Assembly: GCA_021234155.1 (NCBI GenBank)
Contig: JAJEKV010000058.1
Span: forward strand, 4,164,600 to 4,228,599
Origin: Isoetes taiwanensis
Lineage: Eukaryota > Streptophyta > Lycopodiopsida > Isoetales > Isoetaceae
Direction: 5' to 3'
Length of the DNA stretch: 64,000 nucleotides
Below the pieces are notes generated by a model. It did not search any database, was not told where the DNA came from, and saw only the letters and a list, made by a program, of their open reading frames with translations. How positions within the stretch are numbered: position 1 is the stretch's first letter; each line of letters opens with the position of its first letter. Made by a program: the position numbers and the translations under genes. Positions 1 through 64,000 of this stretch are shown here, one piece after another.

Positions 1-1100
1 GCATGTCGGCTTGAATGCATTAAATATGCTAAAACATAAAAACCCTGTTTGGTTGTTACAGAAGTTGTAATATTTGTTGCAGATGGTATTTGACATTTGC
101 TTAATGCGCATAGAAGATTTCATAATTAATTTGTGAATATTACGTCTATAGCCGTAATTAAACTGTGCCTAGTCTTTCAAGTTGAGATGTTGAGGCATAT
201 ATTATGCATTAGCAAATAGTGACGTTTACTTGGAAATGTAAATATACCTTTATAGCATGTTTGTCTATGGAGGAAAAGAATGTATTGCTTCTTTTCAAAG
301 CAAAGATTAAGGCAATGTTAAACTTACATAATATGTGTAGATGTTGAAGCTTAAAACTGATACAGATTCACTGCACCATGTTTAAACATGGAGTGCAGAA
401 AGAAAACGTAAATGCTTATAAATATGTTGCAACTCTTATTGCATCTTTTGGATTTTAGAAAAATCTCATGTTATAGTTCCATTTTTCTCTCTTGTTAAAG
501 CTAACTCAGGGCAAAAGGATACAATTGGTGATCAGTGATAAACTGAGAGACCCAATGTACCTTTTGGCCCTTGCACATTTACCGTTTTCACGCTAATTGT
601 GTATTGATTGGCTGCAGGTACGGGCTCTCTCCTCCTATTGTGTCTTTTTTGCTTTTCAGGGTTTTCTTTAGCTTGAAAGAGAATGGAATATGGAAATCGA
701 GACGTTGGTTGAGCCTTGGAGCGATAAATGTAAACATTTCTGAAATTTTATAGTCATGAACCATGGAGTTTTAGTAGTCCAGCACTTAAGGCTGCCATGC
801 CTTACAATGATAAGTACAAGGGTTATTTTTTATGCCCATATTTTTAGCTGTATCTCTATTCGAATGGCTTAACAGTTGCGCTTGCTCAAGCCAAGTTTTG
901 GGCTTTATTTTTGAGCATTAGAACATAGAGTTCATGGTCTTTGTAATTGCACAGAAATCAAGTTGATGCTGTAGCAAATGATTTACTTCTAATGACTTTT
1001 CTTATGACTTCTAGTAAATAATGGTCTTCATGTTAAATTACTTAGGCTTTGGGAAGAGATGTACTAATCTAGACTGGCTTGCTCAGTTTAGATGTAGGAT
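1..1100. other. AT-rich DNA without a recognisable gene
   Basis: I see no gene here. The longest open frame is 60 codons and resembles nothing I know. The only structured part is the dispersed repeat at about 511-660, listed separately. Confidence 0.6.
511..660 (+). repeat. Dispersed ~150 bp repeat, copy 1
   Basis: This stretch matches 56683-56832 in the same orientation. Shared blocks include GGGCAAAAGGATACAA (GGGCAGAAGGATACAA in the other copy), TGTACCTTTTGGCCCTT (the same in both) and GATTGGCTGCAGGTA (GATTGGCTACAGGTA). Similarity runs over about 150 bp with substitutions and small indels. No coding potential, tails or target-site duplications are evident, so the repeat class is unknown. 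Confidence 0.75.
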
Positions 1101-1713
1101 GATAATACTGCCAAGGGATTGACCGAGGTAGATGCTGGTCTAGCGTATGCTAGTTCAGGCTGGGTTTTTTTTTTTTCCACGTCGACAAGGAGTTCCTCGG
1201 TTGGCTATATAAGATGAACTGGGAGTGAAGCGAAGACATCCGATGGCGCCAAAGATGGTTCTTCTTTGGTTTGAACGAATCGCACTATGCCCACTAACCG
1301 CCGAAGTGGATTACCCGCAAGATGGATTGTCCGGACCGGGCGCTTTGCCACAATCGTGGCCTCGAGAATGGATGGCCGGTGTGCTTGGGATGGTGAACAT
1401 CCCGATCCAAGACCAACGGGGATGGAGGTGGTTTCGCACCTTATTTGGGACCCCTCGAAAGCGAGAACCTCTACCACCTCCTCTCGCATCACCTCCGCCC
1501 GAACCAGGAGTAGAGGGTTTTTCTTCTTAGGTTTTTAGTAGATAGGGCTCGAGCCCGTTTTTTGTATATAGGGCGTGCCCATAAGCGGAAATAGCCGGTC
1601 GCTGCGCCCACATTTTGTAAAAAATTCCACCTATAATATAAATATGCCGCATTTGGTTTAGTCACTATCCGTTGTGTTTGTGTCCGAACAAAGATCCGCT
1701 TGTTGATTTTCAC
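1100..1713. other. Unassigned GC-richer segment next to element A
   Basis: This segment lies where the 3' LTR of element A would be expected, but it does not match the 593 bp LTR at A's other end. It holds a 12-14 bp T run near 1168, TATA-like motifs on both strands (GGCTATATAAG near 1204 on plus; CCTATATAC near 1567 on minus), and short overlapping open frames (about 100 codons on plus, 1225-1530). I do not recognise any product. It may be a different LTR end or the flank of A. Confidence 0.35.
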
Positions 1714-1719
1714 TTTACG

Positions 1720-4500
1720 TGGTATGAAATGTTTTGAGGCGAAAAGCCATTAACCGATGTAGGTAATGGAGTTCCATCTAATTTGACCCAATTTGGAAAA
1801 CGCTGGGTTGAACCACTTGAGCAATTCGATAAGGGCCAAGCCATCGAAACTTTAGTTTACCCGGAAAATTTTTGTACCGAGAGTCATAAAGAAGAACCAA
1901 ATCTCCTGCTTTGAATGTTTTTGTCTTCAGACGTTTGTCATGTAGAGATTTTTGCAACCGTTGTCCATGAAGAACACTTAATATAAGCATCCCGAAGTTC
2001 ATCCAAACTGTTCCAATTGATAGACCCTTTCTTTGAGTGCAAAGAAGCGGATTATGGGCAGTAGCCAGTTGAAAACGGAGTGTTGGAAGGATGTATTCAA
2101 ACGGCATGAGAGCTTCTTGACCATAAACCAATTTGAAGGGAGTGTGACCAGTAGCTATTTTGAAACAAGTATTGTAGGCCCAAAGAACAGTAGGAAGTTT
2201 GTTTTGCCAGTCAGTGCGAGAAGGATCACAAATTTTCTTGAGAATTGTGACCAGAGTTTTGTTGGTGCTTTCGGCCAAACCATTGCCTTGAGGATAGTAA
2301 GGTGTGCTCTTGTGATGATGTATCAGGAGATAATCCGTCAGCTCCTTGATGGTATGATTGATAAAATGGACACCACGATCACTGACCAGCTCCGTGGGGC
2401 AGCCAAATCGCGCGGATAATTTGTTGATAGAGGACCTAGGGCCGCTTGCCCGCAGTTGTTATCCGGAAGTGCGCAAGCTTCCGCCCATTTAGTAGCGTAG
2501 TCAGTGAGAACCAATATGTAGCGGGCACGGGTGTGCCGCGCAGGAGGATCGATGGGTCCCACAAAATCCATTCCCCATTTGCTGAAGGGAAGTGGCGTGG
2601 CGACCGGCGTCAAGGGAAGAGCGTCACGGGCCGTGGGCCGTCCCACACGCTGGCAAGCATCACACGTGCGGGCGTGGGCGTGAGCGTCTTTGAAGAGCGT
2701 GGGCCAAAAATACCCAGCTAGAAGGATTTTGCGTGCCGTGGTGTCACCATGAAAATGACCACCACCTAGCCCTTGATGAGCTTCTCGGACAATATCTGGA
2801 ACTTCATGAGGTAGAACACAGCGTCGAAGGATGGTATCCTTACCCTTTTTGTAAAGATGTCCTGCAACCATGGTGTAGTCACGGACGTCGCGGAGAAATT
2901 GATGACGACGGGATTGTCGTTTGGTATGAGAGAGCGTCATGTCCTCTGGTGGAAGAGCGCCGGTGAGGAGGTACTGCTGAAAGTCATGGAACCAATGTGG
3001 TGTTGCCGTGACTAAAAAGAGTTGAGCGTCAGGAAAGGCGTCTGAGACTCCAGTGGAGGGATCATCTGTGTGGATGCGTGAAAGATAATCCGGGACAACA
3101 TGAGATTTGCCGGCCTTGTGAACAATTTCAAAAGGGGCAAATTCTTGGAGAAGAAGGACCCAACGAGCAATGCGGCCCGTGGGCGTGGATTTGTTGATCA
3201 AATAAAGGAGTGCTTGGTGGTCAACAAAGAATTTGATCTGACTGCCCAAAAGGTAGTGACGGAAGCGTTGGACACAGAAAATGAGACCCAAAGCTTCACG
3301 CTCTGTGGCAGAATAGTTGCGCTCAGCAGAATTGAGTTTTCGGCTGGCGTATCGGTTTGGTTTGTCAGTGTGCGCATCATATTCTTGAGAGAGAACAGCT
3401 CCAATAGCAAACGCCGAGACATCGACATGAACATGAAAGGGCTTGTCCCATTGAGGAGGAACAAGAACCGGGGCCTGAGTAAGCAAAAGCTTCAATTGTT
3501 GGAAAGCAGCATCCGCCTGGAAATTCCAAGCCCAGGTGGATTCATCACTTGTGAGTTTATGAATGGGATCTGCAATGGCTGCTAGTCCAGGAATGAAGGT
3601 GGAGTAATAATTGACCTTACCCAGGAAAGAGCGTGTCTCCTTGATATTGGCTGGTGCTTGAGCTTTGAGCACACAACTGATTTTGGCAGGATCTGTGGTG
3701 ATACCTGCTTTACTGACAACGTGTCCTAACAGAACACCTGAGGTGACACAAAAGGTGCATTTCTCCGGATTGAGACTAATGCCGGACTCATCACATTTCT
3801 GAAAGACGAGTTCCAATTTATCCAAATGGTCAGCCATGGAAATCAGAGGCGCGAGAAGTCATCTTGAAAAATTTGTAAGAAGGGATTTTCCTTCATAAAA
3901 TCATGAAAAACTGAGAGCATGATGCGTTGAAACGTGGATGGAGAGTTTGATAAGCCAAAAGGAACCACCTTGTAGGCAAAAAGTGCTTACGGGGGTGGTG
4001 AAAGTAGTCTTGAGTTGATCAGATTCTTTGATTGAGATCTAATTGTAGAGGAAAAACCATCCATGAAGGAGTACATCTCATGTCCAAATGACCTCTTCGA
4101 ACACGGTCCGTGAAGGGAAGTGGAAAATGATCACGCCCGTGGGTTCGATTGAGTTTTGGTAGTCCACGCAAACGGATCTTACCATTGTGTTTGAGTGCAA
4201 TGACGATGGGGCTCACCCATTCGTAATGTTTGACCTCATAGATCAAACCCGCAGCAAAGGAGTTTGTCAATTTCCGCCTTGCGCGATCCACGGTAATTGG
4301 GGTTGAGCCCGCATCGCCGTTGCTATCTTGGGACGTGCATCCGATTTGGTAGGAATGGTGAGTTCCCCCAAGGCTTTGTTGATTCCCCGAAGATCTCTCA
4401 GAAGCTCCAGCAAAAATGTGTTTGAACTTTTGAAAAGCGTGGACGGCCCCGGTAACGATAGGGGTTGGAAGATTGGTTAGCAAAGGCGACAGGATTGATT
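1720..4500 (-). pseudogene. Element A RT, RNase H and integrase remains
   Basis: RT remains lie at about 3.8-4.5 kb (DHFPLPF motif) and the RT thumb near 3.7 kb (FLGKVNYYSTFIPGLA). They are followed by RNase H (HVDVSAFAIGAVLSQ; RNYSATEREALGLIF; YLSRIH), an HHCC integrase finger (HFHGDTTARK to CDACQRVG) and the integrase catalytic core (WGMDFVGPID, VLTDYATKWAEA; MAESTNKTLVTILKK). The integrase ends with a VLLYDSRYKNFPGKLKFRW-type region leading to a GPY motif (WLGPYRIAQV). No chromodomain follows. The whole is spread over several frames and is broken. Confidence 0.85.
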
Positions 4501-4755
4501 GTTGCCTACGCCCACGATCTCGACTTCAGGAGTCCGAATATGGGGTATCGCCTGCGGTCCCGACAATGTGTGCAGGAGGTTGAAGCATAACAAGATCGTG
4601 GCACTCTGCGTGGTGAAAAAGAGAGGTTGCCGAAGTTTCATCAAGCGAGAGGTTGCTTCATGACGGCGTGGACATCTGGCAGAGCTGCGGGGAGATCCCA
4701 CATCCGAAAAAAAGTGATCAACCCGTTGAATTGATTGCAAGGAGCCAGGTAAGGG

Positions 4756-5700
4756 TCAAGCAAAGCAGCCGTACTGGTCCCGATCAAGGGTCATTTCTCC
4801 CCAAGGATCAAAGATATTCGGGTAGGATGACGAGCAGGAACTTCGCAGTGGAGCCTGAACTTGATAGATATTTTGGGCCCCTCGAATCGGTTCGGGTCGC
4901 GAGAGAGGGTTCAAGCATTGTCGACGGAAATGATTTTGCCTTTCCAAGTCCATGGTGGCATTGAGGTGACCATCTGTGATGACTAACCGATCCGTGGCCC
5001 AAGAATGGATACTCTTGGCCTGGCGGAGAAAAGGTCTGCCGACCAACATTTCATAATCACCTGGATCTTCTCCAGCCTTCCAAACACCAAATTCCAAGGG
5101 GAATCGGAGATCACCAATGTTGATATGAAGAAGAGGCGTGACGCCTTGAGGTCGCGTGATATGGCCATTAGCCAATTTGATGTCATATGGGGCACGATAG
5201 AGTTGTGTGATGCCCATTTGTTTGCGGAGTTTATCCGTGATGAGATTGACCGCGCTACCTCCGTCAATTTGAACATGATTGACTTGTTGATTACCCACCG
5301 TGGCATGTACCGTGGGAGTAGAGGTAGCAACAGCCCCAACCAAAACAGTCGGGAGTGGTAACTGGTCCTTGAGAGCAGGACAGAGTTTCAAAATTGTGGC
5401 CAAACTTAAAGGTATTTTGATTTTAGCTAGCTCCTCTTGGAGTTCCAGAGGCACATGAGAAAAAGGATCTGCTGGATCCACGGGTGCTGGAGTGCGTGGT
5501 AATGAAGCAGCAACTTCTTTGAGTAGGTCAACCTCGGCAGCTATATTTGGATAGGTCCGAGGCGTGGAGGTTGAGGCGTGGAAGGTGCTTCTGTCTTTGT
5601 TGAGCTCGGTAGTGGCATGAACATTAGCCAGCGTGCGGCCTTGGCTGACTTGCATGAGGTTGAGAATGCTTTGGCGAACTTTAGGCATGACATTCGGCAT
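4756..5700 (-). pseudogene. Element A aspartic protease region
   Basis: A frame of about 310 residues contains a retropepsin-like region. The active-site motif reads VQIDGGSAVNLI, where the usual DTG/DSG is DGG, as in several plant Tat/Athila-type elements. It is followed by the flap and a second hydrophobic motif (YEMLVGRPFLRQ). The enzyme would cleave the Gag-Pol polyprotein. It sits between gag and RT, in the standard Ty3/Gypsy order. Confidence 0.75.
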
Positions 5701-6369
5701 GAGTTTCTCAAATCAGGTGCAAAGTGAACCTTTTTTCTTCATCATGAGGAATGGTATCGACCGCAAAGGCAGGTTCGTGCCATTAGAAATAATGGTTAAG
5801 GGGCGTGGCATACGGTGCGGCATGAAACCAAACCAACCCAATTTGATGGCTGAACCGGAGGATTGAGTGCACGAAAAATTTCTTCCGTGCTTGTTGATCC
5901 ATCGAGGTTGATTTGCGGGAGAGCTGGTTGATAGCGTGATTCTTTGAGGTGCACGAGGGGCTTCAGAAGAACCAGGACCTTGGGCCTTGTTTGCCATTGG
6001 CAATCCAAAGTTGGTGGCGCGGAGGCGGGGTGATGTGGTCTGATTTGTGCCGGAAGCTGCACCTGAACTTGTGGAAGTTGAGGACACGCCGTGGTGGTAT
6101 GACCCCATTCTTGGACGGTGATAACACCGAGCTTTGAAGGATCAAAAGGGGGCGTGTGTTGGGTCCCGTTGTTGCTCCCTTTGGCGATAGAGTGGATGGG
6201 GTTGCACCGCAGAGGTGGGCTGATATTGCGATTGGTCTTTGAGGTGTTGTTTGCACTTGATAAACCATCTTGTTGCGGAAAGGTGTAGGATGAGTGCGAG
6301 TGCACTCTTAGTGGCATGATTGCACATGTTGCATCTTTTGCAATGAGGCGGGCCATTGGTGGAGTTGCA

Positions 6370-7533
6370 CTCATTCGCCAAGTGGCCTTGATATTTCTGA
6401 GATATGGCACCGGATCATTGCGTTCGTATGGATTGGCGTGTTGAGGTTGAGCAGCCAGTCACGGGGAACCATGACGGGTGGAATGAAAGGGAGCTCTGAA
6501 GAGCCACGCCACGGGAGGAAACATTGACTGAAAGTGATTGACAAGATCGATAGCCTTTGCTCCAAAGTCTTGGTGTATTATTGATCATGAGTCGGATAGC
6601 TGGAGGAAGTCCTTGGAGAAACCGGACCAAGATCGGCTCGTGTGGGGTACTCCTTGAGTTTCTTTGGAGCAGAATGTGAAGTCGATCTGCAAAATCCCGG
6701 GCGGACTCCGTGGGCTCTTGTTGAAGGTCATTGAGTTGCTTGAGATGAAGTTGATCATCATCCGTGGTCCCATAGTGAGAAAGAAAAGCAGTTTTCATTT
6801 CGGACCAATCTTGTTTCCAGTGGCTTTTGTTGGACATGAGCCATTGATGAGGGGAGCCACGCAGCGTGGTGGAAAAGATGTGGAATTTCAGTTGAGGTTG
6901 CGCATGACCATTTAGGACAGCCAGAGCCTCAAATTCTTCCATGTGGGCCTGAGCACTTTGGTCTAATGGTTTGCCTTTTGTGTTGCCAAAGGTAGGATAA
7001 GTCAGCTTAAGGGTCTGAAAGGTAGAGGTAAAAGTGCTGGGCTGGACAGGAACATGATAGTGAGGAAATTGAGGTGGACCCTGATGAAGGGGTTGCTGAG
7101 GTGGAGGTACTGGAGGTGCCTGATCATTGGTTTTGAGGTCGGTAAGGTTGTAAACAGGAAGAGCGGTGGGAAATGTAGGGAAGGAAAATTCCTGGGGAGG
7201 AGCAAAAGAGACATGTGGATATCCCTGTCCACCCGTAGGAGATGAGGGTTGTGAAGGCAGAGGCGTATGGCCAGAAGACTGATGGATGAAGGCATGTTCC
7301 GGGGTAAGGAAAGTAAGGTTGAGCGGTGTTGAGCCGGATAGGGCTCCGATAGTGATGAGGAGACGGAGGCCGGGAGCAATGTTTGCACTGGAGGAGGCGA
7401 GAATTTGGACCAGACATGACAATAGGGGGGTGGGTGGCAATCGACCGAGCCCTAGACCGAATGTGGCCTCCCTCAATGTCATAAGCGAGCCATACATGTC
7501 GCGAACAGCTTCCCTTCGATGATGGCGCTCCAA
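6370..7533 (-). pseudogene. Element A gag
   Basis: This is a proline-rich N-terminal half followed by a retrotransposon gag (capsid) core of about 130 residues. Key marks are the segments HMEEFEALAVLNG, GSPHQWLMSNKSHW and ESARDFADRLHILLQRN, and the ending FLQGLPPAIRLMI, typical of Ty3/Gypsy capsid proteins that coat the element RNA in cytoplasmic particles. It lies just inside the 5' LTR, about 100 bp away, in the usual gag position. It is part of a broken element. Confidence 0.8.
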
Positions 7534-7636
7534 GCGAGGACGCCCGGGGAAAGAAGTTCTTCGGGCGTGAAGTTTCGGACATTATGGCATGGCGATGTAA
7601 GAAAGGGAAAATCGAATCGACCGGCGTGGCGAATGG

Positions 7637-8229
7637 TGTTTGGGGTCCAGGTTCGAACTCCCCGCAAGACAGACCCTCCGTGAGGACCCTTGATCTAACA
7701 GAGAACAGGGGACTATGTCACGCTGGGATTTGCAAGAAAGGAACAAGAAGAAGAAAATGTAGCGTAAGAGAACAATGAGAGGAAAATGATAAATTTCCTT
7801 GATATCAATGATGAACATACATGAGCTCTAATCGAAAGAGAGAAGATTGAAGAGAGACAAGACTCAAAACTCATCTAAAAACTCATGTGCTAGCTCTACT
7901 CATATATATAGTACAATGGCCTTTGGCCCAATATAGACACTCGACCGATCTGGGTCGACTCTCGGAAGGAGGCCCGATTTGCGAGGAATGTTGGCGGTGC
8001 CTCTTGAAGTGCCTAGAATCACTATTGACGCCGACGCTGGCGGTGACAAAAATCACTTGTCCGAAGCGCCTCTTGTTGACGGACCTTGAGGCTTTGACTG
8101 CGTGGGTCCGCCGCTTGGTCTTCGGCCGGGCTTTGGACCCCGACCCGTGCACTGCCCTGTGGATCCTTGAGCTTGACTTGGTCCGTCGTATGCATGAATA
8201 GTCCTGTACCAGGAGGCACAGGACTAACA
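7637..8229 (-). repeat. LTR of element A (593 bp)
   Basis: On the minus strand it begins TGTTAGTCC and ends CCCCAAACA, giving TG...CA ends. It aligns along its length with 60711-61309. A TATA-type motif (CATATATATAG) lies near 7905, in both copies. Its flanks (AATGG on the left, TCCTA on the right) are not a duplicated target site, which fits a 5' LTR of element A better than a solo LTR. I could not recognise a tRNA primer site just inside it. Confidence 0.8.
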
Positions 8230-8640
8230 TCCTAATTAAAGGCAAGGAGCTATTTTTATAAAAAAAAGCAACTGCTTGCTAAAAAGGGCTAAAGTCATGA
8301 AGGGATCTATAAATAGGAGCTAAACTTCAGTTAGATATATCTCCGCAGCCAGAGCTCCAATTGAGGCAACTTTTACTTCTTTGGAACTGGCTCGGAGTCT
8401 AGTTTCCGAATTAGTTTGGCACATTCTATAATTCCTTCGTATGAGAGTAATGGCTAAAAACGTGACAAGGGGTCACAGATCACTGCCATAGCGACAACAC
8501 AGATTTGCAATTGCTTTCTGATGTGTGGCTACTTGGAGTAGCTTGGAAGGCCAGTAAGCCAGAAGCCAGAGCTTTGTATTTGCCATAGCGCTTGTGTTTT
8601 TCCATAACCCAGTGGATCCGGTTGGGTGGTTAATTGTGCT
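8230..8640. other. Unassigned segment between elements A and B
   Basis: No gene is visible. The segment may belong to the 3' untranslated end of element B, whose recognisable coding similarity starts near 8.68 kb, but I could not align it with the 3' end of the related element C. Confidence 0.4.
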
Positions 8641-9871
8641 CCTATATTCTTTGTATCTTGCAGACTATCTTAGGGGTATGCTTCTTAAGAAGGCTTATGT
8701 GGAAGGCTTTATGAACTGTCAAGTGTGGGGAGATCCAATTTATAGGATTGGTTACCTATCCTTTGAATGATTTGGAATGATCCCGCCCACCTTGAAGCTT
8801 GCTTGTTCGACTTTTATTTTGAGCCAAACATTGTCCTCTACTTGGAATTTTCTTTTGGTTCTGTGCTTATCGGCTATGCTCTTGTGTCGACTTCTTACTG
8901 CCAAGAGGTGGTCTCGAACTTCTTCGACCAATTGTTGCATCTTCGTCAGCATTTATTGAGAAACTTCTACCTTGGACAACACTCCATAATTTATCATGAG
9001 AGGAATAATTTGTGAGGATTCTTTCTTGGTGCTATTATATGTGAACTCTACCAAGTAAATATAGTCACCTCATTTTGACTGCCTATTCCATACATAGTTT
9101 TTTTTTTTTTTTTTTGAGGGAATGAAGCTTTTTAATCATTAATTATGGAAAATAAGTATAAAATATAGAGTGCATGACAAAGAATGTCAGCAGCATTTTC
9201 TAGGAATACTTGGACTTAAGATTAAGCCCATATACAATACTTATAGATAAGTACCACATTGTGTAATAACCTGAAGATCTTTTTAAGAACATAAAATCCT
9301 GTAAGTAGCATAGAGTGATATTGCCATCCAAAACAGCAACATCTTTGGAAAAAGCATAAGCTCGAATCATTCATTCTGATGAAGCCAAAACTTATTATGT
9401 AAATTCATTGAACTAGTAATCTGCAAAAAGAGCTAATCATAAAGTAAAGCAAGGTATCAGAAATTGTATGTGTCAATGAAGTGAAAATGATCTCGGAACT
9501 ATGGAAACAGAATTGGAGTGAAATGCTTTCCGCAGTCTACTATCTCAAGAAGCCTGTTTGAGTTGCATGTGGAATATAAATGAATCAGAGTGCCATAGCA
9601 ATCAGGTCTACCTCTGCAATAGTAATAACACTCCCTGTAGAATTCAAACTGCCTATCTGTCATATCACTGCTATTGGCATTCATGAACCACCATAGAACA
9701 TACATTAGCTGAGTTTCCCTGCAGAACTCTTTTGCCCACTCAATATCTTGACAAAGTTTTCCTTTGACCTGGCCCGTCCAAAAGCTGTAGTCAACCTCAG
9801 TTTGCACCTGATCCTGTACCTTATTATGTTCTGATAATGGTTGGCCAATGTATTTGGATGCTTCTACATCA

Positions 9872-10890
9872 TCAAATTGAAGATCGAGCTTGAATTTGCA
9901 ATTCCAGAGGTAATCTAGCCACATCAGAATCTGTGTTAGTAATTTCTTCATGACAATGTAGCCTAAATAAATTAAAAAAGCCAGTAAAATGTCCATGCAA
10001 ATTCCAATGCTGATCAAAATGTGTATCATCGTATTTATTTCTTTGAGCAGTAGCTGTGAGCTCTATGTCAAAGATAACCTGCAATTTTATCCAAAATACA
10101 GCCGTGTTGTGACCACCATATAAACATATGTTCCTGTGTTTCCAAATGTTCCAAAGAGCAATGAAACATATAGTATTGATAAGAGCATTATTATTGACCA
10201 TGAAATCGATAATTCTAGCAGGCCTTTGAATATTAAACTTCAATTCAAACCATGACCAAAAACTGTTTAATTTAGGACATAAAAAGATATGCTCCATAGA
10301 TTCTTGAATACCACATCCTAAAGGACATAGAGGGGAAACTTTATTGATAAGAGTAATATTCACCTGGCGGCTCTGGTGTTTGCAGATAGTTTGCAAGTTT
10401 GGGACACTTTTGTTTGCAATTAGCCAATTAAAGTAAGATATTTTGGGAGCACAATAGGAGTTCCAAATATTTCTAAAAAGGTTACTTTCAGTCTGCTCAG
10501 AAATGTGCCAATAAGTAGCTGCTTTGGATGGCAAATTCGAGTTACTTAAGTAATCATAAATCCGAGATTACCTTGTAAATTTTTTTCCCACTTAGGGACC
10601 AATCAATTTTCACAAATGGGATTTGCATCCAAATTTATGTTGGCTACCTTGCTGATGACGTACTTATAAAGCATTCTATCAGAGCTAGATCCCCTGAATT
10701 TAGCTTTTAGCCTAGTCCAGGAAATCCAATTTCCATTGCACCAGAGATCACCTAGCTTGCAGACATTATTGTCACACCATTTTCTATAAATCTTAGGATG
10801 AATTATGGCTAATGTTTTCTTTCTGGTTACAGAGTTCCATTTGACCAAGTGATTCTTACCCCAAATAAAGTTCCTAATGATCCTCTCCAA
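9872..10890 (-). pseudogene. LINE C-terminal region with zf-RVT domain
   Basis: The frame at 10603-10890 has the connector region (MERIIRNFIWGKNH; KLGDLWCNGNWISWTRLKA). The frame at 9872-10534 has a zf-RVT-type domain of about 90 residues: IWNSYCAPKISYFNWLI, then CPLGCGIQESMEHIFLCP, with the C-x3-C...H-x3-C pattern. This domain is normally found at the end of plant L1 ORF2. A further frame (9499-10029) continues toward the tail. The frames are not continuous, so this is a decayed gene. Confidence 0.85.
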
Positions 10891-11007
10891 TTGTTGATAG
10901 ATGCATTTTGGAGCAATAAGAGCCGAAGAAAAGTATACATGAGAGCTTGCTATGACAGAGGATGCAATGATGGTCCTGCCAACTAGAGAGAGGCAACTGC
11001 CATAATT

Positions 11008-11239
11008 TTTTTTTTTTTTTTTTGAAGAACTATGTCATCAATATATTAAAAGAATGGTAATGTTACAAAGCAAGTGAGGAGGAAGGAGAACTGCCCCAAA
11101 GAGACAGCGATACCTCGACACTCCACAACAAACTCACAGAAAAACTGCAACTCTACTGTTGTACAAATCGACCATCACCATCTACAACACCCAAGAAGTC
11201 CCGCCAAATGGCAAACTTCCGCTCTACTACCATAATTAT
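11008..11239 (-). mobile_element. 232 bp SINE-like (or short LINE-tail) insertion in the LINE
   Basis: The insert is flanked by a perfect 16 bp target-site duplication, GGCAACTGCCATAATT, at 10992-11007 and 11240-11255. It ends in an A run on minus (T run 11008-11023 on plus), just after TTAATATATTGATGACATAG, a plain non-LTR type 3' end. It has no coding frame. It is either a SINE or an extreme 5'-truncated LINE; I could not find clear pol III boxes. Confidence 0.85.
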
Positions 11240-11320
11240 GGCAACTGCCATAATTATTAAGCTTCTTTCTAATCCTTTCAACAATGGGACTCCAAAGAGT
11301 TTTAATATTTATATCTAAAC

Positions 11321-12297
11321 CTAAAGGCATGCCGGGTAATTTTGTGGCTTGGTCGGCAGCAGCACATTTAATGCCAAAAATATCTGTTTGGTTAGAATCA
11401 CCAATGATGATGGATTTATGAAATTATCTGAAGCTTGACTGAAATTATGAATGATTCTTAAGAAGAATTCAATATTCTTTCCATCATTTTGTAAGAAAGA
11501 GAAAGTATCATCTGCATACTGTAATAGAGTCAAATGATTCTGAGTTTTTGGCATAACTAGACCTTTGATATTGCCAATGTTTTGATGGTGTGACATAGCT
11601 CTGGTTAACTGATCAGCAGCAATGATAAAAAGATAAGGTGCAAAAGGGCAACCTTGTCTGACTCCCTTTTTGAGGGGGAAGCAATTACCTGGAGATCCAT
11701 TTACAAGAACAGAGGACTGAGCATGACAATTTATCCCTATTATCAACTGAATCAGCTTATCAGGGAAACCAATTTTCCTGAGGGCTAATTCTAGAAAATC
11801 CCATCTAATAGAGTCAAAGGCTTTTGAGAAGTCAAGCTTTAGAAGAATGCAATTTTGATTAGAATATTTAGCCCAGTGAAGACCCTCCATGGCAGCAATG
11901 TAATTGTCCAGGATATATCTATTTGGCAAGAAGACATACTGATTTATGGAGATATTAGTCTGCAAATAACAATTTTGGCACAAACCTTATACGAGGTATT
12001 GGTGAGGGAGATAGGTCTCCAGTCACTAAAATACTCAGGATTATTAACTTTTGGCACTAGAGTAATCAGACTAGAAGCAATGGCAGGATGTAAATGATTA
12101 TTTATCCAATAACCATGAATCATTTTTATGAAATCATTTTTAATTTCATCCCAGAAGTTTATATAAAACTCTGGGGGTAGGCCATCAGGTCCAGGAACTT
12201 TTCCTTTAGCTAGATTCATAAGAGCGGTTTTGATCTCAATTTCATTGGGTAGATCAGTAATATTATCAGAGATTTGTATGTTCCACTTGCCCACCAT
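11321..12297 (-). pseudogene. LINE reverse transcriptase domain
   Basis: Two overlapping frames cover RT. The first starts at the edge of the truncated element with AKGKVPGPDGLPPEFY and reads through LVPKVNNPEYFSDWRPISL. The second has LLKLDFSKAFDSIRWDFL, KKGVRQGCPFAPYLFII and the catalytic LLQYADDTFSF. These are the conserved RT blocks of plant L1 elements, which copy element RNA at a nicked chromosomal target. The frame changes between the DWRPISL block and the SKAFDSI block, so the gene is broken. The upstream endonuclease domain is absent. Confidence 0.9.
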
Positions 12298-14550
12298 CAG
12301 TTTTGGGATGATATGCTGTACTCATGGACACTTTGTCTGGGTCGTGTTGAAGATGTCCTTGAGAAGGCACTTACGAACTTAGGGTCTCTGTGGGAGATGA
12401 TTTTCCTTGGCATCTCGTGCGATCTGAATATTACCTTTGCTTAAAGCAAGACGGTGCTCAAGGTTGTATTTGTAGTTTGACATGGCAAAAAATGAGCAAT
12501 CCTTGATAGCTTGTCGAGCACTACCAGTAAGGCATCATGGCCCCTTGTTGTTCTTGGGATTCTGGTTATAAACTCTATGCTTCCCAGAATTCAGAGTTGC
12601 TCTGCTTTCGTTTGTTGATGTACCTGACGCTATTGAATGTAATTGGTGATATCCTTCTCCATGCCAGCCAGAAGTAAGTATTTTTTTTATCTTGAATTAA
12701 GTTTTCATGAATCTCGTGTGGCCGGCTATTGGGCTATTATGAGTATCATGAAGAATTAACTTCCTTACTCCTGATGCCTCTGGGATGCAACGATTGTCCT
12801 TGTGGTATAAAAGGTTGCTTTTCTTTTTATATCTTTTATAAGCTTCTCTTTCTTTATCTGTCCTTGCTTTTTTGCAAGGACTAGCCCTTGCTTCCTTGAA
12901 TTCTTTGCTTCAGTGCAAAACCTCTTCAATATTTTTGCCAAATTCTTTGGACAAGGTGGAGATGGTATTGCACTAGAGTCTTCAATGGTCATCGAGACAG
13001 CAATCACATTTAATTTACCTGGTTTATAGACTATCTCAAAGTCATACTCTTCGTGAAATTCCATCCAGTGTTCTCACCTCAAATTGAGGAGTGTTTGCAT
13101 GAAGATGTATTTAAGGCTTTGATGGTCTGTATCAAACTGAAATCGCCTCCAAAAGAATAATGTCTCCTATGCATAAAGCTCTTACAGACCTTAGACATTC
13201 CTGGTCATGGATGAAGCGATGTTACTCGGCATCGTTCATTTTTTTGGAGTCGTATGAGATCACTCTTCCTTGTTGCATGAGGAATCCTCCCGTTGCCACT
13301 CATTTGCATGTGTGCAAACTCAATCTTTGACTTCTTATGCTTAGTGAGATCTGAGAAAGAGGCTGCTCACTTAGCAAAATCTTTTACAATTTGCCTATAA
13401 TAACCTGCAAGGCGTAAGAAGCTTCTCTCTTTGGAGACGTTCTTTGGAGCTGGCCAATTGACTATCGCTTCAATGTTTGCTGGGGCGGTGGAGATTCCCA
13501 CTGTAGTCACTATATGCACCATGTATTCCACCTTACTTGTTGCAAAATGGCACTTTTAGAGTTTAGCATAAAGACGATGCCGTCTCAACTTTTCTAATAC
13601 TCTTCTCAAATGAACCGCATGTTCCTCCATGGACTTACTATCATTTAGAATGGCATCCAAAAAGAATGATGAAAAACTCATCTAAAAGTTTATAAAGACG
13701 TCATTCGTCAAACGCATAAATGTTGTCATAGCGTTTGATAGACCAAAAAGCGTCACTATAACTTATAGTGATCATACCGCATTCTAAAAATCGTCTTATG
13801 GATGTTTTCCTTCTTTTGATTTGATGACATCTAGATCTTAGATTGATTTTGAAGAATTGTTCCCTAGAGCTGGTCCACTAAGTCGTCTAGCCTTCGCAAT
13901 GCGTACTTGTTCCTTATCGTATGCTTATTGAGTTGGCATTATACTTCCATCTTTCTTCACGGTTGCCTCGAATGGTGATACGCTTGGCCTGAAGAAGCCA
14001 AGTTCCAACAACTTCTTCCATTGCCTCTTGATTTTTGTTATCTGGCTTGCATTTAGTGCAAGAGTAATTCTGCATTCTATGCCTCTATGGGATGGAATCT
14101 CTCAGATTTTATCCAGAAAGATGTCATAAGAGATTTTTTTAGCAGCCACTTTTTTAAGTGTGAATGTATTATAACTACTAGTTATTAATTGAAGTACTTT
14201 TTCTAATTACTTAACTGTCTTTCAAAATTTTCCTATGTGTGTTTGGCCAAATATTGGTCATTCCGCACCATTTTCTTTGCAAACTTCCTATTGAGCGATT
14301 TTTCGTTCAATTTTCACTTGTGAATTGGGGCTCATGAATAACTTTTGAGCTCAAATTTACTAGAAGGTTCCTTCTGACTCTCTATTCAAAATTAGCTTAC
14401 CCTAACAACTAGATTTGACTTGCTAATGACATTCTACAGATGGAAGTAAAAAATTCTCCCAAATTTTCGAGGTTAATATTGGGGTTTTACCTCCAAATTT
14501 TCTATTAGGCCAGTTAGCTACTTGGGAAAATGGCCGGTGAACCAAGATCA

Positions 14551-14565
14551 TTGCTCTGATACTAT
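14551..14565 (-). other. Primer binding site of element B
   Basis: On minus, directly inside the LTR, the sequence reads ATAGTATCAGAGCAA. It is a slightly changed version of the initiator-Met tRNA site TGGTATCAGAGC seen intact in element C and in the TRIM. Confidence 0.7.
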
Positions 14566-16145
14566 TGTGACGCTATATATGACAACCTGCCATATATATT
14601 GAAGGACCTTCCCCATCCAAAAACATCTGTCGCATAGGCCCTCCATCTATCCTGCGTTTGGGGATGGCCAGACAACGAGCAGAGGACACGAAGGTGTCAT
14701 TCCGGCTCGTCTCCTATGGGCTCATACATCAGCTGAAGCAAATATAACAACGTAAGCACTAGCAATAACAACAACAAACTACCTCGAAGGGTAGTGATAA
14801 TCCATCCATCCATGTCATCGAATACAACTATATAACAAATACATCAAATAGAGGCTCCTACCCAGGCTTAGACTCAAAGGGGGAATCGACTGACAGCTAG
14901 GGTCTCCAGATAGATCAGACTGAGTTATGGCAATGACTTGGGCTGGCAATAGACAATGGCTAGGGTTGACCACTCCATACGCCCCTCCTGTGCATAGTTT
15001 GCAGATAGGCTAAATCAGGCTCTGTCGTGACTGTAACCTGCCGGAGACGTAATCCGGTAGTATCACCCAATGATACTACTCCGGGTTGTATCTCCCTGGT
15101 CCGATGAGGTAGGAAGGGTTGTATCTCCCCCTCTCGAAGTGCAATGGCTCCATGGGCAGTTAGAGGATCGTAGCGACACACGCCCGTACCCGACTGAACG
15201 CCCCAAAACAAGAGCCAGGTCGGCACCTGCATCTCTTGAGAGTCAGGGCGACATCATTGACCCAGGAAGTGTCGGACTCATACCCGGCCCACACGAAGTG
15301 ACCGACTATAAGCCTAGCCCGCTATGAGTCCCCAGTAGTCGCGCTCAGCAGGGACCTCCCTCCACTTTGCCACTGACCCCGTTGTGTGGTGCTCAGTCAT
15401 GGTGGGCCTTATGCACAGGCCACATAATAATGGGAACTAATGGGTCTAAAATAGGAGCATCATCTAAATAATGGCTACTAGATCCCTACCCCCCTTCCCA
15501 ATACACAAGAGGTGCAAATATAAGATCAACCATCATCATATATCAATGTAACATGATAAATAACAAGAATAACAACTGATCCTAGTCACATACATCTAAC
15601 TTATAGTTAGGGTTCATTGATTAGAGTTCATGCTTAGAACTATAGGTTCTAGAATGGCTCTACTAGGACACAATGTGCAACTCAATTGGAATCTACTCGA
15701 GGTGCCTGCTCCTAATGAGCTGCCTCTGACTCCCTGGTTCTCCATCTCTAGTAGGTGGTTCGAGTATATGACCTTCATCTGCTATGGTTGCGCTTCCGGA
15801 CTGCTACTGCAATCTCGACTATCGAAGACGATCCTGGAATCAGAGTTGTAGGCACGTGCTGGTGGATCAGAAGTTGGTGGAGCCAAAGTGGTCTAGGTTT
15901 AGGGACATTTATGTGTTAGGGTTCACATGAGGCCACTTGGCTCAAATAGGGTGCGTCCATGTGGCGAGTCACCTATAGAGTGAAGCCATGTAGAAATGGG
16001 CCACCTTCTAAGTTTGGCGAAGTTATGTAAATAACTTGGCCATGCCCCCACACTTGGTGCATACAAGTCTACTAATGTAGATTTGTATAGTGACGTGGAC
16101 CTAGGATATACATATTTATATCGTATATTCTAAGGGAACGTCACA
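14566..16145 (-). repeat. 5' LTR of element B (1580 bp)
   Basis: The ends on minus are TGTGACGTTCC and AGCGTCACA, giving the same TGTGACG/CGTCACA termini as the LTRs of element C. Internal blocks also align (for example GGCTAGGGTTGACCACTCCAT against GGCTAGGGTTGTCCACTCCAT). Its length is nearly equal to the 1583 bp LTR of C. It contains no gene. Confidence 0.85.
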
Positions 16146-16640
16146 CACCCTACGTAATATTGGCAACTTGGAATGATAATCATACAATCAAAACATCCAT
16201 GCACTTTGTGCCCTAGAGAAACAATCCATGCTATGAACAATCGATGTGTGCCATAGAGAACAGTCAATGTGCTCTGTGATAAGGGCAAGCATTGGACACC
16301 ATTGTAGCATTGCCAGCAAGTATATAAGGCTAAAATTTTATAATTTACGGAGGTAAGGGACCACATGGAGATAGAACGAACCTAGTGTTATGAAGTTAAA
16401 TATCTTGTTGGTTGTTTGAGTCGGTACATTTTATTATTGTGGTAGAAAAATTGCAAAGTTGCATGATTATAACTACAAAGAAGTATTTCTAACATTGTCA
16501 CAATTCTTTTTTTTTTTTTCTTTTTTTAGTTGTTAGAAGATTTGGACACGCCTTGCAACATAGTTCATAAGTTAAACTTGATATATGGTGAACGAAAAAA
16601 CATAAAGGAATAAGATAACTTAACCATAAGAAAAACACGA
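16146..16640. other. No gene seen
   Basis: This is AT-rich DNA between the LTR of element B and the DIRS-like fragment, with a T-rich run at about 16508-16528. I see no gene or clear repeat. Confidence 0.5.
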
Positions 16641-16675
16641 TGGTAAATCATATGAAAATGAGCCTTTAGGGCAAG

Positions 16676-18167
16676 TCAGAGGCGAGCACAAGATGCACCA
16701 CCATGCTGCATCAAACTCAACAGAGTATGACATGGATCGAAAAGAAGGAATGTGCAGCATGCAGCTAGCAAATGGAAGGCACAACCTAAAGACGAATTAT
16801 CCCCGCGAACAGTGACCAGGCGAGCATGGAGAAAAGGCACAGCCGAGTGCAAGACTTGAAAAAAAGCTAAGAGCTCACGCCAAGTGGAGGAACGAGAAAG
16901 CTCAGACTCGAAAAAAAAGGCCAACAAATTCCAAGCGGTTCGACACGGGGAAGTAGCCCCCACAACCAAATGAACTAGCGTCAAAACCTAGTACGATCGT
17001 TGGACATCGGGGTGGGGAAATGGGGCGAAAGCTCAGAGAAGAGGCGATGGATTTCCATAACACAATTTCCAGCCGGGCTAAAGAGGATAAAGAAATAGGA
17101 GCATCCCAGTGGAAGGGTTGAATAAGGCGATAGGAAAAGAAAGTTAAAGCGGAGACAAGGGAACCAAAAATAATGCGAAGGGACTGGAGAAAACCCAAGA
17201 ATTTGGCGAGGTGATGTGATGTAAGATGCGAGGAGGAGAGAAGCGAAGAGGAGAGTTGAAAAAACTTGGCTAATTTCTTGGAAGATAAGCAAATAACCAT
17301 GGCAGAGGCATCAAGGAGAAACCCAAGGAAAATAGTGCGGTGAGACAAACGGAGGCGACATTTAGGCCAAGCAATGAGAAATCCAGCAGATTGCAAATCG
17401 GAAATGATGCGATGTTGAAGGGAACTAGGGTCATGCTGAGTGTGAAAAAGGAAATCATCCATATAAGGTGTGCAGCAAATACCGGAAGCTCGCCAATGCC
17501 AGACCAACGGCATCAATTTGGTAAAGACAAAGGGAGCAGAGGCCAGGCCAAAAGGCAGCATAGTAAAGACAAAAAATTGGTGGTCAAACTGAAAACCCAG
17601 AAAAGTGTGATGAAGAGGCCAGATGGGGACATGATGGTAACCGGATTTCAAATCCAAAGTAAAAAGGAAATCATGAGGTTGAAGAACAGCCAAAGCATCG
17701 AAAAGAGATTCATACCGAAAAGAAGGAATAGATAAAAAAGAGTTAAGATAGCGTAAATCCAAAATCAAACGGAGCTTGTGGTCTCCTTTGGGCACAATGC
17801 CTAGGGGTGAGCAGAAAAGAGGACGTGACGGAACTTGCATGATAGCACCAGAACTTAGGAGATCGCGACTGGCAGAACAAGCAAAAGGAATGTAGGACAA
17901 GAGAGAAGAAAGATTCGGGCAAATAAAGGGTTGAGGTGGAGGTCCATGAGCCCAAGGGAGAGTATAGCCATGTTGGATCCAAGACAAGACGAGGGAATTT
18001 GTAGATATAGAGCGCCAGAAAGGCAAAGATGCGAAGAGACAAGGTGGCATAGTGGGCATCAAGAACAACAGGATCAAAGGGGAGATGGGGTAAAGGAGAG
18101 GTAAAAACTTGACAATCTGCAAGAAAAAACACGTCATAAAAAAACAATATCCTTTATTGATCACCAA
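16676..18167 (-). pseudogene. DIRS-like RT and RNase H
   Basis: A frame of about 400 residues carries all core RT blocks. These are PLGIVPKGDHKLRLILDLR (finger), DFLFTLDLKSGYHHVPI (palm motif A), FTMLPFGLASAPFVFTKLM (motif B) and YMDDFLFHTQ (catalytic motif C), followed by AGFLIAWPKCRLRLSHRTIF and a thumb. RNase H begins with VLGFDASSFGCGGYF and goes on with SSTWRELLAFFQVLH and VTVRGDNSS in an overlapping frame. Such RTs copy DIRS-type elements. The family assignment rests on the A/B/C block wording; a distant Ty3-like element is less likely. Confidence 0.8.
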
Positions 18168-18179
18168 AAATGAAATACA

Positions 18180-19290
18180 ACACGGAGTGAGGAACTGACA
18201 AACTCAGGTTAGCTTAAGAAGACCAAGGCGGAAGCAACACCATCTGGGGGAAGGGCTAGATGGCTTGTCTGAGGGGAAAAAGCCATTAATGGTGTTGGGT
18301 TGAGAGGAACTGAGTGAGGAAACGGTAGGGAAAAGGGGGGAACTGCGTTATGGAATAGCTGCCGATGAAAACAGTTTTCGGCAGTATGGCAGAAACGACC
18401 ACAAATAGTACAGCAAAGGGAGGTGGGATTAGAGGGTGAAGAAGCAAAAGAAGAAAAAGTGGCAGACGAGGGGTAAGGCCACGGGAGAGGCGTTTCTCTT
18501 GGGCGAATTTCTTGACTTATTGAAGGCGTTTGGATTCGTCAGAGGAAAAATTCAAACTGGGGGACTCACTAAATTGCAAGGCGACGTCGCATCCATGCTG
18601 GTCAGCAATAAGGACAAATTTCATTTCTTGGTCCGCCAATCGCTTACCTTCTTCCACCATCTGTAGCACATCATCTGGAATGGCGGCCCCCAACATAACT
18701 TGACGTCCGTAAATCCAATGAAACCGGGTATCCATAGCCAAAGCAAACTCGTAATAATGCCGCATAGAGTCGCACTCAAAAGATGGGGTAGGCCGGCGGC
18801 TCGCTCTTGAATATTCTGTTGAAGGTGCTCAAGTTGGGTCTGCACTGACAATTTGGGTCACCGATGACGGTATTTGGAGCGCCTGGAGCGTGGCCCGCTG
18901 TTGTTGAAGCTCGTGCAACAATTGGGTATAATCAGGAAGAACGGGAGCAGAAGGAATGGGCATTGTGGAGGCGGGAGATGCATGTGGCAGAGAAGAGAAA
19001 AGAGGAGCCATCTAGTAGGAAAGGAAGGAGAGGTGGCACTTGCGGAGACAAGAGGAGAAAAGGAGCACAAAAGGGGGGGGGGGACCAAAAAGGAAAAAAT
19101 GGAAGATGCGGAAGAGGGGGAGGCGGTGGGAGAAAGTGAAGTGGGATCCACAGAGTCCGGCTCAGGCGAGAGGGAAGCTTCGCGTTGACGACGAGAACCA
19201 GCGGCGTGTGAACTCGAGGTTTGAGAGGTTGGAGTGCCCGCTATGGATGTTATCAGTTCAATGACCTGACAAAAAACGAAGGACATTAGA
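18180..19290 (-). pseudogene. DIRS-like gag region with CCHC zinc knuckle
   Basis: On minus near 18345-18410 the sequence encodes CTICGRFCHTAENC, a C-x2-C-x4-H-x4-C zinc knuckle used by gag proteins to bind RNA. Upstream are helical, Q- and L-rich segments (QTQLEHLQQNIQERAAG near 18.8 kb) and a Ser/Pro-rich N-terminal part (near 19.1-19.2 kb). It lies directly upstream of the RT. Frames are interrupted. Confidence 0.6.
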
Positions 19291-20460
19291 AAACAAAAAA
19301 CAATGAAAAAAGGAGGTTATGCCCGCCACGAAACGGAAAAGAGGGTCGTCCCGACAAAAGGCAAGTCAATCCCATGCGATGACGAGTCCCAGAATGTGCA
19401 AAGGGCGTCCAACGAGACCGACAACAATAAAGGAAAATGCAAAATAACTCCCGAGCGAAAATGAAGTAACAATAAAATAACGGGGAGAAGCCAATAACAA
19501 TAATGAGAATGCTAGAAAATGCATATGGGGGAGGCCAACAAAAATGAACAAAGATGCAAAAATCGGAACCTAAAGATGAGGAAACCAAAGTTGTCCACGA
19601 TGCAAGAATGTGCAAAAGGAATATGAAGTTAACACACTGACCCCAATTTTTGGTCCACAGTTGTTTTTTACTTGTACGGAAGTGTTGTTTTATGCCAAAA
19701 ACAACACCAAAATGGCCCCAAAAGTCCACGTGGCCCGTTTATCCGGATTTGCACAAAGAGACAGTGGTTTTTTGGCAAAAAAATCCCACGGTGGTTTTTC
19801 TGACACTTTTTGTTTTTTTGTCAACGTGTCCTTTTTTTCAGTGTTGTTTTTACCGAACTTTTTCGACGTGTGGTTTTTTTCTTGACTGTTGTTTTTTAAG
19901 GAGTGACGTGTTGTTTGTCTTCCAAATAACACGTGTAGGTTTAAATATTAGTACTCGTGGAAAAGTGATAAAAGACCGTTCTTTTTCCCTTTTCTATGTG
20001 TGTGTGTTTTTTTTATCTACTTGTAGTTTTTAGCGAAACCATGAATTGTTTTGCTTCAGGTTTAGATATTGCTACATGTGAAAAATAAAATTACAACGTC
20101 AAAGTAAGATGGTTTTATAAAAATATACATGTTATTTAACGAAATACCACATGTGTTACTTAAATCCAGCTATTGCTTTTAATGCTCCTAACTATTGTTT
20201 TTCTAAAATAAGGACATATAGAAAAGCATGATTATAACACATAGAAAAATCTAAGTGTTGTTTCTAATGCATATTTTTACCAATTAAATATCGACACGTG
20301 GCATATTTTTAAATAAAAAAACTATTATTTTAACCCATCATATGCTGACACGTGGATACATTTAAAAAAAACATGCCTTCCAAATTTTGGTTTTTTAAAC
20401 ACCATATAAATAGAAGTTTATTAAACACCATATAATTACACGCTGGTTACTTACAAGCTG
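19291..20460. other. Gene-free DNA with GTTGTTTTT- and ACGTG-rich segment
   Basis: No gene is seen. At 19660-19920 the motif GTTGTTTTT or GTGGTTTTT recurs at least eight times (near 19663, 19684, 19763, 19790, 19840, 19871, 19887, 19909), forming a very degenerate repeat. ACGTG cores recur nearby, and GACACGTGG occurs twice near 20293 and 20346. Confidence 0.5.
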
Positions 20461-22620
20461 GTTATTGCTAAGGAGGTTTCTGTAGGTTAAAGAGTAGGTT
20501 CTTATTGTGTAAGTAGTTTCAAATTTTTTTCATATTACATACAAGTAATCAACATGCCACTAAAGCCTTATAAATTCATGGAATACATAGTTTTTTATTA
20601 TATATAAAGCAGAAAATACATTACAATCCGGAAAGATGGGATGTTGTTCCAGTTTTCCAATTCTAAACTTTTGTTAGTTGCAGAAATACTTTCGCAGCCA
20701 TTTATTTTTGCTTAATGTAGAATAAAAACGGATCCTCTGCATCATGGAATCCATTACTTTGCAGCCTACCTAAGGATCTGCATAAGAAAAAAACAATTAT
20801 GTTCGAAAAATGCCTAGATCATTAAAAAATGAAACAAGATCAATGATTTTTACCTGCTAAGTCTTCATGTTTATACCTGTTGTTACAAACCGTATAATCA
20901 GCACTATAATCAGCCTGAATCTGTAGCACTATATCAGCAAATAGAGATGCAAAACTTCTTAGCAAGGATTCAAAATAGATATAAAACCTGTCGCCAGATA
21001 TTGGTTCATCACTGATCTGTTGTGGTACATTGCTGGGCCTGTTTCGTCATTCAGTTCTTTGTCTCTTGCGATATTGTCTCTGCAGAGCATTATAAAAAGC
21101 ACTTCTCGATACCTGGTGCCTTTATCCATGTGAACAAGCATGCAAGATGCTGGCATATGATAGATATCAGAGTGAATTAATGCGAGGCAACAGCTTTATG
21201 AGGACTTTATGGGGCTTTCAACAGCCGAAAAAGTTGCTTGTGCTTGCTTCCCAAAGCGAAAAGACTGATACTCTGTTTGAGAAAAGCCAAAGCGAAAAAC
21301 CTGATACTCTGTTTGATAGTCTGTTTGAGCTTGCTTCCCAAAGCGAAAAGCCATCTGCATGGTCGGCTCCTCCAGATCATCTAATTTATTATGTGAAAAA
21401 GCTTTCAAGAGACAGATTTGAGATGGCCCTTTTGCCCTAGCGCCAACATCTTCCCTTACGCTTTGATTCTGTATTTTCAGATACCTTCTTAAAATCCATA
21501 GCAAAGGATTGAACAAATGTGTGCAATAGCTTTCAAAAATGCTCGTTGTCAACTATAGGGAGGCTGTGAAGCAGGGCGGCGCCATAGCCGTAGGGAGGCT
21601 GTGAAGCAGGGCAGCGCCATAGCCGTGAAGCAGGGCGGCATCACCTGCAGGAAGGCCATGAAGCAGGGGGCGCCATAGCCGTGAAGCAGGGCGGGCGGCT
21701 CTCCCATTTCTGATTTGGAAGCAATGATTTGGAAGCAATAGGAAAGTAGCAGACCAATAGCCGACCAATAGGAGCAATAGGGCGGGAAAGTAGCAGACCA
21801 ATAGGAGCAAAGCACCAGGATCACCATCTGGGCCGTTTATATCTGCCAAATCTGGACCGTTGTTCTTAACCTTTGATGAGGCATTTTTTTCATCCATATA
21901 ATTTATCTTCAATTTTGAACTACTTTGGCGGGGGATTTTCCTTATGGGTTCTGCTATGTTCAAGCCATATGGCCATAGCCAGAATGGTTGGGATGTGCTC
22001 TGCGCCATCTTTCTGATCATATAAGCTCAAGAAATCCTTATTTTTAATTCTCAATGAGTGCCCGAAAAATTTTGAGGACAACTCGTTGAAATTGGAAAAA
22101 TCTCCCAGCAATCCCTGTAGGATCTCAAAGTCATTAGGCTCATGAGTGCATTAACTCAAATTTAAGAATCTATAGGCGATCCTGAAGTCATGGGTGAAAA
22201 TCTTTTGAAAAAAAACTATAGACAAAAATTTGCCAGAGTTCATTGCACCTTTTGCCCAACTCTTTTGTCTGTGTTGAATACTTTGAATTGTACTTCGTGT
22301 ACTTTAAATTTCTAACAGCAGAAACAGAAAAACAACATAAGACATACCGATGGGATTATTTTAGAAAAATTACTAGATAAGATTATTTATTTATCAACTT
22401 CTTTGCATTCTTTAACAAACAATTGAGGATTTACATAAGGTTGGATGCTCATTGGTAGAAGAACAGAGAATGGCCATGAAAATGCGCCTTTCAGATGAAT
22501 ACATGAAGAAGCAAGTTGGGCCTGGTGGTACTTTATTCCTCTCATGTAGTAAGGTTCCAAGTTTCAAACTCCAGCCAAATGAAAGCAGAATTTTGTTATA
22601 CAAAGAAAATGGCAGAATTT
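20461..22620. other. No gene recognised; small local repeats
   Basis: At 21235-21350 the phrase GCTTGCTTCCCAAAGCGAAAAG occurs twice and TGATACTCTGTTTGA twice. At 21549-21705 the phrase GTGAAGCAGGGCGGC with CCATAGCCGT recurs about four times. At 21715-21815 GATTTGGAAGCAAT and GAAAGTAGCAGACCAATA are each duplicated. Exon-like minus-strand frames (for example LGDFSNFNELSSKFFGHSL near 22.06-22.1 kb, and a 65-codon frame at 20959-21156) are unrecognised. Confidence 0.45.
21549..21705. repeat. Short GC-rich tandem repeat
   Basis: About four imperfect copies of a phrase built from CCATAGCCGT and GTGAAGCAGGGCGGC. Spacing varies between about 30 and 45 bp. It is GC-rich in otherwise AT-rich surroundings. 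Frames through it (Leu/Ala-rich) are by-products of the repeat. Confidence 0.7.
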
Positions 22621-22629
22621 TGACGCAAT

Positions 22630-23115
22630 AGCCACCTAGGCACCAACGAATTTTGACGCATGCCACCTAGGCGCCAACATGCCACCTAGGCTCAAACATG
22701 CCACGTGGGCTCCAACATGCCACCTAGGCTCCAACATGCCAAGGTGGCTCAAACATGCCACGTGGGCTCCAAACATGCCACTTGGCTCAAACATGCCAAG
22801 GTGGCTCAAACATGCCACCTAGGCTCAAACATGCCAAGGTGGCTCAGGCTCAGACATACCACCAAGGTGGCTTCAACATGCCAAGGTAGCTCAAACATGC
22901 CACGCAGGTTCTAACATGCCACGCAGGCTTTAACATGCCAAGGTGGTGCAAACATGCCATGTGGGCTCCAACATGCCACCTAGGCTCAAACATGCCATGC
23001 GGGCTCCAAGATGCCAAGGTGGCTCAAGCATGCCACCTAGGCACTAACATGCTACCTAGGCTCAAACATACCAAGGTAGCTCAAACATGTCAAGGCGGCT
23101 CAAACGTGCCATGCA
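22630..23115 (+). repeat. 19 bp minisatellite, block 1 (plus orientation)
   Basis: About 25 units (by length) of the form ACATGCCACCTAGGCTCAA. The outer parts ACATGCC and GGCTC(A/C)A are constant, and the middle varies among CACCTAGG, CAAGGTGG, CACGTGGG and a few others. The unit is about 19 bp, so frames through it show a 19-residue period. Confidence 0.95.
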
Positions 23116-23325
23116 GGGTTATATTTCAGAGGCCTTATCCTAGTAATATTGGACCAGGATCTTTCACAATGTCATCACGTAGAGGGAGGGTGTTGATGCT
23201 AGAAGACGGACCCTTAAAACCTTCCGGAAGCAGTTCGCCCCAGAGGTCCTCTCTCTAAGGCCCCTGGCCACGGACGGGCAACTGTCCTGCTCCGGAACTG
23301 TGAACTGACTCTGCCAATGGAGCCC
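23116..23325 (-). repeat. Partial copy of the ~800 bp unit between minisatellite blocks
   Basis: This segment aligns with 26870-27060, in the inverted unit: GGACCAGGATCTTTCACAATGTCAT, GAAGACGGACCCTTAAAACCTTCC and GACGGGCAACTGTCCTGCTCC have close counterparts there. It separates block 1 (plus) from block 2 (minus), so the minisatellite changes orientation across it. Confidence 0.85.
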
Positions 23326-24711
23326 ATGTGGCATGGTTGAGCCATCTTGGCATGTTGGAGCCTAAGTGGCATGTTTGAGCCACCTTTGCATGTTTGAGCC
23401 TAGGTGGCATGTTGGAGCCCACATGGCATGTTTGAGTCACCTTAGCATATTTTAGCCTAGGTAGTGTGTTGGAGCCCACGTGGCATGTTGGAGCCTAATT
23501 GGTATGTTGGAGCCCATGTGGCATGGTTGAGCCATCTTGGCATGTTGGAGCCTAAGTGGCATGTTTGAGCCACCTTGGCACGTTGGAGCCTAGGTGGCAT
23601 GTTTGAGCCACCTTGGCATGTTGGAGCCTAGGTGCTATGTTTGAGCCACCTTGGCATGTTGGAGCCTAGGTGGCACCTTTGAGCCACCTTGGCACGTTGG
23701 AGCCCACGTCGTATGGTTGAGCCACCTTGGCATGTTGGATTGAGCCTCCTTGGCATGTTGGGAGCCTAGGTGGCATGTTGGAACCCACGTGGCATGTTTG
23801 AGCCACCTTGGCACCTAGGTGGCATGTTTGAGCCTAGGTGGCATGTTGGAGCCTAGGTGGCATGTTTGAGCCACCTTGGCATGTTGGAGCCCACATGGCA
23901 TTATGGAGTCCACGTGGCATGTTTGAGCCACCTTGGCATGTTGGAGCCTAGGTGGCATGTTGGAGCCTAGGTGGCATGTTGGAGCCCACCTTGGCAGGTT
24001 TGAGCCTAGGTGGCATGTTTGAGCCTAGGTGGCATGTTGGAGCCTAAGTGGCATGTTTGAGCCACCTTGGCATGTTTGAGCCTAGGTGGCATGTTGGAGC
24101 TTAGCATGTTTGAGCCTAGGTGGCATGTTGGAGCCTAGGTGGCATGTTAGAGCTTAGGTGGCATGTTAGAGCCACGACGGCATGTTGGAGCCTAGGTGGC
24201 ATGTTTGAGCCCACCTTGGCATGTTTGAGCCTAGGTGGCATGTTTGAGCCAACTTGGCATGTTTGAGCCTAGGTGGCATGTTGGAGCCACCTTGGCATGT
24301 TGGAGCCACCTTGGCATTCTTGAGCCTAGGTGGCATGGTTGAGCTATCTTGGCTTGTTTGCGCCACCTTGGCATGTTTGAGCCAAGGTGGCATGTTGGAG
24401 TCTAGGTGGCATTTTTGAGCCACCTTGGCATGTTGGAGCCTAAGTGGCATGTTGTGAGCCACCTTAGCATGTTTGAGCCTAGGTGGCATGTTGGAGCCTA
24501 GGTGGCATGTTGGAGCCTAGGTGGCATGTTAGAGCTTAGGTGGCATGTTAGAGCCACGACGGCATGTTGGGGGCTAGGTGGCATGTTTGAGCCACCTTGT
24601 CATGTTTGAGCCTAGGTGGCATGTTGGAGCCTATGTGGCATGTTGGAGCTTAGGTGGCATGTTTGAGCCATCTTGGCATGTTTGAGCCTAGGTGGCATGT
24701 TGGAGCCACCT
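23326..24711 (-). repeat. 19 bp minisatellite, block 2 (inverted orientation)
   Basis: About 70 units (by length) in the opposite orientation to blocks 1 and 3: TTGGAGCCTAGGTGGCATG and TTTGAGCCACCTTGGCATG alternate. Some higher-order repetition is visible: the phrase around TTAGAGCCACGACGGCATG occurs at about 24160 and 24540 with the same neighbours. Confidence 0.95.
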
Positions 24712-26300
24712 TGGGAGGGCAAATGCCTCCCTCCGGAACCCGGTTTCCCTATCCGACCGTTGAATTCTCCATTCAGGTAACTTGCTTCGAGCAGGCTCAA
24801 AAAAATTCAAGATCTGTCTGGGAGAACATATCCCTCCGCAAAGTGTCCTGCAGTCGACCGTGTAGAAACCTAAGTGTTTTGTCGTTCGGGCAGTACAAAG
24901 GCTCCGGAATGGAGATTTGACTTCGCCATGTCGTCCGAAACAGCGAAATTACCCTAGGGACCAAGTTACATGGTCATTTTTTGCAGCAAAAGAAACACGA
25001 ACCCTCTACATGGCAGTATTCTGCACCCTCCGCTAAGGCCAATTCACTACGAACGTGTTGGACATGAGCTACTTTGGCTTCCGGGGGGCAGGGGGTGGTC
25101 TTACGCCCACGAAACTTGGTCTCCAGGGTAATGTCGATGTTTCGAGTCCGTTGGCAGAGTCAGATCCGGTTCGAGGTGGGAGAGTTGCGTCCAGGTGGCC
25201 AAGGACCCTCAGGAGAGGACCTTTGGGATGAACTATTACAGGAGGTTTTAGGGCTCAGCTATTACGTCAGCACGCCCTCCCAACTACCTCATGACATTGT
25301 GCAAGATCCTGGTCCAATCACGGCTGGGGTATGGCCAAAACACAAATACATTGCCTTGCAGGGTTATTGTAGGGTTTGTAGCACTTTGGAGGTGGGGATT
25401 TTATTGGATTGCACTTGAGACATGAATTGAGAAGCTGTGATTGAAAACAAACAATAGAAGCTGACAAAATGGGGTTTGGATTTACCGAGGTAGGCTTTCC
25501 TACTAGTGCTCCTCCGGGAGGGCAAATGCCAATGCCTCCCTTCCCGGAACCCGGTTTCCCTATCCGACCGTTGAATTCTCCCTTCAAGTAACTTGCTTCG
25601 AGCAGGCTCAAGAAAATTCAAGATCTGTCAGGAGAACATATCCCTCCCATGCAAAGTGCACTGTAATCGGCCAGGTGTAGAAACCCAAGTGTTTTGTCGT
25701 TCGAGGCAAAGTACAAAGGCTCAGGAATGGAGATTTGACTTCGCCATGTAAATCTAAAAGCGATTGAAATTACCCTAGGGACCAAGTTACATGGTCATCT
25801 TTTGCAGCAAAAGAAACACGAACCCTCTACATGGCAGTATTCTGCACCCTCCGCTAAGGCCAACTCACTACGAACGTGTTGGACATGAGCTACTTTGGTG
25901 CTTCCGGGAGCAAGGGTGGTCTTCTGCCCACGAATCTTGGTCTCCAGGGTAATGTCGATGTTTCGAGTTCGTTGACAGAGTCAGATCACAGTTCCGGGGT
26001 GGGAGAGTTGCCCGTCCGTGGCCAGGGACCCTCCAGAGAGGACATTTGGGTCGAACTTCTTCTAGAAGGTTTTAGGGCTCCGTCTTCTGGCGTCAACGCC
26101 CTCCCACTACCTCATGACATTGTGCAAGATCCTGGTCCAATCTGGCTAGGGTATGGCCTCCAAAACACAAACCCTGTGCTTTGTCAGGTTATTGTAGGGT
26201 TTACGTTATGGAGGTCGAGTTTTATTCAGTTGCACTTGAGACATGGTCGAGAAGCTGTAGTTGAAAACAAGAAGCAATAGAAACTGACAAAATGGGGTTT
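24712..26300 (+). repeat. Two direct copies of an ~800 bp repeat unit
   Basis: Unit 1 runs from 24712 to about 25510 and unit 2 from about 25511 to 26300. Both start with GGGAGGGCAAATGCC and GGAACCCGGTTTCCCTATCC and end with GACAAAATGGGGTTTGGATT. Most of the length aligns with small indels. Each contains the phrase GTGTTGGACATGAGCTACTTT. Frames of 80-134 codons through it are not conserved between copies, so it is probably non-coding. It may derive from a retroelement LTR; I have no proof. Confidence 0.9.
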
Positions 26301-26820
26301 GGATTAAATCTCCTCCTAGCTTTGCAATTAAAAGTCTAGAGCGCCTTATGCAGTAGCAAAATTGTTTGGGATCACTCGGGTTGGCCAATAGATCGAAACT
26401 CTGTTATTTCAGTTCTCATGGCTCCCCATGCATGTTTAGAAATGGTCCACCACGTTATCAAAGAAGTCGACCACGTTTTGGCCTCCAAAACGTGAACCCT
26501 GTGCGTTGCCAGGTTATTGTAGGGTTTACGTTATGGAGGTCGAGTTTTATTCAGTTGCACTTGAGACATGGTCGAGAAGCTGCAGTTGAAAACAAGAAGC
26601 AATAGAAACTGACGAAATGGGGTTTGGATTTATCCTCCTCCCAGTGTCACAATTAGAAGTCAATAACACATTTTGTAGTAGCAAATTTTTTTTTAAATGA
26701 TTCGGGATCGCCAATAGATCCAAAATCTGTTATTTCAGTTGCCATGGCTCCGCATGGATGTTCGAAAAAGGTACACCAGGTCCCAAGTGCAACTGACCAC
26801 GTTTTGGCCTCCATAACGTA
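26158..26820 (+). repeat. ~330 bp tandem duplication at the palindrome centre
   Basis: The stretch 26158-26487 (from the AACACAAACCCTGTG area to GACCACGTTTTGGCCTCC) is repeated at 26488-26820 in the same orientation. Shared phrases are CTGTTATTTCAGTT, CCATGGCTCC or TCATGGCTCC, and GACCACGTTTTGGCCTCC. It overlaps the end of unit 2 and forms the centre of the larger inverted arrangement. Confidence 0.85.
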
Positions 26821-28345
26821 AACCCTACAATAACCTGGCAAAGCACAGGGTTTGCGTTTTGGAGGCCATACCCTAGCCAGATTGGACCAAGATCTTGCAC
26901 AATGTCATGAGGTAGTGGGAGGGCGTTGACGCCAGAAGACGGAGCCCTAAAACCTTCCATAAGAAGTTCGTCCCAAAGGTCCTCTACGGAGGGTCCTTGG
27001 CCATGGGACGGGCAACTCTCCCACCCGAATCGTGATCCGACCGCCAGCGGACTCGAAACATCGACATTACCACGGAGACCAAGTTTCGTGGGCGGAAGAC
27101 CACCCTTGCTCGGGAAGCACCAAAGTAGCTCATGTCCAACACGTTCAGTAGTGAGTTGGCCTTAGCGGAGGGTGCGAATCTCGCCATGTAGAGGGTTAGG
27201 TGTTTCTTTTTGCTGCAAAAGATGACCATGTAACTTGGTCCCTAGGGTAATTTTCATTTTTTGATGACATGGCGAAGTCAAATCTCCATTCCTGAGCCTT
27301 TGTGCTTGCCCGACGACAAAACACTTGGATTTCTACGATACGATTGCAGGACACTTTGCGGAGGGATATGTTCTCCGGACAGATCTTGAATTTTCTTGAG
27401 CCTGCCGAAGCAAGTTACTTGAATGGAGAATTCAGCGGTCCGGATAGGGGAAACGGGTTCGAGGAAGGGAGGCATTGGCATTTGCCCTCCCGAGGAGGAG
27501 CACCGGGTAGGAAAGCCTACCTCGGTAAATCCAAACCCCATTTTGTGGGTTTCTATTGCTTCTTGTTTTCAAGCTGCGGCTTCTCGACCATGTCTCAAGT
27601 GCAATGAATAAAACTTCGACCTCCATAGCGTAAACCCTACAATAACCGGCAAGGGCGGGGTTTGTGTTTTGAAGGCCATACCCCAGCCAGATTGGACCAG
27701 GATCTTGCACAATGTCATGAGGTAGTGGGGGCGTTGGCCTTGAGAAAGCGGAGCCCTAAAACCTTCGAGGAAGAAGTTGACCCAAAGGTCCTCTCACGGA
27801 GGGTCCACGGCCCGCGGACGAGCAACTCTCCCCACCCGGGCTGTGATCCGACTCGCCAAGCGGACTCGAAACATCGACATTACCCTGGAGACCAAGTTTC
27901 GTGGGCAGAAGACCACCCTTGCTCCCGGAAGCGCCAAAGTAGCTCATGTCCAACACGTTCGTAGTGAATTGGCCTTAGCGGAGGGTGCAGAATACTGCCA
28001 TGTAGAGGGTTTGTGTTTTCTGCAAAAATGACCGTGTAACTTGGTCCCTAGGGTAATTTATTTGTTTTGGACGACATGGCGAAGTCAAATCTCCATTCGA
28101 GCCTTTGTACTGCGAGCGACAAAACACTTGGGTTTCTACGGTGGCCGACCTTGCAGGACACTTTGCGGTTTGATATGTTCTCCGGACGGATCTTGAATTT
28201 TTGAGCCCTTTCGAAGCAAGTTACCTGAATGGAGAATTCAGCGGTCGGATAGGGAAGCTAGGGTTCGGGAAGGGAGGCATTGGCATTTGCCCTCCGGAGG
28301 AGCACCGGCCTGGAAAGCCCCGCCTCGGTAACCTTTGTGATGTCC
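26820..28345 (-). repeat. Two inverted copies of the ~800 bp unit
   Basis: Unit 3 (about 26820-27545) and unit 4 (about 27546-28345) are reverse complements of units 1 and 2: they run from GGCCATACCCTAGCCAGATT through GTAGCTCATGTCCAACAC to GGCATTTGCCCTCC. Together with units 1-2 they make inverted arms of about 1.5 kb around about 26.5 kb. Confidence 0.9.
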
Positions 28346-28361
28346 GTCTCACGGGGTCCGG

Positions 28362-29312
28362 CCACCTAGGCTATAACATGCCACACGGGCTCCAACATGC
28401 CATGTGAGCTCCAACATGCCACGTGAGCTCCAACATGCCAAGTTGGCTCCAACGTGCCACCTAGGCTCAAGCATGCCAAGGTGGCTCAAATATGCCACCT
28501 AGGCTCCAACATGCCACGGGCTTCAACATGCCACGTAGGCTCCAACATGCCAACTAGGCTCCAACATGCCTCATGAGCTCTAGCATGCCGGGCTCCAACA
28601 TGCCACCTAGGCTCCAACATGCCACCTAGGCTCAAGCGTGCCAAGGTGGCTCAAACATGCCACCTAGGCTCCAACATGCCACCTACACTCCAACATGCCT
28701 CGTGGGCTCCAACATGCCACCTAGCATGCCACCTAGGCTCCAACATGCCACTTAGGCTCCAACATGCCACCTAGGCTCCAACATGCCACGTGAGCTCCAA
28801 CATGCTAAGTTGGCTCCAACGTGCCACCTAGGCTCAAGCATGCCAAGGTGGCTCAAATATGCCACCTAGGCTCCAACATGCCACCAAGGCTTCAACATGC
28901 CCCGTGAGGCTCCAACATGCCAACTAGGCTCCAACATGCCTCGTGAGCTCTAGCATGCCACCTAGGCTCCAACGTGCCACCTATGCTCCAACATGCCACG
29001 TGGGCTCCAACATGCCACCTAGCATGCCACCTAGGCTCCAACATGCCACATAGGCTCCAACATGCCACGTGAGCTCCAACATGCCACATAGGCTCCAACA
29101 TGCCAAGTTGGCTCCAACGTGCCACCTAGGCTCAAGCATGCCAATGTGGCTCAAATATGCCACCATCAGCTCCAACATGCCACATAGGTCGCAACATGCC
29201 ACACAGGCTCCAACATGCCACGTGAGCTCTAACATGCCACCTAGGCTCCAACATGCCACCTACGCTCCAACATGCCACCAAGGCTTCAACATGCCACGTA
29301 GGCTCCAACGCA
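28362..29312 (+). repeat. 19 bp minisatellite, block 3 (plus orientation)
   Basis: About 50 units (by length) in the orientation of block 1, for example CTCCAACATGCCACCTAGG. It mirrors block 2 on the other side of the 800 bp units. A higher-order period is visible: a run of about 300 bp starting AAGTTGGCTCCAACGTGCC near 28440 recurs near 28805 and 29103. Confidence 0.95.
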
Positions 29313-29572
29313 TGAATGACCAAGGCAAGATATGAATGACATGGACATGGACTTGATGACGTTAGGATATTGTTACGATTTTGCGTGGTCCTATGACATT
29401 AATGCTTAGGGATTTGTTGCAGCGGTCCTGCACCCCCTCAAGGAATACAAATCAAATTCTTGATGGTTTTGTTATGCAAAAATATGCGTTAAGTAATTGA
29501 AGTAGTTGAAGTAACTTGTCTTGCATGGAATACTAGTATAAGGACATGTGATCGTGCACGTGCATCACATGT
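29313..29572. other. No gene seen
   Basis: Unique-looking DNA between the minisatellite and the next tandem repeat. No open frame of note. Confidence 0.5.
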
Positions 29573-29881
29573 AGCAAATCAAGTACTCTGTCCTACCACT
29601 ATAAAGACCCGTGATATGGAAGGATAGGACATGTAGAGAATCAAGTATTCTTTCCTACTTCTATAAAGACATGTGACAATAGAAGTATTACACATGTCGT
29701 AATTCATGTATTCTTTCCTACAATGCCTTAGCAAATAAAGTACTCTGTCCTACTACTATAAAGACATGTGAATGGAAGTATATAGGACATGTAGAGAATC
29801 AAATATTATTTCCTACATCTATAAAGACATGTGACAATAGAATTATTAGACATGTAGAAATTCAAGTATTCTTTCCTACAG
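29573..29881 (+). repeat. Two-copy tandem repeat, ~155 bp unit
   Basis: Unit 1 (about 29573-29731) and unit 2 (about 29732-29881) share AGTACTCTGTCCTAC, CTATAAAGACATGTGA and GTATTCTTTCCTAC in the same order. Each unit is itself made of two related halves of about 75-80 bp, each with CTATAAAGAC followed by CATGT. Confidence 0.85.
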
Positions 29882-32176
29882 TGGATTGTATTATAAAATA
29901 ACATGTCACAATAGAAGAAACTATAAAACAACAGTGGATGTTCTAGTCCACTAAAAAAAGAACACCATTATCGAACAAAACCATACCTCCACAAATCCAC
30001 ATGTAGGATTCTTTGAAAACAGGACATGTAGACCTATCAAAACTGATGTTTTCAACAGTGGACCAAAAACCGGGGTGAGTGTGTAAATGCAAGGGTGAAC
30101 GATACATGGGAAGTGAGACACGCCCAAGGCCCATAAACGCATGCCATGACAATAGGGAACAAACAACCTATAGATAATGCCATATACCAAAAAACACAAC
30201 ACATAGGTGAGAACATATAGAAAAGTTGAACCCTCATATGGGTAACAACATACCAAGGAAAAGGAAAACCAATACATAGGCAATAACATTAAAAAGAAAA
30301 AGTTAAACCATTGTAGTTCATAGTATGCATAAACGTACCCTCATATGGGTAACAACATATCAAAAAAAGGAAGCCATCATATAGGCAACAAAATCGACCA
30401 TTTTAGTTCATATTAGTCATAGACGTGAAAAGTCCCACTATTTTATTTCATATATTATTCATAAGACAGCGCCAATATAAATACGGTGATGAGGCACAGA
30501 GCATATCATGCTATCAAACCCAAAGAAATCGCTGGGTAAGTGGGAAGAAATTGCAAAGGATATTCAGTCAAGATAAGGAAAAACTCGCGCAATTGAATGG
30601 GGCGTAAGGACGAGAACCCCCATTGCAGAATGATGTCCCCCAAGAACCGAACACGGGGAGGATCGAGGAGCCTATAGGAGCGAAACACCCGACGGACGGC
30701 AAGAGAAAAAGATGCGTAAAGATAAAACGCCCGGAAGAATTCAGCAGGACAATCAATGTCCCGACGGTCTAGTTGCAACGCATTGCGAACGGATGGGTGC
30801 AGAGCGTCCAAATGGTGTGTGTAGAGATGGTGCGTCGACGTCGCGATCTCCGGAGGTGCAAAAAAGAAAAAAAATCAACAATAAAGAGATCTGCAGAGCA
30901 AAGGGGGCAACTGAATGGCATAGTGATGCCCCAAGAAGATAAAGCAAGAAGGGTGGACGAGATGGTAGCATAAAAAACCCTGTAGAAAAGGGAACCATGG
31001 TATGAAGGCCGGCCAAAGAGCGGATGACAGAAGGAGCGGACAGGCTGAAAAAGGGCATGCAGAAGATTTAAAAGAGGCTGATAGCGGATAAAAATAGGTC
31101 CTCCAAAGATAGAAAGGAGGCCGAAATTGAACAAGAGAAAGAATGATGGAAATCGACCCAGCAGATTCGATAATTAGAATCACAAAAGAACCAGAGGAAG
31201 AGCGAGATGGCCGTCGAATTGGCTGGTGGAGGTTGCTCAAAGCAGAAGCCAGAAGTCCGAAGTTGGAAAACGGAAGTCGAAAGACAGAAGTCTGCAAGGT
31301 GAAGTTTGAAAATGAAATTGGAACACGGGCATGCAGAAGAATAGGGAAGGACAGATCAGAAGCGCAGAAACGAAGCCCTGGGTGCCAGACCGAGGAACCG
31401 GCAAGAGAACAAACTTCCAAAGGCCAAAGAGCCTGGATAGCAGAGAATAGAATGCAATGGGTTGTTAGATCGACAACAAAGGCAGGGATGAGACAAAAGG
31501 ATAAAAGTATGTTGGTGCGGTACAAAAAAATGCGACCCCAGCACTTAGTTCAGCACCTTGCACCTACTAGTTTATCATAGTATTCCACTTGTCATTCATT
31601 GGAACTGTTACATATTTCTATTGATTATTTAATTACCATGTGCTAGTACCAGTAATACCCTAAACAAGCTGCCATATGGGGTGCTATATAAGTGCTGTCA
31701 GCATGTGTCTGGATGCGTGCTTTTGTACCCCACCAGCATACTTTTGCCCAAAAATAAAGCACGACATGGAGAAAGGAGCAGTGGGATCGAGACTGAGGGC
31801 CAGATTGAAGTAAGAGGCATTCCTGCCAGCAGATGCTGGATCGACCAGCTAATAGGATCGATGAGAATGGGAAACCAAAGAAGATCTAACATAGATCAAA
31901 TGCAAGAAAAAGAAACCGAAAACCTCTCCGCAAGGGGCACCGGGGAGAGATCAGAAGAAAGGAAATTGAGAAATGCGAAACACAAACACGAAGATCAGGG
32001 GGAAAAAATGCAATCCCAATACAGGCAATGCCACTAAACCAGTCGGAACCTCAAACCAACTCCACACAGAACAATTCACAGGAACGGATCACCCCATCTT
32101 CACAAAGATTAAGCTAAACAACAAAGAAGAAACCAAGAAAATGCGAAACGATCAAACCATAACTCCATAATGCGAA

Positions 32177-32222
32177 ATTCTGGTAAGGGACTCGCAAAGA
32201 ACACAAAAACCGGCCATCATTC
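32177..32222 (+). repeat. ~45 bp direct repeat, copy 1
   Basis: ATTCTGGTAAGGGACTCGC followed by AAAGAACACAAAAACCGGCC recurs at 33092-33137 with one or two differences, in the same orientation, enclosing 870 bp that contain the hairpin array. Confidence 0.85.
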
Positions 32223-32660
32223 ATCACAACAGCAGTATACAATGTGTGGTAAAATCTGAATAGGGAGCTGACCATAGGAACAATGTCTAGCTACCCCATA
32301 ATGAAATAAGAAATATGCAAAGGCAAGAGAGAGAACAATGGCGACAACTTCTCATTGGGATAAAAAAACCCCGCCCTTTCGGGTTTTCGAGGAAAACCCT
32401 AATGAGAAATGGTCGCCAACGGCCTCGAGGATGCCTTGAAGAGCAAGGTAGGAAATTGGTAAAGCCAGCCCAAATGCGCATCGACACCATAGAATGTGGG
32501 AAACCTGGAAAAAGGGAGAAATGCCTAGAAAGTACCCGTTAAATGTTAAGAAAATAGGTACAACCATGGCAGGCGAGCACCCCTAAGAAAATAGTTCCCA
32601 GAAAGCAAAAACACTCATTAGACATTAGAAACCGTAAACAAACATATAGAAAAACAGAAA

Positions 32661-32881
32661 GCATCACCGAGAGGTGGAAAAAATAGCATCACGAACAGGT
32701 GGAAATCATCTAGCATCACCCAAAGGGTGGTAAAATGTATAGAGCATCACCCAGCGGGTGGAAAAATAATTTGCATCACCCATCGGGTGGAAAAAAAGCA
32801 TCACCCAACGGTTGGTCAGTACTGAACAAAAATATATAAAAATAGACGAAAATAATCACCATAGCAACACTCAATGAGTGG
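32661..32881 (+). repeat. Array of seven short hairpin units
   Basis: Units start at 32661, 32686, 32713, 32744, 32773, 32798 and 32864. The typical form is GCATCACCCANCGGGTGG, that is, stem CACCC, a 3 nt loop, and stem GGGTG. The A-rich spacers are 8-14 bp, with one gap of 48 bp. The last unit reads CACTCAATGAGTG, where both stem sides changed together and the pairing is kept; the first has a shorter CACC/GGTG stem. The array lies between the two copies of a 45 bp direct repeat. Confidence 0.85.
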
Positions 32882-32967
32882 AGGATTAATGGAGTTAGTA
32901 TCGAAAAGGAAATAAACATGAACATGAAACAAACTCAAAACTATATAAAAAGGCGGGTAGGGAGGGA

Positions 32968-33137
32968 AGCAATGGGCAAGGAAGAGACGCTGTTGTGAGA
33001 AGACGTCAATAACCAAACACTAGAATGAATAGTGCATATATAGCTGCTCGTCCCTTCCCAGAATGCCGATCCGATGGCTCGGATCGATGCCTATTCTGGT
33101 AAGGGACTCGCAAAGAACACAAAAATCGGCCGACATC
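32968..33137 (+). repeat. Dispersed hairpin repeat, copy 1
   Basis: The phrase GTGAGAAGACG, a TATA-like GCATATATAGCTGCTCG, the conserved hairpin GATCCGATGGCTCGGATC (7 bp stem, 4 nt loop) and GATGCC follow one another. The same order occurs at 35336-35470 and, more diverged, at 51733-51862. The order of a TATA-like motif and then a hairpin suggests a promoter/LTR end of an unidentified element. Confidence 0.75.
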
Positions 33138-34492
33138 CAGAGAACCTTTTTTATATCAGCCCCGCTGACGAGAAACATCAAGACATTGAGTTAGAGTCCA
33201 AATGACATAGGAAGAGTAAGAAGACGACGACCGCCATGATGAATAAGATGATCCAAGAAATAACTATTGCAAAATCGCATCCCAATGCTAGTTGAAAAAT
33301 AGAATGAGCAAAAACAAATTGTGTGGAATGTAATCTTAGACGATGTATCTTGTAAAGGCAACTGAAAATATATCTACCAACGAAGCTCCAAACTATCTGA
33401 AACCCAATTTAGAAAACCTAGGACATATATCCCTACATAGTCTAGAATAGTGAGTTCAAAACTTCAAGATAAATAACCAATATCAATAGAATAAAAACTG
33501 TTCGAAAAAATTAGAAAGATACCCACATGCATGTACCTAGACAAAATTGAATAAGCCAACCAAATGGACTCGGTGAAAAAAAAGGTTCAAGTGAATATTT
33601 ACAAATGAATAAGTGTAAGTTAAGGCAATGATAGCTGGTTATAGGTAGATATATGGCAGGTTGACAAACTAATGGTGAAGATAAGGAGAGGTAATATATT
33701 GCTAGTGAGGCATAGGGGAAAAGGCGGCTGCATGGCAAAAATGAACCCCTGGGAAGCAAGTCGTTCTAGATACAAGTGCATTGAAGAACACAGTGGCAAA
33801 ACTACAACGGTGGAGTTTGAGGTTACAAAGGTTCCATCCCTAAGGTAATGGCAATAGACCAAGGGGAGTGTTAGGGGAAACATTGAACAAAGCCAACCGA
33901 ATGAAAATAATATATCACCTCGAGCTCATGTTCGAACTAGGAGATGAAAAAAGATAAGACCTCCAAAAAACGACAGATGAGTCTATAGAAGAAGAATGGA
34001 GTGTTCCGATCACAATACAAGTCCCAAAAATAAAACTGCCATTAAGCTAGCAACAACAGGTTATCTCCTATGTGCACAATGATGGTCCACAGTAATAATG
34101 CACAAAAAATCATACAAACGATAATATGTGCCATGCAACAAGGAAGGAAATGCCCAAGAGAATACAACAAGTTAACTCCAACGATGAAAAGAAAACAACA
34201 GTATTAGAGAGACTGAGTGGAGATCGAGTGTGGTCGAGTGTAAAGTCGAGGTTGAGGTCAAAGGCGTAGCCAAAATGGATAAAGAGGGCAAGCACAAATG
34301 ACTGGGTTAAAAACCACGACTCATTGAATTGGCAGCGCTCAGGCTTGTTCTAATATGAGAGGATCAAAAATAGAAGTTGGCAAGAGGAGCCCAGTTAAAG
34401 CTATCTATTATGAGAGGATAACAACATAAGTAGACGAGATGAGGCTCGCGAAAGCGAAGTCTGTACGATGACTACTAGATAAAAAGCATACG

Positions 34493-34586
34493 TTAGCGGG
34501 AATATTAAACTCAACCAACTAAAGCTAAAAACAAAATGGGTTAGCGGGAATATTAAACTTAACCAACTAAAGATAAAACTAAAATG
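34493..34586 (+). repeat. Two-copy tandem repeat, ~46 bp unit
   Basis: GTTAGCGGGAATATTAAACT, then AACCAACTAAAG and AAAATGG, occurs twice head to tail with few differences. Confidence 0.85.
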
Positions 34587-34655
34587 GATTGACAGTACCA
34601 TGTCTCGAACCCTCATCCATAAGATGACAAACCTACACCTTAACACATCAACCGT

Positions 34656-35150
34656 CTGTTATCTGTGCAAAATACAAAAAGCAATCGAAAGATTCTATCT
34701 GAAAAACAACCTGGACCAGAGATGTATGCGAGAAGCGTTACTCCTTCAATTGACATGCATAAATCAGCCAGCATGCACGAGGCAATTGTGCTAAGGAAGA
34801 ATGAATCACGCCTGCAAAATGCATAGAAAACTGGCAAAGCAAGATGAAGACTTCGCAGATGCCTGAGCTGCCCAAATCTCTATGAATTGATTCGATTCTG
34901 ACGAATCCGCCCTGCATACAACAAAATAGTGCAAAGAAAGATACCATGGCCGCCTTCAAACCATCCCTGTGAGGAAATCAACTGTCTGCTATCTGTACAA
35001 AATATAAAAACAATCGAGGAGTTCCATCCGAAAAAAGCAATTTGGACTAGAGATGCATGCGAGAAAAGCGACTCCTGCAATTGACATGCACAAATCAACC
35101 AGCATTCACGAAGAAATTGTGCGAAGAAAGAATAAATCACGCCTCAAGTT
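34656..35150 (+). repeat. Direct duplication, ~175 bp arms
   Basis: The stretch 34656-34830 aligns with 34980-35150. Shared phrases are CTGTTATCTGT/CTGCTATCTGT, GAGATG(T/C)ATGCGAGAA and CAATTGACATGCA(T/C)AAATCA. No frame is kept between copies. Confidence 0.8.
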
Positions 35151-35204
35151 GTGAATCCTCTACATAGCATGCAAAGCAAAAAAAAATATTTCAAGAAACC
35201 ATGA

Positions 35205-35335
35205 GAAAGAGCAAGCGAAAAGGGAAGGAAAGAGGAAGAGCAATCTAAAAGGGAAGAAAAGAGGAAGAGCGATATAAAAAGGAAAAAGAGAAAGAGCAAT
35301 CTCAAAGGGAAGAAAACAGGATGGAGAGAGCCAAG
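35205..35335 (+). repeat. Purine-only tandem repeat, ~30 bp unit
   Basis: Four imperfect units of the form AAGAGCAATCTAAAAGGGAAG followed by AAAAGAGG. It has strong strand asymmetry (purines on plus). It lies next to copy 2 of the dispersed hairpin repeat. Confidence 0.8.
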
Positions 35336-35470
35336 GGAAGAAATGGGCAAGGAAGAGATGCTGATGTGAGAAGACGCCGATAACCAAACACAAGAATGAA
35401 TAGTGCATATATAGCTGCTCGTCCCTTCCCAGAATGCCGATCCGATGGCTCGGATCGATGCCTATTATCA
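35336..35470 (+). repeat. Dispersed hairpin repeat, copy 2
   Basis: Same order as at 32968-33137: GAAATGGGCAAGGAAGAGA, GAGAAGACGCCGATAACC, CATATATAGCTGCTCGTCCC, and the GATCCGA/TCGGATC hairpin. Very similar to copy 1. Confidence 0.8.
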
Positions 35471-37090
35471 AATCATAATGCAAAGCACTGTGATCCCTAA
35501 CCTGTAGGATGTCCTAGAAGGCATCGAGAGCCCGAGCTAAGACTCTGCATGTTGGTGCTAAAGAAAAATAAAGCCATGTGAGCACAAAGAGAGCAATAGA
35601 ACAAGAGAAACTGCTAGAATAATGGTGAGAACCCCAGACGTAAAGATCACGAAGGGAAACAGCGCCAGACGCCCCCTATAATATATATACGACCCGGCCG
35701 TATACATACGGGACTTTCCTCCCATGGCGCACCATCGCGCCATGAGCGGGGGCCCTCCATCTAACCGGGGCCGTCACGAGACGCGCTCGGGGTGAAGGAC
35801 ACGGAGGGGTCATTCGGCCCACGCCTTCGATGGGCGCCTACGTCGCGGAAGCATGAATACAAGGGTTAGCACACAGCATAAATCACATATAAATAACCAC
35901 CACGAAGGGTGGCACATCCATCCAAATACCAACGGCAAGGAATATGCATCTAAGACTAAGAAAACACCCAAACCCCGGGTTCTACCCCGGTCCGGACTCT
36001 AGTGGGGAACGACCGATTGGCGGGTCTCGGGGAGATCGTGACCCGAATCTTGGCATGGCGTTGGCTGGCATAGAACATCGGCTAGGGTTGTCCACTCCAT
36101 CCGCCCCTCCCACGTGCACACTTTGCGAGATGGGTCAATTCACGCTATGGCGCTTATAGCCTCCTGAGAGACGTAGGCTCTAGGGATCACCCTTTGAGTC
36201 TACTCGGGTTCATGACACCTGGTCCGTGGATGAGGCAGGTGGGGAGGCGTCCCCTTCCGGGATCACACGGTGGTTCCATGGGTGAGCTAGAGAATACGTG
36301 CGCGCATCGGCTGACCCCGCATCCGTGCGGCGTACTCACCCTAAATCTACTCAAAGTGCATGGTGCCCCATACGGGTCACACCACTACACCGTGGAGTGT
36401 CGGACCCATACCCGCCCCTACGTGGACCGGCCATCGAGGCCCTAGCCCATTTGTAGGAGTCTCGGGGAGCCTTGTATGCTCGTGCAAGACCCCACCCCTC
36501 ATCTTGCCACTGTGTCCCTTGTCTGGTGCTAAGCCAGACCATAGCATCTATGACCCGGTGGGCTCTTGTGCACATGCCGAAACTAGTAGGGTGTTAAGGA
36601 AACACTAGGAGCATTCTATACCCAAGCTCGGGGGCCTCTACCCCCCTTTTAATCCCTGTTTACTGGAGCGACTAACTGACTCATAGAGACATCGACCCTT
36701 TCATAACAAAGCATCATTCATAATTGAACAATATTCCTAGTTACCAAAGAAGGGTTAATCTGAACCAAAGCTAGTCAGGCAAGAATACCAAAGTAATATC
36801 CTACAATTTGTAAGTTAAGCTACCACTGACCAGTGTTTCGGCTAGAGCCGTTGTCAAGAGGCGCTTCCATGGTGCTGTACTGGGGTAGCAGCGACGGTTA
36901 GCGGTGTCTTGGCGATTGGGCGTGCTCTGAGCGCTTAGCTGCTTCCTGGTGCTGGTTGGGTCGAAATTGGGGTGATTTGAGGATGGCGCCTCCCTTTGGT
37001 GGCCTAGTTTAGCAACCCTCATGCTGGCCACCCGGGTTATGCCAAATGGCGCCTTCCCACTATGAATTGGCCTAATCACGTCTTTAGAAT

Positions 37091-39490
37091 ATGTAGCATA
37101 ATAACAGGGGGTTTCTTTTGTATTTTTGTACGTTTTTTCCTAAGGTTTTCATATGATTTCATGGATGTATTTGATGAGGTATACTAATTAGTATATCTAG
37201 AGTGCGCATACGCTTAAACTAATTTTGATGCCTAATTCCAATGGTTTAGACCCATATGTAATATATTCTTTATTATATTATTGTATTTTCTTGTAGTATC
37301 ATATTCTGCTAGACATGCAAGCCTCGAGATAACCCATTTTAGGGTTATGTGTTGGGAACTTATTGGCTTCCTTCAGCATCCGGCAGCTAGCTAGGCCTCA
37401 GCATCAACATTCGAGCATCCAGACTGTCTCCAGAAGAACACCAACACCAAACTATGTCGGCTCCTTCTTGGCATGAGATCGGAACTCAGCACAGGGTATT
37501 TTTGGCCGGCAACAGATAGGGGCTAAGTTAGTTCAGGTCGGAAGAGGGTATTCTTTGTTTCTGTGCTTCTATGGTTTTCTCCCCATGACTCCATGGCAAA
37601 ACGTTGTGGGGTCTGTGGTGCCGAACTGGACCAGATTTTTAGCAAGGACAGAGAATCAGAGTGAATCTGCACTTGCAGATGATTACCTATCCAAATCGGC
37701 CCCTTTGAAATCGGCCTCTTTGTTCAGTGCAAATCTCTTGCAAGGATCTTTGCCTTAAATCGACCTCCCAGTAATTTGGGGCTGTAAAACGAAGGTATTC
37801 CTTGGGTTGCAGGTTGCATTTCTTCTCCCAGTAATTTCGGTTGCATTTCTTTCTTCATCGCGTCCTTGTATCTTGGTGTTTAGTTTGGGTTTTTTAGCAG
37901 ATACCAAAGAGCGACAGATTTTGAAACATCTTAGACTTTCTTCCAAGCTCATTTTCTCATAGGCTTGGGCAATTTGCTTACGGTCTTTACTTTTGGGTGC
38001 ATTCTGTTATGAAGGAACTTTTGGCTTGTCAAGGCTAGTGGCGGAGAAGTATTTGTGGCAGGCAGGCTAGTGGCGGAGATGGAGGTTGAAAATCCAATCC
38101 TATCCACATACACATCATCATAGCAGTCTTTGAAATGATGGTAATAAATTTTTATTGCAACTTTAGGAAGAGCATAGGGCATTGCGTGGAAGCAAGTTTG
38201 CAGCACTTCCACCCAAATCAGCCGACCCATCTGATTCTTGTCCCAGGTATATGATTTTGATTGAAACTCCAAATTAATTGTCATCGGATGCTAATTCCCT
38301 GCTTATGTTTTGTCATCTAGAAATTACTGAAATATTGAAATTGTATATGATCCTTTGCAAAGGTTGGCTCATCCAGGAGGGGCTTTAGCAACGAATAAGG
38401 TCTCTGCGTTGGTTAAATTTTTGAAAAGAAAGCTTGAGAGTGGTCCAGTATCTTTAGATCCAGATCTTGTTGAACGTGCTGTGCATAATGCTAAGGCTTC
38501 AATCAAGCCAGGTATCTCTTGTATTTTTAAAACGTTTTGATCTGCATCGTTTGTTCTTAATGCCTATGTCATTTCATGCTTTACAAGGCATGTTTTGTTG
38601 AATAATCTAGTTGGTATGCAACAGCAAGGAATTGTTATGACAAGAAACAGCGCATACTCCCTTCTACGGAAGCTGAGAAGCGGAAATCTTTAGAATGCGC
38701 TAGAAGACTCCGGTCTCTTATTCTTCACAGGTTGGATAGAATTTCTGTTCTAGGCGATCATCTCATACGGATTTTTTCTTGCCATAAGAGTTTATATGAA
38801 GCTAATTGGGCATTTGATGCAATAGAGAAACAAACTTCATACACATGGCTGCAATCATTCTAACAAATGCTAAAGTTTGGGGAAATGTTGTACACTCTTG
38901 ACTTGTACCACGAGAATGCACATATTGGAAATAAGAACTGATGTATATACATACGTTGCTGTCTTCAATCTTGCATGATGAAAAATTTGATGTTTCATGG
39001 AAGGATTATACACGCTGAGGACATTGTTAACAAACTCCAATTGGATGATGTGATGGGGAGCACCCTCATCCATATGTATACTATGTGCGAACTCTTAGGA
39101 GATGCATGCCAAGAGCCAAAGCATTACGGCATATCGAAGTGCCGGATATTTATTGAGATCCTTCGGAGGAAAGGTCAATATATTTTGTGCGAATTCATTC
39201 TTATTTTACTCGTGGTATATACCGCGAGGATGGCCACATCATTCTTGCTATGGACTCGTTGGATGGCCATTTGTCCATTTCAATGTTTCTAACATAAAAC
39301 ATTGTCATATATTGAGATGAATAGTCACATTGCAACAAACTATTTCAGCTAAAAATGCATTGTATTAAATGAAAATGCAATGTCCTTGATGTTTTATACA
39401 ATCTCTTGAATTAATAATTAATATTCACGCCCTTAAAGTTTCTATTTTTTTTCTTTTGTTAGGGCCCGAAGGGCCCAAAAATTTTTTTTA
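37091..39490. mobile_element. ~2.4 kb insertion in the 3' LTR of C, class unknown
   Basis: Foreign DNA starts after TCTTTAGA of the LTR and runs to the foldback element. It carries PPR gene debris on plus (about 38.36-39.13 kb). Its left part (37.1-38.3 kb) has no recognised gene. Clear terminal repeats or a target-site duplication were not found; about ten bases of LTR are missing at the site relative to the 5' LTR. It could be a gene-capturing transposon or a repair-filler insertion. Confidence 0.55.
38361..39130 (+). pseudogene. Decayed PPR protein gene fragments
   Basis: Three segments are readable. At 38361-38511 ATNKVSALVKFLKRKLESG and VERAVHNAKASIKPG are flanked by splice-like AG and GT. 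At about 38610-38862 EKRKSLECARRLRSLILHR is followed by ISVLGDHLIRIFSCHKSLYE and ANWAFDAIEKQTSYTW. At 38975-39130 GRIIHAE...NKLQLDD precedes MGSTLIHMYTMCE. The last two are typical pentatricopeptide repeats of the plant organelle RNA-editing (PLS) class. The frame is lost after SYTWLQSF (TAA near 38862), again before GRIIHAE, and the repeats after TLIHMYTMCE are missing. Such proteins bind organelle RNA. The plain reading is a captured or retroposed fragment of a host gene. The first segment may or may not belong to the same gene. Confidence 0.7.
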
Positions 39491-39949
39491 TATAACAATC
39501 AATACATAATTACCATTAACATTATTAACACAAACCATTGCATTCAATGCATTTAAATTAAAATCCCCCTTAAACCCCCTTTGGTTTGGGTGCATATTCA
39601 CACGGGGGGTGACGTAGGGCAGCGAGAGCCCTCATAATTGTATTTTGCACGTACGAAATCAACACCATATAGTATTCCGCTTGAAATCTTATAGTATTTT
39701 GTGAATCTTGTTATACAGTATAGCAAATTTTGTACTTGCATACCCCACAAATGAGGAACTTTACGTACGGTGTAGATTAAGGAATAAGGGGCGAATATGC
39801 CAATCCGACAGCTCTCGATGCCCGGAGTCACCCCCCGTGTGAATATGCACCCAAACCAAAGGGGGTTTAAGGGGGATTTTAATTTAAATGCATTGAATGC
39901 AATGGTTTGTGTTAATAATGTTAATGGTAATTATGTATTGATTGTTATA
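39491..39949. mobile_element. 459 bp foldback/MITE with ~120 bp terminal inverted repeats
   Basis: The left arm from TATAACAATCAATACATAAT (39491) to about 39612 is repeated in reverse at about 39826-39949 with almost no mismatch, then decays. The spacer is about 210 bp with no gene. The ends lie at TA-rich target DNA (TATA on both sides), compatible with a TA or TATA duplication. Near-perfect arms mean a recent insertion, younger than the LTR of C that it sits in. The autonomous partner is unknown. Confidence 0.85.
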
Positions 39950-40081
39950 ATTCGGTTAACATAGCTAATTAAATCCATTGTGGCCAACCCCCTAGGTTAT
40001 CATACCCTAGGTGGCGTACCTATACTAGGTGACGTGTCAATATATTTATACGTATACCGTATAAATACTTGGAACGTCACA

Positions 40082-40095
40082 TTCTCCCCTCCTTA
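40082..40095 (-). other. Polypurine tract of chromovirus C
   Basis: The minus strand reads TAAGGAGGGGAGAA directly before the TGTGACG of the 3' LTR. It is the expected primer for plus-strand DNA synthesis and fixes the left LTR as the 3' LTR. Confidence 0.9.
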
Positions 40096-40662
40096 GAATT
40101 AATGCTGTCCTCAGCATTGGGGTTAGTTACAGATATACTAATAAGGAAAATACATTATAAAGGAAGGTAATTCCTTATTTCCAAAGGTAATATATATCTT
40201 TTGAAGTTCAAAACAGTTTAAGCACTAAAGTGCATTTGAGATGATTTATCATAATCAACAAGTTCAAGGACCAAGGTCCAATGTCAACATTAGAGCAACA
40301 AGACATGTAGACAAAATAAAACTTGAAGAGTTCGGGTCATCAGCAACCCTCTAACATTTGCAGGTGATGTACTGCTCACTGGCCTGCACATGTCAGTATA
40401 TCAGTATATATATATTTAGATTGTGGTTGAAGGGACCACCCCCTTATAGTAAAGAAATAAACTCTATCTACCAGAGGACCTATCATGTCTATGGTTTGCA
40501 GTTCATTGCAGCATAGGGAATGGTGAAGTTCCCATTGTAGCCGAGATGAACGTAGTCTATGACCTATATGCTGTCGTAGCAAGTCGTGGTCAGCCTATGA
40601 CCATGTCCTAGAGAACACAAAGGTGATCTCATCATCGGTAACGATTATTACTTGCGATGCAT
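40096..40662. other. 3' untranslated region of chromovirus C
   Basis: It lies between the integrase stop and the PPT, with no gene. The phrase GTGGTTGAAGGGACCACCCCCTTA (40424-40447) is conserved in fragment D (58656-58684). It contains a short hairpin, GGGACCACCCCC. Confidence 0.7.
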
Positions 40663-42150
40663 CTACCCCTCTAGGGCGCTACTCTTGGGAATAAAGCTTC
40701 CAAGCTTACCGCCGGGTGCGGGGTTGATAGCATCGTTGATGGTGCGGCCTTGAGATTCCCGCATAAAGTCCGGATAGTGCTTGTCAAGGTCTATCTTCAT
40801 TACCCACGTAGCATCCTCAACTGGTAAGTGTTTCCACTTAACCAAGTATTGCAACATTTGAGTCCTTCTGGTTTGTTTGTAAGCTCGATCAAGAAGAGCT
40901 TCGGGCACTATTTCCAGTTGCTCTTCTGTCATTTCTAGGAGGGTTGGGGAATCCAAAACCTCCTCTGGATCAGGGGTATGTTGTTTCAGAAGACTCACGT
41001 GAAAAACCTTGTGAATCTTTAAGCGGGGTGGCAATTCCAAACGATATGCCTGCTCTCCCACACGCTCAGTAATTTTGAACGGTCCAGCCCATCTAGGTGC
41101 TAACTTCTTGCAGTTTCCGATCTTAAGCTTGGCTTGTTTCACTTTAATCTTAAGCCAAACCGAGTCGCCCACCTGGAAAATGCGTGGAGTTCTGCGTTTG
41201 TCGGCCACACTCTTCTGACGGCTGCGTGCAGCTAATAAATAACCACGAACTTCTTCGACCAGCACTTGCATCTCTAAGAGGAGTTGTTGAGAACCCTCTA
41301 CTTTAGAGACGGGGTTATGCCAGGTATCTGGGGTAAGGCATTGATAACCATAATTTATCATAAAGGGAGACATCCTGGAAGATTCCTGCTTCATGCTGTT
41401 ATAAGCAAATTCGACCAGATAAATATAGTCAGCCCATTGTGATTGCTTACTCCATACATAACTTCTTAGCATATCCTCTATAATGCGATTGGTCCGCTCT
41501 GTCTGGCCATCTGTTTGAGGATGATATGCTGTGCTCATAGCAAGCTTGGTCTGAATGGTGGTAAAGAAATCTTTCCAGAATGCGCTCACAAATTTGGGAT
41601 CCCTATCCGACACAATTACCCGTGGCATTCCGTGTAATCTGAAGATTTCCTTGGCAAATAGCAGAGCAGTATCAAAGGCTGTATCCGTGGTACGACATGG
41701 CAAGAAATGAGCCATTTTCGACAATTTGTCGACCACAACCATCAAGGCATCATATCCCCGGAGAGTCCTTGGAAGGCCCACAATAAAATCCATGGTTATC
41801 ACTTCCCATTTGGCGTTGGGCACATCCAGAGGTTGTAGCTCACCTGGGATTCTTAACTGTTCTGCTTTAGTCTGCTGGCATACCTGACACTGCCTAATAT
41901 ATCTGGCAATGTCCTTCTTCATAGAAGGCCAGAAATAGCTGGAGCGAATCTTAAAGTAGGTTTTCATAAATCCTGCGTGTCCAGCTATAGGGCTATTGTG
42001 TGTGTCATGAAGAACGAGTTTCCGTACTCCTGAAGTGTGCGGTACACAACTTATCCTTGTGATATAATAAGTTGCCCTCTTTTTTATAGGCACGGAAAGC
42101 GTCACGCTCTGCATCCGTGCGAGCTTCCTTAGCCAAACTCTCCCAAATGT
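40663..42150 (-). pseudogene. Chromovirus C integrase with chromodomain
   Basis: The HHCC finger runs from H49/H59 to C89/C92 (RQCQVCQQTK). The catalytic core begins MDFIVGLP (D122) and continues VSDRDPKFVSAFWKDFF and TDGQTERTNRIIEDML, giving the D, D and E positions. A GPF-type motif follows (WAGPFKITERVGEQAY), and the protein ends in a chromodomain (LQYLVKWKHLPVEDATWV). The chromodomain marks the chromovirus clade, whose integrases are known to use it to target histone-marked chromatin. The frame is continuous over about 490 residues. Confidence 0.95.
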
Positions 42151-44140
42151 CACAGAACTCCGGATCTGTGGCCAAGGTCTGTTCTATCTGTTTGCCAAAC
42201 TCACTGGTAAGCGTAGAAATGGCGTTGCAATGGGTTCGGGTCACCAAGGGGTGGCGTGATAAAGCATCCGCAACCACGTTGTGCTTGCCAGGCTTATACA
42301 TAATCTCAAAATCATACTCCTCGAGAAATTCCATCCATCTTCTCTGACGGAGATTGAGGTTGGGCTGGGTGAATAAATAACGGAGACTTTGATGATCCGT
42401 ATCCAATTGGAATCTTCTACCAAGAAGGTAGTGTCTCCATATCCGCAGAGCACGAACAACGGCTAACAATTCCTGATCATGGGTAGGATATCGCTGCTCT
42501 GTCTCATTCATCTTCTTTGAATCGTAGGCAATTACCCTCCCCTCCTGCATTAGGACCCCACCGGTGGCAATTTTACTGGCATCAGTCGCCACTAGCTTAT
42601 CCTGTTCAGGATCGGGCAATGTGAGAACTGGTGCTGATGTTAGGGCATCCTTAAGCTGCTGGAAACTCTGCTGAACTTTCGTCTTCCAGTGGTCCATCCA
42701 ATCTTTCACCTTCTCATGCTTTGTGAGATTTGTAAGAGGAGCTGCAATCTTCGCGAAATCCTTTACAAATTTTCGATAGTAGCCTGCTAATCCCAAGAAA
42801 CTCCGGACTTCGGAAACATTCCCTGGAATAGGCCATTCCCTTACGGCCTCTATCTTTGCGGGGTCTGTAGCAATTCCCTCTGCGGAAATGATATGGCCTA
42901 AATAATCAACCTTCGGAGTGGCGAACTTGCACTTAGAGAACTTGGCGTAGAGTTGATGACGTCTCAGCTTTTGCAGGGCCAGTCTAAGATGTTTCTCATG
43001 TTCCTCGAGGGTCTTACTGTAGATGAGAATGTCGTCGAAGAAGATAACAACAAAATCATCCAAGTATTGTCGGAAGACATCATTCATCAGTCGCATGAAT
43101 ATTGCTGGGGCATTAGTTAATCCAAAAGGCATAACTGTAAATTCATAATGCCCATACCTAGTGCGAAAAGCAGATTTATGGATGTCCTCCTCCTTGATCC
43201 TTATCTGATGGTATCCGGAGCGTAGATCAATCTTTGAGAAGTACTTAGCCCCTTGTAACTGATCCATTAGGTCATCTGCCCTAGGCAAAGCATAGCGATT
43301 CTTGATGGTATGCTTGTTGAGTTGTCGATAATCAATACACATCCTCAGCGAGCCGTCCTTTTTCTTAACGAAAAGAATAGGAGCGCCAAAAGGCGAAACA
43401 CTAGGTCGAATGAAACCTAGGTTTAGCAGCTCCTGAAGTTGTGTCTTAAGTTCTGCCAATTCTGGAGGACTCATGCGGTACGGGGCCTTGCTGGTAGGCT
43501 TGGTACCTGGTTCTAAAGCTATTTCACATTCCACCCCTCTAAAAGGAGGAAGCTTCTGGATCTCATCCGGAAAAAGATCACCAAATTCGTGGAGAAGATT
43601 TGCAATCCCCTTTGGGAGGCCGTCGATTACTTGTTTTTGCTTAGCATCTGACTCGATGGAAGCAAGCATAATGATGCAAAGGAGCTTTTCCTTGTGTATA
43701 GCTTTATCTAACTGTCTGATGGACATAGACTGCAGGATAGGGTTGAAAAGTTCACCTTTGATAGTGACTCGAGCTCCATTAGCTGCGTTGAAGGTAACTT
43801 CTCTCTTCTCGCAGTCTATGTTGGCTTTTGCAGATGCCAAGAATTCCATACCAACAATGAGGTCATATTTTCCAATATCCATCAATTCGGCACCCAAAGC
43901 AACTGGTGCACCTGGGAGCTGCATGTTGAGATTGATGCGACGGCCATGGGTATGTCTGACTTTACCACTGGCTAGAGTAACAGGCCTCGGTCGGGACCTC
44001 AATGTTTCTAGACGTAAGACATGGGCCATCCTAGGAGAAGCAAAATTATGTGTACTTCCCGTATCCATAAGAATTACAAAAGGCTTCCTGTCTACTTGGC
44101 CTATGGTAGAAAAATAAACGGCGAGGCTGACTCTCAGCAT
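42100..44140 (-). pseudogene. Chromovirus C protease, RT and RNase H
   Basis: The domains are in order. The aspartic protease has [12 protein letters not shown] near residue 26 and [15 protein letters not shown] has [52 protein letters not shown] and the catalytic [15 protein letters not shown]. RNase H has [45 protein letters not shown] and [13 protein letters not shown]. This is the standard Ty3/Gypsy order. The frame is open for about 700 residues, so the copy is well kept. RT and RNase H convert element RNA to DNA in the particle. Confidence 0.95.
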
Positions 44141-44149
44141 TGCCGGTTT

Positions 44150-45448
44150 CTATAGCTGCAAGGATATGAGACGCACCGTGAATGTAATTGGGAGGCTCCT
44201 CCTCGACGGGTTGTGTTGCTTGAGGTCATCCCAATCGAGGGTCGGCCATGGGCGGTGGGCGTCTAGCGTGACATAAGGGCAGTGCATGAAGTGTCCTGGC
44301 CTCTCATACACTGTAGCATGCCTTATCTCTACGGAGCTGTTCACGGGCCTCTTTAGGAATAGGCGTAAGAGGTTCGAACTTCCTTACCAGGCATTGTTAC
44401 GCTTATCAAAGCACTAAAGGTGACCTTCTTTTCCTGACGGCCATAAGAGTTCTGCTGAGAGGGCCCCGGACTTGGCGAACGAGGTTTATAAGGTGTGGAC
44501 GGCCGTGGCTGCGCATAGGGAGCAGGACCCGACACTGGTTCCTTGGTGTGTCCTCCTCGAGGCTCAATGCTTTAGCGTCCGCCTCTGCAACTGATTTCGG
44601 GTCTATGGCCTTAACCATGCGTTTGATTGATGGTGCCAATCCTTCAATATAGCCTTCCACTGCCCTTTTCTCATTCATACCGGTACATCTGGTCTCAAGC
44701 GCATAAACTCATCCGTGTAGGCTGAACCGACATACCCTTTCGTTTCTAACCTATAAAAGGTGCGGATCTGTTGGCATTTTGTGCGCCACGAGGCACATAA
44801 TGCGACTTAAAAGCCTTGGCAAACTTCACGAAGTTGCATCGCTCGTCTAGATGTTTGGCTCTAGCATAGCCCTTCCACCAAATGCGGGGCAGCTCCGTAA
44901 GATTGGTGGTAGCAACCTTCGGTATCCTTTTACGTCATGCCATAGGAACGTCCAAACTCCTTCATCTCGTCGAGCGCGGGACTCGCATTTAGTCCGCCTC
45001 TAGATTTCCCATCAAAGCGGGCGGTTTTACGTTTCTTCCATATCTTGGTTATGGCCGTGTCAACCGTTTTCACGGTACTCCTTGTCCCGGCCATTATGAT
45101 CACTAGGCGATGCAAAGCGGCCGCAGAGGGACCACGAGAGGTGGCCGATTGCGAGGAGGTGGCGCTATCTTTGGAGGAGCCCCGACGACGTTTGGGCTGA
45201 GGCTTCCTCGGCACAGGGCCAGGACTGGCTTCCGGTGGTGACGGCTGTTGTGCAGGTGGACTAGGCGGCAACGGAGGTAACTCCGGCCCATCCTCTTGTA
45301 GGTGCTGGGGTGGATTGGCATGCAATACATAGGCTTGCAATTCGCCTAGCTGCCTTTTCATTAGCATAAGTTCCTGTTCAGGGGTTAGCCTACTGGCATT
45401 CGAGGGCGTTTGCCAAGCGGCATTGCGTACACCGTCTATATCGAGCAT
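44150..45448 (-). pseudogene. Chromovirus C gag region
   Basis: The N-terminal part is Pro-rich with a basic nuclear-signal-like RKPQPKRRRGSSKD. A segment near 45.0-45.1 kb (DTAITKIWKKRKTARFDGK) resembles the start of a gag core. Further on are EKRAVEGYIEGLAPSIKRMVKA and AEADAKALSLEE (near 44.6 kb), typical of the gag C-terminal part. Gag forms the particle that carries element RNA. The region is interrupted by several breaks, so this copy would not make Gag on its own. Confidence 0.7.
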
Positions 45449-45748
45449 TCATGAAAGTATAAGCAGACTTACAATAACATACAATTTCATTCAGATAACA
45501 TTTACTGACAGTGACCAGAGAAGTACAAACAGAAACTGATGCTTCATTCCATTCAAGTTGAGTACAACAACAAGTTGATTGGTACATAGGTTGGCACAAA
45601 AGGAGGTATTATACAGTGGAAGTCTTAAAGTTCTACTCGCATACAGCGTAATAACAACAAAAAAACATAACTGGAGGGCCAAGCCTAGGGGTTCGCAAAG
45701 GGGTACAGGATCGAGTATCGGACACTCTCCCGTACAGTCCTAACGAGC

Positions 45749-46138
45749 TTATAGCGTGCCCAGGCCAATGACTGGCTGATAGTCCCACGTTGGGCTAATA
45801 ATGAGAAGATTGAAAAGCCTCCTCAAAGCGTAGAAGAGTTGCCACAGGTGGTCATTAGCGTCCTCGAAGGCTTCATGCCTGGTCATGCTCCAGTAGTCCC
45901 AGGGGCGGCACAGGGTTTTCTTCAAGTCCTCAAAAGCTCTGTCCCTGAGAATATTAACTATCTCCATCCCTTTTGCTGGATCATAAGGTTCTCCTGGTGG
46001 CGGGGGTTCCATCTCGTAACCTTCATCCCATTCTGGATATTCTCCATATCTCTGGCCATAGTCCTGTTCGGGCGGCCCGGGGTCATCCCTCCTAATCAGG
46101 TCTGTAATCCTTTCTTCATAGTCCCAAGGTGTCTCCTC
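45749..46138 (-). CDS. Small acidic frame between ORF2 and gag
   Basis: An open frame of about 130 codons begins right after a splice-acceptor-like TTGTCTTTCAG (46139-46149 on minus) and includes an internal ATG at 46012. It is rich in Asp, Glu, Pro, Trp and Tyr (EEPWDY-like start; MEPPPPGEPYDPAKG; LCRPWDYWSMTRHEAFEDA). It is not recognised. It may be a spliced 3' exon of ORF2 or a separate frame; no evidence decides. Confidence 0.4.
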   Translation of the reverse strand, partial: EETPWDYEERITDLIRRDDPGPPEQDYGQRYGEYPEWDEGYEMEPPPPGEPYDPAKGMEIVNILRDRAFEDLKKTLCRPWDYWSMTRHEAFEDANDHLWQLFYALRRLFNLLIISPTWDYQPVIGLGTL

Positions 46139-46366
46139 TGAAAGACAACGGAAATGAATATAGAGGGTTGGATGGTTTTGTTATAGACCAACTCGAATAA
46201 CCAGCAAAACATATGACAGAAGGAATAACTTTCTATTGTATTCATAAAGATAGTAATTTCAATCGATGAAAAGAAAGACGTATCATATTATAAAGTGGCT
46301 ACAGAATTTGCCAACCCAAATTCCACAATCATACGCAATACAAAAAAAATGCGTAGTACAATTAGT

Positions 46367-47767
46367 TTAAGAGCTAGGTCCTCCCTCTTCATCCGTAGGC
46401 CTAGGAGGTGGTGGAGGCGGTCGGTGTCGCAGCAGAGTCACCCCGGGATCTACTGTGGCAGCCGCAATAGATGCAACCTCTCGTGGATAGGCAACGGCCA
46501 ATGGGGCTGCCGTGAGGAGCTTCATGCTCATCCAGGGCGCAATATCCTGACCCAAGGCCGTCAGGGCAAGATCCCGTCGCACGAGTACATAAGTAAACGT
46601 ACGGTAGGGAAGCGTCTTGTGCCCGGCCAGTGTAGAGAGAGCACGGAGGGCCCACCATGAAGCTTCAGCCTCTGGCCCCAAGTCTCGGGCTATAAAAAGA
46701 ACTTGGCCCTGCCGGAAGGCTAAGAGGAAGAAGCGGGTAAGGTGGTTTCCCAATACCTTCCCTTGTGAGGTCTCGGATGTAGCCACTTCCTTATCCAAAT
46801 CCATAGGGACTTCTTCTTCTTTAAGTTCCTGTTGCTCCTCCTTCGTATGAGCAGGATTATGATATAAATCCTCTCCCTCGTCATCTGAATCGGAGGGAAC
46901 CTCAACCATGTTGATATTTGGGACGTGAGGTCCCATAGTCGTGAAGGCATCTGGTGAGGGCTGTGAGGCCGGCTCCTGCATCACGAAGTCCCGAAGACGT
47001 AGTAGAGTCTCAGCCGGCTCTATGGTCTCTTGGCGGAACTGGAGCAGCTGCTGCACCTCCGGAGGAAGCTCAATAGAAGTGAAGTCAATGAAGTCGTCCA
47101 TACAATACTCCGCAAGCTCATAAAGCACATGGTCTTTACGCTTGCGTCTAAATCCGGCCACCATGTGATAAGTCCAGATAATATCATCCAAGAGAAGATA
47201 TTCTTGCCCTTGGTGATAAATAACTGGAAGGGCATCCAGCCCGGACAAGCCTACGGCTTGCTCATGACGCGGAGGCAGCTCTTCCGCTAATTGCTTCCAA
47301 CGGGCGAAGTCGCCCATGCCTATGTGTTCGTCTTTCCCCTCCTCGGAAGACTCAGGCAGTTTGCCCTTCTCTACTGGCAAGGTTTCATCCTCGACATATT
47401 GGTCCACGAGGATGGCTAGGGCAAAGGCAACCTCAAGGTATTGCCGCCCCTGATGCTGCACAACGGGCAGGTGTTTGCCCCATCGGAGCTTCCCCTTCAG
47501 CACATCGTATGCATGGGTGTCTCCCCCTAGCATCTCCCGGACTACCTCCCGCTCCAGATACAGCTGGAGAGGATCCCCAAGAGGAATACACAGAGGAAGC
47601 ATCTCCTCCATGTAGAAGTCTAAAAATCCGGCGTAATCTGGGTGCCTCTGCATGTTAGCAAGGAGGTCTAAGGGCGCCGGAGCAAAAGGGCATGATGGGT
47701 CGAAAGGGACTTGCGGATCCCATTGCTCTCCGTCATGGTACCAGGCGATAAGGTCGGCGGCAGCCAT
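46367..47767 (-). CDS. ORF2: unknown protein of 466 residues
   Basis: It starts at the first ATG (MAAADLIAWYHDGEQWDP), in a strong start context. I do not recognise the family. The N-terminal 250 residues are mostly helical with repeated YHQGQEYL/QHQGRQYLE-like phrases (at about 105 and 200), which suggests two related halves. An acidic stretch follows near residues 300-340 (SDSDDEGED; KEEQQELKEEE). A hydrophobic helical C-terminal region contains LRALSTLAGHKTL and VRRDLALTALGQDI, and the protein ends in a proline run. The acidic stretch resembles those of histone chaperones in composition only. The C-terminal region has a faint layout likeness to an H2A-type histone fold; this is a guess. 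It lies 239 bp downstream of ORF1 and upstream of gag. Confidence 0.75.
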   Translation of the reverse strand: MAAADLIAWYHDGEQWDPQVPFDPSCPFAPAPLDLLANMQRHPDYAGFLDFYMEEMLPLCIPLGDPLQLYLEREVVREMLGGDTHAYDVLKGKLRWGKHLPVVQHQGRQYLEVAFALAILVDQYVEDETLPVEKGKLPESSEEGKDEHIGMGDFARWKQLAEELPPRHEQAVGLSGLDALPVIYHQGQEYLLLDDIIWTYHMVAGFRRKRKDHVLYELAEYCMDDFIDFTSIELPPEVQQLLQFRQETIEPAETLLRLRDFVMQEPASQPSPDAFTTMGPHVPNINMVEVPSDSDDEGEDLYHNPAHTKEEQQELKEEEVPMDLDKEVATSETSQGKVLGNHLTRFFLLAFRQGQVLFIARDLGPEAEASWWALRALSTLAGHKTLPYRTFTYVLVRRDLALTALGQDIAPWMSMKLLTAAPLAVAYPREVASIAAATVDPGVTLLRHRPPPPPPRPTDEEGGPSS

Positions 47768-47934
47768 GGCGCTAGAGGAGAGGAGGAAGCAAGAAAATGA
47801 AAGAGAACAAGTGGGAGTACACACTAAAAACCCCTTTTCAAAGCCTTTTTATTATTACGCTGATGTCAGCAGTTTCATATTTTAAAATAAAATATAAGGT
47901 TCTCAATACATCATCAACTTAAAACAAAAGAGAG

Positions 47935-47953
47935 TTTTTTTTTTTTTTTTTTT
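47935..47953 (-). other. A19 run 53 nt after the ORF1 stop
   Basis: On the coding strand of ORF1 an uninterrupted run of 19 A follows the stop after 53 nt, preceded by AATAAT. It looks like the poly(A) tail of a reverse-transcribed mRNA whose coding part ends with the H3 stop codon. A chance A run in AT-rich DNA is possible. Confidence 0.6.
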
Positions 47954-48006
47954 ATTATTTATCGAAAAAGAAATATGTACAATGGGAAAACCCCGGTAAC
48001 ACAAGG

Positions 48007-49251
48007 TTAAGGATGCTCGCCCCAAATCCTGCGGGCGAGGGCTAAATCCTTTGGCATAATGGTAACTCTCTTCGCGTGAATCGCGCAGAGGTTAGCGTCA
48101 CCAAAAAGTGCCACGAGGTAAGCCTCCGCAGCCTTTTGAAGTGCCAAAATGGCAAAGGTCTGGAAACGGAGGTCGGTCTTGAACTCCTGCGCGATCTCCC
48201 GTACCAGCCTCTGGAAGGGGAGCTTCCGTATTAGAAGTTGGGTTGACTTCTGAAACTTGCGGATTTCCCGCAAGGCCACGGTACCAGGTCGGTACCGATG
48301 AGGCTTCCTTTGTGGGGCGGGTTTGGTAGGCGGCCCCTTCGGTGCTGGCACCGTCTTAGCCCCAACAGCCGGTCGGGAGCTATCCACCCGCTGCTGTCTC
48401 CGACTGGAGCTGGTATTCTTGCCAAAAGCTCCGACAGTCTTTAGTTTCTCCTTGTATTGACTGCCGGTCTTTCGGGCTAAACCCTTCCTCCGGTGCTTAA
48501 TGGTCACATGTTCGGTCGGGGTCGGGCCCGACCCACTCCCAGTTGCCCCTCCGTCCTGCGGGTTCAGCTGGTCCTGCCGATCCCTCTCCTCCTGTTCAAG
48601 CTTCTCCCGTTCCTCCCGGGCTCTCCTCAGATCTTCCTGAATCTGAGCAAAATGTTGGGCTGCGCTTCGGCGAAGAAGCTCAGCCTGGTACCGCTGAGGC
48701 CGCAGACCCATGCCTATCTGAATGGTTGTCAGATAGTCTATGCTGATATCGGGGATTTCCCCCCATATAAAACTGTTGGAGTCCTCATGCCAGCGATATG
48801 GGGGAACCTCAATAGCTCTGCCATCGATAACGACAAAGCCTTCCCCGAGGTACCTGTATTCCCTTCCCCGGGCCGCCGTATCTGCCCGCTCTATCTCCCG
48901 GTGGTCATCTTCCCTGGCCAAACCCCTGATGCGGTCGGCCTCTGTCCTGATGTCCTCCTCCTCTGTATGCCCCTCTTGTTCGGGAGGATAAAACTTGATC
49001 AGCATCATGACCATGTCATGTTGCTCGGCGAGGGTGTAGGGGAGCTGGCGGAGGTTCAGCCGGATCAGAAATGGCTCTGAGAAGTGATAGACAGGATAGG
49101 GAATCCTATCGTTGTTCTCAAACCGGTTCACCAACTCATCTAAAAGGATGTCGATGAAGGCCGGATCTGTAGCCATGTGCCGGGCGATCAAGGCATAGAT
49201 CTGCACTATGCTTAGGGTCCTGGGGTCTATGGTGCTCTTGGTGTTAGCCAT
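48007..49251 (-). CDS. ORF1: unknown domain fused to a histone H3 core
   Basis: The protein is 414 residues, starting at the first ATG (49251), which has a strong start context (G at -3 and at +4). Residues 1-180 form an unrecognised helical domain ([50 protein letters not shown]). Residues 186-228 are a charged coiled coil ([20 protein letters not shown]), and 248-315 a Lys/Arg/Pro-rich linker. Residues 316-414 align without gaps with histone H3 from K37 to the C-terminus: [50 protein letters not shown]. By eye about 84 of 99 positions equal plant H3.3; Tyr41 and Leu90 point to H3.3 rather than H3.1. Loop 1 has canonical length, unlike CENH3. The normal H3 tail (K4, K9, K27) is absent. The frame lies between the 5' LTR and gag of chromovirus C, where such elements usually have no gene. 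Role unknown; chromatin binding or cDNA packaging is inference. Confidence 0.93.
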
Positions 49252-49429
49252 AGCTATGGTACTGAGGTCTACGAAGTCGGGCAGTAAGGCGCTGGCGGCG
49301 AAGGAGGCGGCAAAGAGGGCGCTAGGGTTCACAAGGCACAAGGGCGGCGAAGCAAAGTCAGGTCCGGTGGCGATGGCGGGCAGCGGCTCTGGCGGTCGAA
49401 GGTGCTGAAGGCAAGGCAAACAAATGACA

Positions 49430-50020
49430 AGAAGAAATTTTTAAACGGCCAGATAACTTTTGAAAATAAAATTTTCCTATTAACTTTTAAATTTTTAGTA
49501 TTATAAAATAATTATACGGCGGAATTACGCGAGGCATACGGTCGGGCGCCGGCTGCATTATACGCGCTCCCGCCTCGACTAGAGGTCGTCAAAAAGCAAG
49601 CGGCGCCCGAGTTGACCTGGCGGCCCGCGTTGACTCCCGTCTGACCAGTCGGGCGCCGACTGCATTTTCGGCTCTTCTACCGTGACTGCAAGACGACAAA
49701 AAGCAAGCGGCGCCCGAGTGGGTTTTCGGGCCTGCCCTTGACCATTTTTTCGCCTGGAGACAACCGTTCTAGGGTAATTTGAGTATGTCCGATCCAATGG
49801 ATGCACCTTCTCCGTCATTTGAGCTACCCACTGACATTTACAATTCTTCCAATTCTTGGCCCCTCCAGTCGCCCTATCCTTCTTGAAGCTACAATTTCCT
49901 AATTTAACCTAACACCGAACCAAACATCAAAGAGGACTAACAATACATTAACTTAGCCTCCTCCTAACTACCGTGCTACGAGTTAGTGTTTGGCCAGTGC
50001 TATGATTTCGAGCAACCGAA
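49430..50020. other. 5' leader of chromovirus C between primer site and ORF1
   Basis: No gene is seen. The phrase AAAAAGCAAGCGGCGCCCGAGT occurs twice (near 49591 and 49698), and GGTCGGGCGCCG- or CAGTCGGGCGCCGACTGCAT-like phrases recur near 49541 and 49646, giving GC-rich short repeats with palindromic GGCGCC cores. A structured RNA leader is possible. Confidence 0.5.
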
Positions 50021-50025
50021 ATCAC

Positions 50026-50038
50026 GGCTCTGATACCA
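50026..50038 (-). other. Primer binding site, initiator Met tRNA type
   Basis: The minus strand reads TGGTATCAGAGCC one base inside the LTR, the classical plant retrotransposon primer site complementary to the 3' end of initiator Met tRNA. It fixes this LTR as the 5' LTR and the element as minus-strand. Confidence 0.95.
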
Positions 50039-50039
50039 C

Positions 50040-51622
50040 TGTGACGCTCCCAGAATATATACGACCCCCGGCCGTATACATACGGGGACTTTCCCCTCCC
50101 ATGGCGACCATCGCGCCATGAGCAAGGCCATCCATCTAACCAGGGCCGTCTACGTAGAGACGCTCAGGTGAAGGACACGGAGGGGTCATTCGGCCCACGC
50201 CTTCAATGGGTGCCTACGTCGCGGAAGCATGAATACAAGGGTTAGCACACAACATAAATCACATATAAATAACCACCACGAAGGGTGGCACATCCATCCA
50301 AATACCAACGGCAAGGAATATGCATCTAAGACTAAGAAAACACCCAAACCCCAGGTTCTACCCCGGTTCAGACTCTAGTGGGGGAACGACTGACTGCTGG
50401 GTCTCAGGAGATCGGCAGACCGAATCTTGGCATGGCGTTGGCTGGCATAGAACATCGGCTAGGGTTGTCCACTCCATCCGCCCCTCCTGTGCACACTTTG
50501 CAGATGGGTCAATTCACGCTATGGCTTCGCTATAGCCTCCCGGAGACGTAGGCTCTAGGGATCACCCTTTGAGTCTACTCCAGGTTCATGACACCTGGTC
50601 CGATGAGGCAGGTCGGGGAGGCGTCCCCTTCCAGGATCACAGTGGTTCCATGGGTGAGCTAGAGAATACGTGCCGCATCAGCGACCCCCGCATCCGTACC
50701 CGACGTACTCACCCTAAATCTACTCAAAGTGTATGGTGCCCCATACGGGTCACACCACTACACCCAGGGAGTGTCAGACCCATACCCGGCCCTCTACGTG
50801 ACCGGCTATCAGGCCTAGCCCACTGTAGGAGTCTCAGGAGCCTTGTATGCTCGTGCAAGACCCCACCCCTCATCTTGCCACTGTGTCCCTTGTCTGGTGC
50901 TAAGCCAGACCATAGCATCTATGACCCGGTGGGCTCTTGTGCACAGGCCGAAACTAGTAGGGTGTTAAGGAAACACTAGGAGCATTCTATACCCAAGCTC
51001 GGGGGCCTCTACCCCCCTTTTAATCCCTGTTTACTGGAGCGACTAACTGACTCATAGAGACATCGACCCTTTCATAACAAAGCATCATTCATAATTGAAC
51101 AATATTCCTAGTTACCAAAGAAGGGTTAATCTGAACCAAAGCTAGTCAGACAAGAATGCCAAAGTATTATCCTACAATTTGTAAGTTAAGCTACCACTGA
51201 CCAGTGTTTCGGCTAGAGCCGTTGTCAAGAGGCGCTTCCATGGTGCTGTACTGGGGTAGCAGCGACGGTTAGCGGTGTCTTGGCGATTGGGCGTGGTTCA
51301 GCAACTGGGCTCTGAGCGCTTAGCTGCTTCCTGGTGCTGGTTGGGTCGAAATTGGGGTGATTTGAGGATGGCGCCTCCCTTTGGTGGCCTAGTTTAGCAA
51401 CCCTCATGCTGGCCACCCGGGTTATGCCAAATGGCGCCTTCCCACTATGAATTGGCCTAATCACATGTCTTTAGATAATTATCCTTTATAATTCGGTTAA
51501 CATAGCTAATTAAATCCATTGTGGCCAACCCCCTAGGTTATCATACCCTAGGTGGCGTACCTATACTAGGTGACGTGTCAATATATTTATATGTATACCG
51601 TATAAATACTTGGAACGTCACA
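50040..51622 (-). repeat. 5' LTR of chromovirus C (1583 bp)
   Basis: The minus strand starts TGTGACGTTCCAAG and ends GGGAGCGTCACA. It aligns along its full length with 35666-37090 plus 39950-40081. A TATA-like TATAAATATATTGAC lies near the start of the LTR on minus. LTR frames are short and not meaningful. Confidence 0.95.
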
Positions 51623-52140
51623 GGCGTACCTTCCAGAGAATGATGAGAAAACTCACCACGAATGTTCCCGTAGCAGTGATGTGGAGAAGGAATCCAGTAG
51701 AAAGGCTGGAGAAGAAATCCGTCGGACGAAGAGCCATTGAAGCAATGGGAATGAAAGAAGTGCTGCTGTGAGAAGACGCCGATAACTGGTCTCGAATGTG
51801 GAGTGCACTTATATAATGGCTCGTCCCTGCCCAGAATGGCGATCCGAGGGCTCGGATCGATGCGATTGGTTTGGATAGATTTTTTTGAAAAGACTTCAGG
51901 ATTATTTATCTAGAAACTATATATCTATAAAGGTCAAAGGTTAAGGGACATTAAGTACCAATTACTCACATGAAAATGGAATCTCAATTGATAATACAAT
52001 CCTTGGGACTGACCAGGAATTGATGTCAAATCTAGGATCCTAGATTTGGCTGGGTTTTTTTTTAGACACTTCAATTCCTTGGTACAACCAGGGACACTTA
52101 ATTCCCTTAGCCTTGATCTTATAGGAGAAATGAAATAAAG
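51623..52140. other. Flank of chromovirus C; hairpin repeat copy 3
   Basis: At 51733-51862 lies a diverged third copy of the dispersed hairpin repeat (GTGAGAAGACGCCGATAAC, TTATATAATGGCTCGTCCC, GATCCGAGGGCTCGGATC). The rest shows no gene. Confidence 0.65.
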
Positions 52141-52450
52141 AAAAAAACAAGTGACTAATATCTATTTGACAAACATGTGCAGGAAGAAAACAAATACGTT
52201 GATGAAGTGGACTTTGAGGTCATTCCACCTATATGCAACAGTGAGTTAACTGAGTTAGGATATGCAGCTAGCAAGGACTGTATACAACAACCACAATAGG
52301 TCCGCAAGGAAAACAAATGCAAGTATAGATAGCAGTTCCCAAGGCAAAGTAGTACAGCCTCCTAAGCTCACTATTCACCCAAGTACAAGCATGGTCAAAG
52401 CATGTGAAAGTGCAACTGTGGAAAGCTTGAGCACATCAGATCCTGCAGGA

Positions 52451-52903
52451 TGTAACGGGCCCATGGTAGACCGCTCGAGTATTCGAACCTTGAATGTGCC
52501 TGTGGGGCGTTCCCGAGACACTGGCATAAATGGGTAGAAGCGACTACTCATAAATGTCTAGACGGTTTTGCCCAGTTGGATAAGGGCATGTCGGTTAGGA
52601 ACGTTACAGTTGGTATCAGAGCAGGTCTCGAGTTCGAGTCACCATTGGTGCCTATATGCATGGGTAATTTGCAAAGACTTGGTAATCATTGTGACATTGT
52701 ATAGCCTTGGATGCTCTAGGACGAGCATAGTTCTAGTGGGAGAGACTGTAACGGGCCCAGGGTAGACCGCTTGAGTATTCGAACCTTGAATGTGCCTGTG
52801 GGCGTTCCCGAGACACCGGCATAAATGGGTAGAAGCGATTACTCATAAATGTCTAGACGGTTTTGCCCAATTGGTTAAGGGCATGTCGGTTAGGAACGTT
52901 ACA
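52451..52903 (+). mobile_element. TRIM (miniature LTR retrotransposon), 453 bp
   Basis: Two LTRs of about 158 bp (52451-52608 and 52747-52903) share TGTAACGGGCCC starts and AACGTTACA ends and differ at only about seven positions. The 138 bp between them holds a primer site, TGGTATCAGAGCAGG (52611), two bases inside the first LTR, and a purine tract AGTGGGAGAGAC just before the second LTR. Flanks CAGGA and CAAGA look like a 5 bp target-site duplication with one change. No coding frame; it must be moved by another element's enzymes. It looks whole. Confidence 0.93.
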
Positions 52904-53227
52904 CAAGACATTCAGTTACAAAAGGTGCAGCAAATATCGACCGTAAGGGTCTGGCAGAAGGACAATCACTCAAGTTCAATGCTTGAAAAAGGTTAGCAAA
53001 TAATGAGATGCATTTACAATATATTTACTTTCCAATCTCAAATTGTATGCTATATGTATTCTAAATATATAAAAGTGAGGGGTAGTTATGAAGGAAAGCT
53101 ATAACCACATTCCATTTATGGAAAAAAGAAAAAAGAGGTTTAACACCGCAAATGCCATTCGACCAAGGAATTCAAAAGCCAAAACAAATGGTTTCAAATC
53201 CATGGTCGGTTTCACTGGTAAAACTAG

Positions 53228-55309
53228 TTGAAATATCAAATAATCTGGGGGTTTCTTATTTATGTATTACAGATTAGAAAAATCATTAGCAAAGACAGCC
53301 TGGGACGAGTACATTTGGGGTACATTGGAAAGAAGGACAAGAAGAAAATTGTCCATGGGACTTTCTTGTCAAAAATATTGGACAACATTTGTCTCCCTAA
53401 GATCATTTCGGATACAATTAATGCAGTAGTAGGGAATATTGAAAAAAGTATAATGGCAAATACCATATTCAGTTGGAAATATACGGAAAACCTTCGCGAT
53501 ATGTGCTATAAGCCATACCTCGTTTTTGCCATTGACCGTGAGGTTAAATGCCCGTGCAAAAACCCTTCGCTCAATCAATTCTTGGATAGCCAAATAGGAC
53601 ACATATGCACCACAGATTTGAGCCTAATACATAATACAACATTGAGAGGAATGTTCAAAAAAGGGTTAAACCATATCCCTAATAGAATGTTGGAATGTGA
53701 AGCATTCAAGGATGAAATTATCTCCATCTATAACACGCTATTTGAACTGCACAAGTACACGTACGTAGTGCATGAAAATGACAGGACTGATACCAAAGAC
53801 AAGATTGTAGACAGGGCTGTGGCCGAAATCAAAGATGCATACAGTAAGGATAGAATAAGAAAGTTTGATCTTAAAGACAAATCAGTTACTGGCAACCTGG
53901 AATGGTTGTGCAGAAATTTCTATATATCTGGTATTGATAAAGCATCCAACAACTCAGACATTTATATATCCATGCTTTATTAGGAATTTGGCTCTTAAAA
54001 GACTTTGCAGCAAGGAATTCCTAATGATGGAAATCAATCAAATGCAAGATAAAAAGAAAAAATATAGGAGCTTATAGGAAATGAAGATTTTGAATTTGAC
54101 TTTAAGGCCCATAAAAAAGCTTTTTGATGGATAACCAATGCAGACGGCACGGTATACACGGAGGTCTCCCATATAATCACAGTTGTGCTTAACAATATCT
54201 TGGAATTATGGCCTGACATATCCAAAAGGATTTGTGCAAGGGTATGCACTTTATTTCTTAGAAAAAATATGCCCTGCTGGGTTGTTCACTCGATTTATGA
54301 TATGGCGTTGAATTTGCCAGCAAAAATTGAGCAACTTTTCGTAGCGGATATTACAAGATGTTACAAAAACATTCCACTATTTGGTGAAAACAAAATATGC
54401 CAAATCATGAGACAAGTTAGCATGGCTGCATGGGAACATGTGAAGGGGATCAATCAGCACCATGAATTGTGGGTTAAAAAAGAAAAAGGAAATGAATATT
54501 TTGCCAAATGGTTCAAATACAGCCCCCAAGGAAAATGTTGGAGCAAAATGGACCTGAACAGGTTTTCCAATCTCAATGAATGGCTTCTAACTAACTACTT
54601 TATATTTATGGAAGATTATGCATGGCAACAAGTTTCTGGTATCCCTATGGGATTTTCTTGCAGCCCATGCTGATGTAATCTGTATTTGGCTTGGTTCGAG
54701 ACCTCTTTCATAAAAACCCTTGCAAAACAAGGTGGATACAGAAATGTTGAAATGTTTAAACATGTTTTCCAATATATGGATGATCCGCCAGCACTCAACA
54801 GTCCCATTATCAAGGAGTTTTTAAGCCTCTTGCAGGATACTAGCACGATGACCTTACAAACTTATGTGACATGTAGACTTTAAAAATCAAGGAGAAAACA
54901 ATGTATGTTCATGGAGGATTCTAAAAGATGTTATGGTTACAAGGCAAACCTTTTAAGCTTGACAATTGAGATTATGAATAAAGAAATGGGTCTTTACAGA
55001 ACCTATAAGTTTGACAAATGGGACTACCTTCCCTTTAAGGTCATGAGATATGTGCATGCTGACAATTGCAGACCATATTACCAGGCCAAAAATGTGATAT
55101 TATCTCAAATCATGCCGTATTTATACATAAATTCTTGCCCCATAATGGCTGCAAAAGATATTATTGGCATCATCAACAAATTCGTTAAAAACGGGTTTGA
55201 TAGCTATGGACTCGAAAGGAAGGTGTTGCAGTATTTGAGAAATGGTGAATTCCCAGCACTCAAGTACGATGTGCAAGTTCTTTTTCAAGTGATCAGCAAC
55301 CAATATTAA
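53228..55309 (+). pseudogene. PLE reverse transcriptase region
   Basis: An N-terminal segment has PKIISDTINAVVGNIEKS, KPYLVFAIDREVKCPCKNP and the phrase GIDKASNN, which in PLE RTs precedes the fingers. The palm region follows: LFVADITRCYKNIPL (motif A), QQVSGIPMGFSCSP (motif B, with the GIPMG typical of PLE) and FQYMDD (motif C). The C-terminal part (KFDKWDYLPFKVMRYVHAD; IIGIINKFVKNGF) is thumb-like. PLE RTs are relatives of telomerase and prime at DNA ends or nicks. The region is spread over several frames and broken. Confidence 0.75.
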
Positions 55310-56043
55310 AAGGGTATGTCTTTAAATTTGCATATTTTCCAGTTCGAAAAAGTCAATAGAAATTTAAAATAAAAAATAGGGTTGGGCAAGACCTCTGTTG
55401 TATGGTAGGGGCTACCCTCCCTATGATACAGAATGTCTAAATGAGGTCATCCCAGTCCTACGGTAGGAGGCATGCTTTTTTTAAGTATGTAAAAAACAAG
55501 TTATACGCTAGGTGGAAAAGATTATTAAACGTAACAGTTAAAAGCCAAGATGACCATATGTAAACTCCCAAAAAAAGGGAGTGAATCTTTAAGCATAACA
55601 ATGAAAATGAAAATGAAGGTGAAAATTAACTTTAATACCTTAGACATATTTGAAACCTGGTTTACTATAAACTTTGTTTTAATTGTAGGAAGGAATAATT
55701 GTGGCAAGGGATGAACATCATAAACACACTTGGTATGAGGTGCCCAATACCATTGAAATAAAGGGCAATATAAGTTTAACTGGCATCATATGACCTTGTA
55801 TTATATATCTGGTAGAATATCCGTAAGTGAATAGATGTATACACGTATTGGTAATACCTTTTTTTGACCTATTAGCAAAACTGAGCATAATCGAGGATCA
55901 TTTAAGAGAATTCGGCTCCACCTATTTCCGGCTATGGAATGGGACGTCTCGCAACTATTCTAGAGGCCATATGCTTGAAACCTGACTGTACAACAGCATT
56001 GGCACGCCTAGCATTCAAGAAGTAGGATATAAGGTACGAAAAA

Positions 56044-56530
56044 TTGTCCTATGAAGATTTTGAGTTAAGAATTCGCAGGTCAAAACCTAAATCTGAGCAA
56101 TACTATCTAGCTTTAGAAAATATTTTCGACACATGGCAAAGCAGGCGTAGGATTTACTGGATGAATATTGCTAAAACCATAAAATCCCTATTTGTTATGG
56201 AGGGAGAATTTGATTCAGACAGCCGACCTTGTGGCTCCAGTTTAGAAGAAGAAAACCTTAAGGAAAAGTGGTTGGAGGACAAATCCTTGCTTGTATATCT
56301 CTGTCTGATAACATTCAGTTCTTCAATAGTATGGATGACCAGAAAAAAGATCCTAGCCTTAAGAGGGAGACAAACCATACTAAATGTTCTTTTGCAAACA
56401 AGAAAGGAAGTTCTGGTGTTAGACTAGCATGTAACAACAGCTCTGGTTTTAAGGATAAGGGTGAGGCCAGCATCCCTGAGACACAGCAAGCTAAAGGCTA
56501 TATTTCAGATCAAGACGAAATTCAGGTACA
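56044..56530 (+). pseudogene. Exon-like frames of unknown identity
   Basis: One frame of 127 codons (SYEDFELRIRRSKPKSEQYY, then IFDTWQSRRRIYWMNIAKT) overlaps another (KKDPSLKRETNHTKCSFANK to SDQDEIQVQ). They look like coding sequence by composition but match no family I know. The closing CAAGACGAAATTCAG recalls CAAGACATTCAG at 52904 next to the TRIM, so it may be the upstream part of a second, truncated PLE copy. Weak. Confidence 0.35.
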
Positions 56531-56682
56531 ATAGGTCTTAAAAGAAAAAAAAAATGATAAGCTGATTGAACGAGCACAAAATTACATATGAGCTTAACAT
56601 AGCATGTTTGAGCACACATGATATGCAGCCAATGTTTACATTTGTTTATAATAAATTACAGATCTATTGTGTTGTACTAACA

Positions 56683-56832
56683 GGGCAGAAGGATACAAGG
56701 GTTGATCGGCTATAAATCGAGAGGCTCCATTGTACCTTTTGGCCCTTCAATCTTTACCATTCTTATGCTAAAGTTTTGATGATTGGCTACAGGTAACGGA
56801 CCTCTCCTGCCCTTGTCTCTTTTCTTGCTTTA
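56683..56832 (+). repeat. Dispersed ~150 bp repeat, copy 2
   Basis: Counterpart of 511-660, same orientation; see that entry for the shared blocks. Confidence 0.75.
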
Positions 56833-58559
56833 TGTTGGATGAATATGATAGATCTGGACATGGATTTGAGCAAACTCTTTGAATATAAGCAAGCTGAAGA
56901 ATTTTTTGAGTTAAATACTGTGTCAAGCACTTCCCACAAATAGGTTGTATAAACTTAGATTTACTGTGGATAAACCTTAATGAAAGATACTCTATCTGAA
57001 ATAGAGGTAGATATTTACCTTTCAGCTTACTGAAGTTTTTTTACAAGCATATACAGTAGCAAAACATTTGATGCAAGACTTGATATGTGTTTGCACACGG
57101 CTTTTACCGAAGGCAGTTTATGATGTGGAAAATTTTGTTTGATAGCCCAAAATATCATGGTAATAGATTGTATAGGTCTTATAGGTTGTGGCCTAGGTTA
57201 TAGGTCTTATTAATTTGATTATTCTGAATCTTGCACTTTACATAATGAAAAGATGAAAAATGTATATGAAAAGAAGATATAACAGGTCATCTAGATATGG
57301 AATGATATACATGTTGGATTATGAAGGATAAGTTTGATGGCATGATTGTTGGATTGGATATTTTACCTAAAGTAGATACATGATGGACAGATTTTGTAGA
57401 AAGGAGTAAAAACAATAAATTATCTAAAGTTGAAGCATACATAATATCCCTTTGCCTACCTTTAAGTTTAATGGTCCAAAATAAAAAATTGAAAAGCATG
57501 TGCATGGATCTGCAAGGAAAAAGGAATAAAGCGGGCTGCTTATGCTATAAGATAAAAGAATAAAGTGGGCCAGAAAAAATGGCATTACACTGACATATGA
57601 CAGGGTGCTATTATTGATTTACAAGAATCATGAAACATTATGAACCATTTATAAGAGTCATGAACCATTGTGAACCATGTGTATACGTCTGCATGTTAAA
57701 AATCTATAAAGTGAAGGAACAAACTTAGCACATGCATCTAAAAGTAAAAAGATAAAAGTAAGCAGTAAAGTCAACATGCAAATACTAGTACTTTTGCATG
57801 CATAACATCTTAAATGTGTAGTCACACGATTTAAAGGAATTATGGGTAAGCAATAATTGGATTATTATGTTATGGTCCTAATGCATGTACGTTTAAATTA
57901 ATTAGTAAAGGAAGTATATTTTAATGTCCACGGAGGCCAACTGGCCTATGAGACGGTTGTACAATATAGCGGAAAGTTTCCAAACACAAAAGAAAACCAC
58001 AAAAAAGGAGACTATATATGATGTCACACTTATTTATAAATGCCTAGATGTCGAGCTTATGTCTAAATGTATAAAGATATATTGGTTTGGACAGATTTTG
58101 GGTTGCCCCTAGGGGGCAAACCCTGGCTTATGTGGGTTTGTGGCATATCCTAGGTATATGCTGGAATATATCTAAGATATTCTGGTGACTGCTCCAAACC
58201 CACTCTTGGCTGTAAACTGGCGGTCACCATTGTTGCTAGGCAGTTGGTGTGGAAACTGGCTAACCGGCACTGCCATGGTTGTTCTATACCTCCCAAGCCT
58301 TGGGAGTGTTTCTGATGTCCGGTGTGCCCAATAAGATTATGATTTCATGGCCCGAAAACAACAAGCAAGAAGACCATTATTTCTTAAAAGCCAAGGACAT
58401 GCACGCAGATCTGACATTAGAGTCCGGGGCTTCCTACTTGACAGATTTTCCACGCTAAGCTTTGCTACATAAGGTTGGATTTTCTGGAGCATTTGTGCTT
58501 GCAAAATTTCTGAAGACTTTGGGCTTAGTACATAGCGGATTCTTAAAGATCTTCAGCAG

Positions 58560-60710
58560 ATAACTATGTCATGTTGAGGCCTAGGATCTTTTGCAGTATG
58601 TCAGTACGTGCTACTGGCCTGCAGAATTACAATACATCAGTACTTATAAAATAATTTAAGTAGTGTGGTTGAAGGGACCACCCCCTTAAGAAAAAGAAAT
58701 ATGAATGAAGGAAATTCTATCATGCCTAAGACTTGCATATCGTCTCAGCGTAAAAAATGACCATATTCCCATTATAGCCGTAGACGGATGCGTCCTATCA
58801 TGAATGCCTATATGCCCAATTTCCCATCTAGGATGCATATAACCCAACCCTTGACATGATCCCTGTCGGATCAAATCTCATATAATCCCTACCGGACCCA
58901 TAACACAATGCTTACCATTAGGGTTGGAGTTGATCGCATCCTGAATGGTTCGGCCCTGGCATTCTTGCATAAAGTCTGGGTAAGTCTTGTCGAAATCCGC
59001 TTTAAGAACCCAGGTTGCATCCTTTGTCGGCAAGTGCTTTCACTTAACCAAATACTACAAGATTTGAGTTCTGCAGGTTTGCTTATATGCACGATCAAGG
59101 AGAGCTTCAGACACAATCTCCAATTGATCTTTCGTCATCTTCAGAAGTGTTGGCATGTCAAGAATCTCTTCTAGATCGGGGTTATGCTTTTTGAGAAGGC
59201 TCACATGACTTTATGGACCTTCAAATGTGCGGGTAGATTCAATGGGTAGGCCTGAGAACCTATCCTTTCGGTTATCTCAAAAGGTGTCGCCCATCTAGGT
59301 GCAAGCTTCTTCCAATTGCCAATTTTGAGTTTGGCTTGCTTCACCTTGACATTTAGTCATAGGACTCACCAACTTGAAATTCATGTGGTATTCGATGCCG
59401 ATCGGCGAGACTCTTTTGCCGGGCTCTGGCGGCTAACAAATACCCTCGAACTTCTTCAACTAGGGCCTGCATATCTGTAAGCAATTGTTGAGACACTTCC
59501 ACCGTGGAAACCGGATTATGCCACGTGTCTGGAGTAAGGCATTGATAACCATAGTTGATCATAAAAGGAGACATCCTTGAAGACTCCTGCCTAGTACTGT
59601 TATAGGCAAACTCCACCAAATGGATATAAGGTGCACATTGGGATCGCTTGTTCCAGACATAGTTACATAGCATATCTTCGATTATGCAATTGGTGTGCTC
59701 TGTTTGGCCATCCGTCTGCAGGTGGTAAGTTGTGCTCATACCAAGCTTAGTTTGAATAGTGCTAAAGAAATCTTTCCACAATGCACTAACAAACTTAGGA
59801 TCCCGGTCTGATATAATGGTACGGGGCATCCCGTGAAGGCGAAACACCTCCTTTGTGAACAACACGGCGGTATCTAACGCAGTATCTGTGGTCCGACATG
59901 GCAAAAACTGTGCCATTTTGGAAAGCTTGTCGACCACCACCATCAAGGCATCAAAGCTTCTTAAGGTGCACGGAAGCCCCACGATAAATTCCATGGTCCC
60001 ATTTTGCATTAGGAACATCTAAGGGCTGCAATTTTCCCGGGATGCGTAATTGTTCCGCCTTCGTTTGCTGGCATATCTGACATTGCTTAATGTATCGAGC
60101 AATGTATTTCTTCATCCCTGGCCAAAAATAGCTGGAGCGGATTTTAAAATATGTCTTCATAAATCCTGCATGCCCCACTATAGGACTGTTATGTGTGTCG
60201 TGGAGAATGAGTTTGCGAACTCCTGATGTCTCGGGAACACATAACTTATCCTTATAAAAAAAGGAGATCACCTTCCTTCTTATAATGGTAGAAAGCCTCC
60301 CTCTATTTATCAGTTTTGGCTTCCTTGGATAGACTTTGTCATATTTCCTCAAATTCGGGATCTGTTGAAAAAGTTTTCTGTATCTTCTTACCAAACTCGC
60401 TGGAGAGAGTGAAAATAGCATTATAATGCATTCGGGTGATCAATGGATGCATGGAAAGCGTGTCAGCAACCACATTATGCTTGCCCGGCTATCTGCTTGA
60501 CATGTTTCAATAGCGGCATAAATGTGGAACTCACCTTGTATATAGTCTGATGCCTCGTCATCAGCAACGTTCTCCGGTTCAATTGGGCCCATGACATCAC
60601 CCCAATCCACTTCGGCAAGAGCAGCTTGAGCAGGCTGGGTAATGTATGGACATTCCTGCATACGATGTCCCGGACGGAAGCACCGGCAACAAGCTTTGTC
60701 TCTTCGTAAC
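58560..60710 (-). mobile_element. Chromovirus fragment D (family of C)
   Basis: On minus: part of gag with a zinc knuckle (60.4-60.71 kb), the RNase H to integrase region (about 59.35-60.42 kb), a decayed chromodomain region (about 58.9-59.2 kb) and the conserved 3' UTR phrase GGGACCACCCCCTTAAG (58674). Integrase blocks VVVDKLSKMAQFLPC, DRDPKFVSALWKDFF and QTDGQTEHTNCIIEDML match element C closely. Most of RT and RNase H is missing, no LTR is visible, and several breaks exist. At 60711 it abuts the LTR of element E, which probably inserted into it. Confidence 0.88.
60440..60710 (-). pseudogene. Zinc-knuckle gag end of fragment D
   Basis: The frame reads RRDKACCRCFRPGHRMQECP, a C-x2-C-x4-H-x4-C zinc knuckle, followed by an acidic stretch (VDWGDVMGPIEPENVADDEA). 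This is the C-terminal end of a chromovirus gag that binds RNA. It is joined directly to downstream pol remains by loss of the intervening part. Confidence 0.75.
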
Positions 60711-61309
60711 TGTTTGGGGTCTGGGTTCGGGAACTCCTGCAAGACAGCCCTCTGTGAGGACCCTTGGATCTAACAGGAGAATCCGGGGGACTATGTCACG
60801 CGGGATTTGCAAGAAAAGAACAAGAGGAAGAAAACAGAACAAAAGAGAACAATGAGAGGAAAATGATAGCTTCCTTGATATCAATGATGAACATACATGA
60901 GCTCTCGCAATCGAGAGAAGACTAAGAGAGACAAGACTCAAAACTCATCTAAAAACTCATGTGCTAGCTCTACTCATATATATAGTACAATTGCCTTTGG
61001 CCCAATATAGACACTCGGTGATCGATCGGTGCCGACTCACGGAAGGAGGCCTGATTCTTGATAATGTTGGCGTGCCTCTTAAAGTGCCTAGAATCGCCGG
61101 CACCGACGCGGGGCGGTGGTGGCCGTCACTTGTCCGAAAGCGGGCGCCTCTTGTTGGCTGACCGGACGCAGGCTTTTGGCTGCGTGGTCTGCCGCTTTGT
61201 CTTCTTTGGGCTTTGGACGGCTGACCCGGTGCCTCACGTGGATCCTTGAGCTTGACCTGGTCCGTCAGATGCATGAATAGTCATGTACGGGGAGGCATGG
61301 GGACTAACA
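60711..61309 (-). repeat. 3' LTR of element E (599 bp)
   Basis: The minus strand starts TGTTAGTCC and ends ACCCCAAACA. It aligns along its length with 7637-8229, including the identical phrase TGTGCTAGCTCTACTCATATA. A TATA motif (CATATATATAG) lies near 60978. Confidence 0.9.
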
Positions 61310-61318
61310 CTCCCCACC
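61310..61318 (-). other. Polypurine tract of element E
   Basis: The minus strand reads GGTGGGGAG directly before the TGTTAGTCC start of the LTR. This identifies the LTR as the 3' one and places the element body to the right. Confidence 0.75.
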
Positions 61319-61573
61319 AAAGCGACACCGGGTGAAGAAAAGGAGGAAGTGTCTACAGGGAAGGGAAGCCATCAGTCGAAAGTGATCCTCCACGGGAGTG
61401 AGGCCGGGCACCATTATGGTAGCGCTAATGAGATCCTGGCGTTTTTGAAGAGCAGGAGGAGTATTGAGCCCAAGGGCAGGATCGGCGTCAATGAGAAAAT
61501 GAGAGCGCACCATGTCTTCAAGCGGGCGCATGGGCTTAGAAGAAACAAACGGCACTCCATGAGGAGGCAAAAA
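61319..61573. other. Spacer between element E frame and its PPT
   Basis: No gene; minus-strand frames here overlap the end of the 446-residue frame in other phases. Untranslated 3' end of the element. Confidence 0.5.
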
Positions 61574-62914
61574 TCAGACCGAAAGCACCGACGCTTGGCA
61601 TTCGGATTGCGGTAAAAGATGGGGACGCCGATTTGAGGAGCTGACCAGGAGGCTTTTGAGAGCAGCACAGAAACCCGCCTGACGGTGGACTGAAGGGTCA
61701 GGGGAGGTGGCAGCATTCTGCAAGAAGGTGTCGAGGCCATAAATGGCATCCTCGGGCCGTTGCCAACCACGCGCATTTGCAATATAGATCCGTGTTTCAA
61801 AAAGAGAGTCTAAGGTGGCATTATCCTCCCAAGCGGATCGCCCGACGGCGGGGATCCCACCGAGATCCGCCGAGATCCTGAGTGCGGTGGATCCCCGCGG
61901 GCCATCCATGACCTTGGTCCAGAAAGGAAGACGCCAATCAGAAGTAAGAAACCTGGGGCGTGGAGGGGCACCCAGAGAAGCATACGGAGAAGGAGCCAGG
62001 CCTGTGGGCGTGGGCTGCTGAGCCTGCTCCCTGAATTCACTGACAAGGGCAGGATCTAGAGCCTTGCACCAACGATCCCACTCGGAAGCAGGGAGCTGAG
62101 AGTAAACAGGAGGGCTATCCCAACCCGTGGGAACTGTCTTGCTATCCAAAAGAGCACGCAGTTGATTGTAACCTGCCAGGTGCTGCATGTAAACTTGTGC
62201 AAAGGGAAGATCCTCGGGATGTCCGAGATACTTCCTTATCTGTTGCAGCGCTTCAGCTTGCCAGAGAGGCAAATGATGAGCAAGCTCCGGCATGTACTCT
62301 TGATGAAGAGCATGTGTCAGATCATGATCAGACAGATAGGGGTTGTTATCCAAAAGCAACCATTGAAGTGTGGGGTCACCCGGAAAGTTCTGATGTGGCC
62401 CATCTCGAAATTTGTCCTGTGTATCAGCTAGATAGAAATCATGAAAAATGTAGGCCATTGGCTGAACAACTCTGAAGGTGATCATATCCGGATCGTCACA
62501 GTGAATGAGATCAAAGACTAAAAGGGCACAAAATAAACCTTTGTCTTCAACACAGAGGTCTGGCCAGATCCGAAGAAAATCCTGCGTCTTGTGAGGGAAC
62601 ATCAACGGGTCCATCGGCCGTATGCCACTTGAGGAAGAAAGAAAGTGGTGGCGGGCAACCACATAATCAGATAAGCTGGAAGGAATAGGGTAGTCAACAA
62701 AGGTGATTGAGAGCAATGGTAATATAGCCTTCAAGTTTTGTGCGAGCCTCATCGCCAGGTGAATAGCTTGCTCTAGCATTTGTTGTTGAGTCCGCGGATC
62801 CTGTGGTCCTTGTCTAACGTATATGGTGCGGTCACGGACCCGTTCGAGAAGTGTTAACTTGTGAGGAGGATTGCCGGGGAGCATTGAGTCGAAGCACGGC
62901 AATCTCGGCGTCAT
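61574..62914 (-). CDS. Element E 3'-terminal frame, unknown protein of 446 residues
   Basis: It starts at ATG 62914 (MTPRLPCFDSMLPGN). No family is recognised. It is mostly helical with aromatic-rich phrases (DFLRIWPDLCVEDKGLFCA; LSDHDLTHALHQEYMPEL; DWRLPFWTKVMDGP; RIYIANARGWQRPEDAIYGL). It has no zinc finger, signal peptide or catalytic motif that I can name. It lies 14 bp after the coiled-coil frame and 265 bp before the LTR, the place where an env-like or accessory gene would sit. It is open throughout. It could be a non-canonical gag-like gene. Confidence 0.6.
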   Translation of the reverse strand: MTPRLPCFDSMLPGNPPHKLTLLERVRDRTIYVRQGPQDPRTQQQMLEQAIHLAMRLAQNLKAILPLLSITFVDYPIPSSLSDYVVARHHFLSSSSGIRPMDPLMFPHKTQDFLRIWPDLCVEDKGLFCALLVFDLIHCDDPDMITFRVVQPMAYIFHDFYLADTQDKFRDGPHQNFPGDPTLQWLLLDNNPYLSDHDLTHALHQEYMPELAHHLPLWQAEALQQIRKYLGHPEDLPFAQVYMQHLAGYNQLRALLDSKTVPTGWDSPPVYSQLPASEWDRWCKALDPALVSEFREQAQQPTPTGLAPSPYASLGAPPRPRFLTSDWRLPFWTKVMDGPRGSTALRISADLGGIPAVGRSAWEDNATLDSLFETRIYIANARGWQRPEDAIYGLDTFLQNAATSPDPSVHRQAGFCAALKSLLVSSSNRRPHLLPQSECQASVLSV

Positions 62915-62928
62915 CAAGAAGTTTACGT

Positions 62929-64000
62929 TTACGAACCTCCGTGGTGATCTTGGAGGGATGTTAGCTGAGAAGTCTGCGTGGAGAGCTGAGCCTTCAAAGA
63001 GGCAATTTGAGCGTCACGTTCTGTAAGGTGTTGAACTTGAGTGTTGTAATTGTCACAAAGCTCGGAGTACAAAGCGTCGAGCTTAGCAATATCTTTCTCC
63101 TTGTCACTAAGGAGGGTGGCTTTGGACTGATTTTGCTCCAATAAGTCCTGAATTTCGGATTGAAGCTGAGCCTGTTGATCTGCAAGAAGGCTGGTCTGAT
63201 CCTTTGCACTTTGGAGATCTATGCGGGCCTGTAAGAGAGCCCCGTGCTTTTCTTGAAGTTGGGCTTCCAAAGTTTGAACTTGTGCAGTGGCAGCTTGAAG
63301 GTCACGGTGGACCGTGTCGGAGGCCTCCAGAGCCTTTTGAACCCCATTCATGAGAGCTTCTTGGGATTCGTGTAACTTGAGAGCAGCAGCTTGAGCATCC
63401 TGCTGATATTGATACAAAAGCTGGCGAGGGTGCAGAGGCGGAGGGGCCTGCTGTTGCCGTGTTTGAGACGTTTGTGAGACATGATGAGAAGCGGAGGGCC
63501 TTGTTTCTGTAGAGGAGGAGGAGACAGTGACATGCGTGGTGTTATGCTGGACATGACCAGAAGGAGAAGGGCGTGAAGTGTCAACTGGCGGATTTTGAGG
63601 AAGGGAATGAAAGGACTGTTGAGTGGAAGCATGAGAATGAGGAGGTGAGGGAGGAAAGTAATGACAGATGAGGGCTTGAAGATGGCCTCCCACAGAAGTT
63701 TCAGAGGTAGAAGTGGCAGCCCGAAGACGGTCAATTTCTTGGAGAAGACGGTAGAACAACAATTGGGGCCAATCAATGTGGTGGTTGGAGTGCGTAGCAG
63801 TGAGCACAATATTATAGAAAGGCTTATTGATATGGGTGTTCTTGATAGAATACCCAAGGAACTTTCGCCACAGAAACTTAACAAAAGTTTCATGGGGTTT
63901 GTCTAAATTTGTCAGGCGATGCACATTGGCGTGATAAGGAGGTGCACCAAACTTAGTGACATCTAGATGCTGTATGGCAGACCAAGATAAACAAGGGGTT
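62929..64000 (-). CDS. Element E coiled-coil protein (partial, runs off the window)
   Basis: The frame is open to the window edge (at least 355 codons). Reading in from the edge, the first part has SAIQHLDVTKFGAPPYHANV and INKPFYNIVLTATHSNHHI followed by DWPQLLFYRLLQEIDRL, resembling in style the helical domain seen in extra frames of plant LTR elements. A Ser/Pro/Thr/His-rich middle follows, then a long coiled coil of about 140 residues with regular heptads (QAATAQVQTLEAQLQEKHG; LSDKEKDIAKLDALYSEL; ERDAQIASLKAQLSTQTS). A structural or particle-associated role is likely, but this is inference. Confidence 0.6.
   Translation of the reverse strand, partial: TPCLSWSAIQHLDVTKFGAPPYHANVHRLTNLDKPHETFVKFLWRKFLGYSIKNTHINKPFYNIVLTATHSNHHIDWPQLLFYRLLQEIDRLRAATSTSETSVGGHLQALICHYFPPSPPHSHASTQQSFHSLPQNPPVDTSRPSPSGHVQHNTTHVTVSSSSTETRPSASHHVSQTSQTRQQQAPPPLHPRQLLYQYQQDAQAAALKLHESQEALMNGVQKALEASDTVHRDLQAATAQVQTLEAQLQEKHGALLQARIDLQSAKDQTSLLADQQAQLQSEIQDLLEQNQSKATLLSDKEKDIAKLDALYSELCDNYNTQVQHLTERDAQIASLKAQLSTQTSQLTSLQDHHGGS

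Follow-up and report, generated by a model that had tools for sequence, protein, structure and literature searches.

Plant LTR elements can carry additional open reading frames (ORFs), most of which lie between pol and the 3′ LTR according to the consulted sections of PMC7264820, and a pre-gag frame, ORF0, is established in Retrosat2, RIRE3, and RIRE8, with a Retrosat2 homolog in Selaginella (excerpts of PMC3485330). Retrosat-2 has been placed under the Tekay/Del chromoviruses (excerpts of PMC6317226). Histone H3-like sequences are known from fungal hAT transposons: those of Pyrenophora tritici-repentis carry an H3L and are mostly intact (PMC3538342, sections consulted), and in Pseudocercospora fijiensis all copies of the hAT H3 but the original have been inactivated, the gene being intron-less and hence thought to derive from a transcript or a retrocopy (PMC6710886, sections consulted). 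In a full-text literature search with most subscription journals outside its scope, none of the papers listed, as judged by title and the start of the abstract, dealt with a fusion of histone H3 in an LTR element. An earlier note on this DNA had claimed that no such LTR element has been described; this stands for the literature searched, but the note had missed two precedents, the fungal hAT H3 and the pre-gag ORF0.

The window analyzed here is the whole 64-kb stretch of DNA, to which all positions refer. It contains an LTR element that encodes a protein ending in a histone H3 core, and we regard this element-borne fusion as almost certainly real. The features of the element, in the direction of its transcription, are as follows.

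50040–51622, minus strand: 5′ LTR, TGTGACG...CGTCACA (direct repeats; alignment with 35640–37083 and 39947–40081)
50027–50038, minus strand: primer binding site TGGTATCAGAGC, one base past the LTR (sequence reading)
49541–49719, minus strand: two tandem leader hairpins with GGCGCC in each stem (72-nt direct repeat, 79%; fold z −2.8 for 49530–49740)
48007–49251, minus strand: H3 fusion ORF, 414 codons (frame list, Pfam, solved-structure match)
48712–49251, minus strand: N-terminal region, residues 1–180, without known relative (low-confidence models)
48565–48696, minus strand: coiled-coil-like long helix, residues 186–229 (helix in both models; pLDDT 79–92 in blocks 201–230)
48307–48519, minus strand: basic linker, residues 245–315 (charge profile)
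48010–48306, minus strand: histone H3 core, residues 316–414, corresponding to H3 K37–A135 (84/99 identical to plant H3.3)
47935–47953, minus strand: A-run of 19 bases (longest of three A/T runs ≥14 in the window)
47772–47773, minus strand: possible splice acceptor TCTCCTCTAG, separated from the ORF2 ATG by four bases (consensus scan only)
46367–47767, minus strand: ORF2, 466 codons, net charge −37, no known family (frames, Pfam, charge)
45749–46180, minus strand: ORF3, an uncertain 143-codon stop-to-stop frame (frame list; acceptor-like TTTCAG at 46138)
44150–45448, minus strand: gag region, several frames (weak Retrotrans_gag, E 0.0078, and Ty3_capsid, E 0.038, both below cut-offs)
42005–44149, minus strand: protease, reverse transcriptase (RT), RNase H (Pfam RVP_2, RVT_1, RT_RNaseH)
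40663–42183, minus strand: integrase and chromodomain, in a frame that differs from that of RT (Pfam rve, Integrase_H2C2, Chromo)
40082–40095, minus strand: polypurine tract, ending GGAGGGGAGAA beside the 3′ LTR (sequence reading)
about 35668–40081, minus strand: 3′ LTR, split by ~2.9 kb at 37084–39946 (direct repeats, alignment)

The features expected of a Ty3/gypsy chromovirus are present, namely two LTRs, a primer binding site, a polypurine tract, and the order protease, RT, RNase H, integrase, the integrase ending in a chromodomain (Pfam Chromo, E 4.5e-8, above cut-off). The primer site is presumably of the initiator-Met tRNA type usual in plant elements. The H3 fusion frame lies inside the LTR pair in the gag-pol sense, downstream of the primer site and behind a leader of ~790 bases; the earlier note had set it between the 5′ LTR/primer site and the gag of a chromovirus, and the LTRs, primer site, and integrase chromodomain found here agree with that setting, to which we add a second intact frame (ORF2) between the H3 frame and gag. 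The tandem hairpins of the leader are a possible packaging or dimer signal; an Rfam scan assigned the leader to no family.

Of the several gag frames, two gave the weak profile matches, and pol is broken once, where the integrase frame overlaps that of RT in a different register. Because gag is split over frames and the integrase is out of register with RT, this copy as sequenced is not a working one; it may be dead, unless the frame breaks are sequencing errors. The LTR pair differs at 8/765 aligned positions in the first 800 columns, at 76/771 in the rest, and at 84/1536 overall, in an alignment whose tail includes a few bases beyond the 3′ LTR end; the differences clustered past column 800 look in part like sequencing errors. 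No clean target-site duplication was found at the element ends, and the last three LTR bases are absent on the 3′ side. Similar sequences (85–89%) lie in the same orientation just outside both ends (35337–35461 and 51739–51863), and the 2.9-kb stretch within the 3′ LTR has a 156-base inverted repeat (39491–39646 and 39794–39949, 92%) near one end.

The RT matches that bear names are plant Ty3/gypsy proteins (among 120 listed of at least 8000 candidates), and over RT–RNase H the 25 best listed matches are 64–67% identical. A midpoint-rooted tree of the element and 103 of the 120 listed matches, a set with no labelled Tekay/Del references, places the element outside a clade of 99 rows (support 99/94) that holds nearly all flowering-plant rows together with the rows prefixed PITA, which we take to be pine; support for its own position is 87/44, and the element itself is marked as long-branched. 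Four rows branch off outside the element, including two from Closterium and one from Brassica napus, the latter on a long branch. The tree thus speaks at most weakly for a seed-free land plant as host.

At what we take to be the aromatic cage positions, the tryptophan in the middle of the integrase chromodomain's cage is retained, but the first aromatic residue is missing and the third position is occupied by Leu. Since the first aromatic residue is absent and the third position is Leu, this chromodomain should not read H3K9 methylation, as judged from these residues, and a direct link between the chromodomain and the H3 part is not supported. For the same reason, mimicry of ARKST by the stretch LARKTGS (residues 258–264 of the fusion protein), read by the element's own chromodomain, was dropped from consideration. 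Chromodomains without a full cage correspond to type II as described in PMC6317226; the consulted sections of that source place cage-bearing chromoviruses in non-seed plants only, and Tekay, Reina, and CRM in seed plants only. The incomplete cage of the present element therefore counts against a seed-free host, although a Retrosat2 homolog is reported from Selaginella (PMC3485330).

The window also holds other repeats. A second chromovirus integrase (58911–60241) is about 75–89% identical, by piece, to that of the H3 element, and upstream of it a minus-strand frame of 446 codons (61574–62914) is intact and belongs to no known family; considered as a further copy of the fusion, this frame was rejected, being not similar to the H3 fusion frame. 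Remains of a third related chromovirus span 8672–15323, with an LTR piece at 14858–15194 that is ~72% like the LTR of the H3 element. A repeat of ~600 bases (83%) occurs at 7637–8229 and 60711–61309, short tandem repeat arrays, partly inverted, are among the repeats listed for 22631–29309, and a 411-codon frame at 16902–18137 has the RT-like motifs GYHHVPI and YMDDFLF and is perhaps DIRS-like.

The H3 fusion ORF starts with an ATG at 49251, ends with the stop at 48007–48009, and has no internal stop; the stop-to-stop frame around it starts at 49440 and comprises 477 codons, compared with a longest minus-strand frame averaging 132 codons (maximum 242), counted over three frames, when the internal region of the element was base-shuffled 300 times. 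The intact frame of 414 codons reported in the earlier note, which gave no strand, is thereby borne out, as is its account of an H3 tail replaced by a domain of no family, a coiled coil, and a basic linker: residues 1–180 belong to no Pfam or NCBIfam family, the only 10-residue blocks above pLDDT 75 (201–230 and 211–230 in the two models) lie inside the helix at 186–229, and the net charge is +6 in each 30-residue block across residues 241–330. A 10-residue stretch within the basic linker is a possible nuclear localization signal. The protein begins MANTKST, which shares five of seven residues with the H3 start MARTKQT, a likeness that may be due to chance.

Beyond the histone part, Pfam matched nothing at E ≤1. 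A search with residues 1–270 drew 3844 candidates from a set of 5.8 billion proteins, none of them a relative at E ≤10; it needs shared five-residue words, so that distant relatives may escape it. With the whole protein as query, which drew at least 8000 candidates, no match covered more than 46% of the query among the 120 listed of at least 5144 matches; the 10 listed matches that were examined each have several copies of histone H3. The two single-sequence structure models have mean pLDDT values of 41 and 43 and no confident fold in the N-terminal part, and are too weak for a fold search.

The histone part was identified by the histone HMM check that the earlier note had proposed, with Pfam Histone matching residues 300–409 (E 1.6e-40) as the sole Pfam domain at E ≤0.001, and the best solved-structure match of the fusion protein is an H3.3 (E 2.2e-51). 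Residues 316–414 align without gaps to the plant H3.3 core K37–A135 with 84/99 identities, the figure that had been estimated by eye. The tail with K4, K9, K27, and K36 is absent, the gapless identity beginning at K37 and the K36 position being Arg, and so the missing N-terminal tail (K4/K9/K27) of the earlier description is confirmed. The 15 core changes relative to H3.3 are Y54F, E59Q, D77E, S86T, H87F, V89I, E94K, G102A, E105G, T107A, I124L, Q125A, R131W, R134H, and A135P; Tyr41, Leu90, K56, and K79 are kept. The gapless alignment of normal length, with its high identity to H3.3, lacks the CENH3 features of a longer loop 1 and strong core divergence, in keeping with the earlier exclusion of CENH3.

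The same 99 residues match the plant H3.1 core at 82/99 and the H3 core of the charophyte alga Closterium at 83/99, and identity alone therefore hardly separates H3.3, H3.1, and algal H3. Position 87 is His in plant H3.3 and Ser in plant H3.1, and is Phe here. Of the residues that we take to be diagnostic of plant H3.3 (T31, Y41, H87, and L90), Y41 and L90 are thus present, position 87 is changed, and position 31 is absent. The assignment made earlier, to H3.3 and not H3.1, is likely but unproven. That the H3 part came from a virus is disfavored, because its identity to plant H3.3 is far above the 38% of the one H3-like contig that an IMG/VR scan with the H3 frame returned.

None of the 15 core changes falls on any of 32 positions that we take to form the DNA contacts and the H3:H3′ tetramer interface, against a neutral expectation of 4.9 (P about 0.004; 3000 simulations run to an equal number of changes, with position hits counted among stop-free runs), and the changes are milder than neutral ones (BLOSUM sum 6 vs. 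a neutral mean of −6.6, P 0.02). Over the 99 H3 codons alone, 46% of the 3000 neutral runs remained stop-free, so that the open frame of this part is not unusual; a neutral walk of equal depth and rate over 414 codons remains stop-free ~5% of the time, indels ignored. Because the listed contacts are spared, the changes are mild, and the 414 codons are stop-free, coding constraint has probably acted on the H3 part at some stage, either in the element lineage or in a host gene prior to capture; the contact positions could owe their conservation to selection on a host H3 variant that preceded capture. That the H3 part has been kept under selection as a protein seems to us reasonably probable. Much of the 15% protein divergence of the H3 part would be older than the present insertion, since the LTRs differ at so few positions in their first 800 columns.

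The H3 core coding sequence has no intron, and the 19-base A-run begins 54 bases past the H3 stop. As to the other two A/T runs of this length class in the 64 kb, an 18-base A-run lies ~300 bases past a frame that we read as a LINE-like RT (11006–11890), on the same strand, and the third (9098–9115) touches integrase remains at 8785–9102 and is not a tail. In plants, H3.3 genes contain introns and their mRNAs carry poly(A) tails. The A-run past the stop is what capture of a polyadenylated mRNA would leave behind; it suggests that an H3 mRNA was captured, and may be the scar of its tail. Element RNA and a polyadenylated H3.3 mRNA would have been joined during reverse transcription, so that the H3 core, without its tail, came to follow an N-terminal region that is specific to the element and includes the coiled coil and basic linker.

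The best explanation as a whole, which we hold tentatively and at somewhat less than an even chance, is that a land-plant chromovirus carries an accessory gene at the ORF0 position, upstream of gag, and that its protein uses a captured, tail-less H3 that pairs with H4 for tethering in the nucleus. The fusion protein would enter and act in the nucleus, where the H3 core would pair with host H4 and enter tetramers or nucleosomes; the coiled-coil part would stay outside as a handle, gathering further copies and perhaps element complexes. As an outcome, cDNA or an integrase complex would be tethered to chromatin, or new cDNA would be dressed in tail-less chromatin. We infer the successive steps of mRNA capture, selection, nuclear entry, H4 pairing, and tethering from the features described above. 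Entry into nucleosomes or tetramers with tethering, to which the retained contact positions of the H3 core point, is doubtful when taken on its own, and the single copy in the window, the frameshifted gag, and the broken pol count against the explanation as a whole. It is rather unlikely that a family of elements encodes its own H3 variant, which would enter nucleosomes on host DNA or cDNA and mark or tether element DNA, with ORF2 perhaps in a chaperone-like role.

ORF2 has no family in Pfam, NCBIfam, or solved-structure scans, and holds two similar stretches, LPVVQHQGRQYL and LPVIYHQGQEYL; IMG/VR scans with ORF2 and with the RT each returned no match. The charge layout, with a basic linker before H3 and an acidic ORF2 as its neighbor, suggests that ORF2 might escort the H3 fusion in the manner of histone chaperones. 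Six acceptor-like sites occur on the minus strand of 44000–51622, vs. three in the plus-strand control; four precede frames (49405 and 49292, H3 frame; 47772, ORF2; 46138, ORF3) and two lie inside ORF2 (47668 and 46709). Donor-like sites number two on the minus strand vs. four on the plus strand, and the site at 50712 is present in both LTRs. Retroviral-style splicing of the H3 frame, ORF2, and ORF3 is a lead only, since the joint chance of the site arrangement (0.0008) was computed post hoc, the scan used a bare consensus, and the donor-like site of the element LTR is not kept in the related LTR (15090–15330).

The main rival of the tethering mechanism is passive transduction, in which the H3 mRNA was gained by template switching, as in maize Bs1, and is of no use to the element. 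Plant LTR elements do transduce genes, and transduced ORFs are present in single or few copies (PMC7264820 and PMC13317346, sections consulted), which fits the lone copy of the fusion detected in the 64-kb window and the A-run scar past the H3 stop. However, passive carriage sits poorly with 15 H3 changes that spare every listed contact despite little divergence in the first part of the LTRs, with 414 codons free of stops and gaps, and with an upstream part for which the protein search found no host relative; we consider it possible, with the balance of probability against it.

Two further functions can be set against tethering to chromatin. As a decoy, a tail-less H3 would bind chaperones or the silencing machinery, or form nucleosomes without K9/K27 marks, and so weaken silencing. 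The absent tail, Arg at position 36, and the retention of Leu90, Tyr41, K56, and K79 are consistent with this, but position 87, which we take to be part of a patch read by chaperones, has been changed to Phe, and we regard a decoy as distinctly unlikely. Alternatively, the H3 core and basic linker would condense cDNA or RNA in the virus-like particle as a nucleocapsid substitute. The basic linker and kept DNA-contact residues would suit such a role, and no zinc-knuckle match was found in the gag frames scanned (44406–44708, 44746–44934, and 44930–45448), although gag, which was scanned in part, is too damaged for zinc-knuckle loss to be judged. H3 needs H4 for stable DNA binding, and virus-like particles assemble in the cytoplasm; both points tell against a role in the particle, to which we assign a low probability.

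With respect to origin, the fusion could have been a host gene first, either a divergent H3 variant taken up in its entirety or a gene of the host caught between two LTRs. The third-position GC of the H3 fusion frame (0.65, vs. 0.47–0.48 in pol) would agree with this origin. Against it stand the location of the frame between the two LTRs, downstream of the primer site and in the gag-pol sense, and the lack of any protein with the N-terminal region in the search of 3844 candidates, in a set that may exclude the host; a host-gene origin is in our view very unlikely. An assembly or annotation artefact, for which the patchy LTR differences (76/84 past column 800) and gag frameshifts, both partly error-like, might be cited, is so improbable that we set it aside, given that the H3 junction lies inside the 477-codon open frame and that the rest of the element is in canonical order.

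The reading preferred here, that of an accessory protein with a captured H3 core encoded by a chromovirus, can be compared with known systems. Like the ORF0 of Retrosat2, RIRE3, and RIRE8 in rice and grasses, the H3 fusion is a sense ORF upstream of gag-pol; ORF0 is fast evolving and without established function in the available sections of PMC3485330. The LTR ends are a further point of likeness, being TGTCACACCC–GGGCGTGACA in ORF0 elements (excerpts of PMC3485330) and TGTGACG...CGTCACA in this element. The N-terminal region had no relative, ORF0 proteins included, at E ≤10 in the protein search, and no histone part is reported for ORF0, “histone” occurring 0 times in the main text of PMC3485330. 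Fungal hAT transposons with H3 are likewise mobile elements carrying an H3-like sequence, but they are DNA transposons with no RNA stage and a separate H3-like ORF, whereas here a tail-less core is fused to another protein. Pieces of host genes inside an LTR element are also known from maize Bs1 and further plant elements that transduce genes (sections of PMC13317346), although the transduced genes are others (ATPase, xylan endohydrolase, and glucanase), and “histone” occurs 0 times in that review. With plant H3.3 itself, the fusion protein shares the gapless core, Tyr41, and Leu90, and it differs in the lack of a tail, in 15 core changes that include H87F and R131W, and in 315 foreign residues.

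Some chromoviruses read chromatin via their integrase chromodomains; an element contributing a component of the nucleosome would act on chromatin from the opposite side. If other copies share the fusion under selection, they would offer a natural test of a tail-less H3 in a plant nucleus, as well as a means of building a tag into nucleosomes. The locus is an unusual gene fusion in an LTR retrotransposon, beyond chance and with indirect signs of coding constraint, in which the kinds of event (accessory ORF and gene capture) are already known. LTR retrotransposons would with it join the mobile elements known to have taken up H3, which in the literature found have so far been fungal hAT transposons.
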